Source of the DNA: Luteibacter sp. 9135
GTDB taxonomy: Bacteria > Pseudomonadota > Gammaproteobacteria > Xanthomonadales > Rhodanobacteraceae
NCBI RefSeq assembly: GCF_000745005.1
Contig: NZ_JQNB01000001.1
Location: 2,349,501 to 2,413,500 of the forward strand
Direction of reading: 5' to 3'
Length of the DNA: 64,000 bases
Part shown: positions 1 to 64,000 of the stretch, in pieces
Layout: the number at the start of each line of letters is the position of its first letter
Numbering within the stretch: position 1 is the stretch's first letter
The notes under the pieces: generated by a model
What the model was told of the DNA's origin: nothing
Database searches by the model: none
The model's input: only the letters and a program-made list of their open reading frames with translations
Translations under genes and position numbers: made by a program

Positions 1-1464
1 CGCGAGCTGGAGGCCATGGGTCCGCTCACGGTCACCTGTGACACCAGCAAGCTTCCCGCGCTGGCCGACATGAACGCCGAGTCGTCCTATCTCGGCTGGA
101 CGCTGAGCCTGGACGCCGGCGCCAAGCGCGCCGCCGTCGAAGGCGTGTTCGACTGGGTCGACGGCGATTGTGACCTCACGGCCACGCCGCGCCTGTCGGC
201 ACCGGTGGCCGCGCCCGTCGTCGAGGCCGTCGCGCCGGTTGCGGCCGCCGCGCCACGCGCCGTCCGCGAACCCGCGGTCAACAGCGAATCCAGCTCGGTC
301 CGCGTCGGCATCGAGAAGATCGACGTCCTGATCAACCTGGTCGGCGAGCTGGTCATTACCCAGTCCATGCTCACCCAGTTCAACGACGGCGTGGACGAAT
401 CGCAGCTGGAAATGTTCCGCCAGGGCCTGGCCCAGCTGGGTCGGCACACCCGCGAGTTGCAGGAAAGCGTGATGAGCATCCGCATGCTGCCCATCAGCAC
501 GGTGTTCAACCGCTTCCCGCGCCTGGTCCGCGACCTCGCGCAGAAACTCGACAAGAAAGTCGTGCTGGACATGCGCGGCGAAACCACCGAACTCGACAAG
601 ACCGTGCTGGAAAAGATCGGCGATCCGCTGGTCCATCTGGTACGCAACGCGATCGATCACGGCCTGGAGATGCCGGACAAGCGCCTGGCCTCGGGCAAGG
701 GCGACACCGGCACGCTGCGTATGGAAGCTTTCCACCGCGGCGGCTCCATCGTGGTCGAAGTGGCGGACGACGGCGCCGGTCTCAATCGCGACGCCATCGT
801 CGCCAAGGCCGTATCGCGCGGCATCATCAGCTCCGGCGAGCATCTGTCCGACGACGCCGTGGCCGACCTCATCTTCGAAGCGGGCTTCTCCACCGCCGCC
901 GCGACCACCGACCTGTCGGGCCGTGGCGTGGGCATGGACGTGGTACGCCGCAACGTCATGGACCTGGGCGGCACGGTCAATATCCGCAGCGTGCAGGGCC
1001 GGGGCACCACCTTCACCATCACGCTGCCGCTGACGCTCGCGATCATCGACGGCCTGACGGCGGCGGTGGGCGATGAAACCTATATCGTGCCGCTGGTGTC
1101 GATCGTGGAGTCCGTGCAGGTCAAGCCCGATGCCCTGCGTAGTGTGGTCGGCGGCGGCGAGCTGTTCCGCTTCCGCGACCAGTGGCTGCCCATCGTCCGC
1201 TTGTTCGACGTGTTCAACTGCGAAGGCCAGCGCCGCACCATCGACGAGGGCATCGTCATCGTGGTGGAAGGCGAGGGCAGCCGCATCGGCCTGTTCGTCG
1301 ACGAGCTGATCGGCCAGCAGCAGGCGGTCGTCAAGTCGCTCGAGGCGAACTACCGCCGGGTCAGCGGCATCTCCGGCGCCACCATCCTCGCCGATGGCTC
1401 GGTCGCCCTGATCGCCGACGTCGCCGGCCTGGTGCGCCTCCAGGCCCGCCGCAAGGCCGCCTGA
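1..1464 (+). CDS. cheA: Chemotaxis histidine kinase CheA (3' part)
   Basis: CheA autophosphorylates and passes phosphate to CheY and CheB in the receptor-kinase array. The window opens inside the gene, so the phosphotransfer (Hpt) domain with its histidine is missing; 487 residues remain. What is visible, in order: an Ala/Pro-rich linker (about 65-90), a dimerisation segment with LVGELVITQS, the ATPase domain with the N box around LVRNAIDHG and G boxes around DDGAGL and GRGVGMD, then a C-terminal CheW-like domain. The reading frame is open from base 1. The next gene is cheW, 346 bp downstream after a repeat element. No missing ATPase motif was noticed. Confidence 0.97.
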   Translation, partial: RELEAMGPLTVTCDTSKLPALADMNAESSYLGWTLSLDAGAKRAAVEGVFDWVDGDCDLTATPRLSAPVAAPVVEAVAPVAAAAPRAVREPAVNSESSSVRVGIEKIDVLINLVGELVITQSMLTQFNDGVDESQLEMFRQGLAQLGRHTRELQESVMSIRMLPISTVFNRFPRLVRDLAQKLDKKVVLDMRGETTELDKTVLEKIGDPLVHLVRNAIDHGLEMPDKRLASGKGDTGTLRMEAFHRGGSIVVEVADDGAGLNRDAIVAKAVSRGIISSGEHLSDDAVADLIFEAGFSTAAATTDLSGRGVGMDVVRRNVMDLGGTVNIRSVQGRGTTFTITLPLTLAIIDGLTAAVGDETYIVPLVSIVESVQVKPDALRSVVGGGELFRFRDQWLPIVRLFDVFNCEGQRRTIDEGIVIVVEGEGSRIGLFVDELIGQQQAVVKSLEANYRRVSGISGATILADGSVALIADVAGLVRLQARRKAA

Positions 1465-1507
1465 CGCCCGCACCTCGGGGCACTCCCCCCGCAGTGCATG
1501 TCCATAG

Positions 1508-1617
1508 GTAGGAGCGCGCGCTCGCGCGCGACATCCTCTCGCGATCACCTCTGAGCTGGCGCGCCAGATCCGGGCTCACGGCCGCAAAACATGTCGCGCG
1601 CACGCGCGCGCTCCTAC
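1508..1617. repeat. Composite REP element, copy 1
   Basis: Two 27-base arms, 1508-1534 and 1591-1617, are inverted copies of each other with two differences. Each begins, read outward, with GTAGGAGCGC and is itself a near palindrome. A perfect palindrome CTGGCGCGCCAG lies between them (1556-1567). The same layout recurs at 18376-18482, and a diverged version at 8549-8715. This is the architecture of GTAG-type REP/BIME elements, which are mobilised in trans by RAYT transposases; no RAYT gene is in the window. Confidence 0.85.
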
Positions 1618-1733
1618 ACGCGGCCGTCCCATACGCGCCGTTCCGATGCCCGCCCGTCCTGCGCGCGCGGCCCATGCCCGCCCGCCCGGGCCTGCCTGGC
1701 TCACATCCGCGCACATCCCGTTGAAATTGGCCC

Positions 1734-1760
1734 TCAAGCTCCGCTGGGGATAGCCGATAC
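1734..1760 (+). promoter_or_regulatory. Candidate sigma-28 (FliA) promoter for cheW
   Basis: TCAA at 1734-1737, a 15-base spacer, then GCCGATAC at 1753-1760. The enterobacterial FliA consensus is TAAA-N15-GCCGATAA, so there is one mismatch in each half and the spacing is exact. It lies about 50 bp before the cheW start, a sensible distance. Motility-linked che genes are often FliA-controlled. Confidence 0.55.
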
Positions 1761-1810
1761 CCCAAGGGAAGGGGTCCCGAACCGCCGATCCGATCCGCCG
1801 TGGGAACGAC

Positions 1811-2326
1811 ATGAACCAAGCAGCCAATACCGCCATCGACGCGTCCGAAGAGGCCGCGCAATATCTCACCGTCAACCTCGGCAACGAGGAATACGCGGTG
1901 GACATCCTTGCCGTCCGCGAGATTCGCGGCTGGACAGCCGTCACACGCATCCCGCAGGCACCGCCCTACGTGCTGGGCGTGCTCAACCTGCGCGGGGCCA
2001 TCGTCCCGGTGCTGGACCTGCGCCTGCGCTTCAGCCTGGATCGCGAGGATTACACGGCCACCACCGTCACCGTCATCGTGATGGTCAACGGTCGCCAGTT
2101 CGGGGTGGTGGTCGACGCCGTCTCCGACGTGGTGGAAGTCGCCCCCGGCAGCATCCGCCCGGTGCCCGACATGGGTACCACGGTCGATACCGAATACCTC
2201 AAGGGCCTGACCTCCGTCGGGGAGCGCATGGTCCTCCTGCTCGACGTGGATCGCCTGCTTCAGCCGCAGGACGCCCAGATGCTGGAAGCCGCCCTGGCCT
2301 CCACGGATGTCAAAGCCGTCGCCTGA
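1811..2326 (+). CDS. cheW: Chemotaxis scaffold protein CheW
   Basis: CheW bridges receptors to CheA in the cytoplasmic array. The 171-residue product is one CheW domain of normal length with a short N-terminal extension; recognisable segments are VNLGNEEYAVDILAVREI near residue 20, then VLGVLNLRGAIVPVLDLR and the later FGVVVDAVSDVV. There is no transmembrane segment. The ATG is preceded by GTGGGAACGAC, a modest ribosome site. The gene sits downstream of a FliA-like promoter and 84 bp before a receptor gene, consistent with one chemotaxis transcription unit. Confidence 0.96.
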   Translation: MNQAANTAIDASEEAAQYLTVNLGNEEYAVDILAVREIRGWTAVTRIPQAPPYVLGVLNLRGAIVPVLDLRLRFSLDREDYTATTVTVIVMVNGRQFGVVVDAVSDVVEVAPGSIRPVPDMGTTVDTEYLKGLTSVGERMVLLLDVDRLLQPQDAQMLEAALASTDVKAVA

Positions 2327-2410
2327 GCCTGAGCGTGCGGCGGTGGCCCCGGCTACCGCGACACGCGATGCCCGGTTTGCCTTTGCCGCACCTTGCCGAT
2401 TGGAACCGTA

Positions 2411-4138
2411 ATGAAGAAGTTCAAGTTCAAGAAGCCCGCACTGACCGTTCGCGGTCGTCTCTACGGCGTGCTCGGCCTGCTCACGATCATGCTGCTCGGC
2501 GGCGCCGCCGTGGGCCTGGGCGCCATGCACTTCCAGAACGAAGGCATGCGCAAGATCTACCAGGAAGGACTTGCACCCTCGGAGATGCTCGCGCGCATCG
2601 CCACCAATTCGCTGATGTCGTTCGTGGTGCTCGGCGAGGCCGGTACCAAGGTCAGCAATGCCGACCAGGTGAAGCAGAAGCTGGCCGAGTTCGACAAGTA
2701 CCAGGCGGACAACGACAAGACACAGGCCGAGTTCCTGAAGATCCCCATGTCGGCCAACGTCAAGAAGCTGTACGAAAAATGGGAAGCCACCGCGTCCGAT
2801 TACGACCAGGCCAAGGCTGACATGATCGACGCGCTGAAGCAGGCCGACGAAGGCGCTTCGGACGTCCTGGAAATGCAGGTGCGTCCGTTGCTGATGGATC
2901 GCCAGTCGCAGCTGACCAAGCTGATCGAGGCCAAGCGTGAAGAGGCCTCCGAGATCTACGCCACCGAATCCTCGCAGTACGCGCTGATCCGCACCCTGAG
3001 CATCGGCTCGCTCGCCATCGGCCTGGCGATCTGCCTGCTGATCGGTGTGCTGGTGATCCGCTCGGTCATCCGTACGCTCAACGAGGCGGTGGGTATCGCC
3101 AACGAGATTTCCGAAGGCAAGCTGGGCCACGACGTGCAGGTCACGCGCAACGACGAACTGGGTCAGCTGCAGTCGGCGTTCCGCGCCATGGATGAGCGCC
3201 TTAGTGCCATCGTGACCGAGGTGCGCCACGGCTCCGGTTCGGTCAGCACCGCCGCGCAGCAGATTTCGCGCGGCAACGACGACCTCTCCCAGCGCACGCA
3301 GGAACAGGCCTCCAGCCTGGAACAGACCGCGTCCTCGATGGAAGAAATGACCTCCACGGTCAAGCAGAACGCCGAGAACGCCAGCCACGCCAACCAGCTG
3401 GCCCGCGGTGCCCGCGAGCAGGCGGAGAAGGGCGGTGAAGTGGTCGCCCAGACGGTCGTGGCCATGCGCGAGATCAACAGCTCCAGCAAGAAGATTTCCG
3501 ACATCGTCAGCCTCATCGACGAAATCGCCTTCCAGACCAACCTCCTGGCGCTCAATGCTGCGGTGGAAGCGGCCCGCGCCGGTGAGCAGGGTCGCGGCTT
3601 CGCCGTGGTCGCCACCGAGGTTCGCAACCTCGCCCAGCGTTCGGCGGGTGCGGCCAAGGAGATCAAGGGCCTGATCAACGACAGTGCCAGCAAGGTCAGG
3701 GCCGGTTCGGAACTGGTCGACCAGTCGGGCAAGGCGCTGGCCGAGATCGTCGAAAGCGTGAAGAAGGTGACCGACATCGTCGCCGAGATCGCGGCGGCCA
3801 GCTCCGAGCAGTCCGCCGGCATCGACCAGGTCAACCATGCGGTGCTGCAGATGGACGAAATGACCCAGCAGAACGCCGCGCTGGTCGAGGAATCCGCAGC
3901 GGCCGCGCGTGCCATGCACGAGCAGGCCACCGAGCTCAGCCGCCAGGTCTCGTTCTTCCGCGTCACCGGCAACGTCGCCTCCTCCACGCCGGCCGCCAAG
4001 GCGCCGCGCAAGGACGCCACGCAGCAGGAAATGGAAACCGTCTTTGCCGCGGTGCGCAGCACGCCTGTCGCCGCACCCGCCACCCGCGCATCCCGTCCGG
4101 CCGAGTCGGCCGACACAGGCGCCTGGAAGGAGTTCTGA
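2411..4138 (+). CDS. Methyl-accepting chemotaxis protein with CheR-docking-like tail
   Basis: A 575-residue transmembrane chemoreceptor. In order: a first membrane helix (about 17-38), a periplasmic region of about 150 residues rich in predicted helix (four-helix-bundle type), a second membrane helix (about 192-215), a HAMP linker, and a long coiled-coil signalling domain whose tip carries the family signature [20 protein letters not shown]. The last five residues are AWKEF, resembling the NWETF pentapeptide that tethers CheR and CheB in high-abundance enterobacterial receptors. I chose the ATG at 2411 over an in-frame TTG at 2393. The cheR start follows two bases after the stop, so the pair is co-translated. 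The ligand is not predictable. Confidence 0.95.
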
Positions 4139-4140
4139 TC

Positions 4141-5016
4141 ATGAACGCGCTCGTCCATTCCAGCGACACCGTCGCGCAGACGAGCGCGTCGGGTCCGAAC
4201 CTCGGCGACGCCGAGTTCACCTTCCTGCGCGAGTTCGTGCTGCAGCATTGCGGCATCTCCCTGGGCGAGCACAAGCGCCAGCTGGTCCAGGGGCGCCTGC
4301 TGCGGCGGTTGCGCACGCTGCAGCTCGACGGCTTCGCCGCCTATTGCGACCTCCTGCGCCGCGATCCGGACGGCGAGCTGGGCGAACTGGCCAGCTGCAT
4401 CAGCACCAACGTCACCTCGTTCTTCCGCGAGATGCACCACTACGACATGCTGGTCGATGAACTCCTGCCGCGCTGGCTGGAGGAAAAACGCAACGGTGGC
4501 CGCCTGCGTATCTGGTCCGCCGGTTGCTCGACCGGTGAAGAACCCTATGCCATCGCGATGGTGCTGGCCGAGGCCATGGAGCGTACGGGTATCCAGATCG
4601 ACGCGAAGATCCTCGCCACCGATCTCTCGCCCCAGGCGCTGGAATTCGGTCGCAAGGGCGTCTATCCGGTCGAGCGCCTGTCGGGCGTGAGCGACGCGAG
4701 GCGCAAGCGCTGGTTCCTGCGTGGCGAGGGCTCGTTCGACGGCTTTGCCCAGGTGCACCCGCGGTTACGCGAGCTGGTTACCATCCAGCCGCTGAACCTG
4801 CTCCACGACTGGCCCATGCAGGGCAAGTTCGACGCCATCTTCTGCCGCAACGTCGTCATCTATTTCGACAAGCCGACCAAGCAGCGCCTGTTCTCCCGTT
4901 ACGCCGGCATGCTGGACAGCCGCGGCTACCTCTTCCTCGGTCACTCGGAATCCATGTACGGACTGTCCGAGGACTTCGACCTGATCGGTCGAACGGTCTA
5001 CCGGAAACGCACATGA
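4141..5016 (+). CDS. cheR: Chemoreceptor glutamate methyltransferase CheR
   Basis: CheR transfers methyl groups from S-adenosylmethionine to glutamates on the receptor signalling helices during adaptation. The 291-residue protein has the usual all-helical N-terminal domain (about 20-95) and a Rossmann methyltransferase domain with the SAM loop WSAGCSTGEEPYAIA near 125, the acidic strand ILATDLS near 160, and FCRNVVIYFD near 240. The start follows the upstream receptor by two bases and the end overlaps cheD by four bases (ATGA), so translation is probably coupled. Confidence 0.97.
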   Translation: MNALVHSSDTVAQTSASGPNLGDAEFTFLREFVLQHCGISLGEHKRQLVQGRLLRRLRTLQLDGFAAYCDLLRRDPDGELGELASCISTNVTSFFREMHHYDMLVDELLPRWLEEKRNGGRLRIWSAGCSTGEEPYAIAMVLAEAMERTGIQIDAKILATDLSPQALEFGRKGVYPVERLSGVSDARRKRWFLRGEGSFDGFAQVHPRLRELVTIQPLNLLHDWPMQGKFDAIFCRNVVIYFDKPTKQRLFSRYAGMLDSRGYLFLGHSESMYGLSEDFDLIGRTVYRKRT

Positions 5017-5672
5017 GCGACACCTTCGTTGCGCAGCCCAGGACGTTCGCCAATTTCGATCCCAAGGCGGTGCTGCCGGGGTTCGAACACATCCGGCGAT
5101 TCTGGGATCCCGCGCAGGAAGTGGTCACGGTCAAGATCCTGCCCGGCGAGTACTACGTCAGCCGGCAGGAGGAGATGATCTCCACCGTGCTCGGCTCGTG
5201 CGTGTCGGCCTGCGTGCGGGATACACGCCTGCGTATCGGCGGCATGAACCACTTCATGTTGCCCGAGCCGGCCGGCGAGCGCGACAGCTGGAGCTCCACG
5301 GTCGGTCGCGCCGCGCGTTACGGCAACGACGCCATGGAACAGCTGATCAACGCCATCCTCAAGGCCGGCGGGCGCCGTGACGACTTCGAGGTCAAGATCT
5401 TCGGCGGCGGCCGCGTGCTCGCCACCATGACCGACATCGGCCAGCGCAACATCGCCTTCGTGCAGCGCTACATCGCCACCGAGAAGCTGCGGCTCTGCGC
5501 GTCGGACGTCGGCGACATCTTCCCGCGCCAGGTGCAGTTCTTTCCGTTCAGCGGCAAGGTGCGCGTGCGCCAGTTGCGAGCCGCCCACGACAACAATCTT
5601 GCCGATCGCGAGAAACGATACCTCAAGCGATTGGCCGACGATCCGATAAAGGGAGAGGTGGAACTTTTCTGA
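5013..5672 (+). CDS. cheD: Chemoreceptor glutamine deamidase CheD
   Basis: CheD deamidates selected receptor glutamines and in many bacteria also modulates CheC or receptor output. The 219-residue product carries the core KILPGEYYVS, STVLGSCVSACV with the catalytic Cys, and GGMNHFMLP with the catalytic His, then the KIFGGG segment with the conserved Lys. It is somewhat longer than minimal CheD, with extra residues at both ends. The ATG overlaps the cheR stop. No cheC or cheX is visible nearby. Confidence 0.97.
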   Translation: MSDTFVAQPRTFANFDPKAVLPGFEHIRRFWDPAQEVVTVKILPGEYYVSRQEEMISTVLGSCVSACVRDTRLRIGGMNHFMLPEPAGERDSWSSTVGRAARYGNDAMEQLINAILKAGGRRDDFEVKIFGGGRVLATMTDIGQRNIAFVQRYIATEKLRLCASDVGDIFPRQVQFFPFSGKVRVRQLRAAHDNNLADREKRYLKRLADDPIKGEVELF

Positions 5673-5762
5673 CGTGTAAATCGTCAGGCCGTTCCACACA
5701 GACATTCAGCGCCGTTCGGTTCCACCGACGGGGACGTCACGCCACCCGAGTTGCAAGCATCC

Positions 5763-6890
5763 ATGCAGAAAGTTCGCGTTCTCATCGTCGACGACTCGGC
5801 CCTCGTACGTAAGGTGCTGTCGACCATGCTCGAGTCCGATCCGGGCATCGAAGTGGTCGGCACCGCCGCCGATCCCCTGATCGCCCGCGAGAAGATCAAG
5901 CAGCTCAACCCCGACGTGCTCACGCTCGACGTCGAGATGCCGCGCATGGACGGCCTGACGTTCCTCGAGAACCTCATGCGTCTACGGCCGATGCCGGTGG
6001 TGATGGTATCCACGCTGACCGAGAAGGGCGCGGAAGTCACGCTGCGCGCGCTCGAGCTGGGTGCCATCGACTTCTTCACCAAGCCGTCGGCCGACCTCGC
6101 CAACACTTTCATGGAGCACGCGCCGGAGATCTGCGCCAAGGTGCGCCTCGCCGCGGGCGCCAAGCCGCGCGAGCGTTCCGAGGTCACCCGTCTTGACGTG
6201 CCACGGTACGACTTGCCGCGCATGGACGTGCCGCCGCGTCTGTCCGCCGACGCAGTGCTGCCGCGCGCGCAGACCGCAGGCAGCCGCGGCGGTACCCGCA
6301 TCATCGCCATCGGTGCATCCACCGGCGGCACCGAAGCCATCCGCGTGGTGCTCGAGGCCATGCCGCCGACCGCCCCGCCGATCGTCATCACCCAGCACAT
6401 CCCTGCGGCGTTCAGTGGTCCGTTCGCCGCACGCATGGATACCTGTTCCGCCATGCGCGTGTGCGAGGCCCGTGACGGCCAGCCGATCCAGGCCGGTCAT
6501 GCCTACATCGCGCCGGGCGGGCAGCACCTGCTGGTGATGTGGGACGGCGCCAAGCATGTGTGTCGCCTGCACGACGGCCCGCCGGTCAACCGGCACAAGC
6601 CGTCGGTCGATGTGTTGTTCCGCTCCATGGCCGCCAGCGTCGGCGCGGCCACCGTTGCCGTACTGCTGACCGGCATGGGAGACGACGGCGCCCGCGGTCT
6701 GGGCGAACTGAAGGAAATCGGCGCGCCCACGCTGGTCCAGGACGAAGCGTCATCGGTCGTCTGGGGCATGCCGGGCGCCGCCTGGAAAGCCGGTGCCGCC
6801 AGCGAAATGCTGCCGCTGGACGCCATCGCCGCGCGCTTGCTCGCGCTTGCCCAAACCCCTGTTTCCGCCGTCGCCCGCGTCGGCACCTGA
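5763..6890 (+). CDS. cheB: Chemotaxis methylesterase/deamidase CheB
   Basis: CheB removes receptor methyl groups and is switched on by phosphorylation from CheA. The 375-residue protein has an N-terminal receiver with the acidic pair Asp10/Asp11 and phospho-acceptor Asp56 in TLDVEMP, a linker (about 120-175) rich in Arg and Pro, and the esterase domain with IGASTGG (nucleophile Ser), TQHIP (His) and TGMGDDGA (Asp). I start at ATG 5763 because the receiver begins there; an in-frame TTG lies at 5751. It follows cheD after 90 bp and precedes a second receptor by 16 bp. Confidence 0.97.
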
Positions 6891-6906
6891 AGAACGAGAC
6901 ATCATC

Positions 6907-8088
6907 ATGGTCATCCCGAAGAACGAACGCAGCATCGGCTTTATCGCCAGTGCCATCGCCCTGGTCATAGTCCTGGTGTTCCACGCTGCCTGGGTCGCTC
7001 CGGTCGTCGTGGCCGTGCTGACGGCTACCTGGATCGCCATCAGCCTGGTGCCGGCCCCGCTGCCGGAGGTCGAGGTGGTGCTCAACTCGCACGCCACCAG
7101 CGACGAGGCATCCGTACGCGAGGCCATGGAAGACGTGCGCAGCGCCATCGTCGACGAACTGGGTCACGCCAGCCGCGAACTGCACCAGGCGCTCGACCTG
7201 GTACGTGATGCGGTGGCTGAACTGGGCGGCGGCTTCAACGGCCTGTCGCACAAGACCGGCAAGCAGCAGAAGCTGCTGACGGAGATCATCGAAAGCGGTG
7301 GCCAGGGCATCTCGGTGCAGGATTTTGCCTCCCGCACCGCCGGTCTGCTCGAGCATTTCGTCGGCCTGATCGTCCAGCTGTCGCGCGAAAGCCTGCGCAT
7401 CGTCTACCGCATCGACGGCATGGCGAAGGAAATGGATGCCGTGTTTGCGCTGCTGAAGAACGTCAACACGATCGCCGAAGAAACGAACCTGCTGGCGCTC
7501 AACGCCGCCATCGAAGCGGCGCGTGCGGGTGAATCCGGCCGCGGCTTCGCGGTGGTCGCCGGCGAAATCCGCAACCTCGCCCAGCACAGCAACCAGTTCA
7601 ACGAGAAGATCGGCACCCACGTGGAGCGCTCGCGCACCGCCATGGAACAGCTGCGCGAACTGGTCGGCCACATGGCCTCGCAGGACATGAACGTGGCGCT
7701 GTCGGCCAAGGGCGACATCGACCAGATGATGTCGACGATCACCGAGTCCAACCAGCGCACCAGCGCCGCGGCGGACGAGGCGGCCACCATCAATCGCGGC
7801 CTCGGCAACGACGTGTCCACCACCATCCGTTCGCTGCAGTTCGAGGACATCCTCAGCCAGCTGCTGCACCAGACGCGTTCGCGCCTGGTCGAGCTGCAGG
7901 AGATCACCGCCGACTGCACGCGCGACATCGAAGAGCTCGCCTGCGCGCCGTCCGATCCGTCCGAGCTCGGCGGCCGCGCCCAGCGTGTGCGTGCCCGCCT
8001 TGCCGAGCAGCGTGAACGTGCCCGCCTGCGTGCCCGCGGCCCCGCCCTCCAGCAGTCGATGGCTGCCGGCGACATCGACCTGTTCTGA
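6907..8088 (+). CDS. Methyl-accepting protein with minimal periplasmic part
   Basis: A 393-residue receptor-like protein. Two hydrophobic helices lie close together at the N-terminus (about 10-27 and 30-48) with almost no loop, so there is no periplasmic ligand domain; no HAMP domain is evident. The rest is a coiled coil with the receptor tip [20 protein letters not shown] and an Ala/Arg/Glu-rich C-terminal tail ending GDIDLF. It may sense a membrane or cytoplasmic cue, or act with the STAS protein encoded 11 bp downstream. I chose ATG 6907; the open frame continues upstream inside cheB. It lacks the pentapeptide tail of the first receptor. Confidence 0.9.
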
Positions 8089-8099
8089 GGAAGACACCC

Positions 8100-8405
8100 A
8101 TGTCCATCAACGTTCACAACGATGCCGAGCACGGCTGCCTCACCCTCCACCTGGGCGACCGCTTCGATTTCTCGATCCACCGTGCCTTCCACGATGCCTG
8201 CCTGGGCGACGTGCTGGCGGCACGGAGTTATGTGCTCGACCTGGAACAGGTGACCAGCATGGACAGTTCCGCGCTGGGCATGCTGATGCTGCTGCGCGAG
8301 CATGCCGGCGGCGATCGTGCGGAGATCCGTATCGTGAATGCCGGGGCGGATTTGCGGAATACGTTGCGTATTGCGGGGTTCGATAAGTTGTTTACCGTGC
8401 ATTGA
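8100..8405 (+). CDS. STAS-domain protein
   Basis: A 101-residue single-domain protein of the STAS (anti-sigma antagonist/MlaB-like) fold. The motif MDSSALGMLMLL near residue 60 corresponds to the loop carrying the phosphorylatable Ser in SpoIIAA-type proteins. It ends the che operon, just before a strong terminator. STAS proteins in chemotaxis or polar-flagellum operons are known, but their partners differ, and no anti-sigma or Ser kinase gene is visible here. The role is inferred only as a partner-switch or array-associated component. Confidence 0.9.
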   Translation: MSINVHNDAEHGCLTLHLGDRFDFSIHRAFHDACLGDVLAARSYVLDLEQVTSMDSSALGMLMLLREHAGGDRAEIRIVNAGADLRNTLRIAGFDKLFTVH

Positions 8406-8429
8406 GCGGTTTTTTCAGGTTTTGAAACA

Positions 8430-8455
8430 CGCCCCGGTATCGGGGCGTTTTTTTT
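8430..8455 (+). terminator. Intrinsic terminator of the che operon
   Basis: A 7-bp perfect GC stem, CGCCCCG at 8430-8436 and CGGGGCG at 8441-8447, with loop GTAT and eight T residues directly after it. It begins 24 bp after the STAS stop codon. Confidence 0.92.
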
Positions 8456-8466
8456 GGGCTGGTGGG

Positions 8467-8544
8467 GCGGGCTCGGCTTTGCCATCGCGTTGGCGGGCTC
8501 GGCTTTGCCATCGCACTGGCCGGCTCGGCTACGCCATCGCGTGC
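8467..8544. repeat. Three tandem copies of a 26-bp unit
   Basis: Units start at 8467, 8493 and 8519. The shared core is GGCTCGGCT followed by TTGCCATCGC or ACGCCATCGC. The first two copies are nearly identical and the third differs at several bases. Confidence 0.88.
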
Positions 8545-8548
8545 GGTT

Positions 8549-8715
8549 GTAGGAGCCGACGATGTCGGCGAACCCTTGCCATTCATTGGGCAAGCGAAGC
8601 CTTGCGCCCGTCAAAGCCCGCTTCGTTTTTCGCTCGGAACGCCAGCACGTATGCGATGCATGGCCTCTTTCGCCATAGCCACGTTTAGGGTTCGCGCACG
8701 CGCGTGCGCTCCTAC
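8549..8715. repeat. Diverged REP element
   Basis: The left arm starts GTAGGAGCCGACGATGTCGG at 8549. The right arm ends GCGTGCGCTCCTAC at 8715 as its inverted partner. The arms keep the GTAGGAG head and a GAAC tail but differ in the middle, and the internal CTGGCGCGCCAG seen in the other two elements is absent. Confidence 0.65.
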
Positions 8716-8857
8716 CAACCACGTCAGGGAAATGACGTGGATTTTTTGGCGTTTTGAATGCCTTGCGCGAATTCGTCGTTTTGCTCGATCCAGCGCGTCG
8801 GCGGCTTGACGCAGCTACACAAATGGCCGAATCGGCTTGGAATATGCGCGTTTATTG

Positions 8858-8878
8858 GCCGTATTTGCGTAATACGGC
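8858..8878. promoter_or_regulatory. Perfect inverted repeat, possible operator
   Basis: GCCGTATT, a 5-base spacer TGCGT, then AATACGGC. The arms are perfect over 8 bp. It lies 32 bp before the CRP/Clp-like site and 114 bp before the glycine-rich lipoprotein start. The binding protein is unknown. Confidence 0.45.
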
Positions 8879-8909
8879 ACAGGCGCGCGGCGTTTCATGA
8901 ATCACCGGG

Positions 8910-8925
8910 TGTGACGTGGGTCACA
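8910..8925 (+). promoter_or_regulatory. Consensus CRP/Clp binding site
   Basis: TGTGA at 8910-8914, six bases, TCACA at 8921-8925: an exact match to the core CRP consensus, which the Xanthomonas homologue Clp also recognises. It lies 66 bp before the start of the glycine-rich lipoprotein gene, so cAMP-CRP or c-di-GMP-Clp control of that gene and the following tpsB is likely. Confidence 0.65.
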
Positions 8926-8991
8926 GTCGATGTTCCGCTCCCGCAGGTCGGGAGCAGTGTCCAAAATGCCATGCGTTCGGAGGGGTGAATC

Positions 8992-10653
8992 ATGAGCGAG
9001 CAGAAATTCAGCAAGGTTCTCACACGTACCGTCCTCGTCAGTTGCCTGCTCGCAGGCGCCGTGTCGATGACGGCCTGCAGTGGTCATGGCTCCACCCGCT
9101 CCGGCAGCAAGACGGGTACCAGCGTGAGCCCCGGTACGGCCGGCGGTCCCAGCGGCAGCGGTAGCGACGGCTCGGGAAGCGGCGGCTCCGGAAGCGGCGG
9201 TACGGGGAGTGGCGGTTCGGAAACGGCAGGCGGGCCTTCGGATACGGGTAGCGCCGGTGGAACGGGCGGCACCGGTAGCACCGGCGGCGACAGCACGGCG
9301 GGCGGCCCCAGCGGTACGGGCACCGGCGGCACCGGCGGCGGTACGGGCGGCACAGGCGGTGCCGGCGGTGGAACGGGCGGCACCGGCGGCACGGGAGGCA
9401 CCGGCGGTGGTACCGGCGGCGACGGTGGCACGGGCGGCGGTACGGGCGGCGGCACCGGCCCGACGACCGCGGCAGCCAGCACGGCCGTCGGATCGCTGGC
9501 GACGGGAGCGGGCGGCATCATCGCGGCGATTGGCGGCACGGTGACCGGCGTCGGCGCGCAGTTGCCGACGACCACGGTGCTGGGCGGTACGGCGGGCCTG
9601 ACCGATGCGTTGAGTTCGGCGGTGCAGGGCGTGGGTGGTGCGGTGACGACGCTCGGCAATGCCACCAGTGGCGGCCTGGGCCAGATCGGCAACATTGCCG
9701 ATCCGGTTGGTACGACGACGGACAGCCTCGGCAATGTGGTGACACAGGTCGGCGGGGCGGTGAACGATCTGGGCGACGGTGTCGCGACGGTGGGTGCGGG
9801 TACGCCGATCATGCCGATCACCCAGGCCGTAGGCAGTGTCGTGGGCTATACCGGCTCTGGCGTGGGACAGGTGGGGTCGACGCTCGGCGGCGCACTGGAT
9901 TCCGCTTCGGGCAACACGCTGACGCAGGCCGTGAGCAACGTTCTCACGCCGGTGGTCAGCGCGCTGGGTGACAGCGCCTCGCCGATCAACTCGGGCAACC
10001 TGGTCTCGGCGATCGGTTCGGCGAGCGGCAGCCTGGTCAGCGGCGCAAGCGCCGGCGTGTCGTCGCTGGGTAGCAACATCGCCGCGGTGCAGGGACCGGG
10101 CGCGACGTCGGGCCTGACCGCCACCGCCGGCCTGGCGGTGCAGAACGTGGCATCGACGCTGGCGCCGGTGGGCGCGGGCCTGTCCAACGGCCTGGGCAAG
10201 GCAGGCGTCGGCGGCGGCGATACCGTCGGCACCACGCTCGCAGGGGCCACGGCCGCCGTCACCGGTGCGGGTAACACGGTGTCCGGTCTCGGTACCGGCG
10301 CGCTCGCGCCGCTGGCTCCGGTAACGTCCGCCCTCGGCAACACGGTGTCCGGCATCGGCAACGGCGCCACGGCGGCCGTCTCGGGCGGTGGCGCGCTGTC
10401 GGATGCGACCTCCGCGGTCAGCTCGGTCGTCAATACCGTTGCCGCGGCCACGGGCACCGTCTCGGGCGCCACGGCGGGCGGTGGCTCCACCGGTACGGCT
10501 CCGACCGGCCTGGGTGGTGCGCTGGCCGGCGTGACCAACACGGTGAGCGGTACCGTCGGCGGACTGGTGGGAGGCCTCACGGGTGGCGCATTGAATGCGA
10601 ACGAAGGCTCCAAGCTCGGCGTGAAGATCGGCCTCGGCGGCGGTACCCGCTGA
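8992..10653 (+). CDS. Glycine-rich, collagen-like repeat lipoprotein
   Basis: A 553-residue exported protein. The N-terminus has a basic patch, a hydrophobic stretch and VSMTAC, a lipobox-like end placing the acylated Cys at 29. Residues about 35-155 are almost entirely Gly, Thr and Ser in GGTGG-type repeats. The rest (about 160-553) is low-complexity Val/Gly/Thr/Ala with recurring LGNTV and GGAL units and essentially no Trp, Cys or charged clusters. It resembles database proteins labelled collagen-like triple-helix-repeat proteins. GGAGGGG precedes the ATG. A TpsB-type pore gene follows after 88 bp, so this may be that pore's passenger or partner, although it lacks a TPS domain. Function unknown. 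Confidence 0.75.
   Translation: MSEQKFSKVLTRTVLVSCLLAGAVSMTACSGHGSTRSGSKTGTSVSPGTAGGPSGSGSDGSGSGGSGSGGTGSGGSETAGGPSDTGSAGGTGGTGSTGGDSTAGGPSGTGTGGTGGGTGGTGGAGGGTGGTGGTGGTGGGTGGDGGTGGGTGGGTGPTTAAASTAVGSLATGAGGIIAAIGGTVTGVGAQLPTTTVLGGTAGLTDALSSAVQGVGGAVTTLGNATSGGLGQIGNIADPVGTTTDSLGNVVTQVGGAVNDLGDGVATVGAGTPIMPITQAVGSVVGYTGSGVGQVGSTLGGALDSASGNTLTQAVSNVLTPVVSALGDSASPINSGNLVSAIGSASGSLVSGASAGVSSLGSNIAAVQGPGATSGLTATAGLAVQNVASTLAPVGAGLSNGLGKAGVGGGDTVGTTLAGATAAVTGAGNTVSGLGTGALAPLAPVTSALGNTVSGIGNGATAAVSGGGALSDATSAVSSVVNTVAAATGTVSGATAGGGSTGTAPTGLGGALAGVTNTVSGTVGGLVGGLTGGALNANEGSKLGVKIGLGGGTR
9124..9460 (+). repeat. Glycine/threonine codon repeat tract
   Basis: Short imperfect repeats of GGCGGCACC/GGCGGTACG type encode the Gly-rich part of the lipoprotein. 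Copy number is probably slippage-prone, and assembly across it may be uncertain. Confidence 0.75.
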
Positions 10654-10671
10654 CCCCATCGTGATGTCGAA

Positions 10672-10699
10672 GACGGGCGACGCTCCGGCGTCGCCCGTC
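10672..10699 (+). promoter_or_regulatory. Strong hairpin between lipoprotein and tpsB genes
   Basis: A 12-bp perfect stem, GACGGGCGACGC at 10672-10683 and GCGTCGCCCGTC at 10688-10699, with loop TCCG. No T run follows. It may protect the 3' end of the lipoprotein mRNA or reduce read-through into tpsB rather than fully terminate. Confidence 0.6.
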
Positions 10700-10741
10700 C
10701 ACCTGTTCCGTTTCCGGTCCGATGGACCCAGGGGAGTGTCC

Positions 10742-12403
10742 ATGAATCGATGGTTCGGCTTCCTTATCGGTGTGGTCGTCGTGTGTTCCGCGCAGGGGCA
10801 GGTGCGTGCCCCTGCCAATCCGCTGCAAACCCTTCCCCGTACCGAGACGCCCAGGCAGGCGCCGGTCAAGGTGAACGTCGAAGCGCCCAGCCAGGCCGTC
10901 GAGGCGTTGCTGGCCCGTCACCTGACGCCCACCCGTTTCGACGTGACGGGCGTGAAATCCATCCCGTTCGACAAGGTGGCCGCCGAGTTTGCGCCGATAC
11001 GCGGCAAGGACACCACGGTTCGCGACCTGATCGCCGCCGCCGACCGCGTCACGGCGATGTACAAGCAGGCCGGCTACGCGCTGTCGTTCGCGTTCGTGCC
11101 CAACCAGAACTTCTCCGGCGGCGTGGTGCGTGTGGCCGTCGTGGAAGGCTATGTGTCCGAGGTGCGCGTCACCGGCGATGCCGGCAACATGGAGTCGCGC
11201 ATCCGTGCCATCGCCTCGCACGTGGTCGGCGAGCGGCCGCTGCGGCAGGACACCTTCGAGCGTTACACCCAATTGCTGGGCCAGTTGCCCGGGCTGACCA
11301 TCGGCGCGAACGTGCCGCCGCCCACCACGACCGACGGTGCAACCCGCCTGGAACTGAGCGCGAAGCGGCAGCGCTACGACGTCAGCTACGGCATGGACCT
11401 CAACCACCCCGGTGCGCAGGGCGTGTTCACGCTGCTGGAAAACGGTGCCACGCCGCTGGGCGAGCAAGTGAGCCTGTCCACGCTGTTTCCGAACGGCGGC
11501 GGCCAGCGCCTCTACGTGCTCGGGTACATGCAGCCGTTCGGCTCGCAGGGCTGGCAGGGCAAGGTGGACGCCACCCGCTATTGGGGTACGCCCGACACCG
11601 ACAACCAGTTGCCGGCGTACCTGGATCACCGGCTCACCCAGGACCGGCTCGCCCTTTCGGCCGTCTATCCGCTGGTGCTGACCAACAGCAAGCGTTTGAA
11701 CCTGACGATGGGGATCTATGCTTCGAAGCAGGACGATCGCTACCGCAACACGCTCAACGGCGCGATGGTGGCATTGCAATCGAGCGTTCGCGTGCTGAAC
11801 GCCGAGTTGTCGTGGTTGCAGGTGGGCACGCAGCGCACGCAGCAGTTCAGCGCCGCGGTGTTCCACGGCTTCGCGGGCATGGGTGCGTATTCCCGCGCGG
11901 TCAGCAACACCGGTCCGCTGGCCATTGCCACGCCCGATGTCAGCTTTACACGCTACACGACCAGCATGACCTGGGCCGAACAGTGGAAGCACCGCTTCGG
12001 CACGGTATTCCGGGCGACCGGGCAATACAGCGACAACGCCTTGCCATCGACCGAGCAGATCAACTTCGGTGGACCGAGCTACGCCTATGCGTACGATCCC
12101 GGCGACGCGGCGGGCGACAGCGGCTGGGCCGCCTCGGCGGAAGTGAACCGCAGCTTCGTCATCGGCAGCCGCTGGGTCAAGTCCGTGGTGCCGTACGTCG
12201 TGTACCAGAGCGCTCACGTTTACCTCAATGGCGCGCGTCCCCTGATCGACAAGCTGGACTCGGCGGCGGTCGGGGTGAGGGTGTCGGACAACCGGCACTA
12301 TTCGGTGGATTTCGCGCTGGCCCGCCCCACGGGCGACCGGCCGCCGGAAAGTAACGATCGCGATACGCGGTGGAACCTGACCTTCAGCTACAAGCTGATG
12401 TAG
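10742..12403 (+). CDS. TpsB/FhaC-type outer-membrane transporter
   Basis: ShlB/FhaC/HecB-family pores secrete TpsA exoproteins through the outer membrane. The 553-residue product has a signal peptide (about 1-20), a linker, POTRA-like domains (about 60-190, including FDVTGVKSIPFDKVAAEF and the segment around VVEGYVSEVRVTGD), and a long beta-barrel ending in an aromatic-containing strand (FSYKLM). AGGGGAG lies just before ATG 10742, which decides that start over in-frame codons from 10661. The only gene upstream on the strand is the glycine-rich lipoprotein; no TpsA is adjacent, so the substrate is not established. Confidence 0.85.
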   Translation: MNRWFGFLIGVVVVCSAQGQVRAPANPLQTLPRTETPRQAPVKVNVEAPSQAVEALLARHLTPTRFDVTGVKSIPFDKVAAEFAPIRGKDTTVRDLIAAADRVTAMYKQAGYALSFAFVPNQNFSGGVVRVAVVEGYVSEVRVTGDAGNMESRIRAIASHVVGERPLRQDTFERYTQLLGQLPGLTIGANVPPPTTTDGATRLELSAKRQRYDVSYGMDLNHPGAQGVFTLLENGATPLGEQVSLSTLFPNGGGQRLYVLGYMQPFGSQGWQGKVDATRYWGTPDTDNQLPAYLDHRLTQDRLALSAVYPLVLTNSKRLNLTMGIYASKQDDRYRNTLNGAMVALQSSVRVLNAELSWLQVGTQRTQQFSAAVFHGFAGMGAYSRAVSNTGPLAIATPDVSFTRYTTSMTWAEQWKHRFGTVFRATGQYSDNALPSTEQINFGGPSYAYAYDPGDAAGDSGWAASAEVNRSFVIGSRWVKSVVPYVVYQSAHVYLNGARPLIDKLDSAAVGVRVSDNRHYSVDFALARPTGDRPPESNDRDTRWNLTFSYKLM

Positions 12404-12498
12404 CCGCGGTTCCGTTCACACACCGGGTGGCACACCGACCCGGTGTTCACAAGCACGGCGGCACGATCCTTCCACGCCACCTGCTCGGAAGCCGCCCC

Positions 12499-13605
12499 AT
12501 GCCCCTCTCGTTGACGCCGCCGCCCATCCTTTTCGACGAATCGCTCGAGCAAGTCGCACCCGATGAGGCGGAGACCGCCGAACAGCTGATCGAGACGTTG
12601 ACCCGCATCAACGAGACGACGCTGGAGCACGAGAAACACGCTTACCGTTCCGTGCATGCGAAGAGCCACGGCCTGCTTACAGGTGAACTGGTGGTGCCGG
12701 ACGGCCTGCCGTCTGAACTCGCGCAGGGCATTTTCTCGAAGCCCGGGCGCTATCCGGTGGTGATGCGCCTGTCGACCGTGCCGGGCGACATCCTCGACGA
12801 CAGCGTGTCGACACCGCGCGGCATGTCGATCAAGATCATCGGCGTGGAAGGCGACCGTCTGCCCGGCAGCGAAGGCGATGCCACGCAGGACTTCGTCATG
12901 GTCAACGGCCCGACATTCGGCGCGCCCACGGCGAAGAAGTTCGCCGGCACGCTCAAGCTGGTGGCCGCCACCACCGACCGGGCGGAAGGGGCGAAGAAAG
13001 TCATTTCCGCCGTGTTTCGCGGCACCGAGCGCCTGATCGAGGCGTTCGGCGGCAAGAGCTCCACGCTGCTGGCGCTGGGTGGCCAGCCCGAGACCAACCC
13101 GCTGGGCGATACGTACTACAGCCAGGCGCCGATCCGTTTCGGCGACTACGTGGTCAAGGTGTCCGTGGCCCCACATTCGCCGAACCTCACCGCGCTCACC
13201 GATGCCGAACTGAACGTCAACGGCAAGCCCGACGGCCTGCGTGACGCGATGGTCGAGCATTTCGCGCGCGAGGGTGGCGAGTGGGATGTCCGCGTGCAGT
13301 TCTGCACCGATAGCGAGAGCATGCCGATCGAGGACGCATCGGTGGCCTGGTCGGAAGAGAAAAGCCCGTACATCGACGTGGCCCGCATCGTGTTGCAGCC
13401 GCAGTCCGCATGGGATGAAGCGCGCAAGCAGGCGATCGACGATGGGTTGTCCTTCAGCCCCTGGCACGGCGTGGCGGCGCACCGCCCGCTGGGTTCGGTG
13501 ATGCGCGCGCGACGCGTGGCCTACAGCGTGATGGCGAAGTTCCGCGCTCACCATAACGGTCTTGCGATCAGCGAGCCGAGGTCCCTGGACGACCTCAAGC
13601 TCTGA
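12499..13605 (+). CDS. Catalase-family haem protein (SrpA-like)
   Basis: A 368-residue member of the catalase superfamily, shorter than classical catalases (about 480 or more). Visible family features are YRSVHAKSHG with the presumed distal His53, YPVVMRLSTVPGD with the haem-contact Arg, and near the C-terminus RARRVAYSVMAKFR, where the Tyr is a candidate proximal ligand. The canonical RxFSYxDT motif is not present in its usual form, so peroxidase or hydroperoxide chemistry is as plausible as peroxide dismutation. There is no signal peptide. ATG 12499 begins the conserved region. The convergent reductase gene ends four bases after its stop. Confidence 0.82.
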   Translation: MPLSLTPPPILFDESLEQVAPDEAETAEQLIETLTRINETTLEHEKHAYRSVHAKSHGLLTGELVVPDGLPSELAQGIFSKPGRYPVVMRLSTVPGDILDDSVSTPRGMSIKIIGVEGDRLPGSEGDATQDFVMVNGPTFGAPTAKKFAGTLKLVAATTDRAEGAKKVISAVFRGTERLIEAFGGKSSTLLALGGQPETNPLGDTYYSQAPIRFGDYVVKVSVAPHSPNLTALTDAELNVNGKPDGLRDAMVEHFAREGGEWDVRVQFCTDSESMPIEDASVAWSEEKSPYIDVARIVLQPQSAWDEARKQAIDDGLSFSPWHGVAAHRPLGSVMRARRVAYSVMAKFRAHHNGLAISEPRSLDDLKL

Positions 13606-13609
13606 CGCC

Positions 13610-14362
13610 TTACCAGCCCATGTAGTGACCGCCGTTGATGGCGAGGTTGGACCCGGTGATCCAGCCGGAGTCCTCCGACGTCAGGAAGGCCACCGCATGG
13701 GCGATTTCCTCCGGGCGCCCCAGGCGCCCGACCGGAATCTGCGCGACGATCTTCGCGCGGATGTCTTCAGGCACCGCCATCACCATGTCGGTACCCACGT
13801 AGCCGGGTGACACGGTGTTGACCGTGATGCCGAAGCGCGCGTTTTCCTGGGCCAGCGAAATCGTGAAGCCGTGCATCCCCGCCTTGGCGGCGGCGTAGTT
13901 GGCCTGGCCGTACTGGCCCTTCTGCCCGTTGATCGAGCTGATCTGCACGATGCGGCCCCACTGGCGCAGGCGCATGCCCTCGATGACGGGTCGGGTGACG
14001 TTGAAGCAGGCATTGAGGTTGGTGTTCACCACCTCGGTCCACTGCTGGTAGTCCATCTTGTGGAAGGTGGTGTCGCGCGTGATGCCGGCGTTGTTGATGA
14101 GGATTTCCACCGGGCCGGCCAGGGCTTCCACCTCGCGGACCATGGCTTCCGCAGCGTTAGGGTCGGCCACGTCGCCCGGCACCATCACCACGTCAATGCC
14201 ATCGCGGATCATGTCCTCGCGCCAGGCGGTCGCGCGGGCCTCGTCGCGGTAGTTTGTCGCCACCCGGTGCCCCTGACGGGCCAGGTAGCGCACCAGCGCC
14301 GTACCGATGCCGCCGGTGCCCCCGGTGACCAGTGCCGTGCGTTGCGTGATGCCCTGCTTCAT
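13610..14362 (-). CDS. phbB: Acetoacetyl-CoA reductase (PhbB-like SDR)
   Basis: A 250-residue classical short-chain dehydrogenase. It has the cofactor loop TGGTGGIG near residue 14, NNAG near 90, the catalytic Ser in ISSINGQKGQYGQ and the YxxxK motif in NYAAAKAG. The C-terminal INGGHYMGW resembles acetoacetyl-CoA reductases, which make (R)-3-hydroxybutyryl-CoA for polyhydroxybutyrate; this points away from FabG. No polymerase or thiolase gene is adjacent. It is downstream of gluQ on the same strand with a 45-bp gap, so it may share that transcript. A general 3-oxoacyl reductase is the alternative. Confidence 0.82.
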   Translation of the reverse strand: MKQGITQRTALVTGGTGGIGTALVRYLARQGHRVATNYRDEARATAWREDMIRDGIDVVMVPGDVADPNAAEAMVREVEALAGPVEILINNAGITRDTTFHKMDYQQWTEVVNTNLNACFNVTRPVIEGMRLRQWGRIVQISSINGQKGQYGQANYAAAKAGMHGFTISLAQENARFGITVNTVSPGYVGTDMVMAVPEDIRAKIVAQIPVGRLGRPEEIAHAVAFLTSEDSGWITGSNLAINGGHYMGW

Positions 14363-14407
14363 GTCTGACCGTATCCGTGGGTGATCCGCTGCGCGGTAAG
14401 CCGACTT

Positions 14408-15298
14408 TTATAGCGTCGGCGTGTGGGTAAGACTACTGCGGCGAAGCGACGCAGGGTCGAAGACCGCCAGGGCATCGTGCAGGAAGCGCTCCGGGCGGGT
14501 GGCCGCAGAGTGGGACGGCACCCCCAGCTGCGCCAGCGCAAGGCGAAGGGCAGGCAGCGGATCGGCCGGGTCCATCGGCCACGATGCCGCCGATTTGGAC
14601 AGCTTGCGCCCCTCCGCGTCGCACACCAGGGGCAGGTGCAGGTAACCGGGCGATGGCAGGCCGAGCCGGCGCTGGAGGTAGTGCTGGCGGGCGGTGGACT
14701 CGAGCAGGTCGGCACCGCGCACGACATGGGTGATGCCTTGCCCGGCATCGTCCACCACGCAGGCCAGCTGGTAGGACCACAGCCCCTCCACCCGGCGGAT
14801 GACGAAGTCGCCTGCCGTCTCACGGAGGTTTTCCGCTTGCGGGCCCTGCAGGTCGTCGGTCCAGGCGAGGTCGATGTCCGGCGTGCGCAGCCGCCACGCC
14901 ACGGGACGCGAGGGATCGGGCGGCGCCACGCAGCGGCCATCGCGGTGCACGCCGCCGTAGGGTGCCAGGTCGGCGCGGCTGCACCCGCAGGGGAAGAGGT
15001 CGCCCTGGTCCCGCAATTGCGCGAAGGCCGCGGCGTACAGGGTGCCCCGATCGGACTGGAACACCGGCGGCTCGTCCGCGACCAGGCCGAACGCGTGCAG
15101 CGTCGAGAGGATGTCCGCCGCCGCGCCGGGCACTTCGCGTGGCGGGTCGATGTCCTCCATGCGCACCAGCCAGTCGCCCCCGTGGTGCCGCGCGACCAGC
15201 CAGCTGCCGACCGCCGTCACCAGCGAGCCCAGGTGCAGCGCGCCGGTGGGGGAGGGGGCGAAGCGTCCCCGATAGCGGGAAGGAGGCGGTGGTGCCAC
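14408..15298 (-). CDS. gluQ: Glutamyl-Q tRNA(Asp) synthetase
   Basis: GluQRS activates glutamate and attaches it to queuosine at position 34 of tRNA-Asp. The 296-residue protein is a truncated GluRS without an anticodon-binding domain, the normal length for the family. It shows YRGRFAPSPTGALHLGS (HIGH-type motif) near residue 9, the Cys-rich zinc site PCGCSR with a later GRC near 100-120, and KLSKS (KMSKS-type) near 240. The start is GTG at 15298. It is divergent from htpX. dksA, a frequent partner elsewhere, is not seen here. Confidence 0.95.
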   Translation of the reverse strand: MAPPPPSRYRGRFAPSPTGALHLGSLVTAVGSWLVARHHGGDWLVRMEDIDPPREVPGAAADILSTLHAFGLVADEPPVFQSDRGTLYAAAFAQLRDQGDLFPCGCSRADLAPYGGVHRDGRCVAPPDPSRPVAWRLRTPDIDLAWTDDLQGPQAENLRETAGDFVIRRVEGLWSYQLACVVDDAGQGITHVVRGADLLESTARQHYLQRRLGLPSPGYLHLPLVCDAEGRKLSKSAASWPMDPADPLPALRLALAQLGVPSHSAATRPERFLHDALAVFDPASLRRSSLTHTPTL

Positions 15299-15410
15299 GG
15301 GTTGAGTCGTTTCTCAGGGCGTGCGGGACGCGATCGATCCAGTGTAGGCGATGGCGCCGGGCGGCGAGCCGCGCCGCGCCGAGTCCGGGCCGGAGGCGTG
15401 GGCCCCAGGC

Positions 15411-15438
15411 ATTGAATCGTTCAGCGTCCGCCCCGAAA
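15411..15438 (+). promoter_or_regulatory. Possible sigma-32 promoter of htpX
   Basis: ATTGAAT at 15411-15417, 13 bases, then CCCCGAAA at 15431-15438. The sigma-32 consensus is CTTGAAA, 11-16 bases, CCCCATNT; the TTGAA and CCCC cores match and the flanks do not. The 50-bp distance to the htpX start is suitable. Confidence 0.35.
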
Positions 15439-15487
15439 ACTTGCCGTGCGCGGCGCCTTCCAGTCAGCCGCCCAGAGAGAGAAGACC

Positions 15488-16378
15488 ATGTTCAAACGTA
15501 TCGCCCTCTTCATCGCGACCAACCTCGCGGTCATCCTGCTGCTCACCTGCGTCACCCACGTGCTGGGTATCGACCAGTGGGCCGCCCAACGCGGCATGGG
15601 CATCGGCGGCCTGATCGTCTTCGCCTCCATCTTCGGCATGGGCGGCGCCTTCGTCTCGCTGGCCATCTCCAAGTGGATGGCCAAGATGACCACCGGGGCC
15701 AAGGTCATCACCCAGCCGGCCAACGAGACCGAGCGCTGGCTGGTCGACACCGTGCGCGGCCATGCGGAGAAGGCCGGCATCGGCATGCCCGAGGTGGCCA
15801 TCTACGACGCCCCGGAAATGAACGCGTTCGCCACGGGCATGAGCCGCAACAATGCCCTGGTCGCCGTCAGCAGCGGCTTGCTCCAGCAGATGGACCGCGA
15901 GCAGGTCTCGGCCGTGCTGGGCCATGAGATCGGGCATGTGGCCAATGGCGACATGGTCACCCTGACCCTGATCCAGGGCGTGCTCAATACCCTGGTGATC
16001 GTCCTGGCGCGCGTGGTGGGCCGCGTGGTCGACAGCTGGATGAGCGGCGGCCGCGAGCGTGACGGCGAGGGCGGCATCGGCTATTTCGTGGTGGTGATGG
16101 TGTTGCAGATCGTGTTCGGCCTGTTCGCCTCCATGATCGTCATGTGGTTCTCCCGCTGGCGCGAGTTCCGGGCCGACGCCGCGGGCGCCAGCCTGGCCGG
16201 ACGCACCTCGATGATCTCGGCCCTGCAGCGCCTTTCCGCCAATCATGGCGACACCAGCCTGCCGCAGACGATCCAGGCCTTCGGCATCTCCGGGCACCTC
16301 GCCTCGGGTTTCAAGCGCCTGTTCATGAGCCACCCGCCCATCGAGGAACGCATCGCCGCCCTGCAGAAGGGGCGGTGA
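15488..16378 (+). CDS. htpX: Membrane heat-shock protease HtpX
   Basis: HtpX is an inner-membrane zinc metalloprotease that degrades damaged membrane proteins together with FtsH. The 296-residue product has two N-terminal membrane helices (about 5-25 and 35-55), the zinc motif HEIGH with His146 and His150, two more hydrophobic helices (about 160-180 and 195-220), and the third ligand region EFRADAAGA. The length is typical. GAGAGAAG precedes ATG 15488; an in-frame upstream start at 15446 would add an unsupported extension. htpG follows after 68 bp, giving a heat-shock pair. Confidence 0.96.
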   Translation: MFKRIALFIATNLAVILLLTCVTHVLGIDQWAAQRGMGIGGLIVFASIFGMGGAFVSLAISKWMAKMTTGAKVITQPANETERWLVDTVRGHAEKAGIGMPEVAIYDAPEMNAFATGMSRNNALVAVSSGLLQQMDREQVSAVLGHEIGHVANGDMVTLTLIQGVLNTLVIVLARVVGRVVDSWMSGGRERDGEGGIGYFVVVMVLQIVFGLFASMIVMWFSRWREFRADAAGASLAGRTSMISALQRLSANHGDTSLPQTIQAFGISGHLASGFKRLFMSHPPIEERIAALQKGR

Positions 16379-16383
16379 CCCAC

Positions 16384-16412
16384 CTTTTTTCCTCACGGGG
16401 GCGCCCCCATAA
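16384..16412 (+). promoter_or_regulatory. Possible sigma-32 promoter of htpG
   Basis: The -10-like CCCCATAA at 16405-16412 matches the sigma-32 consensus CCCCATNT well. The -35 position 14 bases upstream holds CTTTTTT, which shares only the first three bases with CTTGAAA. The spacing to the GTG start at 16447 is plausible. Confidence 0.4.
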
Positions 16413-16446
16413 TCCGCTGCCTGTCCACCCATGAAGGAACGGCATC

Positions 16447-18312
16447 GTGAGCCAGGAAACCCGTAAGTTCGAAGCCGAGGTCGCCCAGGTCCTGCATCTG
16501 GTCACCCACTCCCTCTACTCGCACAAGGAAATCTTCCTGCGCGAGCTGATCTCCAACGCCTCCGACGCCTGCGACAAGCTGCGTTTCGAGGCGCTGGCAG
16601 ACCCCCAGCTGGCCGCCGACGATGCGGACCTGCGCATCCAGATCACCTGGGACCCGGATGCCCGCACCATCAGCGTCCGCGATAACGGCATCGGCATGAG
16701 CCGTGACGAGGTGGTCGCCAACATCGGCACCATCGCCAGTTCCGGCACGCGCCGCTACCTCGAGGCCATGTCGGGCGAGCAGAAGGCGGACGCCCGCCTG
16801 ATCGGCCAGTTCGGCGTGGGCTTCTATTCCGCCTTCGTCGTGGCTGACAAGGTCACCGTCATCACCCGCCGCGCCGGCGCGCCGGACGCGGAAGGCGTGC
16901 GCTGGGAAAGCGACGGCAAGGGCGAATACCTGCTCGAGGACACCAGCGTCGCTGAGCGCGGCACCACCGTGGTGCTGCACCTGAAGGCCGACGAGGACGA
17001 ATTCCTCAAGTCGTGGCAGCTGCGCTCGCTGGTCACCAAGTATTCCGACCACGTGGCCTTCCCCATCCGCATGCCGGTGGAAAAGGAAGGCAAGCCCGAC
17101 CCGACCGAGTGGACCACGATCAATTCGGCGTCCGCGCTGTGGTCGCGTCCGAAGAGTGAGCTGACCGACGAGGAGTACCAGGGCTTCTACAAGGCACTGG
17201 GCCACGACTTCAACGACGCCCTGGCCTGGACGCACAACCGCGTCGAAGGCAGCCAGAGCTTCACCACGCTGCTGTATGTGCCCGAGCAACCGCCGTTCGA
17301 CCTGATGATGGGCGGCCGCGAAGAGCGCAAGGGCCTGAAGCTGTACATCAAGCGCGTCTTCATCATGGATGCCGCGGAAGAACTGCTGCCGAACTACCTG
17401 CGCTTCGTGCGTGGCGTGGTCGATGCGGACGACCTGCCTTTGAACGTCAGCCGCGAGATCCTGCAGCAGAACCGCCAGCTCGAGCGCATCAAGGGCGCCT
17501 GCACGAAGCGCGTGCTGGACCTGCTGGAAAAGGTGGCCCGCGACGAGCCGGAGAAGTTCGCCACGTTCCTGGCCGGCTTCGGCAACACGCTCAAGGAAGG
17601 CATCGTCGAAGACACCGCCAACCGCGACCGCATCGCCAAGCTGCTGCGCTTCGCCTCCACCAAGGGCGAGGGCTCGGCCAAGACGGTGTCGTTCGACGAC
17701 TACATCAACCGTATGTCGGTCGGCCAGGACACGATCTGGTACGTCACCGCCGACAGCTACGCGGCCGCCGCCGGCAGCCCGCAGCTGGAAGCGTTGAGGG
17801 CCAAGGACATCGAAGTGCTGCTGATGTTCGACCGCGTCGACGAGTGGATGCTGGGCTACCTGACCGAGTACGAAGGCAAGCGCCTGCGCAACGTGGCCAA
17901 GGGCGAGTTCCCGCTGGACGAGGCCGACAAGGCGAAGCAGGAAGCCGCCACCGAAGCCGCCGCCCCGCTGATCGAGCGCGCCAAGGCTCTGCTCGGCGAT
18001 CGCGTCGGTGACGTCCGCATTTCGGCGCGCCTCACCGACTCGCCGTCGTGCCTGGCGCTGGCCGATTTCGACCTCGCCCCGCACCTGGCCCGCCTGCTGC
18101 GCGAAGCCGGCCAGGACGTGCCGGAGTCCAAGGCCGTGCTCGAACTCAACCCCGAGCATCCGCTGGTGAAGCGCCTGGCCGCCGAAACCGACGACGGCAA
18201 GGCCGGCGACCTCGCCGGGCTGCTGCTGGAGCAGGCCGAGATCACCGCCGGCGCGCAGCTGTCCGACCCCGCCGCCTTCGTGCAGCGGATGAACCGCGTG
18301 CTGCTGGCGTAA
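16447..18312 (+). CDS. htpG: Chaperone HtpG (Hsp90)
   Basis: HtpG is the bacterial Hsp90, an ATP-driven dimeric chaperone. The 621-residue product is full length: the GHKL ATPase domain opens with LHLVTHSLYSHKEIFLREL and holds NASDACDKLR, DNGIGM and GQFGVGFYSAF; the middle domain includes LYIKRVFI and LNVSREILQQNR with the catalytic-loop Arg; the C-terminal dimerisation domain runs from about 505. The start is GTG at 16447, preceded by GAAGGAAC. A strong hairpin follows the stop. Confidence 0.98.
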   Translation: MSQETRKFEAEVAQVLHLVTHSLYSHKEIFLRELISNASDACDKLRFEALADPQLAADDADLRIQITWDPDARTISVRDNGIGMSRDEVVANIGTIASSGTRRYLEAMSGEQKADARLIGQFGVGFYSAFVVADKVTVITRRAGAPDAEGVRWESDGKGEYLLEDTSVAERGTTVVLHLKADEDEFLKSWQLRSLVTKYSDHVAFPIRMPVEKEGKPDPTEWTTINSASALWSRPKSELTDEEYQGFYKALGHDFNDALAWTHNRVEGSQSFTTLLYVPEQPPFDLMMGGREERKGLKLYIKRVFIMDAAEELLPNYLRFVRGVVDADDLPLNVSREILQQNRQLERIKGACTKRVLDLLEKVARDEPEKFATFLAGFGNTLKEGIVEDTANRDRIAKLLRFASTKGEGSAKTVSFDDYINRMSVGQDTIWYVTADSYAAAAGSPQLEALRAKDIEVLLMFDRVDEWMLGYLTEYEGKRLRNVAKGEFPLDEADKAKQEAATEAAAPLIERAKALLGDRVGDVRISARLTDSPSCLALADFDLAPHLARLLREAGQDVPESKAVLELNPEHPLVKRLAAETDDGKAGDLAGLLLEQAEITAGAQLSDPAAFVQRMNRVLLA

Positions 18313-18317
18313 AGCTC

Positions 18318-18349
18318 ACGGTGTCGCACCGCACCCGGTGCGACACCGT
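18318..18349 (+). terminator. Hairpin after htpG lacking a T run
   Basis: A 14-bp perfect stem (18318-18331 with 18336-18349) with loop CACC, six bases after the htpG stop. No T tract follows, so it is either a weak or Rho-assisted terminator or an mRNA 3'-end stabiliser. Confidence 0.6.
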
Positions 18350-18375
18350 CCGTCTGCCCCGCAACACCGCCCGTC

Positions 18376-18482
18376 GTAGGAGCGCACGATGTGCGCGACA
18401 TCTTTTGAGGCCGAACCCACGACCTGGCGCGCCAGCTCGATGGGCACCGCGAAACCATGTCGCGCACATCGTGCGCTCCTAC
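18376..18482. repeat. Composite REP element, copy 2
   Basis: Arms 18376-18401 and 18457-18482 are exact reverse complements over 26 bases, headed GTAGGAGCGCACGATGTGCG. The palindrome CTGGCGCGCCAG is at 18424-18435, as in copy 1. It lies between htpG and the AEC carrier gene. Confidence 0.88.
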
Positions 18483-18525
18483 ATGCCGCGCGGCGCAACA
18501 GGCGACGATGTTATCGTCCAACCCC

Positions 18526-19431
18526 ATGTCCGCCTTGCTCATTCTCTTCGTCTGCCTCGCGCTCGGCATCCTCTGCCGGCGTTTCGCCCGCCTGCCCGAG
18601 GGCATCGTCCCGGGCATCAACTGGTGGGTGCTCAACGTGGCGCTACCGGCGCTGGTGCTGGCGCTCGTCCCGCAGGTCACCGTCGATGCCCACCTGTGGT
18701 TCCCGGTCGCGGGTATGTACATCACCTTCTTCGGCGCCTGGGGTCTGTTCGCGCTGTTGGGCAAACTCCTGCACTGGACGCCGCAGCGGGTCGGTTGCCT
18801 GACCCTCGTGGGTGGCTTCGGCAACCCCTCGTTCATGGGCTACCCGCTGATGGAGGCGCTGCATGGCAAGCCGGGCTTGTCCATCGCGGTGATCGCCGAC
18901 CAACTCGGGTGTTTTCCGTTGTTGGCGGCGGGCGGCATCGTCGTGGCGTCGCTGTATTCGGGCAAGAGCACCCGCGCCACGGCCATCGTGTGGCGCGTGC
19001 TGAGCTTCCCGGCATTCCTGGCGCTGCTGGTGGGCGTGGTGGTGGGCATGGCCGGGGGCTGGCCTCCCGCCTGCGAGAAAGTGCTGCTACAGATCGGCCA
19101 GACCCTGACGCCGCTGGCGCTGTTCTCCGTGGGCCTGCAGTTCCGTCTGCAGATGCGCAGGGAAGAAACCCTTCCCCTGCTGGCCGGACTGGGCTGGAAA
19201 CTGCTGTTGGCGCCGTTGGCTGTGCTGGCGTTGGGCCTGTCCGCCGGCGTGGGCGGACTGATTCTCACCGTCGGGGTAATGCAGTCGGCGATGGCACCGA
19301 TGATCTCGGCAGCCATCCTCGCCGACCAGCACGGCCTGGAGCCGCGGCTGGCGAACACGGTGTTGGGCGCGGGGATCGTGCTCTCGCTGATGACGTTGCC
19401 GCTCGGCAACCTGCTGCTGCCAGCCGCGTGA
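18526..19431 (+). CDS. AEC-family permease
   Basis: A 301-residue membrane protein of the auxin-efflux-carrier (AEC) family, which in bacteria includes malonate and other carboxylate carriers. About ten hydrophobic segments span the sequence, with charged loops near residues 35, 90, 155 and 220. Segments such as GGFGNPSFMGYPLM and VGVMQSAMAPMISAAIL, rich in Gly and Pro within membrane stretches, match the two inverted halves of the family. I start at ATG 18526, where the first helix begins; an upstream in-frame start would place the REP element in the protein. The substrate cannot be predicted. hslR follows 39 bp later. Confidence 0.85.
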   Translation: MSALLILFVCLALGILCRRFARLPEGIVPGINWWVLNVALPALVLALVPQVTVDAHLWFPVAGMYITFFGAWGLFALLGKLLHWTPQRVGCLTLVGGFGNPSFMGYPLMEALHGKPGLSIAVIADQLGCFPLLAAGGIVVASLYSGKSTRATAIVWRVLSFPAFLALLVGVVVGMAGGWPPACEKVLLQIGQTLTPLALFSVGLQFRLQMRREETLPLLAGLGWKLLLAPLAVLALGLSAGVGGLILTVGVMQSAMAPMISAAILADQHGLEPRLANTVLGAGIVLSLMTLPLGNLLLPAA

Positions 19432-19470
19432 GCGCTTGGTTTTGCCCCGGCGCGTCCGCACACTCAGCCC

Positions 19471-19869
19471 ATGACCGATCAGACCAGTAGTTCCGGGGTT
19501 CGCGCCGACGTATGGCTATGGGCAGCACGCTTCTTCAAGACCCGCAGCCTGGCCAAGCAGGCCATCGAGGGCGGCAAGGTGGTGCTCAACGGTGCGCCCT
19601 GCAAACCGGCCCGACCCGTGGTGGCCGGCGACACGCTGCGGATCACCCGCGGCGACGAGCGCCTGGTCTGCCTCGTGGTGGCGTTGTCCACCAAGCGCGG
19701 CCCGGCGCCGGAGGCGCGCAAGCTCTACACCGAGACCGAAGAGAGCATCGCCGAGCGCGAGCGACTGCGTGAGGACAAGCGTCTGACCGGCGGTGCGCTG
19801 CTGCGTCCGGACTCGCGGCCGGACAAGCGTTCGCGGCGACTGATCCAGAACCTCAAAAAGACGTTGTGA
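19471..19869 (+). CDS. hslR: Heat-shock ribosome-rescue protein Hsp15
   Basis: Hsp15 binds free 50S subunits carrying nascent peptidyl-tRNA and helps recycle stalled subunits. The 132-residue product begins with an S4 RNA-binding domain (about 8-70: RADVWLWAARFFKTRSLAK, then EGGKVVLNGAPCKPARPV) and ends with a basic helical tail from about 85 (ERERLREDKR, then RSRRLIQNLKKTL). Length and domain order are typical. It is the third heat-shock-type gene in this stretch, after htpX and htpG. Confidence 0.93.
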   Translation: MTDQTSSSGVRADVWLWAARFFKTRSLAKQAIEGGKVVLNGAPCKPARPVVAGDTLRITRGDERLVCLVVALSTKRGPAPEARKLYTETEESIAERERLREDKRLTGGALLRPDSRPDKRSRRLIQNLKKTL

Positions 19870-19948
19870 CTTGCGGTTCCGCCTCCTTGAACCAGTTGTG
19901 AGAGTGCTCCTTCCAGCAATTTCCGTCTGGTCTTGCCCTCGGTTCTAC

Positions 19949-19983
19949 GTAAGCGAGACGGCTATCGCGATAGCGTTCGCTCC
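19949..19983. repeat. REP-like palindrome
   Basis: Centred on the perfect 14-bp palindrome GCTATCGCGATAGC (19961-19974), with outer GCGAGAC and GTTCGCTCC that extend the pairing with mismatches. Read on the minus strand it begins GGAGCGAACGC, like the REP heads elsewhere in the window, so it is probably a solitary half-element. Confidence 0.55.
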
Positions 19984-20105
19984 CATAAAACTCCGCGTTG
20001 AGTGTGTGGCCGCCTTTTCAGACCAGACCGCTTGTTCCCGCAACCCGTTCAGTGTCCAATCGACGGGTGCCACATGGCAGCGCCATTTCAGGGAACAAGG
20101 ACAGC

Positions 20106-22166
20106 ATGATGTTTAACGATCTTCGCCGACCGGACCGTCGGTATGCCGCATCGACGTGCCTTACGGGTATTTCCGCGCTTCTTTTCCTGGCAGCTTGTCC
20201 TGCCGCTCGGGCCGCCGATACGTGTGAGTCCACCTTTAAGGCATCAGGTAGCCTTTTCTCAGGCAAGGTATTCGAAGCGCGCTGGATCGCGCCTGGTGTG
20301 TCGGCACAAGGCGCGGTTGAGCAAATGAAGGTCATTGCCCCAGGCGAGGACTTCCAGGTCGGGCAAGATACGCTTGCCGGATCAACCGCTAAGCTCGCTC
20401 TCACAAACAAACCCCAGGCGAACTCACGGGGTTTCCCCGTCGATTTTTCGGCTGACGACAGCGGTCAGCTCGTGTTGAAGGCCAGCCTGCCTGCAGGTAT
20501 GGGCGCCAGCGAAAAAGACATGAGAGCGTCGATGTGCGGCATTCTCGCGAAGGTGAAGCCGCGCGGAGTGGAATCTTCCGTGCCGGCCACGGCCACGGCC
20601 ACGACGGACGCGCGCGCCGCTCAGGGTGCGCCGGGTGCTTTGCCTGGTCCTATCTCGCCCGAGGATTCGACCCGTCTGTGCGAGGCGAATTTTACCGATG
20701 AAACCGATGTCGTCGGCGGCACCCGTTCCGTCTTCGGCACATGGACACTGACCTCTTCCGGCGACGACGCGCAGCATGCGTTCGGACGTCTCAAGGCATT
20801 TCTGGCCAAGACCTCGGATGCCCGCATGCTTCGGGAGGACTTCCACGGCAAAAAGGGTGCAATGGATATCTCGCTGACCAGCGGCGCGTACATCCGTTCG
20901 ACCATCATGGACGCGCCCGACGTTCGACCGTTCCCGGTACGAGTGGAGTTCGACAGTGACATGGGGGCGGTTTCATTAGTCCTTCGTACGTACTCCAAGC
21001 AACAAGGCTCCCGAGACGCGCTTCGTAGTATCGCGTGCGCAATGCTCTCCGCCACCGCGGCCGGTACGGCGCCGTCTTTGCCGAATCAATCCGAAAAGAC
21101 GCCGCGACTCCGTAATCCGTTCAAGAAGGTCGAGAACTCTGCTATGGCCAAGCGAACGGACGATCTTAAACGCCGAACTGATGGCATGGAGGCCTTGTTT
21201 GTACGTGCGATCCACGCAGGCAAGGCATTCGTGGCCATGCCATCCCTGTTCGTATTCAAAAAATACCAGGGTATGGGCGTCGACCAGCTGCGGGAAGAAC
21301 AGCTCGTGAACTACTGGATCGACCTTACGGCCACCACTCAGTGGCAACGAGCGGGCGACGCGGCGGATATCCTGCAAACGGGCTCCATGTCCAGCATGAC
21401 TGAGCAGGGTTTGCACGGGTTTGCTTATAGGTATCCCGGTGGAAGCGGTAAGTCGGAGTACGGCCTATTCATCGTCGATCCCGGCACCTACGAACTTAAA
21501 GGGACGAGTACCGAGTTCCGCCGCGCGCCCATGCCGGATATGTCGGCGCAGGCCGATCCAGCGAAGTCATCGTTGGGATCGGTATCGTTTGTGTCGACCC
21601 AGGACACGGAGTACTACAAAACACAGGTCTGGCAAGGCGCAACCTATCAAAATGGTACTTACACAGGTACGTACTGTGCTCTGATGGACGCATCGACAGG
21701 TGGGTGTGCAGGTTTCGATGTCGGCACGCGAAGCTACTCGAAGCAGGTTAGTTCGGCAGGATACAAGACCGTGCAACTCGACAAGCAGGTAAGCGGTTTG
21801 CTTGTGACTACGTCGTTGTCTCGCCCGTTTGCATCATTCCGGGTCGGAAAAGGGGACGTGGTCTATGCGGACGGCTTTGTCGTCGATGGAGCGAGCGTCG
21901 TCATCAATCACGATGCGTGCAAACAGACGGATGGAGATACGGCAACCTGCGCCTTGAAGTCCTTCAACGTGCTCCGCGTCCCGGCGACGGCTGAGCATGT
22001 CTCGGAATGGCAGCGAAGTGGCTTGATCGCACCATCCCTGGCTGGCCTTCTCGGCAAAGCCAAGCCGGCGGACATAACCCTAGGGGCAGGAGTTGTAGCC
22101 CTGCCCCAGAAGCCGGGTACGTTTGAGGCGGGTTGGGCGACTCGCTACGCGCTCAAAAGCAAATAA
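20106..22166 (+). CDS. Exported protein of unknown function with duplicated N-terminal domain
   Basis: A 686-residue protein I do not recognise. The N-terminus carries a signal peptide (basic start, hydrophobic LTGISALLFLAA, cleavage near ARAADTCE at about 38). Two related blocks follow, about 38-155 starting CESTFKASGS and about 200-320 starting CEANFTDETD; both carry late Cys residues and similar spacing, suggesting an internal duplication of a disulfide domain. A long C-terminal region (about 360-686) is mixed alpha/beta with the YGLFIVDPGTYELKG segment and few Cys. GGAACAAGGA precedes the ATG pair at 20106/20109. GC content looks lower than in the flanking hslR and mutS, hinting at acquisition. 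No functional claim is made. Confidence 0.8.
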   Translation: MMFNDLRRPDRRYAASTCLTGISALLFLAACPAARAADTCESTFKASGSLFSGKVFEARWIAPGVSAQGAVEQMKVIAPGEDFQVGQDTLAGSTAKLALTNKPQANSRGFPVDFSADDSGQLVLKASLPAGMGASEKDMRASMCGILAKVKPRGVESSVPATATATTDARAAQGAPGALPGPISPEDSTRLCEANFTDETDVVGGTRSVFGTWTLTSSGDDAQHAFGRLKAFLAKTSDARMLREDFHGKKGAMDISLTSGAYIRSTIMDAPDVRPFPVRVEFDSDMGAVSLVLRTYSKQQGSRDALRSIACAMLSATAAGTAPSLPNQSEKTPRLRNPFKKVENSAMAKRTDDLKRRTDGMEALFVRAIHAGKAFVAMPSLFVFKKYQGMGVDQLREEQLVNYWIDLTATTQWQRAGDAADILQTGSMSSMTEQGLHGFAYRYPGGSGKSEYGLFIVDPGTYELKGTSTEFRRAPMPDMSAQADPAKSSLGSVSFVSTQDTEYYKTQVWQGATYQNGTYTGTYCALMDASTGGCAGFDVGTRSYSKQVSSAGYKTVQLDKQVSGLLVTTSLSRPFASFRVGKGDVVYADGFVVDGASVVINHDACKQTDGDTATCALKSFNVLRVPATAEHVSEWQRSGLIAPSLAGLLGKAKPADITLGAGVVALPQKPGTFEAGWATRYALKSK

Positions 22167-22287
22167 AAAGGATTCTTCACAACTGACGTGCCGAATCAGG
22201 TTTAGAGCGCTGTTCCAGCAGCCGTTTCGTGCCATGCCGTCGCCAATGCTCTCCGTCCCCGCTTGCCTCTGTCGTCACGGAGGTGGC

Positions 22288-22354
22288 GGGTGGTTACGCT
22301 CTGAGCGAGTTCGGCCGCTTGCGGCCGTTGTTTGAGCGCAGAGTGTGACCACCC
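22288..22354 (+). ncRNA. Nested hairpin, possibly structured RNA or REP-like element
   Basis: Bases 22288-22303 pair with 22339-22354 over 16 positions with no mismatch if two G-U wobbles are allowed. Inside is a second hairpin, CGGCCG-CTTG-CGGCCG (22312-22327), with a stable CUUG tetraloop. The wobbles work only for a plus-strand RNA; on the minus strand they become A-C mismatches. No T run follows. It could be a 3' element of the upstream gene's mRNA or part of a mobile palindromic element. Confidence 0.4.
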
Positions 22355-22437
22355 GGCGCCTCATTGCCGCGCCGTACGAGCGGCGGCGGCCCCGGCATGG
22401 GCTCCGGGGCAGGCCCCGGTCATGTACGAAGAGTCCC

Positions 22438-22497
22438 AAAAAAACCGCCCCCGCATCCCATGTCCCGGGCTGCTGACTCGGGGATGGGGCGGGGGCG
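22438..22497 (-). terminator. Terminator of mutS
   Basis: On the minus strand, arms of nine G/C bases (22489-22497 and 22446-22454) with additional imperfect pairing are followed by GG and then a run of seven T residues (A run at 22438-22444 on the plus strand). It lies about 120 bp beyond the mutS stop. Confidence 0.75.
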
Positions 22498-22618
22498 TCA
22501 CGGAGTCGGAAGATGGAGAGTCGTAAGACCCCGTGAAATCGACAAGGCCACTATAGGCAGCGCAGTTCCCAAGGGGAATTCGATTGTTTGGATCGATCCG
22601 ATAGGGTGACTCAATGGT

Positions 22619-25201
22619 TCAGCGCAGCATTTTTCGCAGTTTGTATAGCTGGTCCAGGGCCGCACGCGGCGTCAGGTCGTCGGGATCCATCGCTCGAAGC
22701 GCCTCTTCCACGGGCGAGGGCAACGGCGGGGCGAACAACCCCATCTGCGGCGCGGCGGCCGGCGGCGTCGCCACGGCGGCCGTTACTTCGTGCCCCTGTT
22801 CCAGGGCAGCCAGATAACGCCGTGCATCGGCGATCACCGCCTTGGGCAAGCCGGCCAGCGCCGCCACCTGCAAGCCAAAGCTGCGATTGGCCGGGCCGTC
22901 CTTCACCGTGTGCATGAAAACCAGCTGCTCGCCGTATTCGACGGCGTCCAGGTGGACGTTGGCGATGGTGCGGTAATCGCCAGCCAGTTCGGTCAGTTCG
23001 AAATAATGCGTGGCGAACAAGGTGTACGCGCAGCTCGTCGCCGCGAGATGGACGGCCGCCGCGCGGGCCAGTGACAGGCCGTCGTACGTGCTGGTGCCAC
23101 GCCCCACCTCGTCCATCAACACGAGGCTGCACTCGGTCGCGTTGTGCAGGATGTTCGCGGTCTCGCTCATCTCCACCATGAAAGTGGACTGCCCTCGCGA
23201 CAGGTCGTCGCCGGCGCCGATGCGGGTGAAGATGCGATCGATCGGCCCGATGGTGGCGGCGGAGGCCGGCACGTAGCTGCCGACATGGGCGAGCAGCACG
23301 ATCAGGGCGTTCTGCCGCATGTAGGTGGACTTGCCGCCCATGTTGGGGCCGGTGATGACGAGCATGCGCCGCGCAGAGTCCAGCGCCAGGTCGTTCGGCT
23401 CGAACGGTTCGTCGCGCACCTTCTCCACCACGGGATGGCGGCCGCGTTCGATGTGGATGCCGGGCACGTCGGTGAGCACCGGTGCGGCCCAGTCGAGGGC
23501 TTCCGCACGGTCGGCCAGGTCGGCCAGCACGTCCAGCTCGGCCATCGCCGCGGCGGCGATCTTCAGCTCGCCCAGGTGCTCGGTGAGCTTGTCCAGCAGC
23601 AGTTCGTACAGCGCGCGCTCGCGCATCAGCGAGCGTTCCTTCGCCGACAGCACCTTGTCCTCGAACTGCTTCAGTTCCTCGGTGATGTAGCGCTCGGCAT
23701 TCTTCGTGGTCTGCCGGCGGGTGTAATGTGTTGGCGCCTTCTCGGAGTGAGCCCGCGAAATCTCGATGTAATAGCCGTGCACGCGGTTGTAGCCGACCTT
23801 GAGCGTCGGGATGCCGCTGGCGGCTTTCTCGCGTTCTTCCATGTCGACCAGGAACTGATCCGCGTTGGTAGACAACTGGCGCAGTTCGTCCAGCTCATCG
23901 TCGTAGCCCTCGGCGAGCACGCCGCCGTCGCGTAGCAGCACCGGTGGCTGCGCGATCACCGCGCGCATCAGCAGATCGGCCGTGTCGGCATGGTCGCCGA
24001 TGCGTTCGACCAGATCGTGCAGCAGCGGGCTGTCCAGGCCCGCGATGTCGTCGCGCAGCGCTGGCGCGGCGGCCAGGCCGTCACGCAGCGTCGAGAGATC
24101 ACGCGGCCGCGCGGAACGGAGTGCGACGCGTGCAAGGATGCGTTCCAGGTCGCCGATGCCGCGCAGGCGCTCACGTAGGGTGGCGTGCCGGCGCGTATCG
24201 ATCAGGCTGCCGATGGCCTGGTGGCGGCCACGCAGCACGACGCGATCGCGCAGCGGACGGTTGAGCCAGCGGCGGAGCAGGCGCGCGCCCATCGGCGTCA
24301 CCGTTTCGTCAAGCACGCCGAGCAGGGTGTTTTCCACGCGCCCGCTCTGGTGCGTGTCGATCTCCAGGTTGCGTCGTGTCGCCGCGTCCATGGCGATCGT
24401 CTCGCCCGCGTTCTCCACGGCCATGCCGGTGAGATGGGGCAGGGCGGCCTTCTGGGTTTCCTCCACGTAGCCCAGCAGGCAGCCGGCCGCGGCGACCGCC
24501 ATCGGCATGCCGTCCACACCGAAGCCGCGCAGGTCGCGCGTACGGAAGAAGCGGCAGAGTTCGCGCGTGGCGGCATCGCCGTCGAAGTGCCACGGCTGTC
24601 GCTTGCGCAGGCCGGGCAGGGAGGCGACCAGCTTCGGCCAGGCCACGTCTTCGCCGACCAGGGTCTCGGCGGGCTGGAGGCGGGCCAGCTCGGCGGCCAG
24701 GCCCTCGGCGCCCGTCACCTCGGTCAGCAGGAAGCGTCCGGTGGACAGGTCCACCCAGGCCAGTCCGTAACCGGTCTGGCCGGCGGCGATGGACAGCAGC
24801 AGGTTGTCGCGCCGCTCTTCCATCAGCGCGGCGTCGGTCACCGTGCCCGGCGTGACGATGCGCACCACCTCGCGCTTGACCGGGCCCTTCGACAGCGCCG
24901 GATCGCCGATCTGCTCGCACAGCGCCACCGACTCGCCCAGCTTTACCAGGCGAGCCAGGTAGTTCTCGACGGCGTGGTAGGGCACGCCGGCCATGGGAAT
25001 GGGCGCGCCGGCCGACTGGCCGCGCTGGGTCAGGGTGATGTCGAGCAGTCGCGCCGCCTTGCGGGCGTCGTCGTAGAACAGCTCGTAGAAGTCGCCCATC
25101 CGGAAGAACAGCAGGATGTCCGGATGCTCGGCTTTGGCTGCCAGATACTGGCGCATGAAGGGCGTGTGGCCCGCCAAAGGGTCGTCGTGTGCTAAAGCCA
25201 T
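22619..25201 (-). CDS. mutS: DNA mismatch repair protein MutS
   Basis: MutS recognises mismatches and small loops and recruits MutL. The 860-residue protein is full length. The mismatch-reading Phe-x-Glu motif is in GDFYELF (Phe38, Glu40). The connector, lever and clamp domains follow, with the clamp region rich in charged helices around 430-540. The ATPase has Walker [12 protein letters not shown] near 617, Walker B-type [16 protein letters not shown], and [10 protein letters not shown]-terminal tail includes a helix-turn-helix dimer region and an extra Ala/Pro stretch near 800-830. ATG 25201 is preceded on the minus strand by AAGGTCC. Confidence 0.99.
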
Positions 25202-25332
25202 GATTTAACTGGACCTTATGCCTTGTGGCACGCCGCTCATGGCGCACCGGTCGGCCATGATACCGCCCTGGCCGCGGGCGGGGTCTGGCGCCTGTTCCTC
25301 GTTCGTTCGCCGCGGCGTGCTGGACATGACTG

Positions 25333-26685
25333 TCAGAAGCAACAGGCCACGTCATCCCGCGCGATGATCTGGCTGCCGTTATTCGAGTGATCTCGCTTGC
25401 CGTCCGTATCGAAGCTAGCTCGGCTCACGTCCCGAGTCAGACGCCCGTCGTGGCTGATGAATCTGTCTCGCCATGGCGTAAACGGCCACAAAGGCCGCAG
25501 CAACGCCGGACGCCGCGCCCACGCCGAGTGCCTGGCGCGGGCCCCAATGGTTGCTACCCATCCCACCATCGGCGCCCCGAGCGGCGTTCCTCCAAGGGCG
25601 ATGGCCACACGTAATGCCATCACCCGTCCCCGCATAGCGGGCTCCGTCGTGAGCTGCATCAGGCTGTTGGTCGCGTTCGTGAAGGTCAAGGCGGCGACGC
25701 CGATGACCACCAACGCACCGGCGAACAGCCAATAGTTCGGGGCGATAGCGGCCAGGGCGCAGCCCAGTCCAAACACGGCGGACCCGATCAGCAAGGCATT
25801 GAATCCTGGTCGGTCGCGGCCGGCGGCAAGTAGCGCCCCTGAGATGGTACCGATAGCCATGGTCGACGACAGCAGGCCATAGCCACGTGCATCGGCGTGG
25901 AGGACATTGACGGCCATGGTTGAGATAAAGATCGGGAAGTTCAGTCCGAACGTGCCGATCAGGAACAACATCGCCAGGATCGCCCTGAGGTCGGGTCGGG
26001 ACCACACATAGCGCCACCCCTCGGTCAGGCTCCCTCTCGTTCTATAGGCCCGAGCGTTTGCGTGCAGACCGGAAAGGCGGAGCAGGAATAGGGAAGCCAG
26101 AACCGCGATAAAGCTGGCGCCGTTGAGCAGGAATGCCCAACCGGTGCCCACCGAAGCGATGACCAGACCGGCCACCGCTGGCCCGATCATGCGCGCCGCG
26201 TTGAACGACGTCGAGTTGAGCGCGATCGCATTGGGCAGGTCCGCGTCGCCGACCAGTTCGGTCACAAAGGTCTGGCGCACGGGGGCGTCAAAGGCCGAGG
26301 CGCAGCCGGACAGAAACGCGAAGACATCGACATGCCAGAGCTGGACGCCGCCGGTGACAGTGAGAAGCCCCAGCGCTAAGGCAAGAACGCCCATGGTTGC
26401 CTGGGTCGCCATCAGGAGCTTGCGCTGGTTGTAGTGATCGGCCGCGAAGCCGGTCCAAGGCAGCAGCAGGAGCTGTGGCCCGAACTGAAGGGCCATGACG
26501 GTGCCCACGGCCGAGGCGTCGTGATGGGTGAGTTGGGTGAGGACCAGCCAGTCCTGGGCCGTGCGCTGCATCCATGTCCCGACATTCGACACGAGCGCTC
26601 CGGCGGCCCAGATCCGGTAGTTGGAATTCCTCAGCGAACGGAAGACGCCCGCCGGTGCCACACTCACGAGACGAGAAGAAGCCAT
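25333..26685 (-). CDS. MFS exporter (EntS-like) with frameshifted C-terminus
   Basis: A 450-residue major-facilitator protein of the EntS/MFS_3 type, with about eleven clear membrane helices up to roughly residue 375 and the loop GRVMALR near 360. After APMVGWVA the reading frame turns into an Arg/His-rich, non-membrane tail of about 75 residues. Another minus-strand frame continues sensibly as NHWGPRQALGVGAASG followed by a twelfth helix, and stops at 25415. One base is therefore missing near 25549-25556, either a real mutation or a sequencing error. It follows the isochorismatase-like gene by 7 bp in a marR-led operon. Drug or siderophore export is possible. Confidence 0.85.
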   Translation of the reverse strand: MASSRLVSVAPAGVFRSLRNSNYRIWAAGALVSNVGTWMQRTAQDWLVLTQLTHHDASAVGTVMALQFGPQLLLLPWTGFAADHYNQRKLLMATQATMGVLALALGLLTVTGGVQLWHVDVFAFLSGCASAFDAPVRQTFVTELVGDADLPNAIALNSTSFNAARMIGPAVAGLVIASVGTGWAFLLNGASFIAVLASLFLLRLSGLHANARAYRTRGSLTEGWRYVWSRPDLRAILAMLFLIGTFGLNFPIFISTMAVNVLHADARGYGLLSSTMAIGTISGALLAAGRDRPGFNALLIGSAVFGLGCALAAIAPNYWLFAGALVVIGVAALTFTNATNSLMQLTTEPAMRGRVMALRVAIALGGTPLGAPMVGWVATIGARARHSAWARRPALLRPLWPFTPWRDRFISHDGRLTRDVSRASFDTDGKRDHSNNGSQIIARDDVACCF

Positions 26686-26692
26686 ACCATTT

Positions 26693-27256
26693 TCAGGTGC
26701 CCCTTATTGCCAAGAGATCGATGACCTCTTGGGCCGTGCCCGTTTCACCCAGCTTCGGAAAAACATGCCGGCTGCTATGGTCATGCGTCTCGGAACGTGC
26801 GTCCGTCATGGCGTCGAGGGCCAGCGTGACATTGAATCCGTGCTCATAGGCTTGGCGCGCGGTGGACTCGACACCCGTCCCGGTGGCGACACCGATGATG
26901 ACGACCTGAGTAACATCCAGCGCGGTTAGCTGATCTTTGAGGTCGGTGTTGGCGAACGCGCCCCAGGTTCGCTTCGCCACGACGAGATCGCTCGGCTGTT
27001 GATCGAGTTCGGGGATGAAGTCAGTCCACCCCTCTGGGAACGATCCGCCATGACGCGGCCGCTCCGTGCGGCCTTGCGCTACGCCGACGACCTTGACGAG
27101 AACGACCGGCAGGCCGCGTTCGCGAAACGCATCGAGCAGCGCCCGCGAGCGATCCACGACCCCGGCAATGGGATGAATAAAAGGGGAGGCGACGATGCCC
27201 TTTTGCAGGTCGACGATGATGAGGGCGGTGTTTGGGTCGAGCGTGGTGAGGGCCAT
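26693..27256 (-). CDS. Isochorismatase-like hydrolase lacking the catalytic Cys
   Basis: A 187-residue protein of the isochorismatase/cysteine-hydrolase fold. Asp16 (IIVDLQKG) and Lys95 (VVAKRTWGAF) of the usual triad are present, but the Cys expected in the VExT motif is Gly128 (ATGTGVEST). Cys-dependent amidase chemistry should therefore be lost. Members with true isochorismatase activity can work without it, so a vinyl-ether hydrolase or a non-amidase role is possible. AGGAACC precedes the ATG. It lies 24 bp after a marR gene and 7 bp before an MFS gene on the same strand. Confidence 0.85.
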   Translation of the reverse strand: MALTTLDPNTALIIVDLQKGIVASPFIHPIAGVVDRSRALLDAFRERGLPVVLVKVVGVAQGRTERPRHGGSFPEGWTDFIPELDQQPSDLVVAKRTWGAFANTDLKDQLTALDVTQVVIIGVATGTGVESTARQAYEHGFNVTLALDAMTDARSETHDHSSRHVFPKLGETGTAQEVIDLLAIRGT

Positions 27257-27280
27257 GCTGGTTCCTGGGACGGGGTTAGC

Positions 27281-27733
27281 TCAAAAGTCGGCAAGACGCT
27301 GCAGCAGCTTCATGGCCGCCGCGAGTTCGCGTTGTTCCTGGGGGGACAGTTGTGCCTGCAGGGCACGGACCAGCCAGTCTTCCTTGGCAGCCCGTGTCTC
27401 TTTAAGGGTCTTCCGAAAACTCGGCGTCAGGTCGACGAGGGTTTGCCGACCATCGCTGGGATCGGGGGCGCCGCTAACGGCCTTCATCGCCTCCAGCTTG
27501 GCCACCGTGATACGCATGGATTGCGGGCGGACGCTTTCGGCTCGAGCCAGGGCAGACACGGTGGTGGCCCCGTCACGATCCAAGCGGAGGAGCACCGACT
27601 TCTGAGCGGACGTGAAGTCACCTGGGTGAGCTTGCTCCCGCAACCGTCGCGTCAGCTTTCCCAGGGAGATGCGAAGTTCGCCAGCAAGGGAAGCTGCTGA
27701 GAGTGTGTTGGGTGTGAGCGAGGAATGGGCCAT
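27281..27733 (-). CDS. MarR-family transcriptional regulator
   Basis: A 150-residue winged-helix repressor. The core includes FTSAQKSVLLRLDRDGATTVSALARAE (helix-turn-helix), RPQSMRITVAKLEA as recognition helix, and the wing SGAPDPSDGRQTLVDLT, then a C-terminal dimerisation helix. I start at ATG 27733, since the in-frame extension to 27877 has no family resemblance. It heads an apparent three-gene operon with the isochorismatase-like and MFS genes, so it probably represses itself and both of them in response to an aromatic or phenolic ligand. The ligand is not known. Confidence 0.92.
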   Translation of the reverse strand: MAHSSLTPNTLSAASLAGELRISLGKLTRRLREQAHPGDFTSAQKSVLLRLDRDGATTVSALARAESVRPQSMRITVAKLEAMKAVSGAPDPSDGRQTLVDLTPSFRKTLKETRAAKEDWLVRALQAQLSPQEQRELAAAMKLLQRLADF

Positions 27734-27741
27734 GTATGGAC

Positions 27742-27780
27742 CGTAACATAAATACAGGAAATATGTACAGGTAAGCTGTA
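27742..27780. promoter_or_regulatory. Possible MarR operator/promoter
   Basis: The AT-rich stretch just upstream of the marR start contains two TACAGG half-sites (in ATACAGGAA and GTACAGGTA) and partial dyad symmetry around ATATGTAC. Position and composition fit an autoregulated marR promoter, but no clean palindrome is present. Confidence 0.3.
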
Positions 27781-28005
27781 ATGATTTTGGAGCTGGGTGC
27801 TGGCTTGCCACCGATGCGGCGCGCACGTATGCAACACCTTGGGCGGGGTCGGGCGAGTTCAAATTCATGACCGACATCCTTCAGTTCGCGGAAGGCGTGC
27901 CAGACCTTGATCCCATTCGCAAGCCATCTCATCAAGACGAACGTTCTCGCACAGACGGTTCACGTCGACTTCGAACGCCATCCAATGAACTGTCTAAGCA
28001 CGAAT

Positions 28006-28899
28006 TCACTGTGCAGTGCGAATACTCAGCCGTTCTTGCGTGAATCGGACGAAGGCGAGCGCGGCGTCTGTGATTGCTCGAGCCGACATCGTTAAGGCGT
28101 GCACCGGCACACCGGGGCTTTCCGTAGCCTCGTGGACAACGGTGAGGCTACCGCTCCGGATATCCTCCTCGCACAGGCAAGCAGGCAGACGTGCGAAGCC
28201 AAGGCCGGTACGAACGGAGGCGAGTAATACGGCAATGTCACTGGTCACCATTCTTGCTTCACCTTGCTTGCTGGGTCGAAAAAGCAAGTTCATCGGCGCG
28301 CCTGGGCCGGCATACGCGAGCACATCGCGATCCGCGATGCGGTCGACGCTGGGTGACGGTCCCAGGCGCCTCACCAGTTCGGGCACCGCGACGGTAACGG
28401 TTGGCATGTGCGTGAGCACTCGTGCGACGACGTCCGTGCTATCGGGCAGGTTATCGCGCACCGATAGGACGACATCTGCCTGCTGCCGGATGAGCGGCTC
28501 GAAGTCGCCGTTGCTCGTGGTCAACCACACGCGCATCTGAGGATGATCCGCGGAGAACTCCGGCAGAATATTTGACAGCAAGGGCATCAGCAGGCTGTGC
28601 ACATGAATTCTCAACGACCGGCCCCCGACATCGGTATCTGTGGCCGCACGTTCTGCAGCCACGGCCGCCTCGCACATTGCAGAGGCATGCCTGTATACCT
28701 CCTCACCAATGGGCGTAACGGAGAAGCGCCGAGCATTCCGGTGCAAGAGCTGCACTCCAAGGCGCCGTTCCAGTGCCTTAATACGGCGGCTCAGCAGGGA
28801 TCGCGTAGTCCGCAGGTGCTCGGCGGCTACTGAAAAGCTTCCAGCCTCAATCACCTGCACCAATAGGAACAGGTCCGCCATATCGTTGGTCCGCTTCAT
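28006..28899 (-). CDS. LysR-family transcriptional regulator
   Basis: A 297-residue LysR-type regulator. The N-terminal helix-turn-helix is FLLVQVIEAGSFSVAAEHLRTTRSLLSRRIKALERRLG (quoted in part by residues 10-47), and a periplasmic-binding-like effector domain spans about 90-297. It belongs to the AphB/DsdC-like group by its RTTRSLLSRRI recognition helix. ATG 28899 gives the usual family length; an upstream in-frame start at 29175 would overlap the divergent response-regulator gene. The 166-bp gap to that TTG start is a possible shared control region. The target is unknown; neighbours are the marR operon and the two-component genes. Confidence 0.93.
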   Translation of the reverse strand: MKRTNDMADLFLLVQVIEAGSFSVAAEHLRTTRSLLSRRIKALERRLGVQLLHRNARRFSVTPIGEEVYRHASAMCEAAVAAERAATDTDVGGRSLRIHVHSLLMPLLSNILPEFSADHPQMRVWLTTSNGDFEPLIRQQADVVLSVRDNLPDSTDVVARVLTHMPTVTVAVPELVRRLGPSPSVDRIADRDVLAYAGPGAPMNLLFRPSKQGEARMVTSDIAVLLASVRTGLGFARLPACLCEEDIRSGSLTVVHEATESPGVPVHALTMSARAITDAALAFVRFTQERLSIRTAQ

Positions 28900-29065
28900 G
28901 CTTGTATGACTTGCGTTAGGTGCGCGATACCTTAAATGGATGGTTTGGCGCCGCTTTTGGCGGAGGGACCAAGGTCTTTGGTCGCGGGCAAAGTCGTTTG
29001 AGTCGTCTATACTCTTCAGCCGAAGGGGGCCTCGTGCGCCCCTCGGCAGTACACCGGGGGTTTGC

Positions 29066-29872
29066 TTGAATACCTTGAATCCGCCACACATTCTGGTCGT
29101 CGATGACCGGCCTGAGGAGATTGGCGCACTCGTTGCGGCCCTCCGTACTGAAGGGTGGCGGGTCAGTCTCGTCACGAACGCGAGCCAAGGGGTTCAACGC
29201 GCGCAAACGATGGCGCCGGACCTCATGCTGCTCGATGTGCGCATGCCACACATGGACGGATTTGCCGTCAGTCGTCTGCTTCAGGAAATGCCGCAGTTAA
29301 AAGGGACGCCGATGGTGTTTCTGACCTCGGCCAATAGTGTTGAGGAGCGGTTGGAGGGGCTCAGCCACGGCGGCGTCGATTACATCCTGAAAGACTGCCA
29401 TCCGGCCGAGCTTGTGGCACGGGTTCGCATCCATCTGAGGCTCTCGCCCCGGTCTGTCATCGCGCCGGACCATGGAACGTCCGCCGCATCGCTGACCGCC
29501 GACGAGGTGGTCCTGCAAGCCGCCATGCGACTTCTCCGGCGTCGCCTCGCGGAGCCTCTGTCGCTGGACGAGGTAGCGCGTGAAGTGGGAACGTATGACA
29601 AGCGTTTGTCAGCCATCTTCCGGGAACACCTTGGCACCACGGTATTTGCCTGGCTGCGGGAGGAGCGCATTCAGCGAAGCCGGCGCCTGCTGGTCGAGAC
29701 CACATTGAATATGCAAGACATCGCACTCGAGATAGGTTTTCGGAGCGCGTGCAACTTCACCACGGCGTTCCGGGAGCGCTGGGGCGTTACGCCCACGCGA
29801 TTCCGCCAGGTGTCTCAAGAGGAAGCCGCTGGGGACGCCCGCGCGAAGGCCGGGGTCACCGCCGCGTGCTGA
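29066..29872 (+). CDS. Response regulator with AraC-type output
   Basis: A 268-residue two-component regulator. The receiver (about 7-125) has acidic residues Asp13/Asp14, phospho-acceptor Asp57 in LLDVRMP, Thr in FLTSANS and Lys in YILKDCHPAEL. An AraC/XylS-type DNA-binding domain (about 160-258) follows, with SLDEVAREVGTYDKRLSAIF and QDIALEIGFRSACNFTTAF. I chose TTG 29066 because ACCGGGGG precedes it and the receiver starts at once; no ATG fits. Its last seven bases overlap the GTG of the kinase gene, so the two are co-expressed partners. The expected target is the adhesin operon that follows. Confidence 0.88.
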   Translation: MNTLNPPHILVVDDRPEEIGALVAALRTEGWRVSLVTNASQGVQRAQTMAPDLMLLDVRMPHMDGFAVSRLLQEMPQLKGTPMVFLTSANSVEERLEGLSHGGVDYILKDCHPAELVARVRIHLRLSPRSVIAPDHGTSAASLTADEVVLQAAMRLLRRRLAEPLSLDEVAREVGTYDKRLSAIFREHLGTTVFAWLREERIQRSRRLLVETTLNMQDIALEIGFRSACNFTTAFRERWGVTPTRFRQVSQEEAAGDARAKAGVTAAC

Positions 29873-32800
29873 CCTGGTTACGGGGCGCAGCATGCGCACT
29901 TTTAGTGCTTGCGCTGGGTGCGCCGGCCGTCGCCGGCACTCCCTCGGCGCATGTGCAGCTGCCCCTGGTGGTCTACGACCAGAATACAGGCCTGTCGAGC
30001 TTGTCCGTGGTCCGGCTCCTGGAGGACCAGCATCATTTTGTTTGGGCCGGAACCGAGCAGGGCCTTTATCGTTTTGACGGCATCGGTTTCAATCCGATGC
30101 GCGAAAAGGACGGTTTCCAGACCTCCGAGGTCGTGAGCCTGGCCGAGGACGACGACGGACATGTCTGGGCTGGCACCAGGGCGGGCTTACAGTCGCAAGA
30201 CGACAGCGGGACGTTCTCCTGGGTGCGGCCGGATGGCCGGACCATGCTCGTGGATCGAGGGCAGACTTTGGCGCCGGACGGGCAGGACGGCATGTTGGTG
30301 GTCACCGGGCACCACCTCGTCCGCCTGAAACGGCAGGCGGCCGATCGATGGACGGCGAGCCCGTGGCCGGAAGAGACCGCCGGCAAAGAACCACCCTTTC
30401 AGGTCGCCGCCGTCTATCGCCATGGTGGCCAGATCTGGTTCGGGTGCGATGAAGCCGTGTGCCGGTCGAGTAACGGCGTCCTGACCCGATTTACCGCAGC
30501 GCAAGGCGTCCCCGCCGATAAATGGGTAGGTTTTTTGGTCGCTCGTGACGGCACGGTCTGGGCGCGCGGGTTGCGCAGCGTCGTTGCGCTCGCTGCCGAC
30601 GGGTCGGCGTTCGTCGCGCACGACATCCCGGGCGGGCACGGCGAGGTGGCGGCGACCAGTATTGATCTGGCACAAGATGGCGAGGGGCGCATTGTCACGC
30701 GCTCGGACGCAGGCATTGCGCGCTGGGCCGGCGGCCGATGGGACCTTCTGGACACGCACAACGGACTGCCGGGCGTTGGGATTTCCGCTCTGATCGCCGA
30801 CCACGACGGCGCGCTGTGGGCGGGAACCTACGGCCGAGGGGTGCTTTATTGGAGCAGCGCTGGCGCCGTCGAAAACTGGACCTCCAATCAGGGGCTCAGT
30901 GATAGCCTCATTTGGTCCATCACCCGAGCAGGTCCTGACTCGATTTGGGTGGCGGGCGAAAGCGGCGGAGAAGTCATTGTTCCGTCCGAAGGGCGTGCCC
31001 ACCGATGGCCTGTGAGCGTGCCTCCTCCTGTCCAGGCGCATGCTGTGCTCACGGGTCCGGGTGGATCCATCTGGTATTTCCTGTTCGATGGTCGGGTGGT
31101 CCGGTATGAGCCGAAAGACCATCGCAGTGTGCAAGTCGCGCAACTGCCCTACCTCATTCGCGGAGCACATCGGGACGGGTCCGGGCGCTTTTGGATTTAC
31201 ACGATGGGCGGGCTTTACGAGCTTGACCCGGTCTCCGGGTCGGCTGTGCACGTGGCTCCGAGCTTGATTCCTTCCACGATGTGTTCCGACCTGGCGGAAG
31301 ACGCCGCCGGGCGACTATGGCTCGCCTGCAACTCTGGCTTGTATCGCCACAACGAGAGTGGATGGGCACGTGTTCGCGTCCTTCCGGGTGAGTCTCCGGG
31401 AGGCTATGAAAACGTCGCAGTAACCCCCGACGGACACCTCTGGCTCAGTTCGTTGCAACCAGGCCTTGTCATGGGGCTCGCTGGGGATGGCGAAAGCCTC
31501 ACCATGGAATCGGTCAACGACCCGCTATTGGCCGCGACGCGCCTTTATTTTCTGCGTTCGGACAACCAAGGCCGGGTTTGGGCGGGCGGCGGCAAGGGCG
31601 TCGATGTCCTTGCGGATGGAATATGGACGCGTCTATCCAGCCGCGACGGCTTGTTGTGGGACGAGACCAACCATGGCGCTTTTTTTGCGGATGCCGAGGG
31701 GTCGGTCTGGATCGGAACCCCCGTCGGATTGACCCACGTGCTCAAGCCCGCGGACCTGCTGGCGCCTAGAACGATGACGCCGCAGCTTTTTCCGGCGCGC
31801 TACGGGGACCGTCCCGTGGCATCGGACGCTCTGCCGTACGAACGCGGCGCACCTTTGACGATCGCGTTTGGTGTCTCGGGCAACAGTGCCGGGCATCCCG
31901 TGCACTTTCGCTATCGTCTCAAGCCACTGGACCGCGACTGGGTCGATACAAGTCAGCGGGAGGTCCGCTACGCCTCGCTTCCCTGGGGCCACTACCAGTT
32001 CGAAGTCCAGGTCGTGGACGAAAACCGGCGAACAGTGTCGGCCATTGCCTCGCTCGAGGCGACCATCCAGGCACCCTGGTGGATGACCCCCGGCGCCTTC
32101 ATTGCCCTCGCCTTGGCCATCGTGGGCCTAGCGGTGGGAGCGTGGCGCTGGCGGACCCAAGTTCTCGTTGCACATGCCCGCCGCTTGGAGGGGATCGTCG
32201 TGGAACGCACCAAGGAGCTTCGCGCGCTTCTGCACGCCCGGCGCCGTTTGCTCGCGCACATTGGGCACGATCTGCGTTCGCCGCTCTCAGCCATCGTGAA
32301 TGTGGCACGGCAGTGGCGCTGGACTGGACCGGATGTCGAACACCCCCGGACGATTGAGCGTCACGCGCGAATGCTCATGGAACTCATCGACGAGGTCGTG
32401 GAATTCTCGCGGGGCGAACTGACGGACGTGCTGCTGGAGCCGGCACCTGGTTACCTTTACCGCTTCCTCCACGAGGCCACGGAAGAGGGCGCACTCCTTG
32501 CCCAGTCCAACAACAACCGGCTTAACGTATCCATTGGCACAGACCTTCCGGCCGTGGTCGAGCTGGACTTTCGGCGCCTGCGTCAGGTGCTTTCAAATCT
32601 CCTGGGCAACGCCGCCAAGTACACCCGGAATGGCGAAATCGTCTTTACGGTCGAGGCTCGGATCTCCGCTCTTGGTCGTTCGAGCCGGCTGCGCTTCGCG
32701 GTCGAAGACACGGGCATCGGTTTGGGAGGCATGGGCGCAGAGACACTTCTCGAACCGTTCGTCCGGGGCACCAACATCAGTGATGCACCCGGAAGCGGAC

Positions 32801-33408
32801 TGGGCCTTGCCATCGTGGCGCAACTCTTGAGTCGCATGGGGTCTCGGCTAGAGGCGGGAGACAGTTCACGGGGAACGGGAAGCCGTTTCTCGTTCGAGAT
32901 CGAAGTTCCTTTGGCGGACGAGTACGATGTCGAGCCGGACTTGGCTATGGGCCAGGACCCTGTCGCGGTGGAGGGTCACGGCAGAGCGGTGATCGTGGCC
33001 GAGCCCGATGCAGCCCGCCGCGCCGTTTTGTGCGACTTGCTGGACGGCTATGGATTCCAGTCCATGCCCGTGGATTCGGCGAGAGGCCTCGACGGCCTTG
33101 AAGCCACGCGGCCGGCCCTCATCATTGCCGAGCATCGGTGGCCGGGGGGAGGAGAGGGGACGGTGATCCCACGCCTAAGCGAGCGCCTGCCTGGCGTCCC
33201 TGTCCTGATATTTACTGCTGTTCCGCCGACTCCCGCCGACGCATCACGCTCACCAACAGCAGTGATGCTGCTGAAGCCGTCCGACGCAGCGGAGGTCATG
33301 TCCTGCGTGGCACGGCTGATCGACCCATCCGACGGCCATTCACATCCGGAGCCTTTCGCCCCTGCGCGCCCGACGTCCCCTCCAGCAAAGAACGTCCGAC
33401 CCGTTTAA
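29866..33408 (+). CDS. Beta-propeller hybrid sensor kinase with Glu-substituted receiver
   Basis: A 1180-residue sensor. A signal peptide (about 1-23) leads to a periplasmic two-component-regulator propeller (about 30-650, with repeated VWAGTxxGL-type blades), a Y_Y_Y domain (about 660-735) ending in VDENRR, one membrane helix (about 739-761), a HisKA helix with His801 in IGHDLRSPL, a HATPase domain with NLLGNAAKYTRNG, EDTGIGL and GSGLGLA, and a C-terminal receiver-like domain (about 1038-1175). In that domain the phospho-Asp position is Glu1089 (LIIAEHRWPGG) and the acidic pair is degraded (VAEPDAAR), though Lys1137 remains. The GTG start overlaps the regulator gene. Such HTCS-like sensors often read glycans. 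Confidence 0.92.
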   Translation: MLTWLRGAACALLVLALGAPAVAGTPSAHVQLPLVVYDQNTGLSSLSVVRLLEDQHHFVWAGTEQGLYRFDGIGFNPMREKDGFQTSEVVSLAEDDDGHVWAGTRAGLQSQDDSGTFSWVRPDGRTMLVDRGQTLAPDGQDGMLVVTGHHLVRLKRQAADRWTASPWPEETAGKEPPFQVAAVYRHGGQIWFGCDEAVCRSSNGVLTRFTAAQGVPADKWVGFLVARDGTVWARGLRSVVALAADGSAFVAHDIPGGHGEVAATSIDLAQDGEGRIVTRSDAGIARWAGGRWDLLDTHNGLPGVGISALIADHDGALWAGTYGRGVLYWSSAGAVENWTSNQGLSDSLIWSITRAGPDSIWVAGESGGEVIVPSEGRAHRWPVSVPPPVQAHAVLTGPGGSIWYFLFDGRVVRYEPKDHRSVQVAQLPYLIRGAHRDGSGRFWIYTMGGLYELDPVSGSAVHVAPSLIPSTMCSDLAEDAAGRLWLACNSGLYRHNESGWARVRVLPGESPGGYENVAVTPDGHLWLSSLQPGLVMGLAGDGESLTMESVNDPLLAATRLYFLRSDNQGRVWAGGGKGVDVLADGIWTRLSSRDGLLWDETNHGAFFADAEGSVWIGTPVGLTHVLKPADLLAPRTMTPQLFPARYGDRPVASDALPYERGAPLTIAFGVSGNSAGHPVHFRYRLKPLDRDWVDTSQREVRYASLPWGHYQFEVQVVDENRRTVSAIASLEATIQAPWWMTPGAFIALALAIVGLAVGAWRWRTQVLVAHARRLEGIVVERTKELRALLHARRRLLAHIGHDLRSPLSAIVNVARQWRWTGPDVEHPRTIERHARMLMELIDEVVEFSRGELTDVLLEPAPGYLYRFLHEATEEGALLAQSNNNRLNVSIGTDLPAVVELDFRRLRQVLSNLLGNAAKYTRNGEIVFTVEARISALGRSSRLRFAVEDTGIGLGGMGAETLLEPFVRGTNISDAPGSGLGLAIVAQLLSRMGSRLEAGDSSRGTGSRFSFEIEVPLADEYDVEPDLAMGQDPVAVEGHGRAVIVAEPDAARRAVLCDLLDGYGFQSMPVDSARGLDGLEATRPALIIAEHRWPGGGEGTVIPRLSERLPGVPVLIFTAVPPTPADASRSPTAVMLLKPSDAAEVMSCVARLIDPSDGHSHPEPFAPARPTSPPAKNVRPV

Positions 33409-33469
33409 GCGCTGGGGCTGCTTACTTTTCGTTGAATCCCGTTAGTCGCTCTTTTGAATGGGCGGAACG

Positions 33470-33488
33470 TGTCACGCCGGGCGTGACA
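33470..33488. promoter_or_regulatory. Perfect palindrome upstream of the adhesin gene
   Basis: TGTCACGCC, one centre base, GGCGTGACA: nine-base perfect arms. It lies 62 bp after the kinase stop and 212 bp before the adhesin start, in the only gap of the module, so it is a candidate operator for the adhesin operon. Confidence 0.5.
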
Positions 33489-33700
33489 TAAGTTCCCGTC
33501 TGGCGGCCTTACGACGCCGCGCCCGGGTTTCTAGAATCGGCCCGCTGCCGCGACGCCGTTCGCATTTTTTGCGACTGCCGACGCGACCACTTGCAAGCGA
33601 GCGCGACGCTGTCCTGCCGACGCACTGTGACGGCCAGGCTTGCGTCGCGATTTTCTCGCGCTGCGCGCAACCGATCGCATCAAATCAGGGCCCCGCAACA

Positions 33701-36700
33701 ATGAATCGTATTTATCGCCTGTGCTGGAACGCCGCCACCTCTCAGTGGGTCGCGGCCAGCGAACTTGCCCGCAGCCGCCGCCCAGGCGCTCGGGTCACCG
33801 CTTCCGCAAGCGCCCCACGCGCAGCATCCATCGCGTTAGGGGTCGCCCTGGCGCTGGGCAGCGCAGGAGCTGCGCGCGCGGGTCAGACAGGCGGTCAGGT
33901 GGTGTCGGGCAGCGGTGCGATCAACCAGCACGGCACCACGACGACCATCAATCAGGCGAGCCAACACCTCTCGCTCAACTGGCAGACCTTCGACATCGGC
34001 GCGAACGAGACGGTCAATTTCGTCCAGCCAGGTCGTGACGCCATCGCGGTCAACCGCATCCTTGGTAACAGCGCCTCGGAGATCTATGGGCATCTCAATG
34101 CCAACGGCCAGGTCTGGCTCATCAATCCCAAGGGTGTGCTGTTCGGCGAGGGTTCGCAGGTCAACGTCGGTGGACTCGTCGCATCGACACTCGATACCGC
34201 CGACAGTTCGCTCGACGCGACCTCACGCACCTTCAGCGGCAATGGTAAGGGCAGCATCGTCAACAAGGGCTCGATCCGCGCGGCCAACGGCGGCTATGTG
34301 GCCTTGCTGGGCAACACGGTATCGAACCAAGGCACCATCAGCGCGCAGCTGGGCACAGTGGCGATGGGGGGCGGCAGTGCCATAACGCTCACCTTCGAAG
34401 GCAGTCAGCTGCTCCATCTCCAGGTTGACCGCAGCACGCTCGACAATCTGGTGGAGAACCGTCAGCTGGTTCAAGCGGATGGCGGCCGAATTTTCATGAC
34501 CGCCGGCGCGGCCGATTCGCTCTTGGCCAGCACGGTGAACAATACTGGTGTTGTTCGCGCGCAGACGGTGCAAAACCACAACGGCGAAATCGTCTTGCTC
34601 GGCGGCATGACGGCCGGCCATGTGAATGTTGAGGGCACGCTGGATGCGAGCGCGCCCGATGGCGGCAATGGCGGCGCGATCGAGACATCGGGCGCGTTCG
34701 CACACATCGGCAGCGCAGCGATCACCGCCGGCGCACCCTACGGCAAAGCGGGCACCTGGCTGGTCGACCCCTATGACTTGACCATCGATGCGACCGCAGC
34801 CAACGCCATCTCGAGCTCGCTCAACAACGGCACCAATGTCACCGAATCGACGTCGGCAGGCAGTGCCTCGGGCGCGGGCGTGCAGAACCCGAACGGCGTG
34901 GGTGACATCAATGTCAACGCAGCCATCAACTGGACGAACCCAAACAGTACACTGACCCTGACGGCGTATCGCGCCATCAATGTCAATGCTCCCATTTCCG
35001 GTGCTGGCCGCGTGGCGCTCACGGCCCAGGGCGCCGCAGGCAACAATGGCAACATCAACCTCGCCGCCGGCGGCACGGTGAGCGGCGGAGCAGGGGTGAC
35101 CCTCACCGCAGCCAACGCCTTCATCAACAACGCCGGTGGCAATGCGCTCAGCTCGGCATCGGGCAAATGGCTGGTGTATTCCGCGAATCGCGCGGCCGAC
35201 GTGACCGGCGGCCTGACGCCGCAGTTCATTCAATACAACGCCGCAGCGGGCGCGACGCCGCTGGGCACGGGCAGTGGCTTCCTCTACAAACAGACCGCGG
35301 TCGCGGCCATCACGGGCCTCAGCGGCACGGTGGAAAAGACCTACGACGGCACGGCGACGGCCAGTCTTGACGGGACCAACGTCAATGCGACGCTGGCAAA
35401 CGGCGACCGCATCGCCACGGCGACGGGCACCTATGGCAGCAAGGACGCCGCATCCGGCATTCAGGTGACGGCAGCGGGCAGCAGCGCGGGGTACACCTTC
35501 ACCGACGCGAGTGGGCTCGTACCCGTGTACGGCTACACCATCACCGGCGGTGGCGCTTCGGCAAATATCGGGGTTATCGACCCGCGCCAGCTCGGCGTCT
35601 CGGTCATCAACAACCCGACGAAGACCTACAACGGGACGACCACCGCCACCCTGAGCAGCGCAAATTACCTGACCTCGGGGCTCGTGGCGGGTGAGAACAT
35701 CACCTTCAGCCAGCCCAACAGCGTGGCTTACGATTCTGCCGACGCGGGCGTGCGCACGGTCAACGTAGGCTTCCTACCGTCCAATTTCACGGCGGCGAAC
35801 GGCACGAAGCTGTCCAACTACGTATTGCCGACGACGGCGACGGGCCCCGGCACCATCAACAAGGCCAAGGTGCAGCTGTCGGGCCTCATCGGAAGCGACA
35901 AGGTCTACGACGGCACCACCACGGATGGCCTGGATAAGAGCCGTGTCTCGATTTTCGGCGTCATCGCGGGCGACGCAGCCAACGCCACGCTCGACAGCAC
36001 GAATGGCATCGGCCAATTCGCCGATGCCAACGTGGGGAACGGCAAATCCGTCAGCGCCACGGGCTTCCAGCTCGTGGGTAGCAAGGCGACCAACTACGAC
36101 CTGGTTTTGCAGTCGGACATCACCGGCTCCATCACGCCGAAGGCGCTCAGTATCAGTGGGGTATCGGCCCTCAGTAAGGTCTACGACGCGACGCGCGTGG
36201 CATCACTTGCCTACACCAACCTTGCCCTGAATGGCCTGGTCAACGGCACCGACAGCGCCAACATTTCCCTGGTCACAGCGGGCGCGAACGGAACGTTTGC
36301 CACAAAGAACGTAGGCAACGGCATCGGGGTTACCGCGTCGGGCTTTACGTTGGCGGGCACCGGCACGGGCAACTACACCCTGTCGCAGCCCACCGGCCTG
36401 TTCGCCAACATCACGCCCGCGCCCTTGCTTATATCCATCACCGGCAATCCCACCCGCACGTACAACGGAACCACGACGGCCAATATTGGCGCGGGCGACG
36501 TGACCATCACCGGCTTCCAGGGTGGCGAAACGGGCAGCGTGGTGCAGAGTGCTGGCGCCACATACGCCAGCAAGGACGCAGGCACCCGGCTGTTGACCGC
36601 ACTGCTCGAACCGTCGGACTTCAGCCTGGGCAACGGTGCGCAGCTTTCCAACTACACCTTCCCCACCTCTATTACCGGGAATGGCACGATCGCCCAGGCC

Positions 36701-39700
36701 ATTCTGACGTGGTCGCTGGTGGGGAATCCCACCAAGATTTACGACGGCAATACGAACGCGGCGCTGACGAGTGACAACTTCCAGCTCTCCGGATTCCTCA
36801 GCGGAGAGGGCGCCACGGTTACCCAGACCCATGGCACCTACGACACCGCCAATGTCGGCCAGCGGAACGTCACGGCAAACCTAGGCATCGCGGACTTTAC
36901 GGCGCTCAATGCCACCGTGCTGTCGAACTACGTGCTGCCGACGGTGATGACCGGCGTTGGCACCATCACGCCGGCCCCCTTGGCTGGCTTCATTACGGCG
37001 GGCATCAACGGCCCGACTCGCGTTTATGATGGCACCACCGTCGCGGCGCTCACGCCAGCTAACTTCATCCTTTCGGGCTTTGCGTCGGGGGAGGGTGCTT
37101 CGGTCAACCAGACCGTCGGCATCTTTGCTTCGAAGAACGTGGGCAAGCAGGCCGTGTCTGCGGCGCTGACGAGTGCCAATTTTGATGCCAATGCCGGCAC
37201 CAACCTTGGCAACTACACCCTGCCATCGATGGCGTATGGCACCGGCGAAATCCAGCAGGCGCTGTTGACCGCATCGATCGTCGGCAACCCGTCCAAGGTG
37301 TACGACGGCACGCGCTATGTGACGCTCACGCCCCAGAACTACCAGGTCCTTGGCTTTGTGGCCGGCGAAGGCGCGGATATCGTTCCAAGCTCCTCGATTT
37401 CCTTTGACACCAAGAATGTCGGCAGCAACAAGACGATCACGGCGAACATGGCTGTGTCCTCTTACCTGCCGAACAGCCAGACCTTGCTTTCGAACTACAT
37501 CCTGCCCACGGTCGCCACCGGCCCCGGTACCATCACGGCAGCACCCCTCTATATCGTCGGCGTATCCGCACAGAGTCGTGATTACAACGCAACGACCCTG
37601 GCGACACTCAACAGTGGGGGCGCTTCCCTGGTCGGGCTCGTTGGCGCCGACTCGAACGACACCGGGAAAGTGGCCCTCACGGCCGGCACGACCGGCCTCT
37701 TTGCGGACGCCAACGCAGGCGTGGGCAAAGCCGTCACGGCGAACGGTTTCTCCATCTCGGGCAGCGAAGCGGGTAATTACACGCTCATGCCGCTGGCCGG
37801 CCTGACAGCGACCATCAGTCCATTCACGCTGAGCATCAATGGCGTGTCGGCCATCGACAAGATTTACGATGGCAATACGGGCATTGCGCTCAATACCGGC
37901 ACCGCGTCGCTGGGCGGCATTTTTAGCGCCGACAACGGAAACGTGACCCTCGATGCGTCGGGTGCTGCGGGCAACGTGAGGTCGGCCAATGCCGCCAATA
38001 ACCTCGATGTCACAACCTCTGGCTTTGGCCTGGCAGGCAGTGCTGCGGGCAACTATCGCGTCAACCAGGTCAGCGGTCTCACTGCGAACATCTCAAAGCG
38101 CGCCGTTACCGCGTCGATCACAGGCGATCCGACCAAGCCATACGACGGTTCAAACTCAGTGACGCTGACCGCAGGGGACTACACGCTGTCAGGTTTCGTC
38201 TCCGGCCAGGGCGCGTCCATCCCGCAGTCGTCGACCGCGAAGTACAACAACGTCAACGCCGGCAGCAACCGCGGCTTGACCTCGACGCTCTCGGTGTCGG
38301 ACTTCGTGGCGCTCGCTGGAACCAACCTCGCCAACTATGACCTCCCCGTCGGCGCGACGGGTGCACTCGGTACGATCACGCCGTTCGTCATCAATTTGAT
38401 GGGCCAGCGCATCTACGATGCTACGACCAGCGCCGATGCTGGCCTGTTTACAAATGGTGGGACGATCGCTGGCGTGAACGGCGAACGTGTTGCTCTGACG
38501 GGCAGTGGCGTTCTTTCAACCAAGAACGTGGGCAACCAGCGGAGTTTTGCGAACTTCGGCACGTTGGCCCTGGGTGACAACACCGGCACCGCGGCCAATT
38601 ACACGCTTGCGGGCGGCATCGATTGGGTCACCATCACCCCGGCAACCCTGACTGTGGCCGGCACGGTCGCCGCCGACAAGGCCTATGACCGTTCCACCGC
38701 CGCCCAGCTCTCGGGCTCCACGCTTGTCGGTCGGTTGGGTTCGGACGATGTGACGTTGGCGAATTTCGCCACGGGCACCTTCGTCAACAAGAATGCAGGC
38801 GTCAACAAAGCGGTCAGCACGTCGATGACCGTGGACGGCGGCGACAGCAGTAACTACATCCTTGTGCAGCCGGCAGGGCTGACAGCGACGATCACGCCGC
38901 TCACGATCACACCGACCGCCACGGCGGATAGCCGCCAGTACGACGGGACCACCAATGCCACGGCGACGGTGTCGTCCTCCGGCGTCCTGGCAGGCGACAC
39001 CGTCACCTTTGGCAAGTCCACCATGCCGCAGTTCGACGGAAAGGATGTCGCCAACGGCCGTACCGTCACGGTGAGCAACATCACCAAGGGTGGCGCGGAT
39101 GCGGGCAACTATGTGCTGTCGACGACCAGTGCAACGGCACTGGCGAACATCACGCCGCGCGTCCTTAACCTGAGTGGCACCCGGGTCTACGACACCTCGA
39201 CCTCGATTTTCAGTGCGGGTCTGACCCTCGGGAACCTCGTGTCGGGTGAGAGCCTTGGCCTCTCGGGCACCGGCAACACGTCAAGCAAGAATGTCGGAAG
39301 CTACAACGGCGGCAATTTCGCGCTGGGCTCGCTTACCCTCGCCAATGGCGCAGGCGGCCTCGCGGGCAACTACACGCTCAGTGGCGGTACCGATACCTAC
39401 ACCATTACCCCGGCGACCCTCCATGTCATCAACACCACGGCCGACAGCAAGGTGTATGACGCAAATACCATCGCCGCCTTGCACCATGCCACCCTCGATG
39501 GGGTACTGGGATCAGACACCGTTGACCTGACCCATGCCGATGCCGGCACCTTCAGCGACAAGAATGTCGGCACGCACAAGGCGGTCAGCACGGCGATGGG
39601 CATCGCGGGGACTGATGCGGGCAACTACACGCTCGTGCAGCCGGCTGATGTCGTCGCGGATATCACCGCTAAACTCATTCATGTCGACGCCAATGGCGTC

Positions 39701-42700
39701 AGCAAAGTCTACGACGGCACCACGGCTTCGGGCGCGACCCTGTCGAGCCAGGACTTGGCGGGGACTGACCAAGTCACCTTCAATGCCACGAGCAACCTGT
39801 TCGACACCAAGGATGTAGGCACCGGCAAGGTTGTGAGCGTTAATGGAATTACCGCCAGCGGCACCGACGCGGGCAATTACACGCTGGCGAACACCAACGC
39901 AACCACGATGGCGAACATCACGCCGTTCATCATCAATCTCAGTGGCGCGCGCGTCTATGACGGCACGGCGACGGCCGGTGCAAGCCTCTTTGGCGCGAAC
40001 GGCGTGGTCACGGGCGTTCATGGGGAAACGCTGGTCCTTTCCGGTTCGGGCAAGAGCGCATCGAAGAACGTGGCCACCTACCAGCGGGCGAGCGATGGCA
40101 CGGGCAATTTCGACCTCGACACGCTTGTCCTCAATGGCACGGGTGGTTCGAGCGCGGGCAACTACGCGCTGCAGGGCGGCACCGACAGCTTTACGATCAC
40201 CCCGCTGGCGGTAACGGTCAATGCGACGGGCGGCAACAAGGTCTATGACGCAACGACCGCCGCCACCGCGACCCTGGCGGCCAGCGGCGTGATTTCGGGG
40301 GATGCGGTGAACTTTGCCCTGGGTGGCGCCATCTTTGGTGACAAGAATGTCGCCAATGGCAAGGCCATCTCGGTCACCGGTATCACGGCCACTGGTGCGG
40401 ATGCCGGCAACTACACCTTCAATACGTCCGCCCAGACCACCGGCAGCATCACGCCGCTTGCCATCAGCGGCAGCATCGTCGCCGACGACCGCGTTTACGA
40501 CCGCACGACCGGAGCGGCGACCCACGGCAGCCTGTCGGGCGTGCTCGGCGGCGATGTGGTCGATTACACCTCGACCACCGGCAGCTTCCAGGACAAACAT
40601 GTCGGCAATGGTAAGACCGTGAATGTCTCCGGTGTCGTGGGTGGAACTGATGCCGGCAACTACGTCGTCACGAGCAATGCCACGACGATCGCGAACATCA
40701 CACCGGCGACCATCGTGGTGAGCACCAGCGCGGGTGACAAGATGTATGACGGCGATGCGTCGGCGACGACCGCCTTGTCGCAGACCGGTCTCCTCAGTGG
40801 CGACGACGTGACCTTCAGCGGTGCCTCGTCGCTGTTTTCAGATGCGAATGCGGCCAACGGCAAGACGGTCACGGTCAGCGGCATCACCGCTGCGGGCGCT
40901 GACGCGGGTAACTATGTTTACAACACGGTCGCCGCGACGCTCGCCAATATTACGCCTTACATCATTAACCTGCACGGCGAACGCGAATACGATGGCTCAA
41001 CGGTCGGGACAGCCGGGGTATTTGGCAACCAAGGCGTAATCGCCGGTATCAACGGTGACACGCTGGATCTCAGTGGCGCCGGGTCGGTCGGCGACAAGCA
41101 GGTGGGCGTCGACAAGACACTCGTTTCGACGGGCACGTTGGTGCTCACAGGCAACGGGACCGCGCTGAGCAGCAACTACACCTTGGTCGGCGGCGCGCAC
41201 GACCTGACCATCACGCCTAAGCAGATCGTGGTCGATGCCACTGGGTCCAACAAGGTCTACGACGGTGGGTCGCTTGCTTTTGCGGGTCTTGGTTCGGCCG
41301 GCGTCGTCAGCGGAGACCAAATCACCTTCACGGGCGGTGCGGCCAACTACAGCGACAAGAATGTCGCCAATGGCAAGACCATCACGGTCAGCGGAATCAC
41401 TGCCGCTGGTGCGGATGCCGGCAACTACGCGTTCAATACCACGGCCCTGACTACCGGCAATATCACGCCGCTGGCCATTGGCGGCAGCATCGTCGCGGTC
41501 AACAAGACCTATGACGGGACGACTGCGGCGCAGACCAGTGGAACCGTCGACGGCGTGCTGGCGGGTGACAATCTGGGTATCGAGACGAGCGGTAGCTTCG
41601 TCGACAAGAACGTTGGCAGCGGCAAGGCTGTGGGCGTGGCCGGTGTTCTCACCGGAGCCGACGCAGGCAATTACACGCTCACGACGAACTCCACCACCCT
41701 GGCCGATGTCTACAAGGTCATATTGAACCTCGACGGCACCCGTGTGTATGACGGTGGCACGGTCGGCTCCGCCGGGATGTTCGGTAGTGCCGGGGTCATT
41801 GCGGGCGTGGCCGGTGAAAGCCTGATCCTGAGCGGGCAGGGCGTTCTCGGTAGCAAGAACGTCGCGGCCGACCGGCCACTGGCGGGTCTCGGGTCGCTCG
41901 CCCTCAACGATGACGGTGCCGGTCTTGCCAGCAACTACACGCTGGTCGGTGGCAACCATGTCGCCACGGTGACGCCGCTGGGGATCAATGCTGGTATTTC
42001 CGCCGACGATAAGGTTTACGACGGTAATACCGGTGCCTCCACGCACGGCGTACTGGACGGCGTGCTGGGTGGCGACCAGGTGAATCTTGCAACCACCGGC
42101 AGTTTTGTGGACAGGAATGCCGCCAATGGGAAGACGGTAGTCGTCGGAGGGACGCTATCCGGCGGAGACTCGGCCAACTACACGCTTACCTTCAACCCGA
42201 CCACGACGGCAAGTATTACGAAGCGCCCCGTCGTTGTGGGCGCCCAGGGGACGGACAAGTTCTTCGATGGCAACACGGTCGACAAGGTGACCCTGTCGAG
42301 CAGCGGACTTATTGACGGCGACGTGGTGAGCTTCGGTGCCACGAGTGCGCTGTTTGCGGACCCATCGGTAGGCCACGGCAAACCCGTAACCGTCGATGGC
42401 ATCTTTGCCACCGGCGCAGACGCGGGAAACTACGCGTTCAACGTGACGGCGGAGACCTCGGCCAACATCGACCAGAACACGTCGCAGGGCGCCTCTGCGA
42501 GTGCGCTGACCCAAATTGACGCCGTGCTTCAGCCGGATGCGTTGGCTACGCCCTATGGCGTCGCCTCGAATGTGACGGTTGGCGATTACACCGGCAACCA
42601 TAAGAAGACCCGCCAGCCCGTGGAGAAAAATGTGGGGCGGTCGGACTTCAATTCCGGGCTTTCGCTGCAGGTCATTGGCGGTGGGGTGCGCCTGCCTGCG

Positions 42701-42715
42701 GATGTGATGCAGTGA
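33701..42715 (+). CDS. Giant two-partner-secretion adhesin with 27 MBG/YDG repeats
   Basis: A 3004-residue TpsA exoprotein. Residues 1-25 form an extended signal peptide region (ESPR, MNRIYRLCWNAATSQWVAAS) and cleavage is expected near ARA-GQ60. A TPS/haemagglutination domain (about 62-330) has SEIYGHLNANGQVWLINPKG, and a short beta-helical part follows. From about 543 to 2923 there are 27 units, each beginning with a YDGTT-like motif (VYDGTT, TYNGTT, IYDATT and similar) and ending in ANIT, average about 88 residues, as in MBG/YDG domains of bacterial adhesins. I saw no Cys after the ESPR. The stop overlaps the tpsB start. The likely role is adhesion or aggregation at the cell surface. Confidence 0.95.
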   Translation: MNRIYRLCWNAATSQWVAASELARSRRPGARVTASASAPRAASIALGVALALGSAGAARAGQTGGQVVSGSGAINQHGTTTTINQASQHLSLNWQTFDIGANETVNFVQPGRDAIAVNRILGNSASEIYGHLNANGQVWLINPKGVLFGEGSQVNVGGLVASTLDTADSSLDATSRTFSGNGKGSIVNKGSIRAANGGYVALLGNTVSNQGTISAQLGTVAMGGGSAITLTFEGSQLLHLQVDRSTLDNLVENRQLVQADGGRIFMTAGAADSLLASTVNNTGVVRAQTVQNHNGEIVLLGGMTAGHVNVEGTLDASAPDGGNGGAIETSGAFAHIGSAAITAGAPYGKAGTWLVDPYDLTIDATAANAISSSLNNGTNVTESTSAGSASGAGVQNPNGVGDINVNAAINWTNPNSTLTLTAYRAINVNAPISGAGRVALTAQGAAGNNGNINLAAGGTVSGGAGVTLTAANAFINNAGGNALSSASGKWLVYSANRAADVTGGLTPQFIQYNAAAGATPLGTGSGFLYKQTAVAAITGLSGTVEKTYDGTATASLDGTNVNATLANGDRIATATGTYGSKDAASGIQVTAAGSSAGYTFTDASGLVPVYGYTITGGGASANIGVIDPRQLGVSVINNPTKTYNGTTTATLSSANYLTSGLVAGENITFSQPNSVAYDSADAGVRTVNVGFLPSNFTAANGTKLSNYVLPTTATGPGTINKAKVQLSGLIGSDKVYDGTTTDGLDKSRVSIFGVIAGDAANATLDSTNGIGQFADANVGNGKSVSATGFQLVGSKATNYDLVLQSDITGSITPKALSISGVSALSKVYDATRVASLAYTNLALNGLVNGTDSANISLVTAGANGTFATKNVGNGIGVTASGFTLAGTGTGNYTLSQPTGLFANITPAPLLISITGNPTRTYNGTTTANIGAGDVTITGFQGGETGSVVQSAGATYASKDAGTRLLTALLEPSDFSLGNGAQLSNYTFPTSITGNGTIAQAILTWSLVGNPTKIYDGNTNAALTSDNFQLSGFLSGEGATVTQTHGTYDTANVGQRNVTANLGIADFTALNATVLSNYVLPTVMTGVGTITPAPLAGFITAGINGPTRVYDGTTVAALTPANFILSGFASGEGASVNQTVGIFASKNVGKQAVSAALTSANFDANAGTNLGNYTLPSMAYGTGEIQQALLTASIVGNPSKVYDGTRYVTLTPQNYQVLGFVAGEGADIVPSSSISFDTKNVGSNKTITANMAVSSYLPNSQTLLSNYILPTVATGPGTITAAPLYIVGVSAQSRDYNATTLATLNSGGASLVGLVGADSNDTGKVALTAGTTGLFADANAGVGKAVTANGFSISGSEAGNYTLMPLAGLTATISPFTLSINGVSAIDKIYDGNTGIALNTGTASLGGIFSADNGNVTLDASGAAGNVRSANAANNLDVTTSGFGLAGSAAGNYRVNQVSGLTANISKRAVTASITGDPTKPYDGSNSVTLTAGDYTLSGFVSGQGASIPQSSTAKYNNVNAGSNRGLTSTLSVSDFVALAGTNLANYDLPVGATGALGTITPFVINLMGQRIYDATTSADAGLFTNGGTIAGVNGERVALTGSGVLSTKNVGNQRSFANFGTLALGDNTGTAANYTLAGGIDWVTITPATLTVAGTVAADKAYDRSTAAQLSGSTLVGRLGSDDVTLANFATGTFVNKNAGVNKAVSTSMTVDGGDSSNYILVQPAGLTATITPLTITPTATADSRQYDGTTNATATVSSSGVLAGDTVTFGKSTMPQFDGKDVANGRTVTVSNITKGGADAGNYVLSTTSATALANITPRVLNLSGTRVYDTSTSIFSAGLTLGNLVSGESLGLSGTGNTSSKNVGSYNGGNFALGSLTLANGAGGLAGNYTLSGGTDTYTITPATLHVINTTADSKVYDANTIAALHHATLDGVLGSDTVDLTHADAGTFSDKNVGTHKAVSTAMGIAGTDAGNYTLVQPADVVADITAKLIHVDANGVSKVYDGTTASGATLSSQDLAGTDQVTFNATSNLFDTKDVGTGKVVSVNGITASGTDAGNYTLANTNATTMANITPFIINLSGARVYDGTATAGASLFGANGVVTGVHGETLVLSGSGKSASKNVATYQRASDGTGNFDLDTLVLNGTGGSSAGNYALQGGTDSFTITPLAVTVNATGGNKVYDATTAATATLAASGVISGDAVNFALGGAIFGDKNVANGKAISVTGITATGADAGNYTFNTSAQTTGSITPLAISGSIVADDRVYDRTTGAATHGSLSGVLGGDVVDYTSTTGSFQDKHVGNGKTVNVSGVVGGTDAGNYVVTSNATTIANITPATIVVSTSAGDKMYDGDASATTALSQTGLLSGDDVTFSGASSLFSDANAANGKTVTVSGITAAGADAGNYVYNTVAATLANITPYIINLHGEREYDGSTVGTAGVFGNQGVIAGINGDTLDLSGAGSVGDKQVGVDKTLVSTGTLVLTGNGTALSSNYTLVGGAHDLTITPKQIVVDATGSNKVYDGGSLAFAGLGSAGVVSGDQITFTGGAANYSDKNVANGKTITVSGITAAGADAGNYAFNTTALTTGNITPLAIGGSIVAVNKTYDGTTAAQTSGTVDGVLAGDNLGIETSGSFVDKNVGSGKAVGVAGVLTGADAGNYTLTTNSTTLADVYKVILNLDGTRVYDGGTVGSAGMFGSAGVIAGVAGESLILSGQGVLGSKNVAADRPLAGLGSLALNDDGAGLASNYTLVGGNHVATVTPLGINAGISADDKVYDGNTGASTHGVLDGVLGGDQVNLATTGSFVDRNAANGKTVVVGGTLSGGDSANYTLTFNPTTTASITKRPVVVGAQGTDKFFDGNTVDKVTLSSSGLIDGDVVSFGATSALFADPSVGHGKPVTVDGIFATGADAGNYAFNVTAETSANIDQNTSQGASASALTQIDAVLQPDALATPYGVASNVTVGDYTGNHKKTRQPVEKNVGRSDFNSGLSLQVIGGGVRLPADVMQ
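35331..42470 (+). repeat. Array of 27 MBG/YDG-domain repeats
   Basis: By hand count 27 units. Units 1-11 are mostly 90-95 residues, and five of them open after a GNP, GDP or NGP turn. Units 12-27 are shorter (80-95). Within these, a class opening after a NLxG turn then RVYD or REYD recurs as units 12, 15, 18, 22 and 25, at nucleotides near 38405, 39175, 39946, 40977 and 41738. The spacing is about 770 bp, except one gap of about 1030 bp that contains one extra unit, so the array grew partly by copying three-unit blocks. Confidence 0.85.
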
Positions 42716-44427
42716 CCCACTCTCCTCGAATTCGAAACGGCTTACCGATGACCATGGTTCAATTTCCTAAGCGTGCTGTGAACGTTCTGGGTGCCTGCAT
42801 CTTGCTGGCTATCGCCCCAGGTGCGGCCGCGCAGGTGCGGACGCCACAAGCGGGCGATTTGCTCCGCCAAGTGCCAGCGACGCCTTCTCTTCAGCGCTCG
42901 GACGACACCGGCCTGACCGTCGCGCCGGAAGTCCCCGCCGCACGGGGCGACAGCGCACCGTTCCACGTCGTCCGTATCGAGATCACGGGCAACACGCTGG
43001 TGCCTCCCGAGGAGCTGCGTGCCCTGGTCGGTCCGAGCGAGAACAGCGACCTCACGCTCGGACAGCTCAATGTCCTCGCTGCCAAGATCACGGCAGTCTA
43101 CCGCGCAAAGGGTTACCCGCTGACAGTCGCATATGTGCCCGCGCAAACCTTGACCAGCGGCACGGTGCACATTGCCGTTCAGGAGGCGCGGCTGGGCAAG
43201 GTCACGCTGGAAAACCACAGCACAACCCACGACGGGCCGTTGCTGGCCACCCTGGCTCCACTTAAGGAAGGCATGCCGGTCTCGGCCCATGGGTTTGATC
43301 GCAGCCTACTTCTGCTCGGCGACATCGCGGGTGTGACGGAGTCGTCCGCGCTGCGCCCCGGTGCGGAACCGGGCACGTCCGACCTTGACGTGCGCACGGA
43401 CGATCGCCCGCGTTACACCGGTGTCCTGGCTCTGGACGACTACGGCAATCGCTATACCGGTCGCGCGCGCCTGACCGGCACCTTCAATGTCAACGGGCTA
43501 TTCCATCAGGGTGATGTGCTCGACGCGACCGCACTCACTGCGGGCTCTAACATGAACTATGGCCGCCTGGGCTACCGCTATTTGGTGAATGGCGAAGGCA
43601 CCGTGGTGGGCGCGGCAGTCTCATCACTCGACTACAAGCTCAAGGGCGACTTGCGCGTGCTCGATGCGCACGGCACCGCACAAGTGGCCAGCGTTTTCGT
43701 CAGCCATCCGTTGATTCGCTCGACCGATGGCAATCTTTATGGTCAGCTTGGCTACGACAGGCGTCATCTCAACGATTCGATCGACATCGTAGGCGTCCGG
43801 ACACTTCGTCACACGTATGGGTGGACAGCGACACTCGCTGGCGATCAGCGCGACGCCCATGGCGTGACCAATTTCAGTCTGGCCGCTACCTATGGTCTGC
43901 TCGGGTTCAACGACGCGTTCGCCGAGTTTGTCGATGCCATCAGCGCGCAGACCAAGGGGCATTACCTCAAATACGCCCTGTCCGTCGCCCGTCTGCAGCA
44001 GCTGTCGGACAACAATGCGTTGTACGTCGGGTTTCAGGGGCAGTGGGCGAACAAGAATGTCGACACGGCCGAGCAGTTCTACCTGGGCGGGGCGAACAAT
44101 GTGCGCGGCTACGATACCGGTGTCCTGGCAGGCAGCCAGGGGCAAATGGTGAACCTCGAGTTTCGTCGGACGCTCCGGGTCGGCATGCCCGGAAGCCTGA
44201 CCGCGCTGGCATTTGCCGACGCCGGGCGTGTGAGCCTGTATAAAGACCGGTTCGCACCAGGCACCAATAGCGCCCACATGCAGAATGTCGGCCTGGGCAT
44301 GCGTTGGCAGAGCGAGGACCAATGGACCGTCAGTGCGGATGTGGCCCATCCCGTTGGCGCGCGCCCGGCCATGCTTGGCGATACGCACGGTGTCCGCGCG
44401 TGGGTGCAGGTACAGAAGGGCTTCTGA
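42712..44427 (+). CDS. TpsB transporter for the adjacent adhesin
   Basis: A 571-residue FhaC/ShlB-type pore. A signal peptide precedes VRTPQAGD; two POTRA domains (about 80-230) begin with VVRIEITGNTLVPPEELRAL and include VHIAVQEARLGKVTLEN; the barrel follows with the conserved loop-6 motif VRGYD in FYLGGANNVRGYDTG, FADAGRV, and a terminal aromatic strand WVQVQKGF. The GTG at 42712 overlaps the adhesin stop (GTGA), supporting translational coupling; ATGs at 42748 and 42754 would shorten the N-terminus and are also possible. It is the dedicated exporter of the 3004-residue adhesin. Confidence 0.94.
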   Translation: MTHSPRIRNGLPMTMVQFPKRAVNVLGACILLAIAPGAAAQVRTPQAGDLLRQVPATPSLQRSDDTGLTVAPEVPAARGDSAPFHVVRIEITGNTLVPPEELRALVGPSENSDLTLGQLNVLAAKITAVYRAKGYPLTVAYVPAQTLTSGTVHIAVQEARLGKVTLENHSTTHDGPLLATLAPLKEGMPVSAHGFDRSLLLLGDIAGVTESSALRPGAEPGTSDLDVRTDDRPRYTGVLALDDYGNRYTGRARLTGTFNVNGLFHQGDVLDATALTAGSNMNYGRLGYRYLVNGEGTVVGAAVSSLDYKLKGDLRVLDAHGTAQVASVFVSHPLIRSTDGNLYGQLGYDRRHLNDSIDIVGVRTLRHTYGWTATLAGDQRDAHGVTNFSLAATYGLLGFNDAFAEFVDAISAQTKGHYLKYALSVARLQQLSDNNALYVGFQGQWANKNVDTAEQFYLGGANNVRGYDTGVLAGSQGQMVNLEFRRTLRVGMPGSLTALAFADAGRVSLYKDRFAPGTNSAHMQNVGLGMRWQSEDQWTVSADVAHPVGARPAMLGDTHGVRAWVQVQKGF

Positions 44428-44672
44428 GCAAGTACGGCGCCTCGGACGCGTTGCTTAGGCCGAAGGGGTGAGCCCTGGTCCCGACGGTCTCATCCGTGGT
44501 GCCCTTGGTTCACCCCGAAACGCCGATGCTGATGCTGATGCTGACCGAGATGCTTGTGCCTTCAGCTCGAATTCGCAGTAACGAAGCATCCAATCTTTCT
44601 TCCGGAGTGCGTGCGTCGCCGGCTCATGCGCGTTGGAAGCTGGTCGTTCGATGAGGCTCGCCCCGATGGAAG
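44428..44672. other. Gap after tpsB
   Basis: No gene recognised in 245 bp. A short direct repeat (GATGCT three times, about 44524-44544) is the only regularity. No clear terminator for the adhesin operon is seen. Confidence 0.5.
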
Positions 44673-45179
44673 CTACGAGGACTTTTTAGCGCGCGTCCGC
44701 GCAGCTTTCTTTGCGGCAGCCTTTCGAGTTGCTGGCCCCTTGGTCTTGGCTGCCTTCTTTGCTGCAGCGGACTTGCTCGCCGAGGAGCGCTTCGCCGCAG
44801 TCTTCTTTGCGTGAGCCGACAACGCGCGCTTGGATACAGCTGCGCTGCCTTCTCGTTTGAGCGCTTTCGTCGTGGCGCGCTTCCGCGTCGCCGATTTCTT
44901 GGTCGCCGTTCCCGATGAGCGCTCTTTAGCGCTCGCGGTGTCCTGGGCGGCTTTCTTCTTGGTCGACGTACTGGCAGTTTTGGGTGGCTTGGCTTTCACG
45001 CCAGCCCTGCGGGCTTCAGACAGGCCTATAGCGATGGCTTGCTTCGCCGAGCGCGCGCCGTGCTTTCCTTTTCGGATATGTTCGATTTGTTCATGCACGA
45101 ATTCGCCCGCTTGCGTCGAGGCAGATTTGCCTTCGCGTTTGTCTTTGGCCGCTTTCGCGACGGTCTTTTTCTCGGGCAT
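44673..45179 (-). CDS. DUF6496/histone-H1-like basic protein
   Basis: A 168-residue, very basic protein. Residues about 1-60 match the DUF6496 type (EFVHEQIEHIRKGKHG, then SAKQAIAIGLSEARRAG). The remainder is a Lys/Ala/Ser/Thr-rich, low-complexity tail like those of histone-H1-like or AlgP-type proteins, probably disordered and DNA-binding. GGAGAA precedes ATG 45179, which decides that start; frames reaching 45344 lack such a site. The tail contains many AAKKA-type units and may vary in length. A nucleoid-associated role is inferred from composition only. Confidence 0.8.
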   Translation of the reverse strand: MPEKKTVAKAAKDKREGKSASTQAGEFVHEQIEHIRKGKHGARSAKQAIAIGLSEARRAGVKAKPPKTASTSTKKKAAQDTASAKERSSGTATKKSATRKRATTKALKREGSAAVSKRALSAHAKKTAAKRSSASKSAAAKKAAKTKGPATRKAAAKKAARTRAKKSS

Positions 45180-45743
45180 GGCGCATTCTCCTGCGGCGAA
45201 TTGATGAACAGTGGGATGCCTGCGATGCGGGCGCCTCGATGCTCCAGTGCGCTGGCCCACGCGTACGTCGTCACGGGATCGGCGTGGACAATGACGAGGC
45301 GGCAATGGCAAGCGGAGCAAATGCAGCCATTGGCTGCCATGCACTCGATCCTTCCGGAAAAGCTTTGCTACTCGCGCGTTGATGCAGCGTCAACCGTTTC
45401 TGGCCACGTGGATACATGCCGTTGACGATGGTGAGGGGGCAAGGAGGACGCTGCGCGACACGACCGGAGCGGCCACCCGAGGCATTTTTCACTGCGCTAT
45501 GCTGCGTTCCGACACAGGTCAATGCGGTGGTCATCGTGTGCACCCTCGCTAAGCGACTACCACAAGGCTACGGTGGGCACCGAGTCCAGCACAGCGCAGG
45601 TGGCGCAGAAGGTCGGCAGGCAGAATGGCTGGGTCCGTCTAATGAACCGCAGTGTTGCTTACTGCATATGGCCTAGGCGACCTTCACGTATTAAATACGC
45701 GGGCCGTACGATGAAGTAAGTTCGGCCTTATGAGAGCGTTGCG
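45180..45743. other. 564-bp gap without a recognised gene
   Basis: Several overlapping short frames on both strands, none with a ribosome site or family resemblance. Base composition becomes less GC-rich toward 45743. It may be remnant sequence at an insertion boundary. Confidence 0.5.
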
Positions 45744-46169
45744 ATGACTCAGAAGAAGCAGTCGCTGTTTACGCGCATGGCGATGGCTGTGGCCAAAGCT
45801 GCTGGTAGGCCAGCGACGTTCGCGGCTGCCGCCGGCATTGTGGTTATCTGGGCAGCCAGCGGTCCTGTGTTCGGCTTCGGCGATACTTGGCAGTTGGTCA
45901 TTAACACCGGCACGACGATTGTCACCTTCCTCATGGTGTTCCTGATTCAGAACACACAGAACCGTGACACCGAGGCGATGCAAATCAAGCTGGACGAACT
46001 AATATACGCCATGAAGGGTGCCAATGCCGCGCTATTGGATCTGGAAGAACTCGACGAGAAGTCACTTGATGTCATCCGCCGGCATTATCTAAATCGGGCC
46101 GCTGAAGCCCGTGAGAAAGTAGGAGATACGGGCTTGCCAGGGCAGGAGGCCGATCACGTCGACCGGTAG
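45744..46169 (+). CDS. Low-affinity iron permease family protein
   Basis: A 141-residue small membrane protein. Two hydrophobic helices (about 24-45 and 55-72) flank a short loop, and TIVTFLMVFLIQNTQNRDTEAMQIKLDEL matches the signature region of the low-affinity iron permease family (Fet4-related). The C-terminal 70 residues are charged and cytoplasmic. Despite the family name, an iron-transport role has rarely been shown for the bacterial short forms. The ribosome site is weak (GAGAGC). Confidence 0.85.
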   Translation: MTQKKQSLFTRMAMAVAKAAGRPATFAAAAGIVVIWAASGPVFGFGDTWQLVINTGTTIVTFLMVFLIQNTQNRDTEAMQIKLDELIYAMKGANAALLDLEELDEKSLDVIRRHYLNRAAEAREKVGDTGLPGQEADHVDR

Positions 46170-46659
46170 AAGTTCATCGCTGAGTAGGCGCGTTTCGAAG
46201 TGCCATGCGTAGGCTCCCACATCAGATAAAAATTGTGCGTATGGAGGTGAGTGCCATAACCGCCTTTATACTCACGGCCCTTGTCGTGGCGGGTGCGCTG
46301 GGATCAGCATGCGGTCGACGAGAGGGCAACCGAGGGCGAAGCTGTTGCTCTTGCGGTCAGGTACGCACCAGTGATCGAACTCTCCGGTGGGCACGCTATC
46401 GTGAAAGTCGAGCGGCACGACAGCACTTGGGAAACGGTGCGCGCCTGACGCGGAGCAGGATAATCTGCCCAAGGTCGTCGGTCATCGGCAGTATTCGACG
46501 AACAGGGTTGGTGACCCCTCGCCAAGAACTGCCCTCCCCAGGCAAGAAGTGGCACTTTTTCGGCAAAGCCAAAGCTAAGTTAACTGCAAATTCATAGGCT
46601 TAGATTTGGCACGCGTGATGCTTCCCGATCGTTAGTGGGTTCCTAATGGGGGAAGGCAC
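46170..46659. other. 490-bp gap, largely unassigned
   Basis: Only one tentative short ORF (46293-46448) looks coding. The longer frame 46205-46597 is rejected because its composition is unlike protein after residue 35. GC content is lower than in the adhesin module. Confidence 0.5.
46293..46448 (+). CDS. Tentative 51-residue protein
   Basis: A GTG-started ORF with protein-like composition in its second half (EGEAVALAVRYAPVIEL, then KVERHDSTWETVRA). GGCGG lies just before the GTG. I recognise no family. It is listed because the amino-acid pattern is unlike the surrounding frames; a frameshifted remnant of a larger gene is equally possible. Confidence 0.25.
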   Translation: MRWDQHAVDERATEGEAVALAVRYAPVIELSGGHAIVKVERHDSTWETVRA

Positions 46660-47088
46660 ATGCTTCGCCAACAACTTCAGCAACGAATAAACGCCGGCAG
46701 AGCCTTCGACGATGCGCTCCAGGTATCCGATGGAGCGGCCGAAGACGTATGGACGGCGCTATTTGGCCGTCTCTCGCCGGTCGGTCGTCATCACGCCTTA
46801 TCGCGAAAGGCTTTTGAACTATTCCTTGCCCTTAAATCCGACGACGTGAGCCAGGCCGAGGTCCATATGTCCGCACTTCGCGAGATGGCGGCAGATCGAG
46901 GGTTCGGGGAGACGCGCGAAGCCGTAGAGGGCCTCCACGCTGCACTACGGCTGAGCGAACGCTGCGGCGCTACGTCCGTTCAACGCGCATGCTCATACGC
47001 GGTGCGGATCATGGTGAGGGACGGCTTGATCAGCTACGTACCCTACGCGCCCGTTACGTCCTCGTCATCCGAGCGGGAGTCATCATGA
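46660..47088 (+). CDS. Small protein of unknown function
   Basis: A 142-residue mostly helical, soluble protein with no recognised family, signal peptide or membrane segment. A central Ala/Leu/Glu-rich helical stretch (about 45-110) suggests a helical bundle. GGGGGAAGG lies just before the ATG, a strong ribosome site. Its stop overlaps the next small gene by ATGA, so the pair forms an operon. GC content is lower than in the core genes, consistent with accessory DNA. Confidence 0.65.
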   Translation: MLRQQLQQRINAGRAFDDALQVSDGAAEDVWTALFGRLSPVGRHHALSRKAFELFLALKSDDVSQAEVHMSALREMAADRGFGETREAVEGLHAALRLSERCGATSVQRACSYAVRIMVRDGLISYVPYAPVTSSSSERESS

Positions 47089-47288
47089 CCCCGATGAGAG
47101 AAGACACCACGGTTGAGATTGATGCCGAAGCTACGGATGGCGGCTTCATACCCTCGGTACGAATCTCGAGGCGATCTAGGGAGATTTTTGCTCATCAATG
47201 CCCGATCGTTTTCGCTGATAAGCGCCGAGCGCTCCTATACGCCGGAGACTATGCGGAAGTCGCACTTTCCGCGTTTCGGGCTCGGTGA
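47085..47288 (+). CDS. Small protein, translationally coupled to the preceding gene
   Basis: A 67-residue acidic-to-basic protein, MTPMREDTTVEIDAEATDGG at the start and then IFAHQCPIVFADKRRALLY. I recognise no family. Its ATG overlaps the upstream stop (ATGA) and GCGGGAG lies seven bases before it, so it is more likely real than the 99-residue reading from 46989. Confidence 0.55.
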   Translation: MTPMREDTTVEIDAEATDGGFIPSVRISRRSREIFAHQCPIVFADKRRALLYAGDYAEVALSAFRAR

Positions 47289-47459
47289 CGCGATTAATGG
47301 GCGTCGCGGCTAGGGCCTCAACTTCCCCTGCAAGGCCCAGCAGCGCCACTGAGTAGCCTGCAGAAGGCTTGTGGCTGTGCCGTGGGACGAGCTAATTCGC
47401 AGCAATGTAGTCGCGTCCGTGCCCGCCTTGGAGGTGAGGTCTGCTCTCAGATTTCTTTG

Positions 47460-48035
47460 TCAACTCAGGTCATGCAGGTCCTTCCTCTGCGCCACCCCGA
47501 CCGAAAAATGACGAAACGTCACCCGAAGGCTTTCGCCCTGCGGCGAACAACACATCGGCCCGATCAAAAGTCCATCCTCAGCGGGGAATGGACACAGCCG
47601 AAGCAGCGGCCAGCGATGGCCATCGGTCGAATATTGCACACGTAGCACGCCGTCCTTCAGCGTCATCCGTACCCAGAAACCGCCGGATGCTTCGGGCATG
47701 CGACAGGTCGCCCAATCGGATTTCTCCTGGGTCAGCACGCTGCCGATCATCCGTTCGCCGTCGCTGAACTCCGCGCCGGCCTTGCACCATATCGCGGGGC
47801 TCGCCCGGAGCATAAGGCCGGCCTGTTCGTAGAGATGCTGGAAGTCCGCTTCGACGAAGACCTGTGCGGTGAAGTGAGCGGATACCGGGACGGCGAGTAC
47901 GTGACCGGAGTCGTGTACGAAACCGTAGTAGGTATGGCGCCAGAAGTCGCCCTCCGGACCTGTCGTGACGTGCAGGGCGTCGTCGGCGATGTTCCAGTGC
48001 GGCGGTTCGTTGAGCCAGGTTCCTCGTTCCAGCAT
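47460..48035 (-). CDS. DUF1349 protein (concanavalin-like fold)
   Basis: A 191-residue protein of the DUF1349 family, which adopts a jelly-roll fold similar to regulators of glycosidases. It shows WLNEPPHWN near the start, then DFWRHTYYGF, EQAGLMLRAS and GGFWVRMTLKDGVLRVQYSTDG, the usual order. There is no signal peptide. The neighbours are unrelated small genes. A carbohydrate-binding role is inferred from the fold only. Confidence 0.88.
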   Translation of the reverse strand: MLERGTWLNEPPHWNIADDALHVTTGPEGDFWRHTYYGFVHDSGHVLAVPVSAHFTAQVFVEADFQHLYEQAGLMLRASPAIWCKAGAEFSDGERMIGSVLTQEKSDWATCRMPEASGGFWVRMTLKDGVLRVQYSTDGHRWPLLRLCPFPAEDGLLIGPMCCSPQGESLRVTFRHFSVGVAQRKDLHDLS

Positions 48036-48403
48036 GTTTCGTCTCCGGTCTTCGATGGTCGAAAGAGGCTAGCTCAATCGAGGGCGTGTGGGATTTCCGA
48101 CTTCCCCCGCCTTGAGTAGACTCAATCCCAGAGCGAGGATGGAAATGGTGGAGTGCCTTAGTTTTCGTCTCTAAGGCAAGCACAGTTCTACAGATAGTAA
48201 AAGCTCATGGTCGCACGGCGGCATTGAGGCATATTCTTCTAGCCGCGGGGGCGGCGATCCTGGCGGGAAGATACTAGGCATGTCTTGTGGATCGTGCCGC
48301 GCTTATGTGGATGACGTGGCGTTACAGGTTGTGGCTGGCATCCCCGAGCTTCTGGAATAGGCTTCGTATCTTCTGTGAGGCTGCAAGCATCGTAGATTGG
48401 GCC
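48036..48403. other. Gap without a recognised gene
   Basis: I see no supported ORF, terminator or repeat in these 368 bp. The sequence is less GC-rich than the enzyme genes that follow. Confidence 0.5.
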
Positions 48404-49603
48404 TCAGCGGGCGACGTAATCCGGCGAGGCAAGGCGTTGGTGCAACGCCGTCGCTGATGTCAGCGTAACGGTCTTTCCGGAGGCCTCCAGCGCCGCGTGC
48501 TGGCACTGCCCCTTCGTCGTAACCACCGAATTGCACCGCACCGTCATCCCACCCGGAAAACCCACCGAGTAACCGTGCTCCGACGGTTCGCCCGCCGGGT
48601 AATCCGTACTGATCAACTGGGCCCCGCTGGCCAGTACGACATCGCGGCGTGTCGTGTCGTTCTTGACGCCTTGCCCTTGCGCCGGATCGTCGGTCCGCGC
48701 ACGCACGATATAGCCACGATGCACCAGCGCGTCTATCTCATTCGCCGAACACTCGTTGCACTCGGTGAACGCGGCATCGTCGGCGCCCGGCGTGGCGTTG
48801 GTGAAGATCAGCCGGCCGCGTAGCGAGGGATGGCCTTCGCCGTACACGCCTTCCACCTTGCGCTGATCGAGCAGGAACACCACCTTGCCGCGTGCCTTGC
48901 TTAGGCTGGGCCAGCCACCTGCACGTACGGCCTCGTCGAGGCGGGTGTGATCGCCGCGCACATCGTCGGGAACGATCATCTCGTCGCGCGGAAACACCGA
49001 CGCGATCTCCGCATCCAGGGCATCGAAGACGGCGGGCGTGAAGGGCTCCGGCGTCACGGTCGGGATCTTCGCCTTGAGCGGCTCGTCCTTGGTTTCCACC
49101 AGCACGAACAGCGGCGCGTGTCCCGGGTGCGCGCGCGACCACGCACGCAGTTCGGTCAGGCAGGCGGTGAACGGCTGGCAGGTGCTGCGCTGGTCCACGC
49201 CCTGGATATGCATGACCTTGAAGCCGGGTTTCTCCCAGACGCCCGGCGCCGCGGTCGGCGGGTCGGGCGGGAGGCCGTTCATCGCGATGAGGTGGTCGAT
49301 CGCCGGGTCGAGGTACAGGCCGCCCTTGGCATCCGCGAAAACATCCAGCTCCACCTGGCGCACGCCGTCGTCGAGTTGGCGGGTCAGGGAAGGGTGGCGA
49401 TAGTCGATCGCCGCGAACTCCTTCGGCGCTTCCTTCTGCATCACCCGCGTGGCGCTGGGGGCAAAGCCGGCGTGATAGCTGTTGTGCGTGCCGATGACCT
49501 GGATCTGGTTGAGGCGGAGGTCACTCGTCGCGGCGAACGCGGCCGATGCGACGAGGAACGAGGCCGCGGCGAGCGGCAGCAGGCGGAAACGAAGGGAAGC
49601 CAT
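48404..49603 (-). CDS. Secreted PI-PLC-like phosphodiesterase (Ca-dependent type)
   Basis: A 399-residue exported protein. The signal peptide ends near AFAATSD25. IQVIGTHNSYH carries the first catalytic His40, and the acidic triplet ELDVFAD follows near 85, as in the Ca2+-dependent PI-PLC group related to Streptomyces SaPLC1. Later segments are VMHIQGVD, FVLVETKDEP and VVFLLDQRK. The predicted reaction is cleavage of phosphatidylinositol or a GPI-type phosphodiester. GAGG precedes ATG 49603, chosen over 49762, which would run into the upstream gene. It is 17 bp downstream of the GH92 gene, so the two are co-transcribed. Confidence 0.85.
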   Translation of the reverse strand: MASLRFRLLPLAAASFLVASAAFAATSDLRLNQIQVIGTHNSYHAGFAPSATRVMQKEAPKEFAAIDYRHPSLTRQLDDGVRQVELDVFADAKGGLYLDPAIDHLIAMNGLPPDPPTAAPGVWEKPGFKVMHIQGVDQRSTCQPFTACLTELRAWSRAHPGHAPLFVLVETKDEPLKAKIPTVTPEPFTPAVFDALDAEIASVFPRDEMIVPDDVRGDHTRLDEAVRAGGWPSLSKARGKVVFLLDQRKVEGVYGEGHPSLRGRLIFTNATPGADDAAFTECNECSANEIDALVHRGYIVRARTDDPAQGQGVKNDTTRRDVVLASGAQLISTDYPAGEPSEHGYSVGFPGGMTVRCNSVVTTKGQCQHAALEASGKTVTLTSATALHQRLASPDYVAR

Positions 49604-49620
49604 GGGTATCCTCGGGGCGA

Positions 49621-51867
49621 TCAGTGGCGGACGCGTGTGCACAGGGCGAAGTCGGGATCGGCCAGGGACGGCGGGGGCGACGTGGTGCCCCAGCGCGAGG
49701 GCGACGGCCCCATGACGAGGTCGAGGGTGCCGCCCTTGTCGATCTGGCCGTGGCGGAACCACGCGGTATCGAGTGGCTTTCCGTTGAGCGTGGCCGACTG
49801 CACATAACGGTTCGTACCGTCCGGCGTGAAGTTCGTGGCATGCACGGTAAAGGTCTTGCCACCGCCCAGATCGATCCGCGATTCACTGAACGAGGGCGTG
49901 CCGATCAGGTAGACGTCCTGTCCCGCGTTCGGATAGAAACCCATCGACTGGAACGCGTACCAGCTGGACATCGCACCGGAATCGTCGTTGCCCGGAATGC
50001 CGGAGCGATTCGCACCAAACGCGCGGTGCAGGAACGTCGTGACACGATCGGCCGTGAGGTCGGGTCGTCCTGCCCAGAGATAGAGGTCCGGGATCAGGAA
50101 GCCCGGCTCGTTGGTCATGTCGAAATGCAGGTTGTCGAACACCGTGTCCAGGCGCTTCACAAAGGCCGCGTTACCGCCCGATAGCGCGATCAACCGGCGG
50201 ACGTCCTGCGGGGCGTAGAGCGAATACGTCCACAGATCGCCTTCGTAGTAGAAGTCCGGCCAGGTGCCTCGGCGGACCAGGTACTGCGCAGCCCAGCTGC
50301 CATCGGCGTTGCGGGGACGAAGAAAGCCGGTGACGCCTTCCTGCGCGCTCATGGCATCCCACAGGTTGGCCCAGTTACCGGCGTGCTCGCGGTAACGCTT
50401 TGCCTCGTCGGCGTGGCCCAGGCCACAGGCCAACTCGGCGATGGCAAAGTCGTCGTAAGCATATTCCACGGTGCGCGACCCGGCCCGCTCGGTGGGCTGG
50501 GCCACGTAGCCCAGGCGGTTGTAGGTCTCCAGGCCGCCACGTCCTTCCTTGCGTGCATCGGCGGGAGCGACGGTGGCGTCTTTCATCATCGCCTTGAACG
50601 CCGTGGCGTAGTCGATGCCGGTCAGCCCTTTGACGTACGCATCGGCCACCAGCACATCGGCATTGCTGCCGCCCTGCGTGCGTCCGTTATCGTTACCGAC
50701 CCGCGCATCGGGCATGTAGCCGGTGTGGCGGAAGGTATCGACCAGCGAGCGCGCGATGTCGCGCTGCACGTCCGGCGCGATCAGGGTCAGTAGCGGGCCC
50801 TGGCTACGGAACGTATCCCAGATGGCCTGGAAGTCGTCGTAGTACGGCTCGTTCGAGGTCCACTTCGGGTTTTCGCCCGTGTGGTCGGACGGCATCATCA
50901 TCGTGTGGTAGAGCGCCGTGTAGAACATGCGGCGCCGGGCCGCATCCGCTCCCGCGATCTCGATACGTCCCAGTGCCTTGTTCCACGCTGCCACCGCCGC
51001 CTGGTGCACGCCGTCGAAATCCCAACCGCGCGCTTCGGTCGCCGCGTTGCGGCGGGCCTGGGCTTCGCTGACGAACGAGATGCCGACCTTCGCCTGAATC
51101 GCCTGGCCGCCTTTGACCGCGTAATCGAACGAGACACCGAGTGGCATGGCGCCGGTGGTGCTCACCGTCGATGCGTTGCTCACGGCGGTGTCGTGCCACG
51201 TACGCGTGCCCGACGCCGGAGTGTCGACGATCATGTCCACATACACATCGTACGGGCCGCCTTCGTTCCAGCCACCGACGTAATGCCCCACGCCCGTGAC
51301 CTCGGTGGGCGAGGCCACGCGCAGTTCGCCGCCGAGGAACCGCTGGCTTTCCGGGCCGGTGTCCTTGTAGAGCAGGTCGAGGTCGAGCGTGATGTGGCCG
51401 TCGCCGTCCTTCGCGAAGGTGTAGCGATGCATGCCCACGCGGCGCGTGGCGGTCATCTCGGCTTTTACGCCGTATCGCGTGAGGTCCACGGCGTAGTAAC
51501 CTGCGGCGGCCACCTCGTTGGCCCGTGGCGAGTGGAACGCGCCGGGTTCCAGTTCGCCGGTGGTGGCCATGACGCGCACGTTCTCGTATTTGCCCGATCC
51601 GCCGCTGAGGTGCAGGTGCGAGAAGCTGCGGATGTCGCCGGTGCTCTGGAAGCCCTTGCGATAACCGTAGTCGCGCAGGTCCGGGCCGACCTTGACCATA
51701 CCGAAGGGCAGGGTGGCGCCGACGAACACCTCGCCGAACCAGTCCGATCCGATGAGCGGATCGACGTCGCCGGCATGGTCGGCGGCCATGGCGGCAGGCG
51801 TTGCGAGGATCAGGCAGGCGAGGGCGACAGCGAAGGTGTTTCGTACCGTGGAGCGGTGGGTATGCAT
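49621..51867 (-). CDS. GH92 alpha-mannosidase, secreted
   Basis: A 748-residue glycoside hydrolase of family 92, a Ca2+-dependent exo-alpha-mannosidase family often acting on alpha-1,2-mannosyl ends. The signal peptide ends near AMAADHAG. The N-terminal beta domain opens with DVDPLIGSDWFGEVFVGATLPFG (residues 34-56), and the catalytic alpha/alpha barrel contains GNDDSGAMSSWYAFQSMGFYP near 635, the family's acidic-residue signature. Length and domain order are typical. It sits between the TonB-dependent receptor (upstream, 28 bp) and the PI-PLC-like gene, so mannan or mannosylated-anchor breakdown is likely. Confidence 0.94.
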   Translation of the reverse strand: MHTHRSTVRNTFAVALACLILATPAAMAADHAGDVDPLIGSDWFGEVFVGATLPFGMVKVGPDLRDYGYRKGFQSTGDIRSFSHLHLSGGSGKYENVRVMATTGELEPGAFHSPRANEVAAAGYYAVDLTRYGVKAEMTATRRVGMHRYTFAKDGDGHITLDLDLLYKDTGPESQRFLGGELRVASPTEVTGVGHYVGGWNEGGPYDVYVDMIVDTPASGTRTWHDTAVSNASTVSTTGAMPLGVSFDYAVKGGQAIQAKVGISFVSEAQARRNAATEARGWDFDGVHQAAVAAWNKALGRIEIAGADAARRRMFYTALYHTMMMPSDHTGENPKWTSNEPYYDDFQAIWDTFRSQGPLLTLIAPDVQRDIARSLVDTFRHTGYMPDARVGNDNGRTQGGSNADVLVADAYVKGLTGIDYATAFKAMMKDATVAPADARKEGRGGLETYNRLGYVAQPTERAGSRTVEYAYDDFAIAELACGLGHADEAKRYREHAGNWANLWDAMSAQEGVTGFLRPRNADGSWAAQYLVRRGTWPDFYYEGDLWTYSLYAPQDVRRLIALSGGNAAFVKRLDTVFDNLHFDMTNEPGFLIPDLYLWAGRPDLTADRVTTFLHRAFGANRSGIPGNDDSGAMSSWYAFQSMGFYPNAGQDVYLIGTPSFSESRIDLGGGKTFTVHATNFTPDGTNRYVQSATLNGKPLDTAWFRHGQIDKGGTLDLVMGPSPSRWGTTSPPPSLADPDFALCTRVRH

Positions 51868-51895
51868 CGGTGCACTTTCCTGTTCAACCGTCCGA

Positions 51896-54082
51896 TCAGA
51901 ACGTGTAGGTGGCCTGCACGGTGTAGTTGCGCCGTGCCAGGTAGTAGTACGTCGGGTCCTTGGCCAGGCCGTTGCCCTGGATCGCGGTGCGATGGTCGAA
52001 CAGGTTGTTGGTCGACAGCTGTAGCCTCAGGTCGGGCGTGAAGCGGTAGCCGATGTTGAAATTGGTGTAGTTGTAGCGGGGCAACCGCGTGTTCGGGTTG
52101 TACGTGGCGCCACCGGTCTCGCCCACGCCGGCGAAGCGCGTGCCCACGTACTTGACCAGGAACGAGCCATACAGCGGGCCGTGGTCGTAGATGAAGCCGG
52201 CATCCGCCGTGGACATCGGCGCATTGGCGATCTGCCGGCGGGTCGTCTTCGAATACGCGCTGTTGATGCTGCCGTTGGCGGTCACGCTGAACCCGGAGTC
52301 GCCCAGGATGTGCGTGAGCTCGCCTTCCACGCCCTTGTAGATCACGCCGCCCTGGTTCACGAATACGCTGACCAAGGCGCCGCCGGGCCCGATCGGTTCA
52401 TCGACGCTGGTGACCAGGTTGCCGAAGTCGATGTAGTAGACGTCCACGTCCGCCACGGTGGTCGGGGTCTTCCAGACCACGCCGGCCTGGTAGTTCGTGG
52501 TGGTCTGCGGCTCGACGTTGCCGGTGCCGGTTGTGCCCTGCAGGATGTTGACCTTGGGCGCCTGGAAGCCTTTGGCTACCTGCGCATACGCGGCCAGGTT
52601 CGGCGAGAACCGGTAGTTTGCCGCCACGGAGGTGAGCGTGGTGGAAAAATGGCCGCTACCGCCCACCGGCAGGAAGTTGGAGACACCGTCGAGCGTGCGG
52701 TTGAACACGATCTGCTTCACGCCCGGCACGATGCTCAGGTTCTCCAGCGGATGCCAGTCGATCTCGAGGTAGCTCTGCGTGGTGTTCGTGTGCTGGCGGG
52801 TGTCGATAATGTTGGCGTTCGGCTCGCCCTTGAGGACGCGCGGTGTCATCGTGGAAAGATCCACCGTCACCTGGTCCTGTACCTGGTAGGTGCGCTCGGC
52901 CCAGATACCTGCTTTCACGGTGCTCTGGAGCCAGCCGCTACCGACGTCTTTCTCCGCGGTGAGGAAATCGCCCACCGCGCGATACCGGCTGTTGTTGAAC
53001 GCACCCGGGACACCACCACCGGGTAGGAGTGCGTTGTTCGGCACCGAGCCGATCAGGCTCACGGCCCCCGGACCGCTGTCACGCAAGCCGTAGGTGTAGA
53101 ACTTGTTGTCGACGCGCCAGTCGCCGTAGTCGCCATGCAGCTGGAGGTATTCGAAATCGGCATGGCGGTCGTCGATGTTGTAGCTGGCGTAGCCCTGCGA
53201 GGTCGGATCGTCGTTCAGGCCACCGAACTCCAGGCCATAGAGGTCGGTGCGCTTCCGGGGCTGGGCGGTGAAGGTGTTCCACTTCACCTTGTTGTAGTCG
53301 GCTACCAGGGTCAGTGTCGTGTTCTCGCCGACCGGTTGGCTGACCTTGAACAGCACGTTGTCCTGGCGAAAGCCGGCGTGGTCGATCAGGCCGTCGGATT
53401 CGGTGTGGCTGTAATTGACCGATGCCTCGGTGCCGATCTTGTTCATCGCACCGGTGTTGCCGGTGCCGGCCACCTGCCACGTGGCGCCGCTGCCGTACAT
53501 GGCGGACACCTGGCCGGACGGTTTGTCCGTAGTGGGTGCAGAGTACAGCGCCACGGTGCCGCCGAAGGTCGCGTTGCCGAGGTTGCTGGCCGTTCCCGGG
53601 CCACGGTCGACCACCACCTTGTCCAGGGATGGCCCCGGAAAGAACGCCGTGGTGGCGTGGCCGAAAGCGCCGGGATCGCCGAAGGGAATGCCGTCGAACG
53701 TCACGTCGTATTCGCCGTCCTGGAAACCGCGTATGGTGGCGCTCTTGCTGGACAGGCCGGCACCGTTCGGAGCGGCGTTCACCGCGGAAGGCGTGAGTTC
53801 CACCAGCGCCAGGTAGTCCGCCTTCGGTGTCGCGATCGTGTGGATGAAATTCGCGCTCAGCACCGACTGCGGTTCGATCTCGAACAGGTTGCCCTGTGAA
53901 GGCGCGAGCGCCGCGGCGCTGCCGGGTGGTGCGAGATTCGGATCGTCCACGCCTGCGGATACCGCGACACCTTGCAGGGTGGTCGTCTGTTTCGTGATGC
54001 CGGCGTCCGTGATGCCTGCCGTCGCGCCGATGGCGGTGGCGAGTGCCGCCAGGCCGAATCCAAACCGTACCGTCTGATGCAT
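51896..54082 (-). CDS. TonB-dependent outer-membrane receptor
   Basis: A 728-residue receptor. The signal peptide (about 1-25) is followed by a plug domain (about 65-190, including ATIRGFQDGEYDVTFDGIPFGDPG and VVVDRGPGTASNLG) and a 22-strand barrel ending NYTVQATYTF, a typical C-terminal aromatic end. The substrate-specific loops are not diagnosable. AGGAG lies before ATG 54082. It is the first gene of an apparent operon with GH92 and PI-PLC-like enzymes, so import of released mannosyl, inositol or related products is inferred. It is divergent from the TetR gene across a 278-bp control region. Confidence 0.93.
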   Translation of the reverse strand: MHQTVRFGFGLAALATAIGATAGITDAGITKQTTTLQGVAVSAGVDDPNLAPPGSAAALAPSQGNLFEIEPQSVLSANFIHTIATPKADYLALVELTPSAVNAAPNGAGLSSKSATIRGFQDGEYDVTFDGIPFGDPGAFGHATTAFFPGPSLDKVVVDRGPGTASNLGNATFGGTVALYSAPTTDKPSGQVSAMYGSGATWQVAGTGNTGAMNKIGTEASVNYSHTESDGLIDHAGFRQDNVLFKVSQPVGENTTLTLVADYNKVKWNTFTAQPRKRTDLYGLEFGGLNDDPTSQGYASYNIDDRHADFEYLQLHGDYGDWRVDNKFYTYGLRDSGPGAVSLIGSVPNNALLPGGGVPGAFNNSRYRAVGDFLTAEKDVGSGWLQSTVKAGIWAERTYQVQDQVTVDLSTMTPRVLKGEPNANIIDTRQHTNTTQSYLEIDWHPLENLSIVPGVKQIVFNRTLDGVSNFLPVGGSGHFSTTLTSVAANYRFSPNLAAYAQVAKGFQAPKVNILQGTTGTGNVEPQTTTNYQAGVVWKTPTTVADVDVYYIDFGNLVTSVDEPIGPGGALVSVFVNQGGVIYKGVEGELTHILGDSGFSVTANGSINSAYSKTTRRQIANAPMSTADAGFIYDHGPLYGSFLVKYVGTRFAGVGETGGATYNPNTRLPRYNYTNFNIGYRFTPDLRLQLSTNNLFDHRTAIQGNGLAKDPTYYYLARRNYTVQATYTF

Positions 54083-54207
54083 TGCGTCGAAACTCCTGCG
54101 TAAATCGGCCGCGCGGTGACCCGCAACGGTCAGCTCTGACGAGGCCGAAGGGCATGGGATGGAAGCTGTGGGGGAGGGGTGTTTAAAACAGTAATCAAAG
54201 CTATCGT

Positions 54208-54288
54208 GTGCACGTGACAGTGCCTTGACGTTTACATGGCGTCTGGCGCGGAAAGCCTGCGTCTTGCGTTGCAACGTGCGTGCACGCA
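54208..54288. promoter_or_regulatory. Paired GTGCAC sites between receptor and TetR genes
   Basis: A GTGCAC core at 54208-54213, and again inside the perfect 12-bp palindrome TGCGTGCACGCA at 54277-54288. The cores are 72 bp apart, in the divergent control region. Both the receptor operon and the TetR gene start within reach, so this is a plausible TetR operator pair. Confidence 0.4.
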
Positions 54289-54360
54289 TGGAAGAACTAT
54301 CATGCGAAAGCCCTCGCCTGATTCGTCAGAATTTGCGATCAATCCTTTCGAGGTGGACCC

Positions 54361-55062
54361 ATGAAAAGCGTTACGCGTCGAAGGAAGAACGACGCGCGTC
54401 CGGCGATACCGCTGGACACCAAGCAGCAGCCGGTCCAGCAGCGTTCGTTGGAAACCTTCGAGTCGATCCTCGAGGTCACTGCGCGGCTGCTTGGAGAAGT
54501 CGGCGTGGAACGGCTTTCGACGAACCTGATCTGCGCCCAGGCGGGCATCTCGCCGCCGGCGCTGTATCGCTATTTCCCCAACAAGTACGCCATCCTCAAG
54601 GTGTTGGGCGAACGCCTGATGGCCTGCCAGAACAAGGCCTATCGCGCGTGGCTGGAAGAGGAGCAGGCACTGGAGTACGACGGCTCGCGCGAGGCCAGCA
54701 TCCGTGGCCTGCGCGACATGCAGGCGGCGATCAATGCCGCCACGCTGGCCTTTCCCGGTGCCGTGTGGATCATGCGAGCGCTGCGCGCCATACCCACGTT
54801 GCGCCATATCCGTCTCGATTCGCACGACGACGTGGCGGAAACGAGCTTCAAGGGTCTTCGTGACCGCTACCCGAGCGCGGACCCGGAAGCGCTGCGCGTA
54901 GCGATGAGACTCTCCACCGAGGTGATGTATGCCGCGACGGAAATGGCGGTGGACCATCCGACGATGGACGGCCATGTCATCAACAGCGAGGTCGCCGAGA
55001 TGGTCGTGCGCTACTACGACAAGTTCGTCGAGGGCGAAAAGCGCGAGGCCGAAAAGCGCTAG
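54361..55062 (+). CDS. TetR-family regulator
   Basis: A 233-residue TetR-type repressor. The DNA-binding domain (about 30-75) has LLGEVGVERLSTNLICAQAGISPPALYRYFPNKYAIL (residues 43-79), with the helix-turn-helix in LICAQAGISPPALYRYF. The ligand domain is helical, about 90-225. AGGTGG precedes ATG 54361. It is divergent from the TonB-dependent receptor, so it probably controls the receptor/GH92/PI-PLC operon. The ligand is unknown. Confidence 0.93.
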   Translation: MKSVTRRRKNDARPAIPLDTKQQPVQQRSLETFESILEVTARLLGEVGVERLSTNLICAQAGISPPALYRYFPNKYAILKVLGERLMACQNKAYRAWLEEEQALEYDGSREASIRGLRDMQAAINAATLAFPGAVWIMRALRAIPTLRHIRLDSHDDVAETSFKGLRDRYPSADPEALRVAMRLSTEVMYAATEMAVDHPTMDGHVINSEVAEMVVRYYDKFVEGEKREAEKR

Positions 55063-55163
55063 GCATCGGCCGGGCCGGGCGGGATGGGTAATGGCGAATT
55101 ATTCACTCTTTCGCTGTTACCCTCCCGCGCGGGAACAGGGGTTACCTCACATCGGGAGTTGCA

Positions 55164-55955
55164 ATGCGTGTGACGCGAAAGGATAGGATCCAGGTACGCG
55201 ATGCCCTGCGCGGGTGCGGCCTGGCCGTGGCGCTGGCACTCTGCCATGTCGCTGCCGCGGCCCCGACCGGCCAGGACGAGGCGGCACGTAACTACGACGC
55301 GCAGGATGTGCGGCTCAATGCCGTGTACAAGAAGCTGATGCAGTCCCTGGACGAGCCGGGACGCAAGGCGCTTCGCGACGAGGAGCGTCAATGGGTGGCC
55401 GGGCGCGACCAGTCTTGCGGCGTGCCCGCGGGTAGCACGGCCAAGAACGAATGCACCACCACCCAGGCCAGCTTCCGGGCCGACGAGCTCGCAGCGCGCC
55501 TGAAAACGGCCGGCGGCTCGCGCGCGACCACGGCCCCGTCCACGACGGGCGCCGTCGCAGGCACCGCCATGGTCGGCGACTGGGGCTACCGCAGCGACTG
55601 CAACCTGGGTCATGCCGCCCAGCTCGGCGTCACCGCGTCCACCGCAAAAACGGCCGAAGGCACCTGGTCCGACGGCACCCATCAGTCCGGCAGCCAGGGT
55701 CGCTTCAAGGGTGAGTGGCGGGACGGCAAGCTGTATACGCGTTTCTGTGCCGACCCGGCCGAGCGCGGCGGCTATCCCGCGTGCCCGGCCTACGGCGATG
55801 TCGCAGCCTATGTCGTGCCCGAGGGCAAGCGGCTGGCGTGGTACCAGGCCGAGGGCCCGGCCAGCGAAGGCAACTATTCGAAATACGTCACGCTTGACCG
55901 CGTGCCGAAGGGTGGCAGGGCGCCGCTCGATACCCAGTGCAAGGACGCCCCGTAA
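55164..55955 (+). CDS. LprI-family lysozyme-inhibitor-like protein, candidate immunity
   Basis: A 263-residue exported protein. The signal peptide ends near AAAAPTGQ. Residues about 38-112 match the LprI/DUF1311 domain (DAQDVRLNAVYKKLMQSL, then RKALRDEERQWVAGRDQSC) with a Cys pair; LprI-type proteins inhibit lysozymes. An Ala/Thr linker and a second, unassigned domain (about 133-263) follow. It ends 27 bp before a T4SS toxin with peptidoglycan-binding and XVIPCD domains, so it is probably the toxin's periplasmic immunity protein. GGGAG precedes the ATG. Confidence 0.82.
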   Translation: MRVTRKDRIQVRDALRGCGLAVALALCHVAAAAPTGQDEAARNYDAQDVRLNAVYKKLMQSLDEPGRKALRDEERQWVAGRDQSCGVPAGSTAKNECTTTQASFRADELAARLKTAGGSRATTAPSTTGAVAGTAMVGDWGYRSDCNLGHAAQLGVTASTAKTAEGTWSDGTHQSGSQGRFKGEWRDGKLYTRFCADPAERGGYPACPAYGDVAAYVVPEGKRLAWYQAEGPASEGNYSKYVTLDRVPKGGRAPLDTQCKDAP

Positions 55956-55982
55956 CACCGACCGTTAACCAGGAGTTGGAAG

Positions 55983-57857
55983 ATGCCAGGATTGACCGAT
56001 AACGAAGCCAGGGCGCTGTCGTATTTCGCCATTGGCGTGAGTTCGGAAGGCGGCGATGTCGCCTATAAATTGAGTTTCGCGGGGAATGTGCGCAACGACG
56101 CGCACGGCAACCCCGCGATGCACCCGATCGGCAACAGCGGCTTTTCCATCGGTACGTTGCAGACCGACCTGGGCCAGCATCCCGAAGTGGCCACGCAACT
56201 CACCGACGCCTACCAGACGTGGGCACGCACGGCGCACCCGGACTGGGCCCTGAATGCGGCGCAGCGCACCCAGACGATCGACGACCTGGGGCGCACCGGC
56301 CGCCAGATCACCGCGCAGCATGGCCGTCCGCTGGACGCGACAGTCAAGTCGCACCTGGACAGCTTCATGGCCAGCGACGCGGGCGTCGACTTCGTGCACC
56401 GGCACGACACCGCGCAGGTGGACCGCCTGATGACCAAGGCGATCGGCCCGCTCCAGCAGACGCCGCTGTACCAGCATGCGTCGGAGCAGGACCAAGCGCG
56501 GCTGATCACGATGACCGCCAAGCTCTACAACCAGAGCGAGGTGTACGGCAATCGCCTGGTCGGGCAGTTGCAGAACAACGAGCACCACAGCGTCGACGAC
56601 GTCAAGCACTCGATCGACCGCTACCCGGATTACGTACGCGACGGCCGCGACCACGCGCTGGCCGGCACGGCGCTGTTCAACGACTTGCAAGCCACGGGTG
56701 CGAACCATCCGCTACGCCCGGCGTGGGACCACGTGCTCACCAACCCGACGGTCAATCCGACGCAGCTTGGTAACGACCCCACCCATCCCAACCTGCCGCA
56801 CGAATACGCCGCCATCCGCGATGCGTTCACCGATCCGGCTCACTCGCGTGGCATGGTGCAGGCGCTGGGTGAGGGCGGGTCCTATGCAAATACGCAGAAC
56901 AAGCGCGGGTTCGTGGCGGAAGGCCGCGACCTGGTGACATGGGATCGTTCGGGCCACGCGCAGGCGCTGGTCAACGGCCAGTGGAGCACGCTCAACAGCC
57001 GGGATATTTCCACCCACGTCAACGCCGACAAGACCCTGGACGTGAATGTGCATCGCAACGGTGCCGACGAGCGGCTGCTGCATGTCACCCATCCCGGCCA
57101 TGTGCGTAGCCAGCCGGCCGCCGCGCCTGCCGCGCACGGACAGGCCGCGTCGCACGGACAGGGCGCACCACAGCACAGCCAGGCCAGCGGGGATCACATC
57201 CAGCGCGCCGGCACGCTGCGCGAACACGATCGCGCTCCACAGGTCCAGGTGTTGCAGGGTCAGCTTGCCGCTCTGGGTTACAAGGGCGCAGACGGCAAGG
57301 CCCTGCACCCGGACGGCGATTTCGGCGGCAACACCAAGCACGCGTTGCAGTCGTTCCAGCGCGATCACCGGCTGACCGAGGACGGCATTGCCGGATCGAA
57401 GACGATGGACGCCTTGCACGCTGCTACCCAGCGTCCTGTGGCCCAGAGCGCGGGCCTTGCCGATCCGTCGCACGCCGGTAACGCGATGTACAAGCAGGCG
57501 CTGGATGCCGTGCACGGGATCGATGCGCAGCAGGGGCGCACGCCGGACCAGATGAGCAACAACTTTGCCGGCTCGCTGGCGAACAAGGCCCACGAGCAGG
57601 GCCTGACCCGGATCGACCACGTCGTGCTCAGCGACGACGCCAAGCGTGCTTATGCGGTACAAGGCGAGTTGAATTCGCCGTTCAAGCGGATCGCCGAGGT
57701 GGACGTGGCCCAGTCTGTGGCCAAGCCGCTGGAGCAGAGCAGTCGCGAGTGGCAGCCGGCGTTACAGCCACAGAACCCGGCGCCGCAGCCGACCCAGGCA
57801 CAGCAGCAGAGTGCGCCGACGCCGACGCCTCCGGAGCCGATGGCGCCGCATCGCTGA
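55983..57857 (+). CDS. X-T4SS effector with lysozyme-like and peptidoglycan-binding domains
   Basis: A 624-residue toxin. The N-terminal domain (about 1-220) has NEARALSYFAIGVSSEGGD and GNSGFSIGTLQTDLGQ, resembling lysozyme-type muramidase domains, with Glu in the SSEGGD stretch a candidate catalytic residue. A middle region (220-390) is unassigned. A peptidoglycan-binding domain lies at about 418-480, and the XVIPCD (about 492-586: DPSHAGNAMYKQALDAVHG, then RIDHVVLSDDAKRAYAVQG) is recognised by VirD4 for export. The tail is Gln/Pro-rich. No signal peptide. Preceded by an LprI-like inhibitor gene. Confidence 0.92.
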   Translation: MPGLTDNEARALSYFAIGVSSEGGDVAYKLSFAGNVRNDAHGNPAMHPIGNSGFSIGTLQTDLGQHPEVATQLTDAYQTWARTAHPDWALNAAQRTQTIDDLGRTGRQITAQHGRPLDATVKSHLDSFMASDAGVDFVHRHDTAQVDRLMTKAIGPLQQTPLYQHASEQDQARLITMTAKLYNQSEVYGNRLVGQLQNNEHHSVDDVKHSIDRYPDYVRDGRDHALAGTALFNDLQATGANHPLRPAWDHVLTNPTVNPTQLGNDPTHPNLPHEYAAIRDAFTDPAHSRGMVQALGEGGSYANTQNKRGFVAEGRDLVTWDRSGHAQALVNGQWSTLNSRDISTHVNADKTLDVNVHRNGADERLLHVTHPGHVRSQPAAAPAAHGQAASHGQGAPQHSQASGDHIQRAGTLREHDRAPQVQVLQGQLAALGYKGADGKALHPDGDFGGNTKHALQSFQRDHRLTEDGIAGSKTMDALHAATQRPVAQSAGLADPSHAGNAMYKQALDAVHGIDAQQGRTPDQMSNNFAGSLANKAHEQGLTRIDHVVLSDDAKRAYAVQGELNSPFKRIAEVDVAQSVAKPLEQSSREWQPALQPQNPAPQPTQAQQQSAPTPTPPEPMAPHR

Positions 57858-57870
57858 GGCCACTAAAAAA

Positions 57871-57893
57871 CCGGCCGCCTTTTGGGCGGCCGG
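57871..57893. terminator. Bidirectional terminator
   Basis: Perfect 9-bp arms CCGGCCGCC and GGCGGCCGG with loop TTTTG. Six A residues before it give a T6 tail for minus-strand transcripts; the plus strand has only CTAGTTCTTT. It ends the toxin gene on one side and the 58037-58579 gene on the other, and is stronger for the minus strand. Confidence 0.85.
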
Positions 57894-58036
57894 CTAGTTC
57901 TTTGGGTACGGTGGTCCGATTACCGCGCGGGGCCGCCATGCTGAAGGTTTTGCCGTTGGCTCTCGGCGTGTCCAGCATGACCGAGGCCCTCCATGTCGCT
58001 CTGTGCCAACGTGCCGCGTGGCCCCACGCGGCGCGA

Positions 58037-58579
58037 TTATCGCTCCGGTACCCCGGTTTTCTCGATCGCAGGGTCGCTCTTCCACTTGAGCGTGGCGTCG
58101 ATGAGCGCATCGTCTTCCGTGTCGATGATCTTGCCGGCTTGGCAGGTGATCTGTTTAAGCGGTTTCGTCTGGCCACCCTTGGTGACCGTCAATCCGCCTT
58201 CCTGAAGGTTGTTGGCTCCCGATACCGAGTAGACGACGTATTTGAAACCCGCGTTGGTGAACGCATACGCATATCCGCCGCTGTTGCCGCCGAACATGAG
58301 GTGGGTACGCGTGAAAGCGGCTGTTTCTCCGCTGGCAGGGTATGTCAGTTCAGGCGTGGCACCGACCCGGCCATAGCCGTAGTAGAAACGGCCTGCACCG
58401 TGGGCGACGTCCCCCGCCGCGCAGATGGAGACCGTCTTGCTTCCGCCAGCGAGCGGGCAGGAGAACACAGGCTGGTCACCTTTGGCGCACATCGTCGGTG
58501 CGGGCGTGGCGACGCCGGCGTTGGCTGCGAACGACGCCATGGCGGCGATCAGTAACAGGGTCCTGGAAAGTAACTTCAT
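58037..58579 (-). CDS. Exported small protein of unknown function
   Basis: A 180-residue protein with a signal peptide (cleavage near ANAGVAT) and four Cys (MCAKGD, VFSCPL, SICAAG and ITCQAG), probably disulfide-bonded in the periplasm. I recognise no enzyme motif. It is downstream of virD4 on the same strand, 52 bp away, within a cluster of T4SS toxins and immunity genes, so an immunity or envelope role is possible. Similar small secreted proteins are also found away from T4SS loci, so context alone is weak evidence. Confidence 0.7.
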   Translation of the reverse strand: MKLLSRTLLLIAAMASFAANAGVATPAPTMCAKGDQPVFSCPLAGGSKTVSICAAGDVAHGAGRFYYGYGRVGATPELTYPASGETAAFTRTHLMFGGNSGGYAYAFTNAGFKYVVYSVSGANNLQEGGLTVTKGGQTKPLKQITCQAGKIIDTEDDALIDATLKWKSDPAIEKTGVPER

Positions 58580-58631
58580 AGGTCAATCCGATTAGTGACA
58601 TTTCGCCAAACTACACGCAAGCGGCGAGTCA

Positions 58632-60314
58632 TCAGATCGTCAGCGGCTCGACCTTCGCCTTTTCCATCAGGCGCGAGGTGAAGTACTTGTCCTGGTAATA
58701 GCGGATCTTCTCGCACATCACCGGATGCGGGATGCCCTCGTAGAGGAACACTTCCTTCTCCGTACCCATCGCCTTGAGCTCCTGCGGCAGCATGAGGGCG
58801 CGCTTCTCTTCCGAATGGCTCTTGGAGATATCGCCCTTCTTGCTCTTGGTGATGTTCTCCCGGCGCACGGTGGTGTAGCCGAGCATGTCGGAGTAGTCGT
58901 TGGCATCCTGCTGCTCACGCGGCGCGTAGACGATCTGCAGCGCATGGTTGGTGATGACCGTGCGCGAGACGTCCTTGCCGTAGGTGGCATCCAGCTGGGC
59001 CATGCTCTGGATGATCGGCAGCAGGCGGATGTTGTAGCCGGCCATGTACGACACGGCGGACGCGATGATCTCCACCTTGCCGATGGAGGTGAACTCGTCC
59101 ATCAGCAACAGGCACTGGTGCTTGAGCGCCGGGTTGTTCTGCGGCAGCTCCTTGGTATTGAGGTTGATGAGTTGGCTAAAGAAGAGGTTGACGATCAGTC
59201 GGCTCTCGGCCAGCTTGTTGGGCTGGATACCGATGTAGATGGTCATCTTCTTCTTGCGCACATCGGTCAGCAGGAAGTCGTCTTCGCTGGTGGCCGCGTC
59301 CAGCACCGGATTGATCCAGGCGTTCAGCGGTTCCTTGAAGGTGCCGAGGATGGATGCGAAGGTCTCGTTGGCCTGCGACAGCATGTTGGCGAACGCCGAC
59401 TGCGCGTTGGCGCTGAGGAACGGTTCCTTCGACAGGCGCGTGTACAGCTCGCGCAGGTCGGTGCCGTCACCCGAGGACAGGCGGTAGATCATGCCCAGCG
59501 TGGGCTTGTTGCGCAGGATGGCCGGCAGGCCCTTGTTCTCGTCGTGCTCGTACTTCTCGCACAGGTACAGCGAGAACGCCATGAAGGCATTGCGTGCCTG
59601 GCTGACCCAGAATTTCTGGTCGTCCGAACCGTCCGGGTAGAGCATCGAGGCGATGCTCATCAGGTCCGACACGCGGAACGCCGGGTCATTTGAGACATAG
59701 CTCAACGGATTCCAGCGGTGCGTTCGTCGGTCTTCCGCGAACGGGTTGAACAGGTAGATCTCCTGTCCCTGCGACTTGCGCCAGCCGCTGGTCAGGTCGA
59801 AGTTCTCCTGCTTGATATCCAGGACCACGATGGATTCCTGGTAGTCCAATAGGTTGGGGATGACCACGCCCACGCCCTTGCCCGAGCGTGTGGGTGCCGC
59901 GAGGATCACGAACTGCTGCCCGGGCAGGCGGACCAGCTCGCCCTTGAACTTGCCGACGAGGATGCCGTTGTCCGCGGGGGAAAGCATTTTCTGCTTGCGC
60001 AGGTCGGCGGCCGTGGCGAAGCGGGCATCGCCGTGCATGGCCTGCTTCTTCTTTCGGGTGAGGAAATACAGGCTGACCAACCATGCGGCCAGGGGCACGA
60101 AGAACCCGATGCCGCCAGCGGCCTTGATCTTCCACGCATACGGCTGGACCTGCGGGAGGTCCAGGGCGCGGATGTATTCGTAATAGGTGGCGAACCTCAG
60201 CGGCACCTGGCCCAGGCCGAGAAACGACAGGGTGAGGTAGCCCGAAAGCATCTCCCCCATGACCAATGCGACGAGCAGAAGCCCGGCCGCCCAATATCCC
60301 CTGTTTTTGCTCAT
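58632..60314 (-). CDS. virD4: Type IV secretion coupling ATPase VirD4
   Basis: VirD4 recruits substrates to the T4SS through their XVIPCD domains. The 560-residue product has two N-terminal membrane helices (about 8-30 and 67-87), a VirD4/TraG ATPase with Walker A APTRSGKGVG near 141, VVLDIKQEN, Walker B LLLMDEFTSIGK near 402, and an inserted all-alpha domain between them. Length and order match Xanthomonas-type VirD4. The other VirB channel genes are not in the window and presumably lie beyond position 64000 or elsewhere. Three XVIPCD toxins flank it. Confidence 0.95.
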   Translation of the reverse strand: MSKNRGYWAAGLLLVALVMGEMLSGYLTLSFLGLGQVPLRFATYYEYIRALDLPQVQPYAWKIKAAGGIGFFVPLAAWLVSLYFLTRKKKQAMHGDARFATAADLRKQKMLSPADNGILVGKFKGELVRLPGQQFVILAAPTRSGKGVGVVIPNLLDYQESIVVLDIKQENFDLTSGWRKSQGQEIYLFNPFAEDRRTHRWNPLSYVSNDPAFRVSDLMSIASMLYPDGSDDQKFWVSQARNAFMAFSLYLCEKYEHDENKGLPAILRNKPTLGMIYRLSSGDGTDLRELYTRLSKEPFLSANAQSAFANMLSQANETFASILGTFKEPLNAWINPVLDAATSEDDFLLTDVRKKKMTIYIGIQPNKLAESRLIVNLFFSQLINLNTKELPQNNPALKHQCLLLMDEFTSIGKVEIIASAVSYMAGYNIRLLPIIQSMAQLDATYGKDVSRTVITNHALQIVYAPREQQDANDYSDMLGYTTVRRENITKSKKGDISKSHSEEKRALMLPQELKAMGTEKEVFLYEGIPHPVMCEKIRYYQDKYFTSRLMEKAKVEPLTI

Positions 60315-60421
60315 GCGTTGTTCGCCCTTAGACCTTTAAGTCGCAGAGGGAGCGACGCCTGCATCGCCCCTTCCTGCTATGCGTTCTGTGTACCAGGATT
60401 GTAGCGCCCTGGGCTGACGAT

Positions 60422-61651
60422 TCAGAGACTCGGACCTGACGTGTGCTGCGTCGATGTCGGCGTGGGCGTCAGTGGTGTCAGTGGCTGAGTCGGAGCCTGT
60501 TCCTGCAGCGGCTGTGTCTGCTGCTGGACCTGAGCCTGTGTCGCCGCACGCGCCAGGTGGGCGTCGACGATCTGGGTGCTCTGTGCCAGCGGCGTGTTCA
60601 ACCCCCGAACCACGTCGACCTCGGCCATCGACTTGAAGGGTGACTTGAGGTCGCCCTGCACGGCGTACATCGTGCGGGCATCGTCGCTGAGTACGACGTG
60701 GTCGATGCGGCTCATCTGGGCCAGCACTGCGGACGTGGCAAGCGAGCCGGACAACTGGCTGCTCTGCAGCGAAGGCTCACGCCCGTACTCGCGATCGATA
60801 CGGCAGACGCCAGCGTCGGCCTGCGTGTACAGACCGTTGGCCTTGTGGCTGGGATCGGCGAGCGTGGCCGTCACCGACTTTTCTTGGGCCGCTTTGAGCG
60901 CTTCGAACGTCTTGGGGCCTGCGACGCCATCGTCCTTCAGGCCGTGGTCGCGCTGGAAGGCCTTCAGTGCGGCTTCGGTGTTGGCGCCAAACTTGTGATC
61001 GGTGCCGAGCGGCGTGCCGTCGGGATTCTTGTAACCCAGCTTCTGTAGCGAGGCCTGGAGTTCGCCAACGTCCTTGCTGTCGTCGTTCTTGCGGAGGACG
61101 CCTTTGTCGGCGTGACTGTCGGCCGCGTGGCTTTTACCGTTTCCTTGGCTGTGGGCCGGTTGGTCATGGCCCGTGGCTAGGGCCAGGCCCTTGCGCATGG
61201 TGGGTCCATTGGCGATTTCGATGAGGTTCTTGGCGTAGTTGGGATCGGTCGCATAGCCGGCCGCCTGCAACGCCTTGGCTTCGCCTTCGAGGTTGCCCTT
61301 GACGCCCGGATCGTTCAAGCCGTGCTTGGCGTAGGTCGGGTTTTCCTGCACGAACTTGATACGGTCCTTGATCGATTCCTCGTACGACCCGTACACCCGG
61401 AACTTGGCATCCTCCATGACCCGATGATGGTTCCGGAACTCAGGAACATGGAAGGTCTTGGACTCGCCGTGCCAGCCTGAGTCGGCCTTGATGTTGTAAA
61501 GATTGTTCGTTCCAGCCAGCGTCTTCTGGCCCCAGCCTGTTTCTGCGGCAGCCTGCGCTAGAAGCAGTTTCTCCGAGACACCAGTTTCCTGTGCGACCTT
61601 GTGCACGGCGGGGTAGATATCGACGATGAACTGTTGCTGCGGCGTCGTCAT
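60422..61651 (-). CDS. X-T4SS effector: glucosaminidase with peptidoglycan-binding and XVIPCD domains
   Basis: A 409-residue toxin. Residues about 5-150 form a FlgJ-type N-acetylglucosaminidase with the catalytic Glu37 in AAAETGWGQ, and NNLYNIKA further on. A peptidoglycan-binding domain spans about 192-253 (KDVGELQASLQKLGYKN), followed by an XVIPCD at about 262-365 (DPSHKANGLYTQADAGVCRI, then RIDHVVLSDDARTMYAVQG) and a Gln/Pro/Thr-rich tail. There is no signal peptide. The gene is 17 bp after an exported protein on the same strand, the probable immunity partner, and 107 bp before virD4. Confidence 0.95.
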   Translation of the reverse strand: MTTPQQQFIVDIYPAVHKVAQETGVSEKLLLAQAAAETGWGQKTLAGTNNLYNIKADSGWHGESKTFHVPEFRNHHRVMEDAKFRVYGSYEESIKDRIKFVQENPTYAKHGLNDPGVKGNLEGEAKALQAAGYATDPNYAKNLIEIANGPTMRKGLALATGHDQPAHSQGNGKSHAADSHADKGVLRKNDDSKDVGELQASLQKLGYKNPDGTPLGTDHKFGANTEAALKAFQRDHGLKDDGVAGPKTFEALKAAQEKSVTATLADPSHKANGLYTQADAGVCRIDREYGREPSLQSSQLSGSLATSAVLAQMSRIDHVVLSDDARTMYAVQGDLKSPFKSMAEVDVVRGLNTPLAQSTQIVDAHLARAATQAQVQQQTQPLQEQAPTQPLTPLTPTPTSTQHTSGPSL

Positions 61652-61668
61652 GGTTAAGGTCCTTGTCC

Positions 61669-62304
61669 TTACTTCGACGGATGGGCGGGAAGGGTGGCGG
61701 TAAACGGCATCCGCTTGTTTGGATCAGCCATCAGGAAATACTGTCCCGAGACCTTGATCTGGCCATGGTCTTCGTGAAAGCCCTCCTTGCCCTTGTCGAC
61801 CCACGATGAATAGGCCGCGTCGACACCCGGCACGTCAGCGTACCGGTCGCTCACGATCTTCCCGTCAGCTGGAGATAGCTCGACCACGTTAAGTAGAGTC
61901 TGCGACAGCGACGTGGCCTGGTTGGTGTCGCTCTGCACCAGTACGAACAGCGATCCACCCATGGCGAAGCAGTGGGTAGCCCGATTCTGATAATAGTCGG
62001 GCGATACCGGGATAGCGGTGACCCAGCGTAGCTGCTGTGTCCGTGCATCCTTGAAATAGACAAAGGCACGACCGTTCATGCCTTCCTTCGTGACATTTCC
62101 CGCGACGCATTCGCCGCCTTCGACGGAAGTGGAGCCGTAAGCGCTGAAAGCCTTCGGTACTTTTGTGGAAGTGGCCGTCGTGGTGGGAACCTTGGCAGCA
62201 TCGGCTGCGATGACGGTACTCGGAAGGACGACCAGCTGCGCTGTCAGCAGGCCCACCAACCATCGTGTGTTCAAGTAGGCGGACTTCGAACGGTCAGTCG
62301 TCAC
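61669..62304 (-). CDS. Exported candidate immunity protein for the glucosaminidase toxin
   Basis: A 211-residue protein. A hydrophobic N-terminal segment (WLVGLLTAQLVVLPSTVIAADA) directs it across the inner membrane. The mature part is about 175 residues with two Cys and segments such as GRAFVYFKDARTQQLRWVTAIPVSPDYY; no enzyme motif is evident. The start is GTG 62304, chosen because AGGAG lies six bases before it; an in-frame ATG at 62358 lacks such a site. It ends 17 bp before the glucosaminidase toxin gene, the same order as the LprI/toxin pair. Its fold is not recognised, so the immunity assignment is by position. Confidence 0.75.
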   Translation of the reverse strand: MTTDRSKSAYLNTRWLVGLLTAQLVVLPSTVIAADAAKVPTTTATSTKVPKAFSAYGSTSVEGGECVAGNVTKEGMNGRAFVYFKDARTQQLRWVTAIPVSPDYYQNRATHCFAMGGSLFVLVQSDTNQATSLSQTLLNVVELSPADGKIVSDRYADVPGVDAAYSSWVDKGKEGFHEDHGQIKVSGQYFLMADPNKRMPFTATLPAHPSK

Positions 62305-62310
62305 GTTTAT

Positions 62311-62315
62311 CTCCT
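62311..62315 (-). promoter_or_regulatory. Ribosome-binding site deciding a GTG start
   Basis: AGGAG on the minus strand, six bases before GTG 62304. This site favours GTG over the upstream in-frame ATG at 62358 for the candidate immunity gene. Confidence 0.75.
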
Positions 62316-62364
62316 GTTTGACGGTCACGCTTGTCTGCGCGGTGGTAACGGCTTTCATCCGCGC

Positions 62365-63849
62365 TTACAGCCCTGGACCGGGTGCGTTGTGATCGCGGGT
62401 GGGCGGCTGCTGCTGAGCCTGTGCTTGCGCCTGCGCCGCCTGCGCCTGCGAGGCCTGCTGCGCCGCACGGTTCCATGCCTCGCTGCTTTGCGCCACGCTC
62501 GTATTCACGGCCTGCTCGGTGGGGACCTCGGTAACCCGCTTCAAGGGGGATTCGGGCGTACCCTGCACGCCGTAGATGCGCTGCGCATCGTCGCTCAGCA
62601 CCGCGCTGTCGATGCGCTGCAGGCCGTCCTGGCGTGCCTTGACCACCAGGCTACCGGCGACGTTGTCACTGACCACGTCCGGCTGGCGGCCCTGCGCCTT
62701 GTCCATGGCATGCACGGCCTTTTGTGCCTGCTGGAACATCGGGTGGTCGGGGTGGGCGGCGTGGTCCAGGGGAACGGTCGGTTTGTCATGGCTGAACCAC
62801 GCGCCTGGGTGCGTCACGGTGTTCCACGCGGCATGGGCTTTTTCCTCGGCGGCGTGGAAGCCGTCCGCGATATCACGGCCCACGTGCTGCACGCCTTCCT
62901 TGAGGTGGTCGAAGCCTTCCCTGGCCTGCTGCGTTACATGCTCGACGCCGTGCTCGACGGCAAGTACCCCGGCACCCACGGCCTCGCCCACGCGGTGCTC
63001 GATGTTGTCTTTCAGCTCACCGATCGCCTTGGGAATCTCCCAGCTGGCGGACAGGCCCAGGCGAATGTCGCGAACATCGTTGCGGTAGCGATCCACCATG
63101 TTCTCGTGCGCCGTGTACCGCGCCTGGTTTTCCGGATCGATGATGGAGTGACCCAGCAGCTTGCTGTTGGGCACGAAGTTGTCGATGGCGTGGGCGCTGA
63201 AGTCCGTGGCTTTGATGGGGTTGCGCGGAGTGAGGATGCTGCCGTCGTCCTTGTAGCCGGCGCGGGATAGCGTGTCGATGTCCTGCTGTGCCGCGTAGAT
63301 GCGCACTTCGCCGAAATGCGGGCTGGCCGCACTGACCAGATCACCGGCGCGTACGTGGTCGATGACCTGCGTACCCCCTTCGGGTACGTTACCCCGCAGG
63401 CTGGCGGCGCCATAGGCGTTGAAGGTCTCGCCGTGCAGGCCGAACTTCGACGCGTTGAGCTCCGCCAGCGTACCGCCCAGCGAATGGCCAGTCACCGTCA
63501 CCTGCAGGGGGCGATGGTGCAAATCGGCATCGAGTTTGGCGCGCTCGAGCACGCGCTGGGTGAAGGCCTCCGAATCGGCCTGCTGGAGGTTGATCCCGGC
63601 CAGCACCATGCCGGCATCCACGCCACCGTCCTGCACCGGTTCGCGCTTGAACTCGGTGCCGCGATACGCGATGACGACCTCGCCCGTATCCATGCGGCGG
63701 TAGGCCGTGGCCTGGAAGCCGGTGACCGGGTTGTTGGCCACGTCGATCGCTTCGTAATTGACGCCGCCCAGTTCCTTGGGTTTGTTGAGTACGGGATCCT
63801 GGTAGGCATCCTGCGAAAGCAGCGCGTAGTCGGTCGATGAGAGGCTCAC
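62365..63849 (-). CDS. X-T4SS effector: class-3 lipase with XVIPCD domain
   Basis: A 494-residue toxin. The N-terminal alpha/beta-hydrolase of lipase class 3 has VVIAYRGTEF near 60 and TGHSLGGTLAE with nucleophile Ser123. A helical middle region (about 255-355) is amphipathic with a HVGRDIADGFHAAEEKAH part. The XVIPCD follows (about 365-465: HPMFQQAQKAVHAMDKAQG, then RIDSAVLSDDAQRIYGVQG) with a Gln/Ala-rich tail. No signal peptide. The start is GTG 63849 with GAGGAGAAG before it. The preceding gene overlaps it by four bases (GTGA). It probably degrades phospholipids of target cells. Confidence 0.95.
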   Translation of the reverse strand: MSLSSTDYALLSQDAYQDPVLNKPKELGGVNYEAIDVANNPVTGFQATAYRRMDTGEVVIAYRGTEFKREPVQDGGVDAGMVLAGINLQQADSEAFTQRVLERAKLDADLHHRPLQVTVTGHSLGGTLAELNASKFGLHGETFNAYGAASLRGNVPEGGTQVIDHVRAGDLVSAASPHFGEVRIYAAQQDIDTLSRAGYKDDGSILTPRNPIKATDFSAHAIDNFVPNSKLLGHSIIDPENQARYTAHENMVDRYRNDVRDIRLGLSASWEIPKAIGELKDNIEHRVGEAVGAGVLAVEHGVEHVTQQAREGFDHLKEGVQHVGRDIADGFHAAEEKAHAAWNTVTHPGAWFSHDKPTVPLDHAAHPDHPMFQQAQKAVHAMDKAQGRQPDVVSDNVAGSLVVKARQDGLQRIDSAVLSDDAQRIYGVQGTPESPLKRVTEVPTEQAVNTSVAQSSEAWNRAAQQASQAQAAQAQAQAQQQPPTRDHNAPGPGL

Positions 63850-64000
63850 GGATGCTTCTCCTCGGCATGCAGCGTCACGGAGAACGTGGCGTTGGCTTCA
63901 TCCTGGTACTGCGCGCGATTCGCCTCACCCACGTCGACACGATCCATCTGCGTCGTCGCATAGGACCGGTTGGAGTAGTAGCGCGTGGCGGCCTTGCCTT
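63846..64000 (-). CDS. 3' end of a gene upstream of the lipase toxin (candidate immunity)
   Basis: Only 50 C-terminal residues are visible, ending NATFSVTLHAEEKHP, and the gene continues beyond the window. Its stop overlaps the GTG of the lipase toxin, so the two are translationally coupled. By analogy with the other two pairs it is probably the immunity protein of the lipase toxin. No family can be named from this fragment. Confidence 0.6.
   Translation of the reverse strand, partial: GKAATRYYSNRSYATTQMDRVDVGEANRAQYQDEANATFSVTLHAEEKHP

What the first reader, a model, noticed from the sequence alone, without database searches (positions are those of the whole stretch)
29066..44427. Sensor-regulator-adhesin-exporter module of four genes
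A response regulator with AraC output, a propeller hybrid kinase, a 3004-residue TPS adhesin and its TpsB pore are consecutive on one strand, with overlaps at the first and last junctions and a perfect palindrome in the only gap. TPS systems are not usually paired with a propeller-type hybrid two-component system, so a dedicated surface- or glycan-sensing switch for adhesin production is a reasonable and little-described possibility.
Basis: partly seen in the sequence, partly recalled or inferred. Interest (0 to 1): 0.8.

Follow-up and report, generated by a model that had tools for sequence, protein, structure and literature searches.

The report
Regulatory cassette with interchangeable surface-adhesin genes
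A bacterium carries a small set of sensor and regulator genes next to the genes for a giant surface protein, and in its relatives the same regulators and much the same promoter sit beside unrelated large surface proteins, which suggests a reusable on/off switch for surface adhesion.

Summary
A LysR gene (28006-28899, minus) belongs to it. The response regulator (RR) has one orthologue in 32 of 233 family genomes. In 31 of 32 it lies beside a large surface-protein gene of one of five unrelated classes: two-partner secretion 11, Bap/LapF-like type I 11, DUF11/SpaA 6, trimeric autotransporter 2, classical autotransporter 1. The exact four-gene order occurs in 3 genomes. Three RR loci have a 7TMR-DISM kinase in place of the propeller kinase.

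Non-homologous cargos share one promoter design: TTTG box, 15 bp, palindrome GTCAYGC-N3-GCRTGAC, AANTTCC, and a -10 hexamer at a fixed distance. TTTGC-type boxes recur as a 21-bp direct repeat before the RR gene. The palindrome follows LysR rather than the RR. In the window's clade the kinase's own receiver is mostly degenerate.

Best reading: a local adhesin-control cassette (RR plus LysR) whose sensor and cargo are exchangeable. All of this is comparative sequence evidence; DNA binding, the signal and adhesion are untested.

The parts
28006..28899 (-). LysR-type regulator, divergent from the RR gene; conserved with the module
   Evidence: Pfam HTH_1 + LysR_substrate; orthologue in 29 of 233 family genomes, 27 of them RR-positive
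28956..28989 (+). 21-bp direct repeat (two TTTGG-type boxes) in the RR promoter; proposed RR autoregulation site
   Evidence: 3 mismatches here; 0-4 mismatches in 28 of 31 RR loci tested against 34 of 1860 random 320-bp segments, which include overlaps with real sites; spacing tally 21 bp x19, 12 x1, 33 x1
29008..29013 (+). TATACT, -10-like hexamer of the RR promoter
   Evidence: read from sequence; AGTATA/TATACT is the top 6-mer in 27 RR upstream regions, 17 of 27 against 0.3 expected
29066..29872 (+). Response regulator, receiver + AraC-type output, TTG start
   Evidence: Pfam; 32 of 233 genomes, one each
29866..33408 (+). Propeller (Reg_prop/Y_Y_Y) histidine kinase, GTG start proposed
   Evidence: Pfam; full-length orthologue in 29 of 233 genomes; PDB sequence relatives 3v9f, 4a2l
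32977..33327 (+). Degenerate C-terminal receiver (Glu at the phospho-Asp position, acidic pair lost)
   Evidence: alignment; no Pfam Response_reg call; weak match to a solved receiver, 7w9h, E 1.6e-5
33452..33470 (+). RR-box-like segment of the adhesin promoter (TTTTG, shifted one base from the TTTG consensus)
   Evidence: (1 mismatch to the extended pattern)
33471..33487 (+). Palindrome GTCACGCCGGGCGTGAC (perfect over 33470-33488), proposed LysR operator
33488..33498 (+). Conserved ATAAGTTCCCG flank of the palindrome
   Evidence: A-B identity 0.78 against 0.25-0.35 in flanks
33532..33537 (+). TAGAAT, -10-like hexamer of the adhesin promoter (weak -35-like CTTACG at 33508-33513)
   Evidence: exactly 61 bases from the palindrome start in 22 of 23 loci, 62 in the other
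33701..42715 (+). TpsA: 3004-aa exoprotein, ESPR signal, TPS domain, YDG repeats; putative adhesin
   Evidence: Pfam
42712..44427 (+). TpsB outer-membrane transporter (alternative start ATG 42748)
   Evidence: Pfam POTRA_2, ShlB

Best explanation
This is a local control cassette for one large surface protein. Shown by sequence comparison: an AraC-output RR, a membrane sensor kinase and usually a LysR regulator stay together, while the surface protein they adjoin is replaced between lineages by members of unrelated secretion classes and the promoter keeps one design. Inferred: (1) the propeller/Y_Y_Y sensor reads an extracellular, perhaps carbohydrate, cue and phosphorylates the separate RR directly, since its own receiver is degenerate; (2) phosphorylated RR binds TTTGC-type boxes, as a 21-bp direct repeat at its own promoter (autoregulation) and as a box upstream of the adhesin promoter; (3) LysR binds the palindrome that follows that box, so the two regulators act on one short promoter segment, cooperating or competing; (4) the output is TpsA made and exported by TpsB. 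The sign of LysR control is unknown.
For: RR orthologue in 32 of 233 genomes, one each, nothing listed between 1e-83 and 1e-45; 29 of 29 full-length kinase orthologues are in RR-positive genomes. Cargo beside the RR in 31 of 32: TPS 11, type I 11, DUF11 type 6, trimeric autotransporter 2, classical autotransporter 1. Extended element in 26 of 233 genomes, one hit each, reversed-pattern control 0; 25 of the 26 are RR+ LysR+. TPS and type I promoters 0.86 identical in the palindrome but 0.25-0.35 in outer flanks; -10 at a fixed distance in 22 of 23. Direct repeat before the RR in 28 of 31. RR+ LysR- genomes: 0 of 5 have the element; RR- LysR+ genomes: 2 of 2 keep the palindrome but not the TTTG box. 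TPS relatives elsewhere in the genus (TpsB 72-81%) lack the element.
Against: No binding, expression or adhesion data. G153 has RR and kinase but no large surface gene in 20 kb. Azotobacter vinelandii (L142) and an Alcaligenaceae MAG (L145) have the RR without an adhesin nearby. The direct repeat is absent or unrecognisable before the RR in G020, G106 and G177. RR-box identity between TPS layouts A and C is only 0.34, near background, and the window's copy is shifted by a base. G145 and G177 have LysR but a degenerate or divergent palindrome. The kinase lies apart from the RR in several genomes, so RR-kinase pairing there is by inference. Genome-wide search for the direct repeat at 3 mismatches is not specific.
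Confidence: 0.75

Rival explanations
1. The palindrome is the RR's own operator, and LysR is a bystander that regulates something else.
For: The RR gene is as tightly linked to the cargo as LysR; the element is in 25 of 32 RR+ genomes. The part of the element 21 bp after the TTTG box overlaps the palindrome, so a second RR half-site could hide there (my reading).
Against: G001 and G007 lack RR and kinase but keep LysR and the palindrome; five RR+ LysR- genomes lack it. The RR's own promoters carry direct repeats, not this palindrome, except that two (L045, L047) have a palindrome-like site in the LysR-RR gap.
Confidence: 0.25
2. Neutral gene order: the surface-protein locus is a hotspot that happens to lie beside an unrelated two-component system.
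For: Large repeat-rich surface genes turn over fast; one RR+ genome has no such gene beside it (G153), and G001/G007 keep the cargo without the RR.
Against: Adjacency in 31 of 32 genomes in several gene orders, and a promoter element conserved between unrelated cargos while its flanks are at background. In the 5 loci around paralogous propeller proteins (L049, L050, L051, L053, L054) none of the TPS or type I queries hit (autotransporter and DUF11 queries were not in that search).
Confidence: 0.07
3. A hybrid phosphorelay as in Bacteroides HTCS: kinase to its own receiver, then to the separate RR.
For: The sensor resembles HTCS sensors (PDB 3v9f, 4a2l); in 17 of 17 readable rows outside the window's clade the C-terminal receiver has an Asp.
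Against: In the window's clade 9 of 14 readable rows have Glu and 3 have lost the position; the window is one of the Glu rows. No HPt domain was reported by Pfam in the window's kinase.
Confidence: 0.1
4. Control by Clp/CRP is the main switch and RR/LysR only modulate it.
For: TGTGA-N6-TCACA at exactly +79 from the palindrome start in 10 of 11 type I promoters and in G001 and G007.
Against: 0 of 10 TPS promoters, the window included, have that site.
Confidence: 0.05

Closest known systems
Bordetella BvgAS and fhaB/fhaC
   Same: A two-component system controls a TPS adhesin; review passages call it the best-studied regulator of a TPS operon (PMC5422565). An inverted-repeat site upstream of the fhaB promoter is described (PMC2225982, passages). 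Genetic linkage of bvgAS to fhaB is recalled, not from a call.
   Different: Here the RR has an AraC output, a LysR regulator is added, and the cargo changes between secretion classes. BvgA is recalled as a LuxR-type (NarL-like) regulator.
Bacteroides hybrid two-component systems (HTCS) with propeller/Y_Y_Y sensors
   Same: Sensor architecture (Reg_prop, Y_Y_Y) and an AraC-type output.
   Different: RR is a separate protein, the receiver in the kinase is degenerate here, and the neighbours are surface proteins; HTCS are recalled as one polypeptide beside glycan-use genes.
7TMR-DISM hybrid kinases (RetS/LadS type, recalled)
   Same: Three family RR loci and several outside the family have a DISMED2 kinase in place of the propeller kinase. 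DISMED2 of NicD is reported to bind carbohydrates (PMC8544897, passages).
   Different: Here it pairs with a linked AraC-type RR beside one surface-protein operon.
P. aeruginosa CdrAB, Pseudomonas LapA/LapF adhesins
   Same: Large exported adhesins of TPS and type I kinds; cdrAB is under FleQ/c-di-GMP (PMC5422565).
   Different: No evidence of a shared local regulator across both classes there that I know of (recalled).

Membership tests
Two-partner secretion (type Vb) | TpsA with TPS domain and TpsB with POTRA and FhaC-type barrel, encoded together | tested here: met
   Pfam TPS 1.4e-36, POTRA_2, ShlB
Two-partner secretion (type Vb) | Secretion of TpsA through TpsB | not testable with these tools
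   needs an experiment
Hybrid two-component system (HTCS) | Periplasmic propeller + Y_Y_Y sensor with kinase core | tested here: met
Hybrid two-component system (HTCS) | Kinase, phosphorylatable receiver and AraC output in one chain | tested here: not met
   RR is a separate gene; in-chain receiver has Glu for Asp
AraC-output response regulator | Receiver with phospho-Asp and AraC-type HTH | tested here: met
   D57 invariant in 19 aligned RRs
LysR-type regulator | LysR HTH and substrate domain | tested here: met
LysR-type regulator | Binds the palindrome at the cargo promoter | tested here: inconclusive
   co-occurrence only: 25 of 27 LysR+ against 0 of 5 LysR- among RR+ genomes; genomes are not independent
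BvgAS-like adhesin control locus | Two-component system that activates the linked adhesin | not testable with these tools
   adjacency and promoter conservation only

The most novel reading that the evidence does not exclude
An 'adhesin slot': one regulator pair (AraC-type RR plus LysR) with a fixed promoter design into which evolution plugs unrelated large surface proteins using type I, Va, Vb and Vc export, and onto which alternative sensors (propeller or 7TMR-DISM) are plugged. RR relatives beside surface proteins in Pseudomonas, Undibacterium and Prosthecomicrobium suggest it is wider than one family.
Probability: 0.6. Interest if true: 0.75.

Novelty: new variant of a known kind. Interest (0 to 1): 0.62.

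Why it matters
Local control of an adhesin by a linked two-component system is known. A regulator cassette that stays while its cargo is exchanged between unrelated secretion classes, with a promoter element preserved across the exchange, would let one regulator be used to ask what signal makes bacteria stick, and to find unrecognised surface adhesins by their promoter instead of by homology. It also gives a testable two-regulator promoter with boxes that can be assigned to RR or LysR.

Tried and rejected
Rejected: the four-gene unit as the conserved thing (3 genomes only). Rejected: MBG repeats (Pfam gives YDG). Rejected: a genome-wide regulon from the direct repeat; at 3 mismatches 161 of 233 genomes match and the reversed-pattern control matches as often. 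Rejected: Clp/CRP control of the window's promoter (0 of 10 TPS promoters). Rfam gave no match at gathering score in 27000-48000. An element-like hit in G246 (3 mismatches, not an RR genome) is taken as noise. The core pattern's reversed control gave 1 hit, in G050. Alignment A1 held one row from a wrong strand and was replaced by A2; the RR tree did not use A1. The kinase row of G022 (21 aa) and the truncated G147 L108 row were not counted in the receiver comparison. G140 was not in the 31-locus direct-repeat test because its RR runs to the edge of the fetched stretch; its repeat is listed with 2 mismatches. L114, L115, L117, L118 and L119 were fetched and not analysed. Of the 60 loci, 8 outside the family were examined; two of these (L148, L149) are too short to judge.

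Literature: no paper on this module was found in ten searches of an open-access library; 'luteibacter' + 'filamentous hemagglutinin' and 'two-component regulator propeller' + adhesin + AraC gave 0 papers. Only passages of PMC2225982, PMC5422565 and PMC8544897 were seen; the rest are search listings.

Full report
Observation. The four ORFs stand at the given coordinates with the expected domains. The palindrome is 33470-33488 and is not expected by chance in the window (0.06 with up to 3 mismatches). The kinase probably starts at GTG 29866, and the RR at TTG 29066, because a -10-like TATACT (29008-29013) lies between an upstream ATG and that start. The C-terminal receiver of the kinase is not called by Pfam, although a weak match to a solved receiver exists (7w9h). 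A LysR gene is divergent at 28006-28899.

The host. The window lies in a 4.49-Mb one-contig genome.

Conservation. Over 233 family genomes the kinase has 29 full-length orthologues; 13 further genomes match the propeller part only. The RR has 32 orthologues, one per genome, with nothing listed between 1e-83 and the 1e-45 cut-off. LysR has 29, of which 27 are in RR genomes and two (G001, G007) are not. All 29 kinase genomes have the RR. The three RR genomes without the propeller kinase (G005, G106, G177) have a kinase whose relatives by tblastn are 7TMR-DISM type, confirmed by Pfam for G005 and G177.

Cargo. Read, the 32 RR loci fall into: TPS 11 (window, G009, G020; G125, G126, G127, G133, G138, G140, G114; G222; in G138 the TpsB gene is beyond the contig stretch held); Bap/LapF-like type I adhesin plus TolC-like OEP 11 (G002, G003, G004, G008, G010, G014, G016, G017, G021, G022, G029); DUF11-type large protein plus a putative outer-membrane protein 6 (G142, G143, G144, G145, G147, G177); YadA-type trimeric autotransporter 2 (G031, G106); classical autotransporter 1 (G005); none in the 20-kb stretch 1 (G153). 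Domain calls were run on one type I locus (L042; NF045619 BapA/Bap/LapF, T1SS_rpt_143, VCBS, DUF4347, cadherin, OEP), three DUF11 loci (L058, L113, L108), both YadA loci and the autotransporter; the others are assigned by tblastn. The type I ABC exporter was not sought. The proteins run from 1251 to about 3830 residues where complete.

Layout. A: LysR< RR> kinase> TpsA> TpsB (3 genomes; in G020 LysR is on the same strand). B: the same with the type I cargo (11). C: kinase> LysR< RR> TpsA> TpsB. D: kinase> LysR< RR> DUF11 protein>. In the three LysR-less loci G005, G147 and G222 the cargo is divergent from the RR and the RR direct repeat lies between them.

Cargo exchange. In the RR tree the three TPS loci of layout A form a clade (99/98) inside a clade (99/94) that otherwise holds the type I loci and G153, so a replacement happened there; its direction is not decided. 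In the genus the type I adhesin N terminus was found only at this locus (10 of 23 genomes, G001 and G007 at their LysR) and in none of the three TPS genomes; the diverged copies of G016 and G017 were missed by that query. Close TpsB relatives (72-81%) occur away from the module in G005, G006, G012, G018 and G019 and as second copies in G000 and G009.

Promoter element. TTTG-N15-GTCRYGC-NNN-GCRTGAC-RYAANTTCC with up to 3 mismatches hits 26 of 233 genomes once each; the reversed control hits none. Twenty-five are RR+ LysR+ genomes; the other, G246, is probably noise. Genomes with free-standing TPS relatives have no hit, and G000 and G009 have one, at the module. The region around the second TPS copy of G000 has no match better than 7 mismatches to the core. 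Between layouts A and B identity is 0.86 in the palindrome, 0.78 just after it, 0.45 in the box before it, and 0.25-0.35 in the other segments; between A and C the box is only 0.34. The -10-like hexamer begins 61 bases from the palindrome start in 22 of 23 loci.

Which protein binds what. The RR's own promoters hold two TTTGC-type boxes 21 bp apart: spacing tally 21 bp 19 times, 12 once, 33 once; best pair with 0-4 mismatches in 28 of 31 loci, misses G020, G106, G177, against 34 of 1860 random segments, some of which overlap real sites. The repeat is also present (1 and 2 mismatches) before the RR of two Pseudomonas strains. The palindrome instead follows LysR: 25 of 27 RR+ LysR+ genomes against 0 of 5 RR+ LysR- genomes (Fisher 1e-4, which treats genomes as independent); G001 and G007, LysR+ without RR, keep the palindrome (0 and 1 mismatch to the core) but not the TTTG box. 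Those two genomes may be one or two events (LysR tree). G145 keeps flanks with a degraded palindrome and G177 has a 4-mismatch site. Type I promoters also carry a CRP/Clp-like site at +79 in 10 of 11 loci and in G001 and G007; 0 of 10 TPS promoters do.

Kinase receiver. Of 14 readable rows in the window's clade 9 have Glu at the phospho-Asp position, 2 have Asp and 3 have lost it; all 17 readable rows outside the clade have Asp. So the hybrid state is probably ancestral and is being lost where RR and kinase genes adjoin.

Wider reach. RR relatives outside the family: Undibacterium (L150) with a DISM-like kinase divergent from a TPS pair; Pseudomonas L140 and L141 with a DISM-like kinase and a divergent large protein (Pfam DUF11 for L140); Prosthecomicrobium (L147) near an autotransporter. 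Azotobacter vinelandii (L142) and an Alcaligenaceae MAG (L145) show no adhesin nearby.

Mechanism. Shown: linkage, cargo exchange, promoter conservation. Inferred: phosphotransfer from kinase to RR, RR at the TTTGC boxes, LysR at the palindrome, control of the adhesin. A carbohydrate cue is a guess from sensor folds: propeller/Y_Y_Y resembles Bacteroides HTCS sensors, and DISMED2 of NicD is reported to bind carbohydrates (PMC8544897 passages). The best PDB sequence match of LysR is 3hhg, which I recall as Neisseria CrgA, a contact-regulated repressor; that name comes from no call.

Novelty. TPS control by two-component systems is known (PMC5422565 passages). No paper on this cassette turned up in ten searches of an open-access library; that library lacks most subscription papers. 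I class it as a new variant of a known kind.

Noticed in passing
window 58632-63849 (minus): T4SS coupling protein followed by two proteins with the X-Tfes XVIPCD domain (glucosaminidase type and lipase type): looks like an X-type T4SS antibacterial effector region.
   Followed up: no
G000:C1:1235302, 3769330, 1258359 (L031, L033, L034): The window's genome has three more TPS domains over the Pfam cut-off, in open frames of 3317, 4348 and 6252 aa; the first has an ESPR start like the window's TpsA and a TpsB 77% identical.
   Followed up: partly
G001 (L106) and G007 (L116): LysR and type I adhesin kept with the palindrome while RR and kinase are missing; a natural test case for LysR-only control.
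   Followed up: partly
type I loci, +79 from palindrome start: Perfect TGTGA-N6-TCACA site just after the -10 in 10 of 11 loci: possible Clp (c-di-GMP/cAMP-type) input.
   Followed up: partly
cargo promoters, near the kinase stop in layouts A and B: Inverted GCAAAG copies upstream of the TTTG box; CTTTGC/GCAAAG occurs in 25 of 27 cargo regions against 8.9 expected. Might allow looping by the RR.
   Followed up: no
L112 (G106) 3833-10969: YadA-type ORF whose start carries a transposase DUF772 domain: an insertion element has probably fused to or disrupted the 5' part.
   Followed up: no
L045 (G016) 6333-12428 and 12340-17151: The type I adhesin is read as two overlapping ORFs, possibly a frameshift or an assembly error in this MAG.
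   Followed up: no
window 47460-54289 (minus): DUF1349, PI-PLC-like, GH92 and TonB-dependent receptor genes in a row: looks like a glycan-use cluster beside the module.
   Followed up: no
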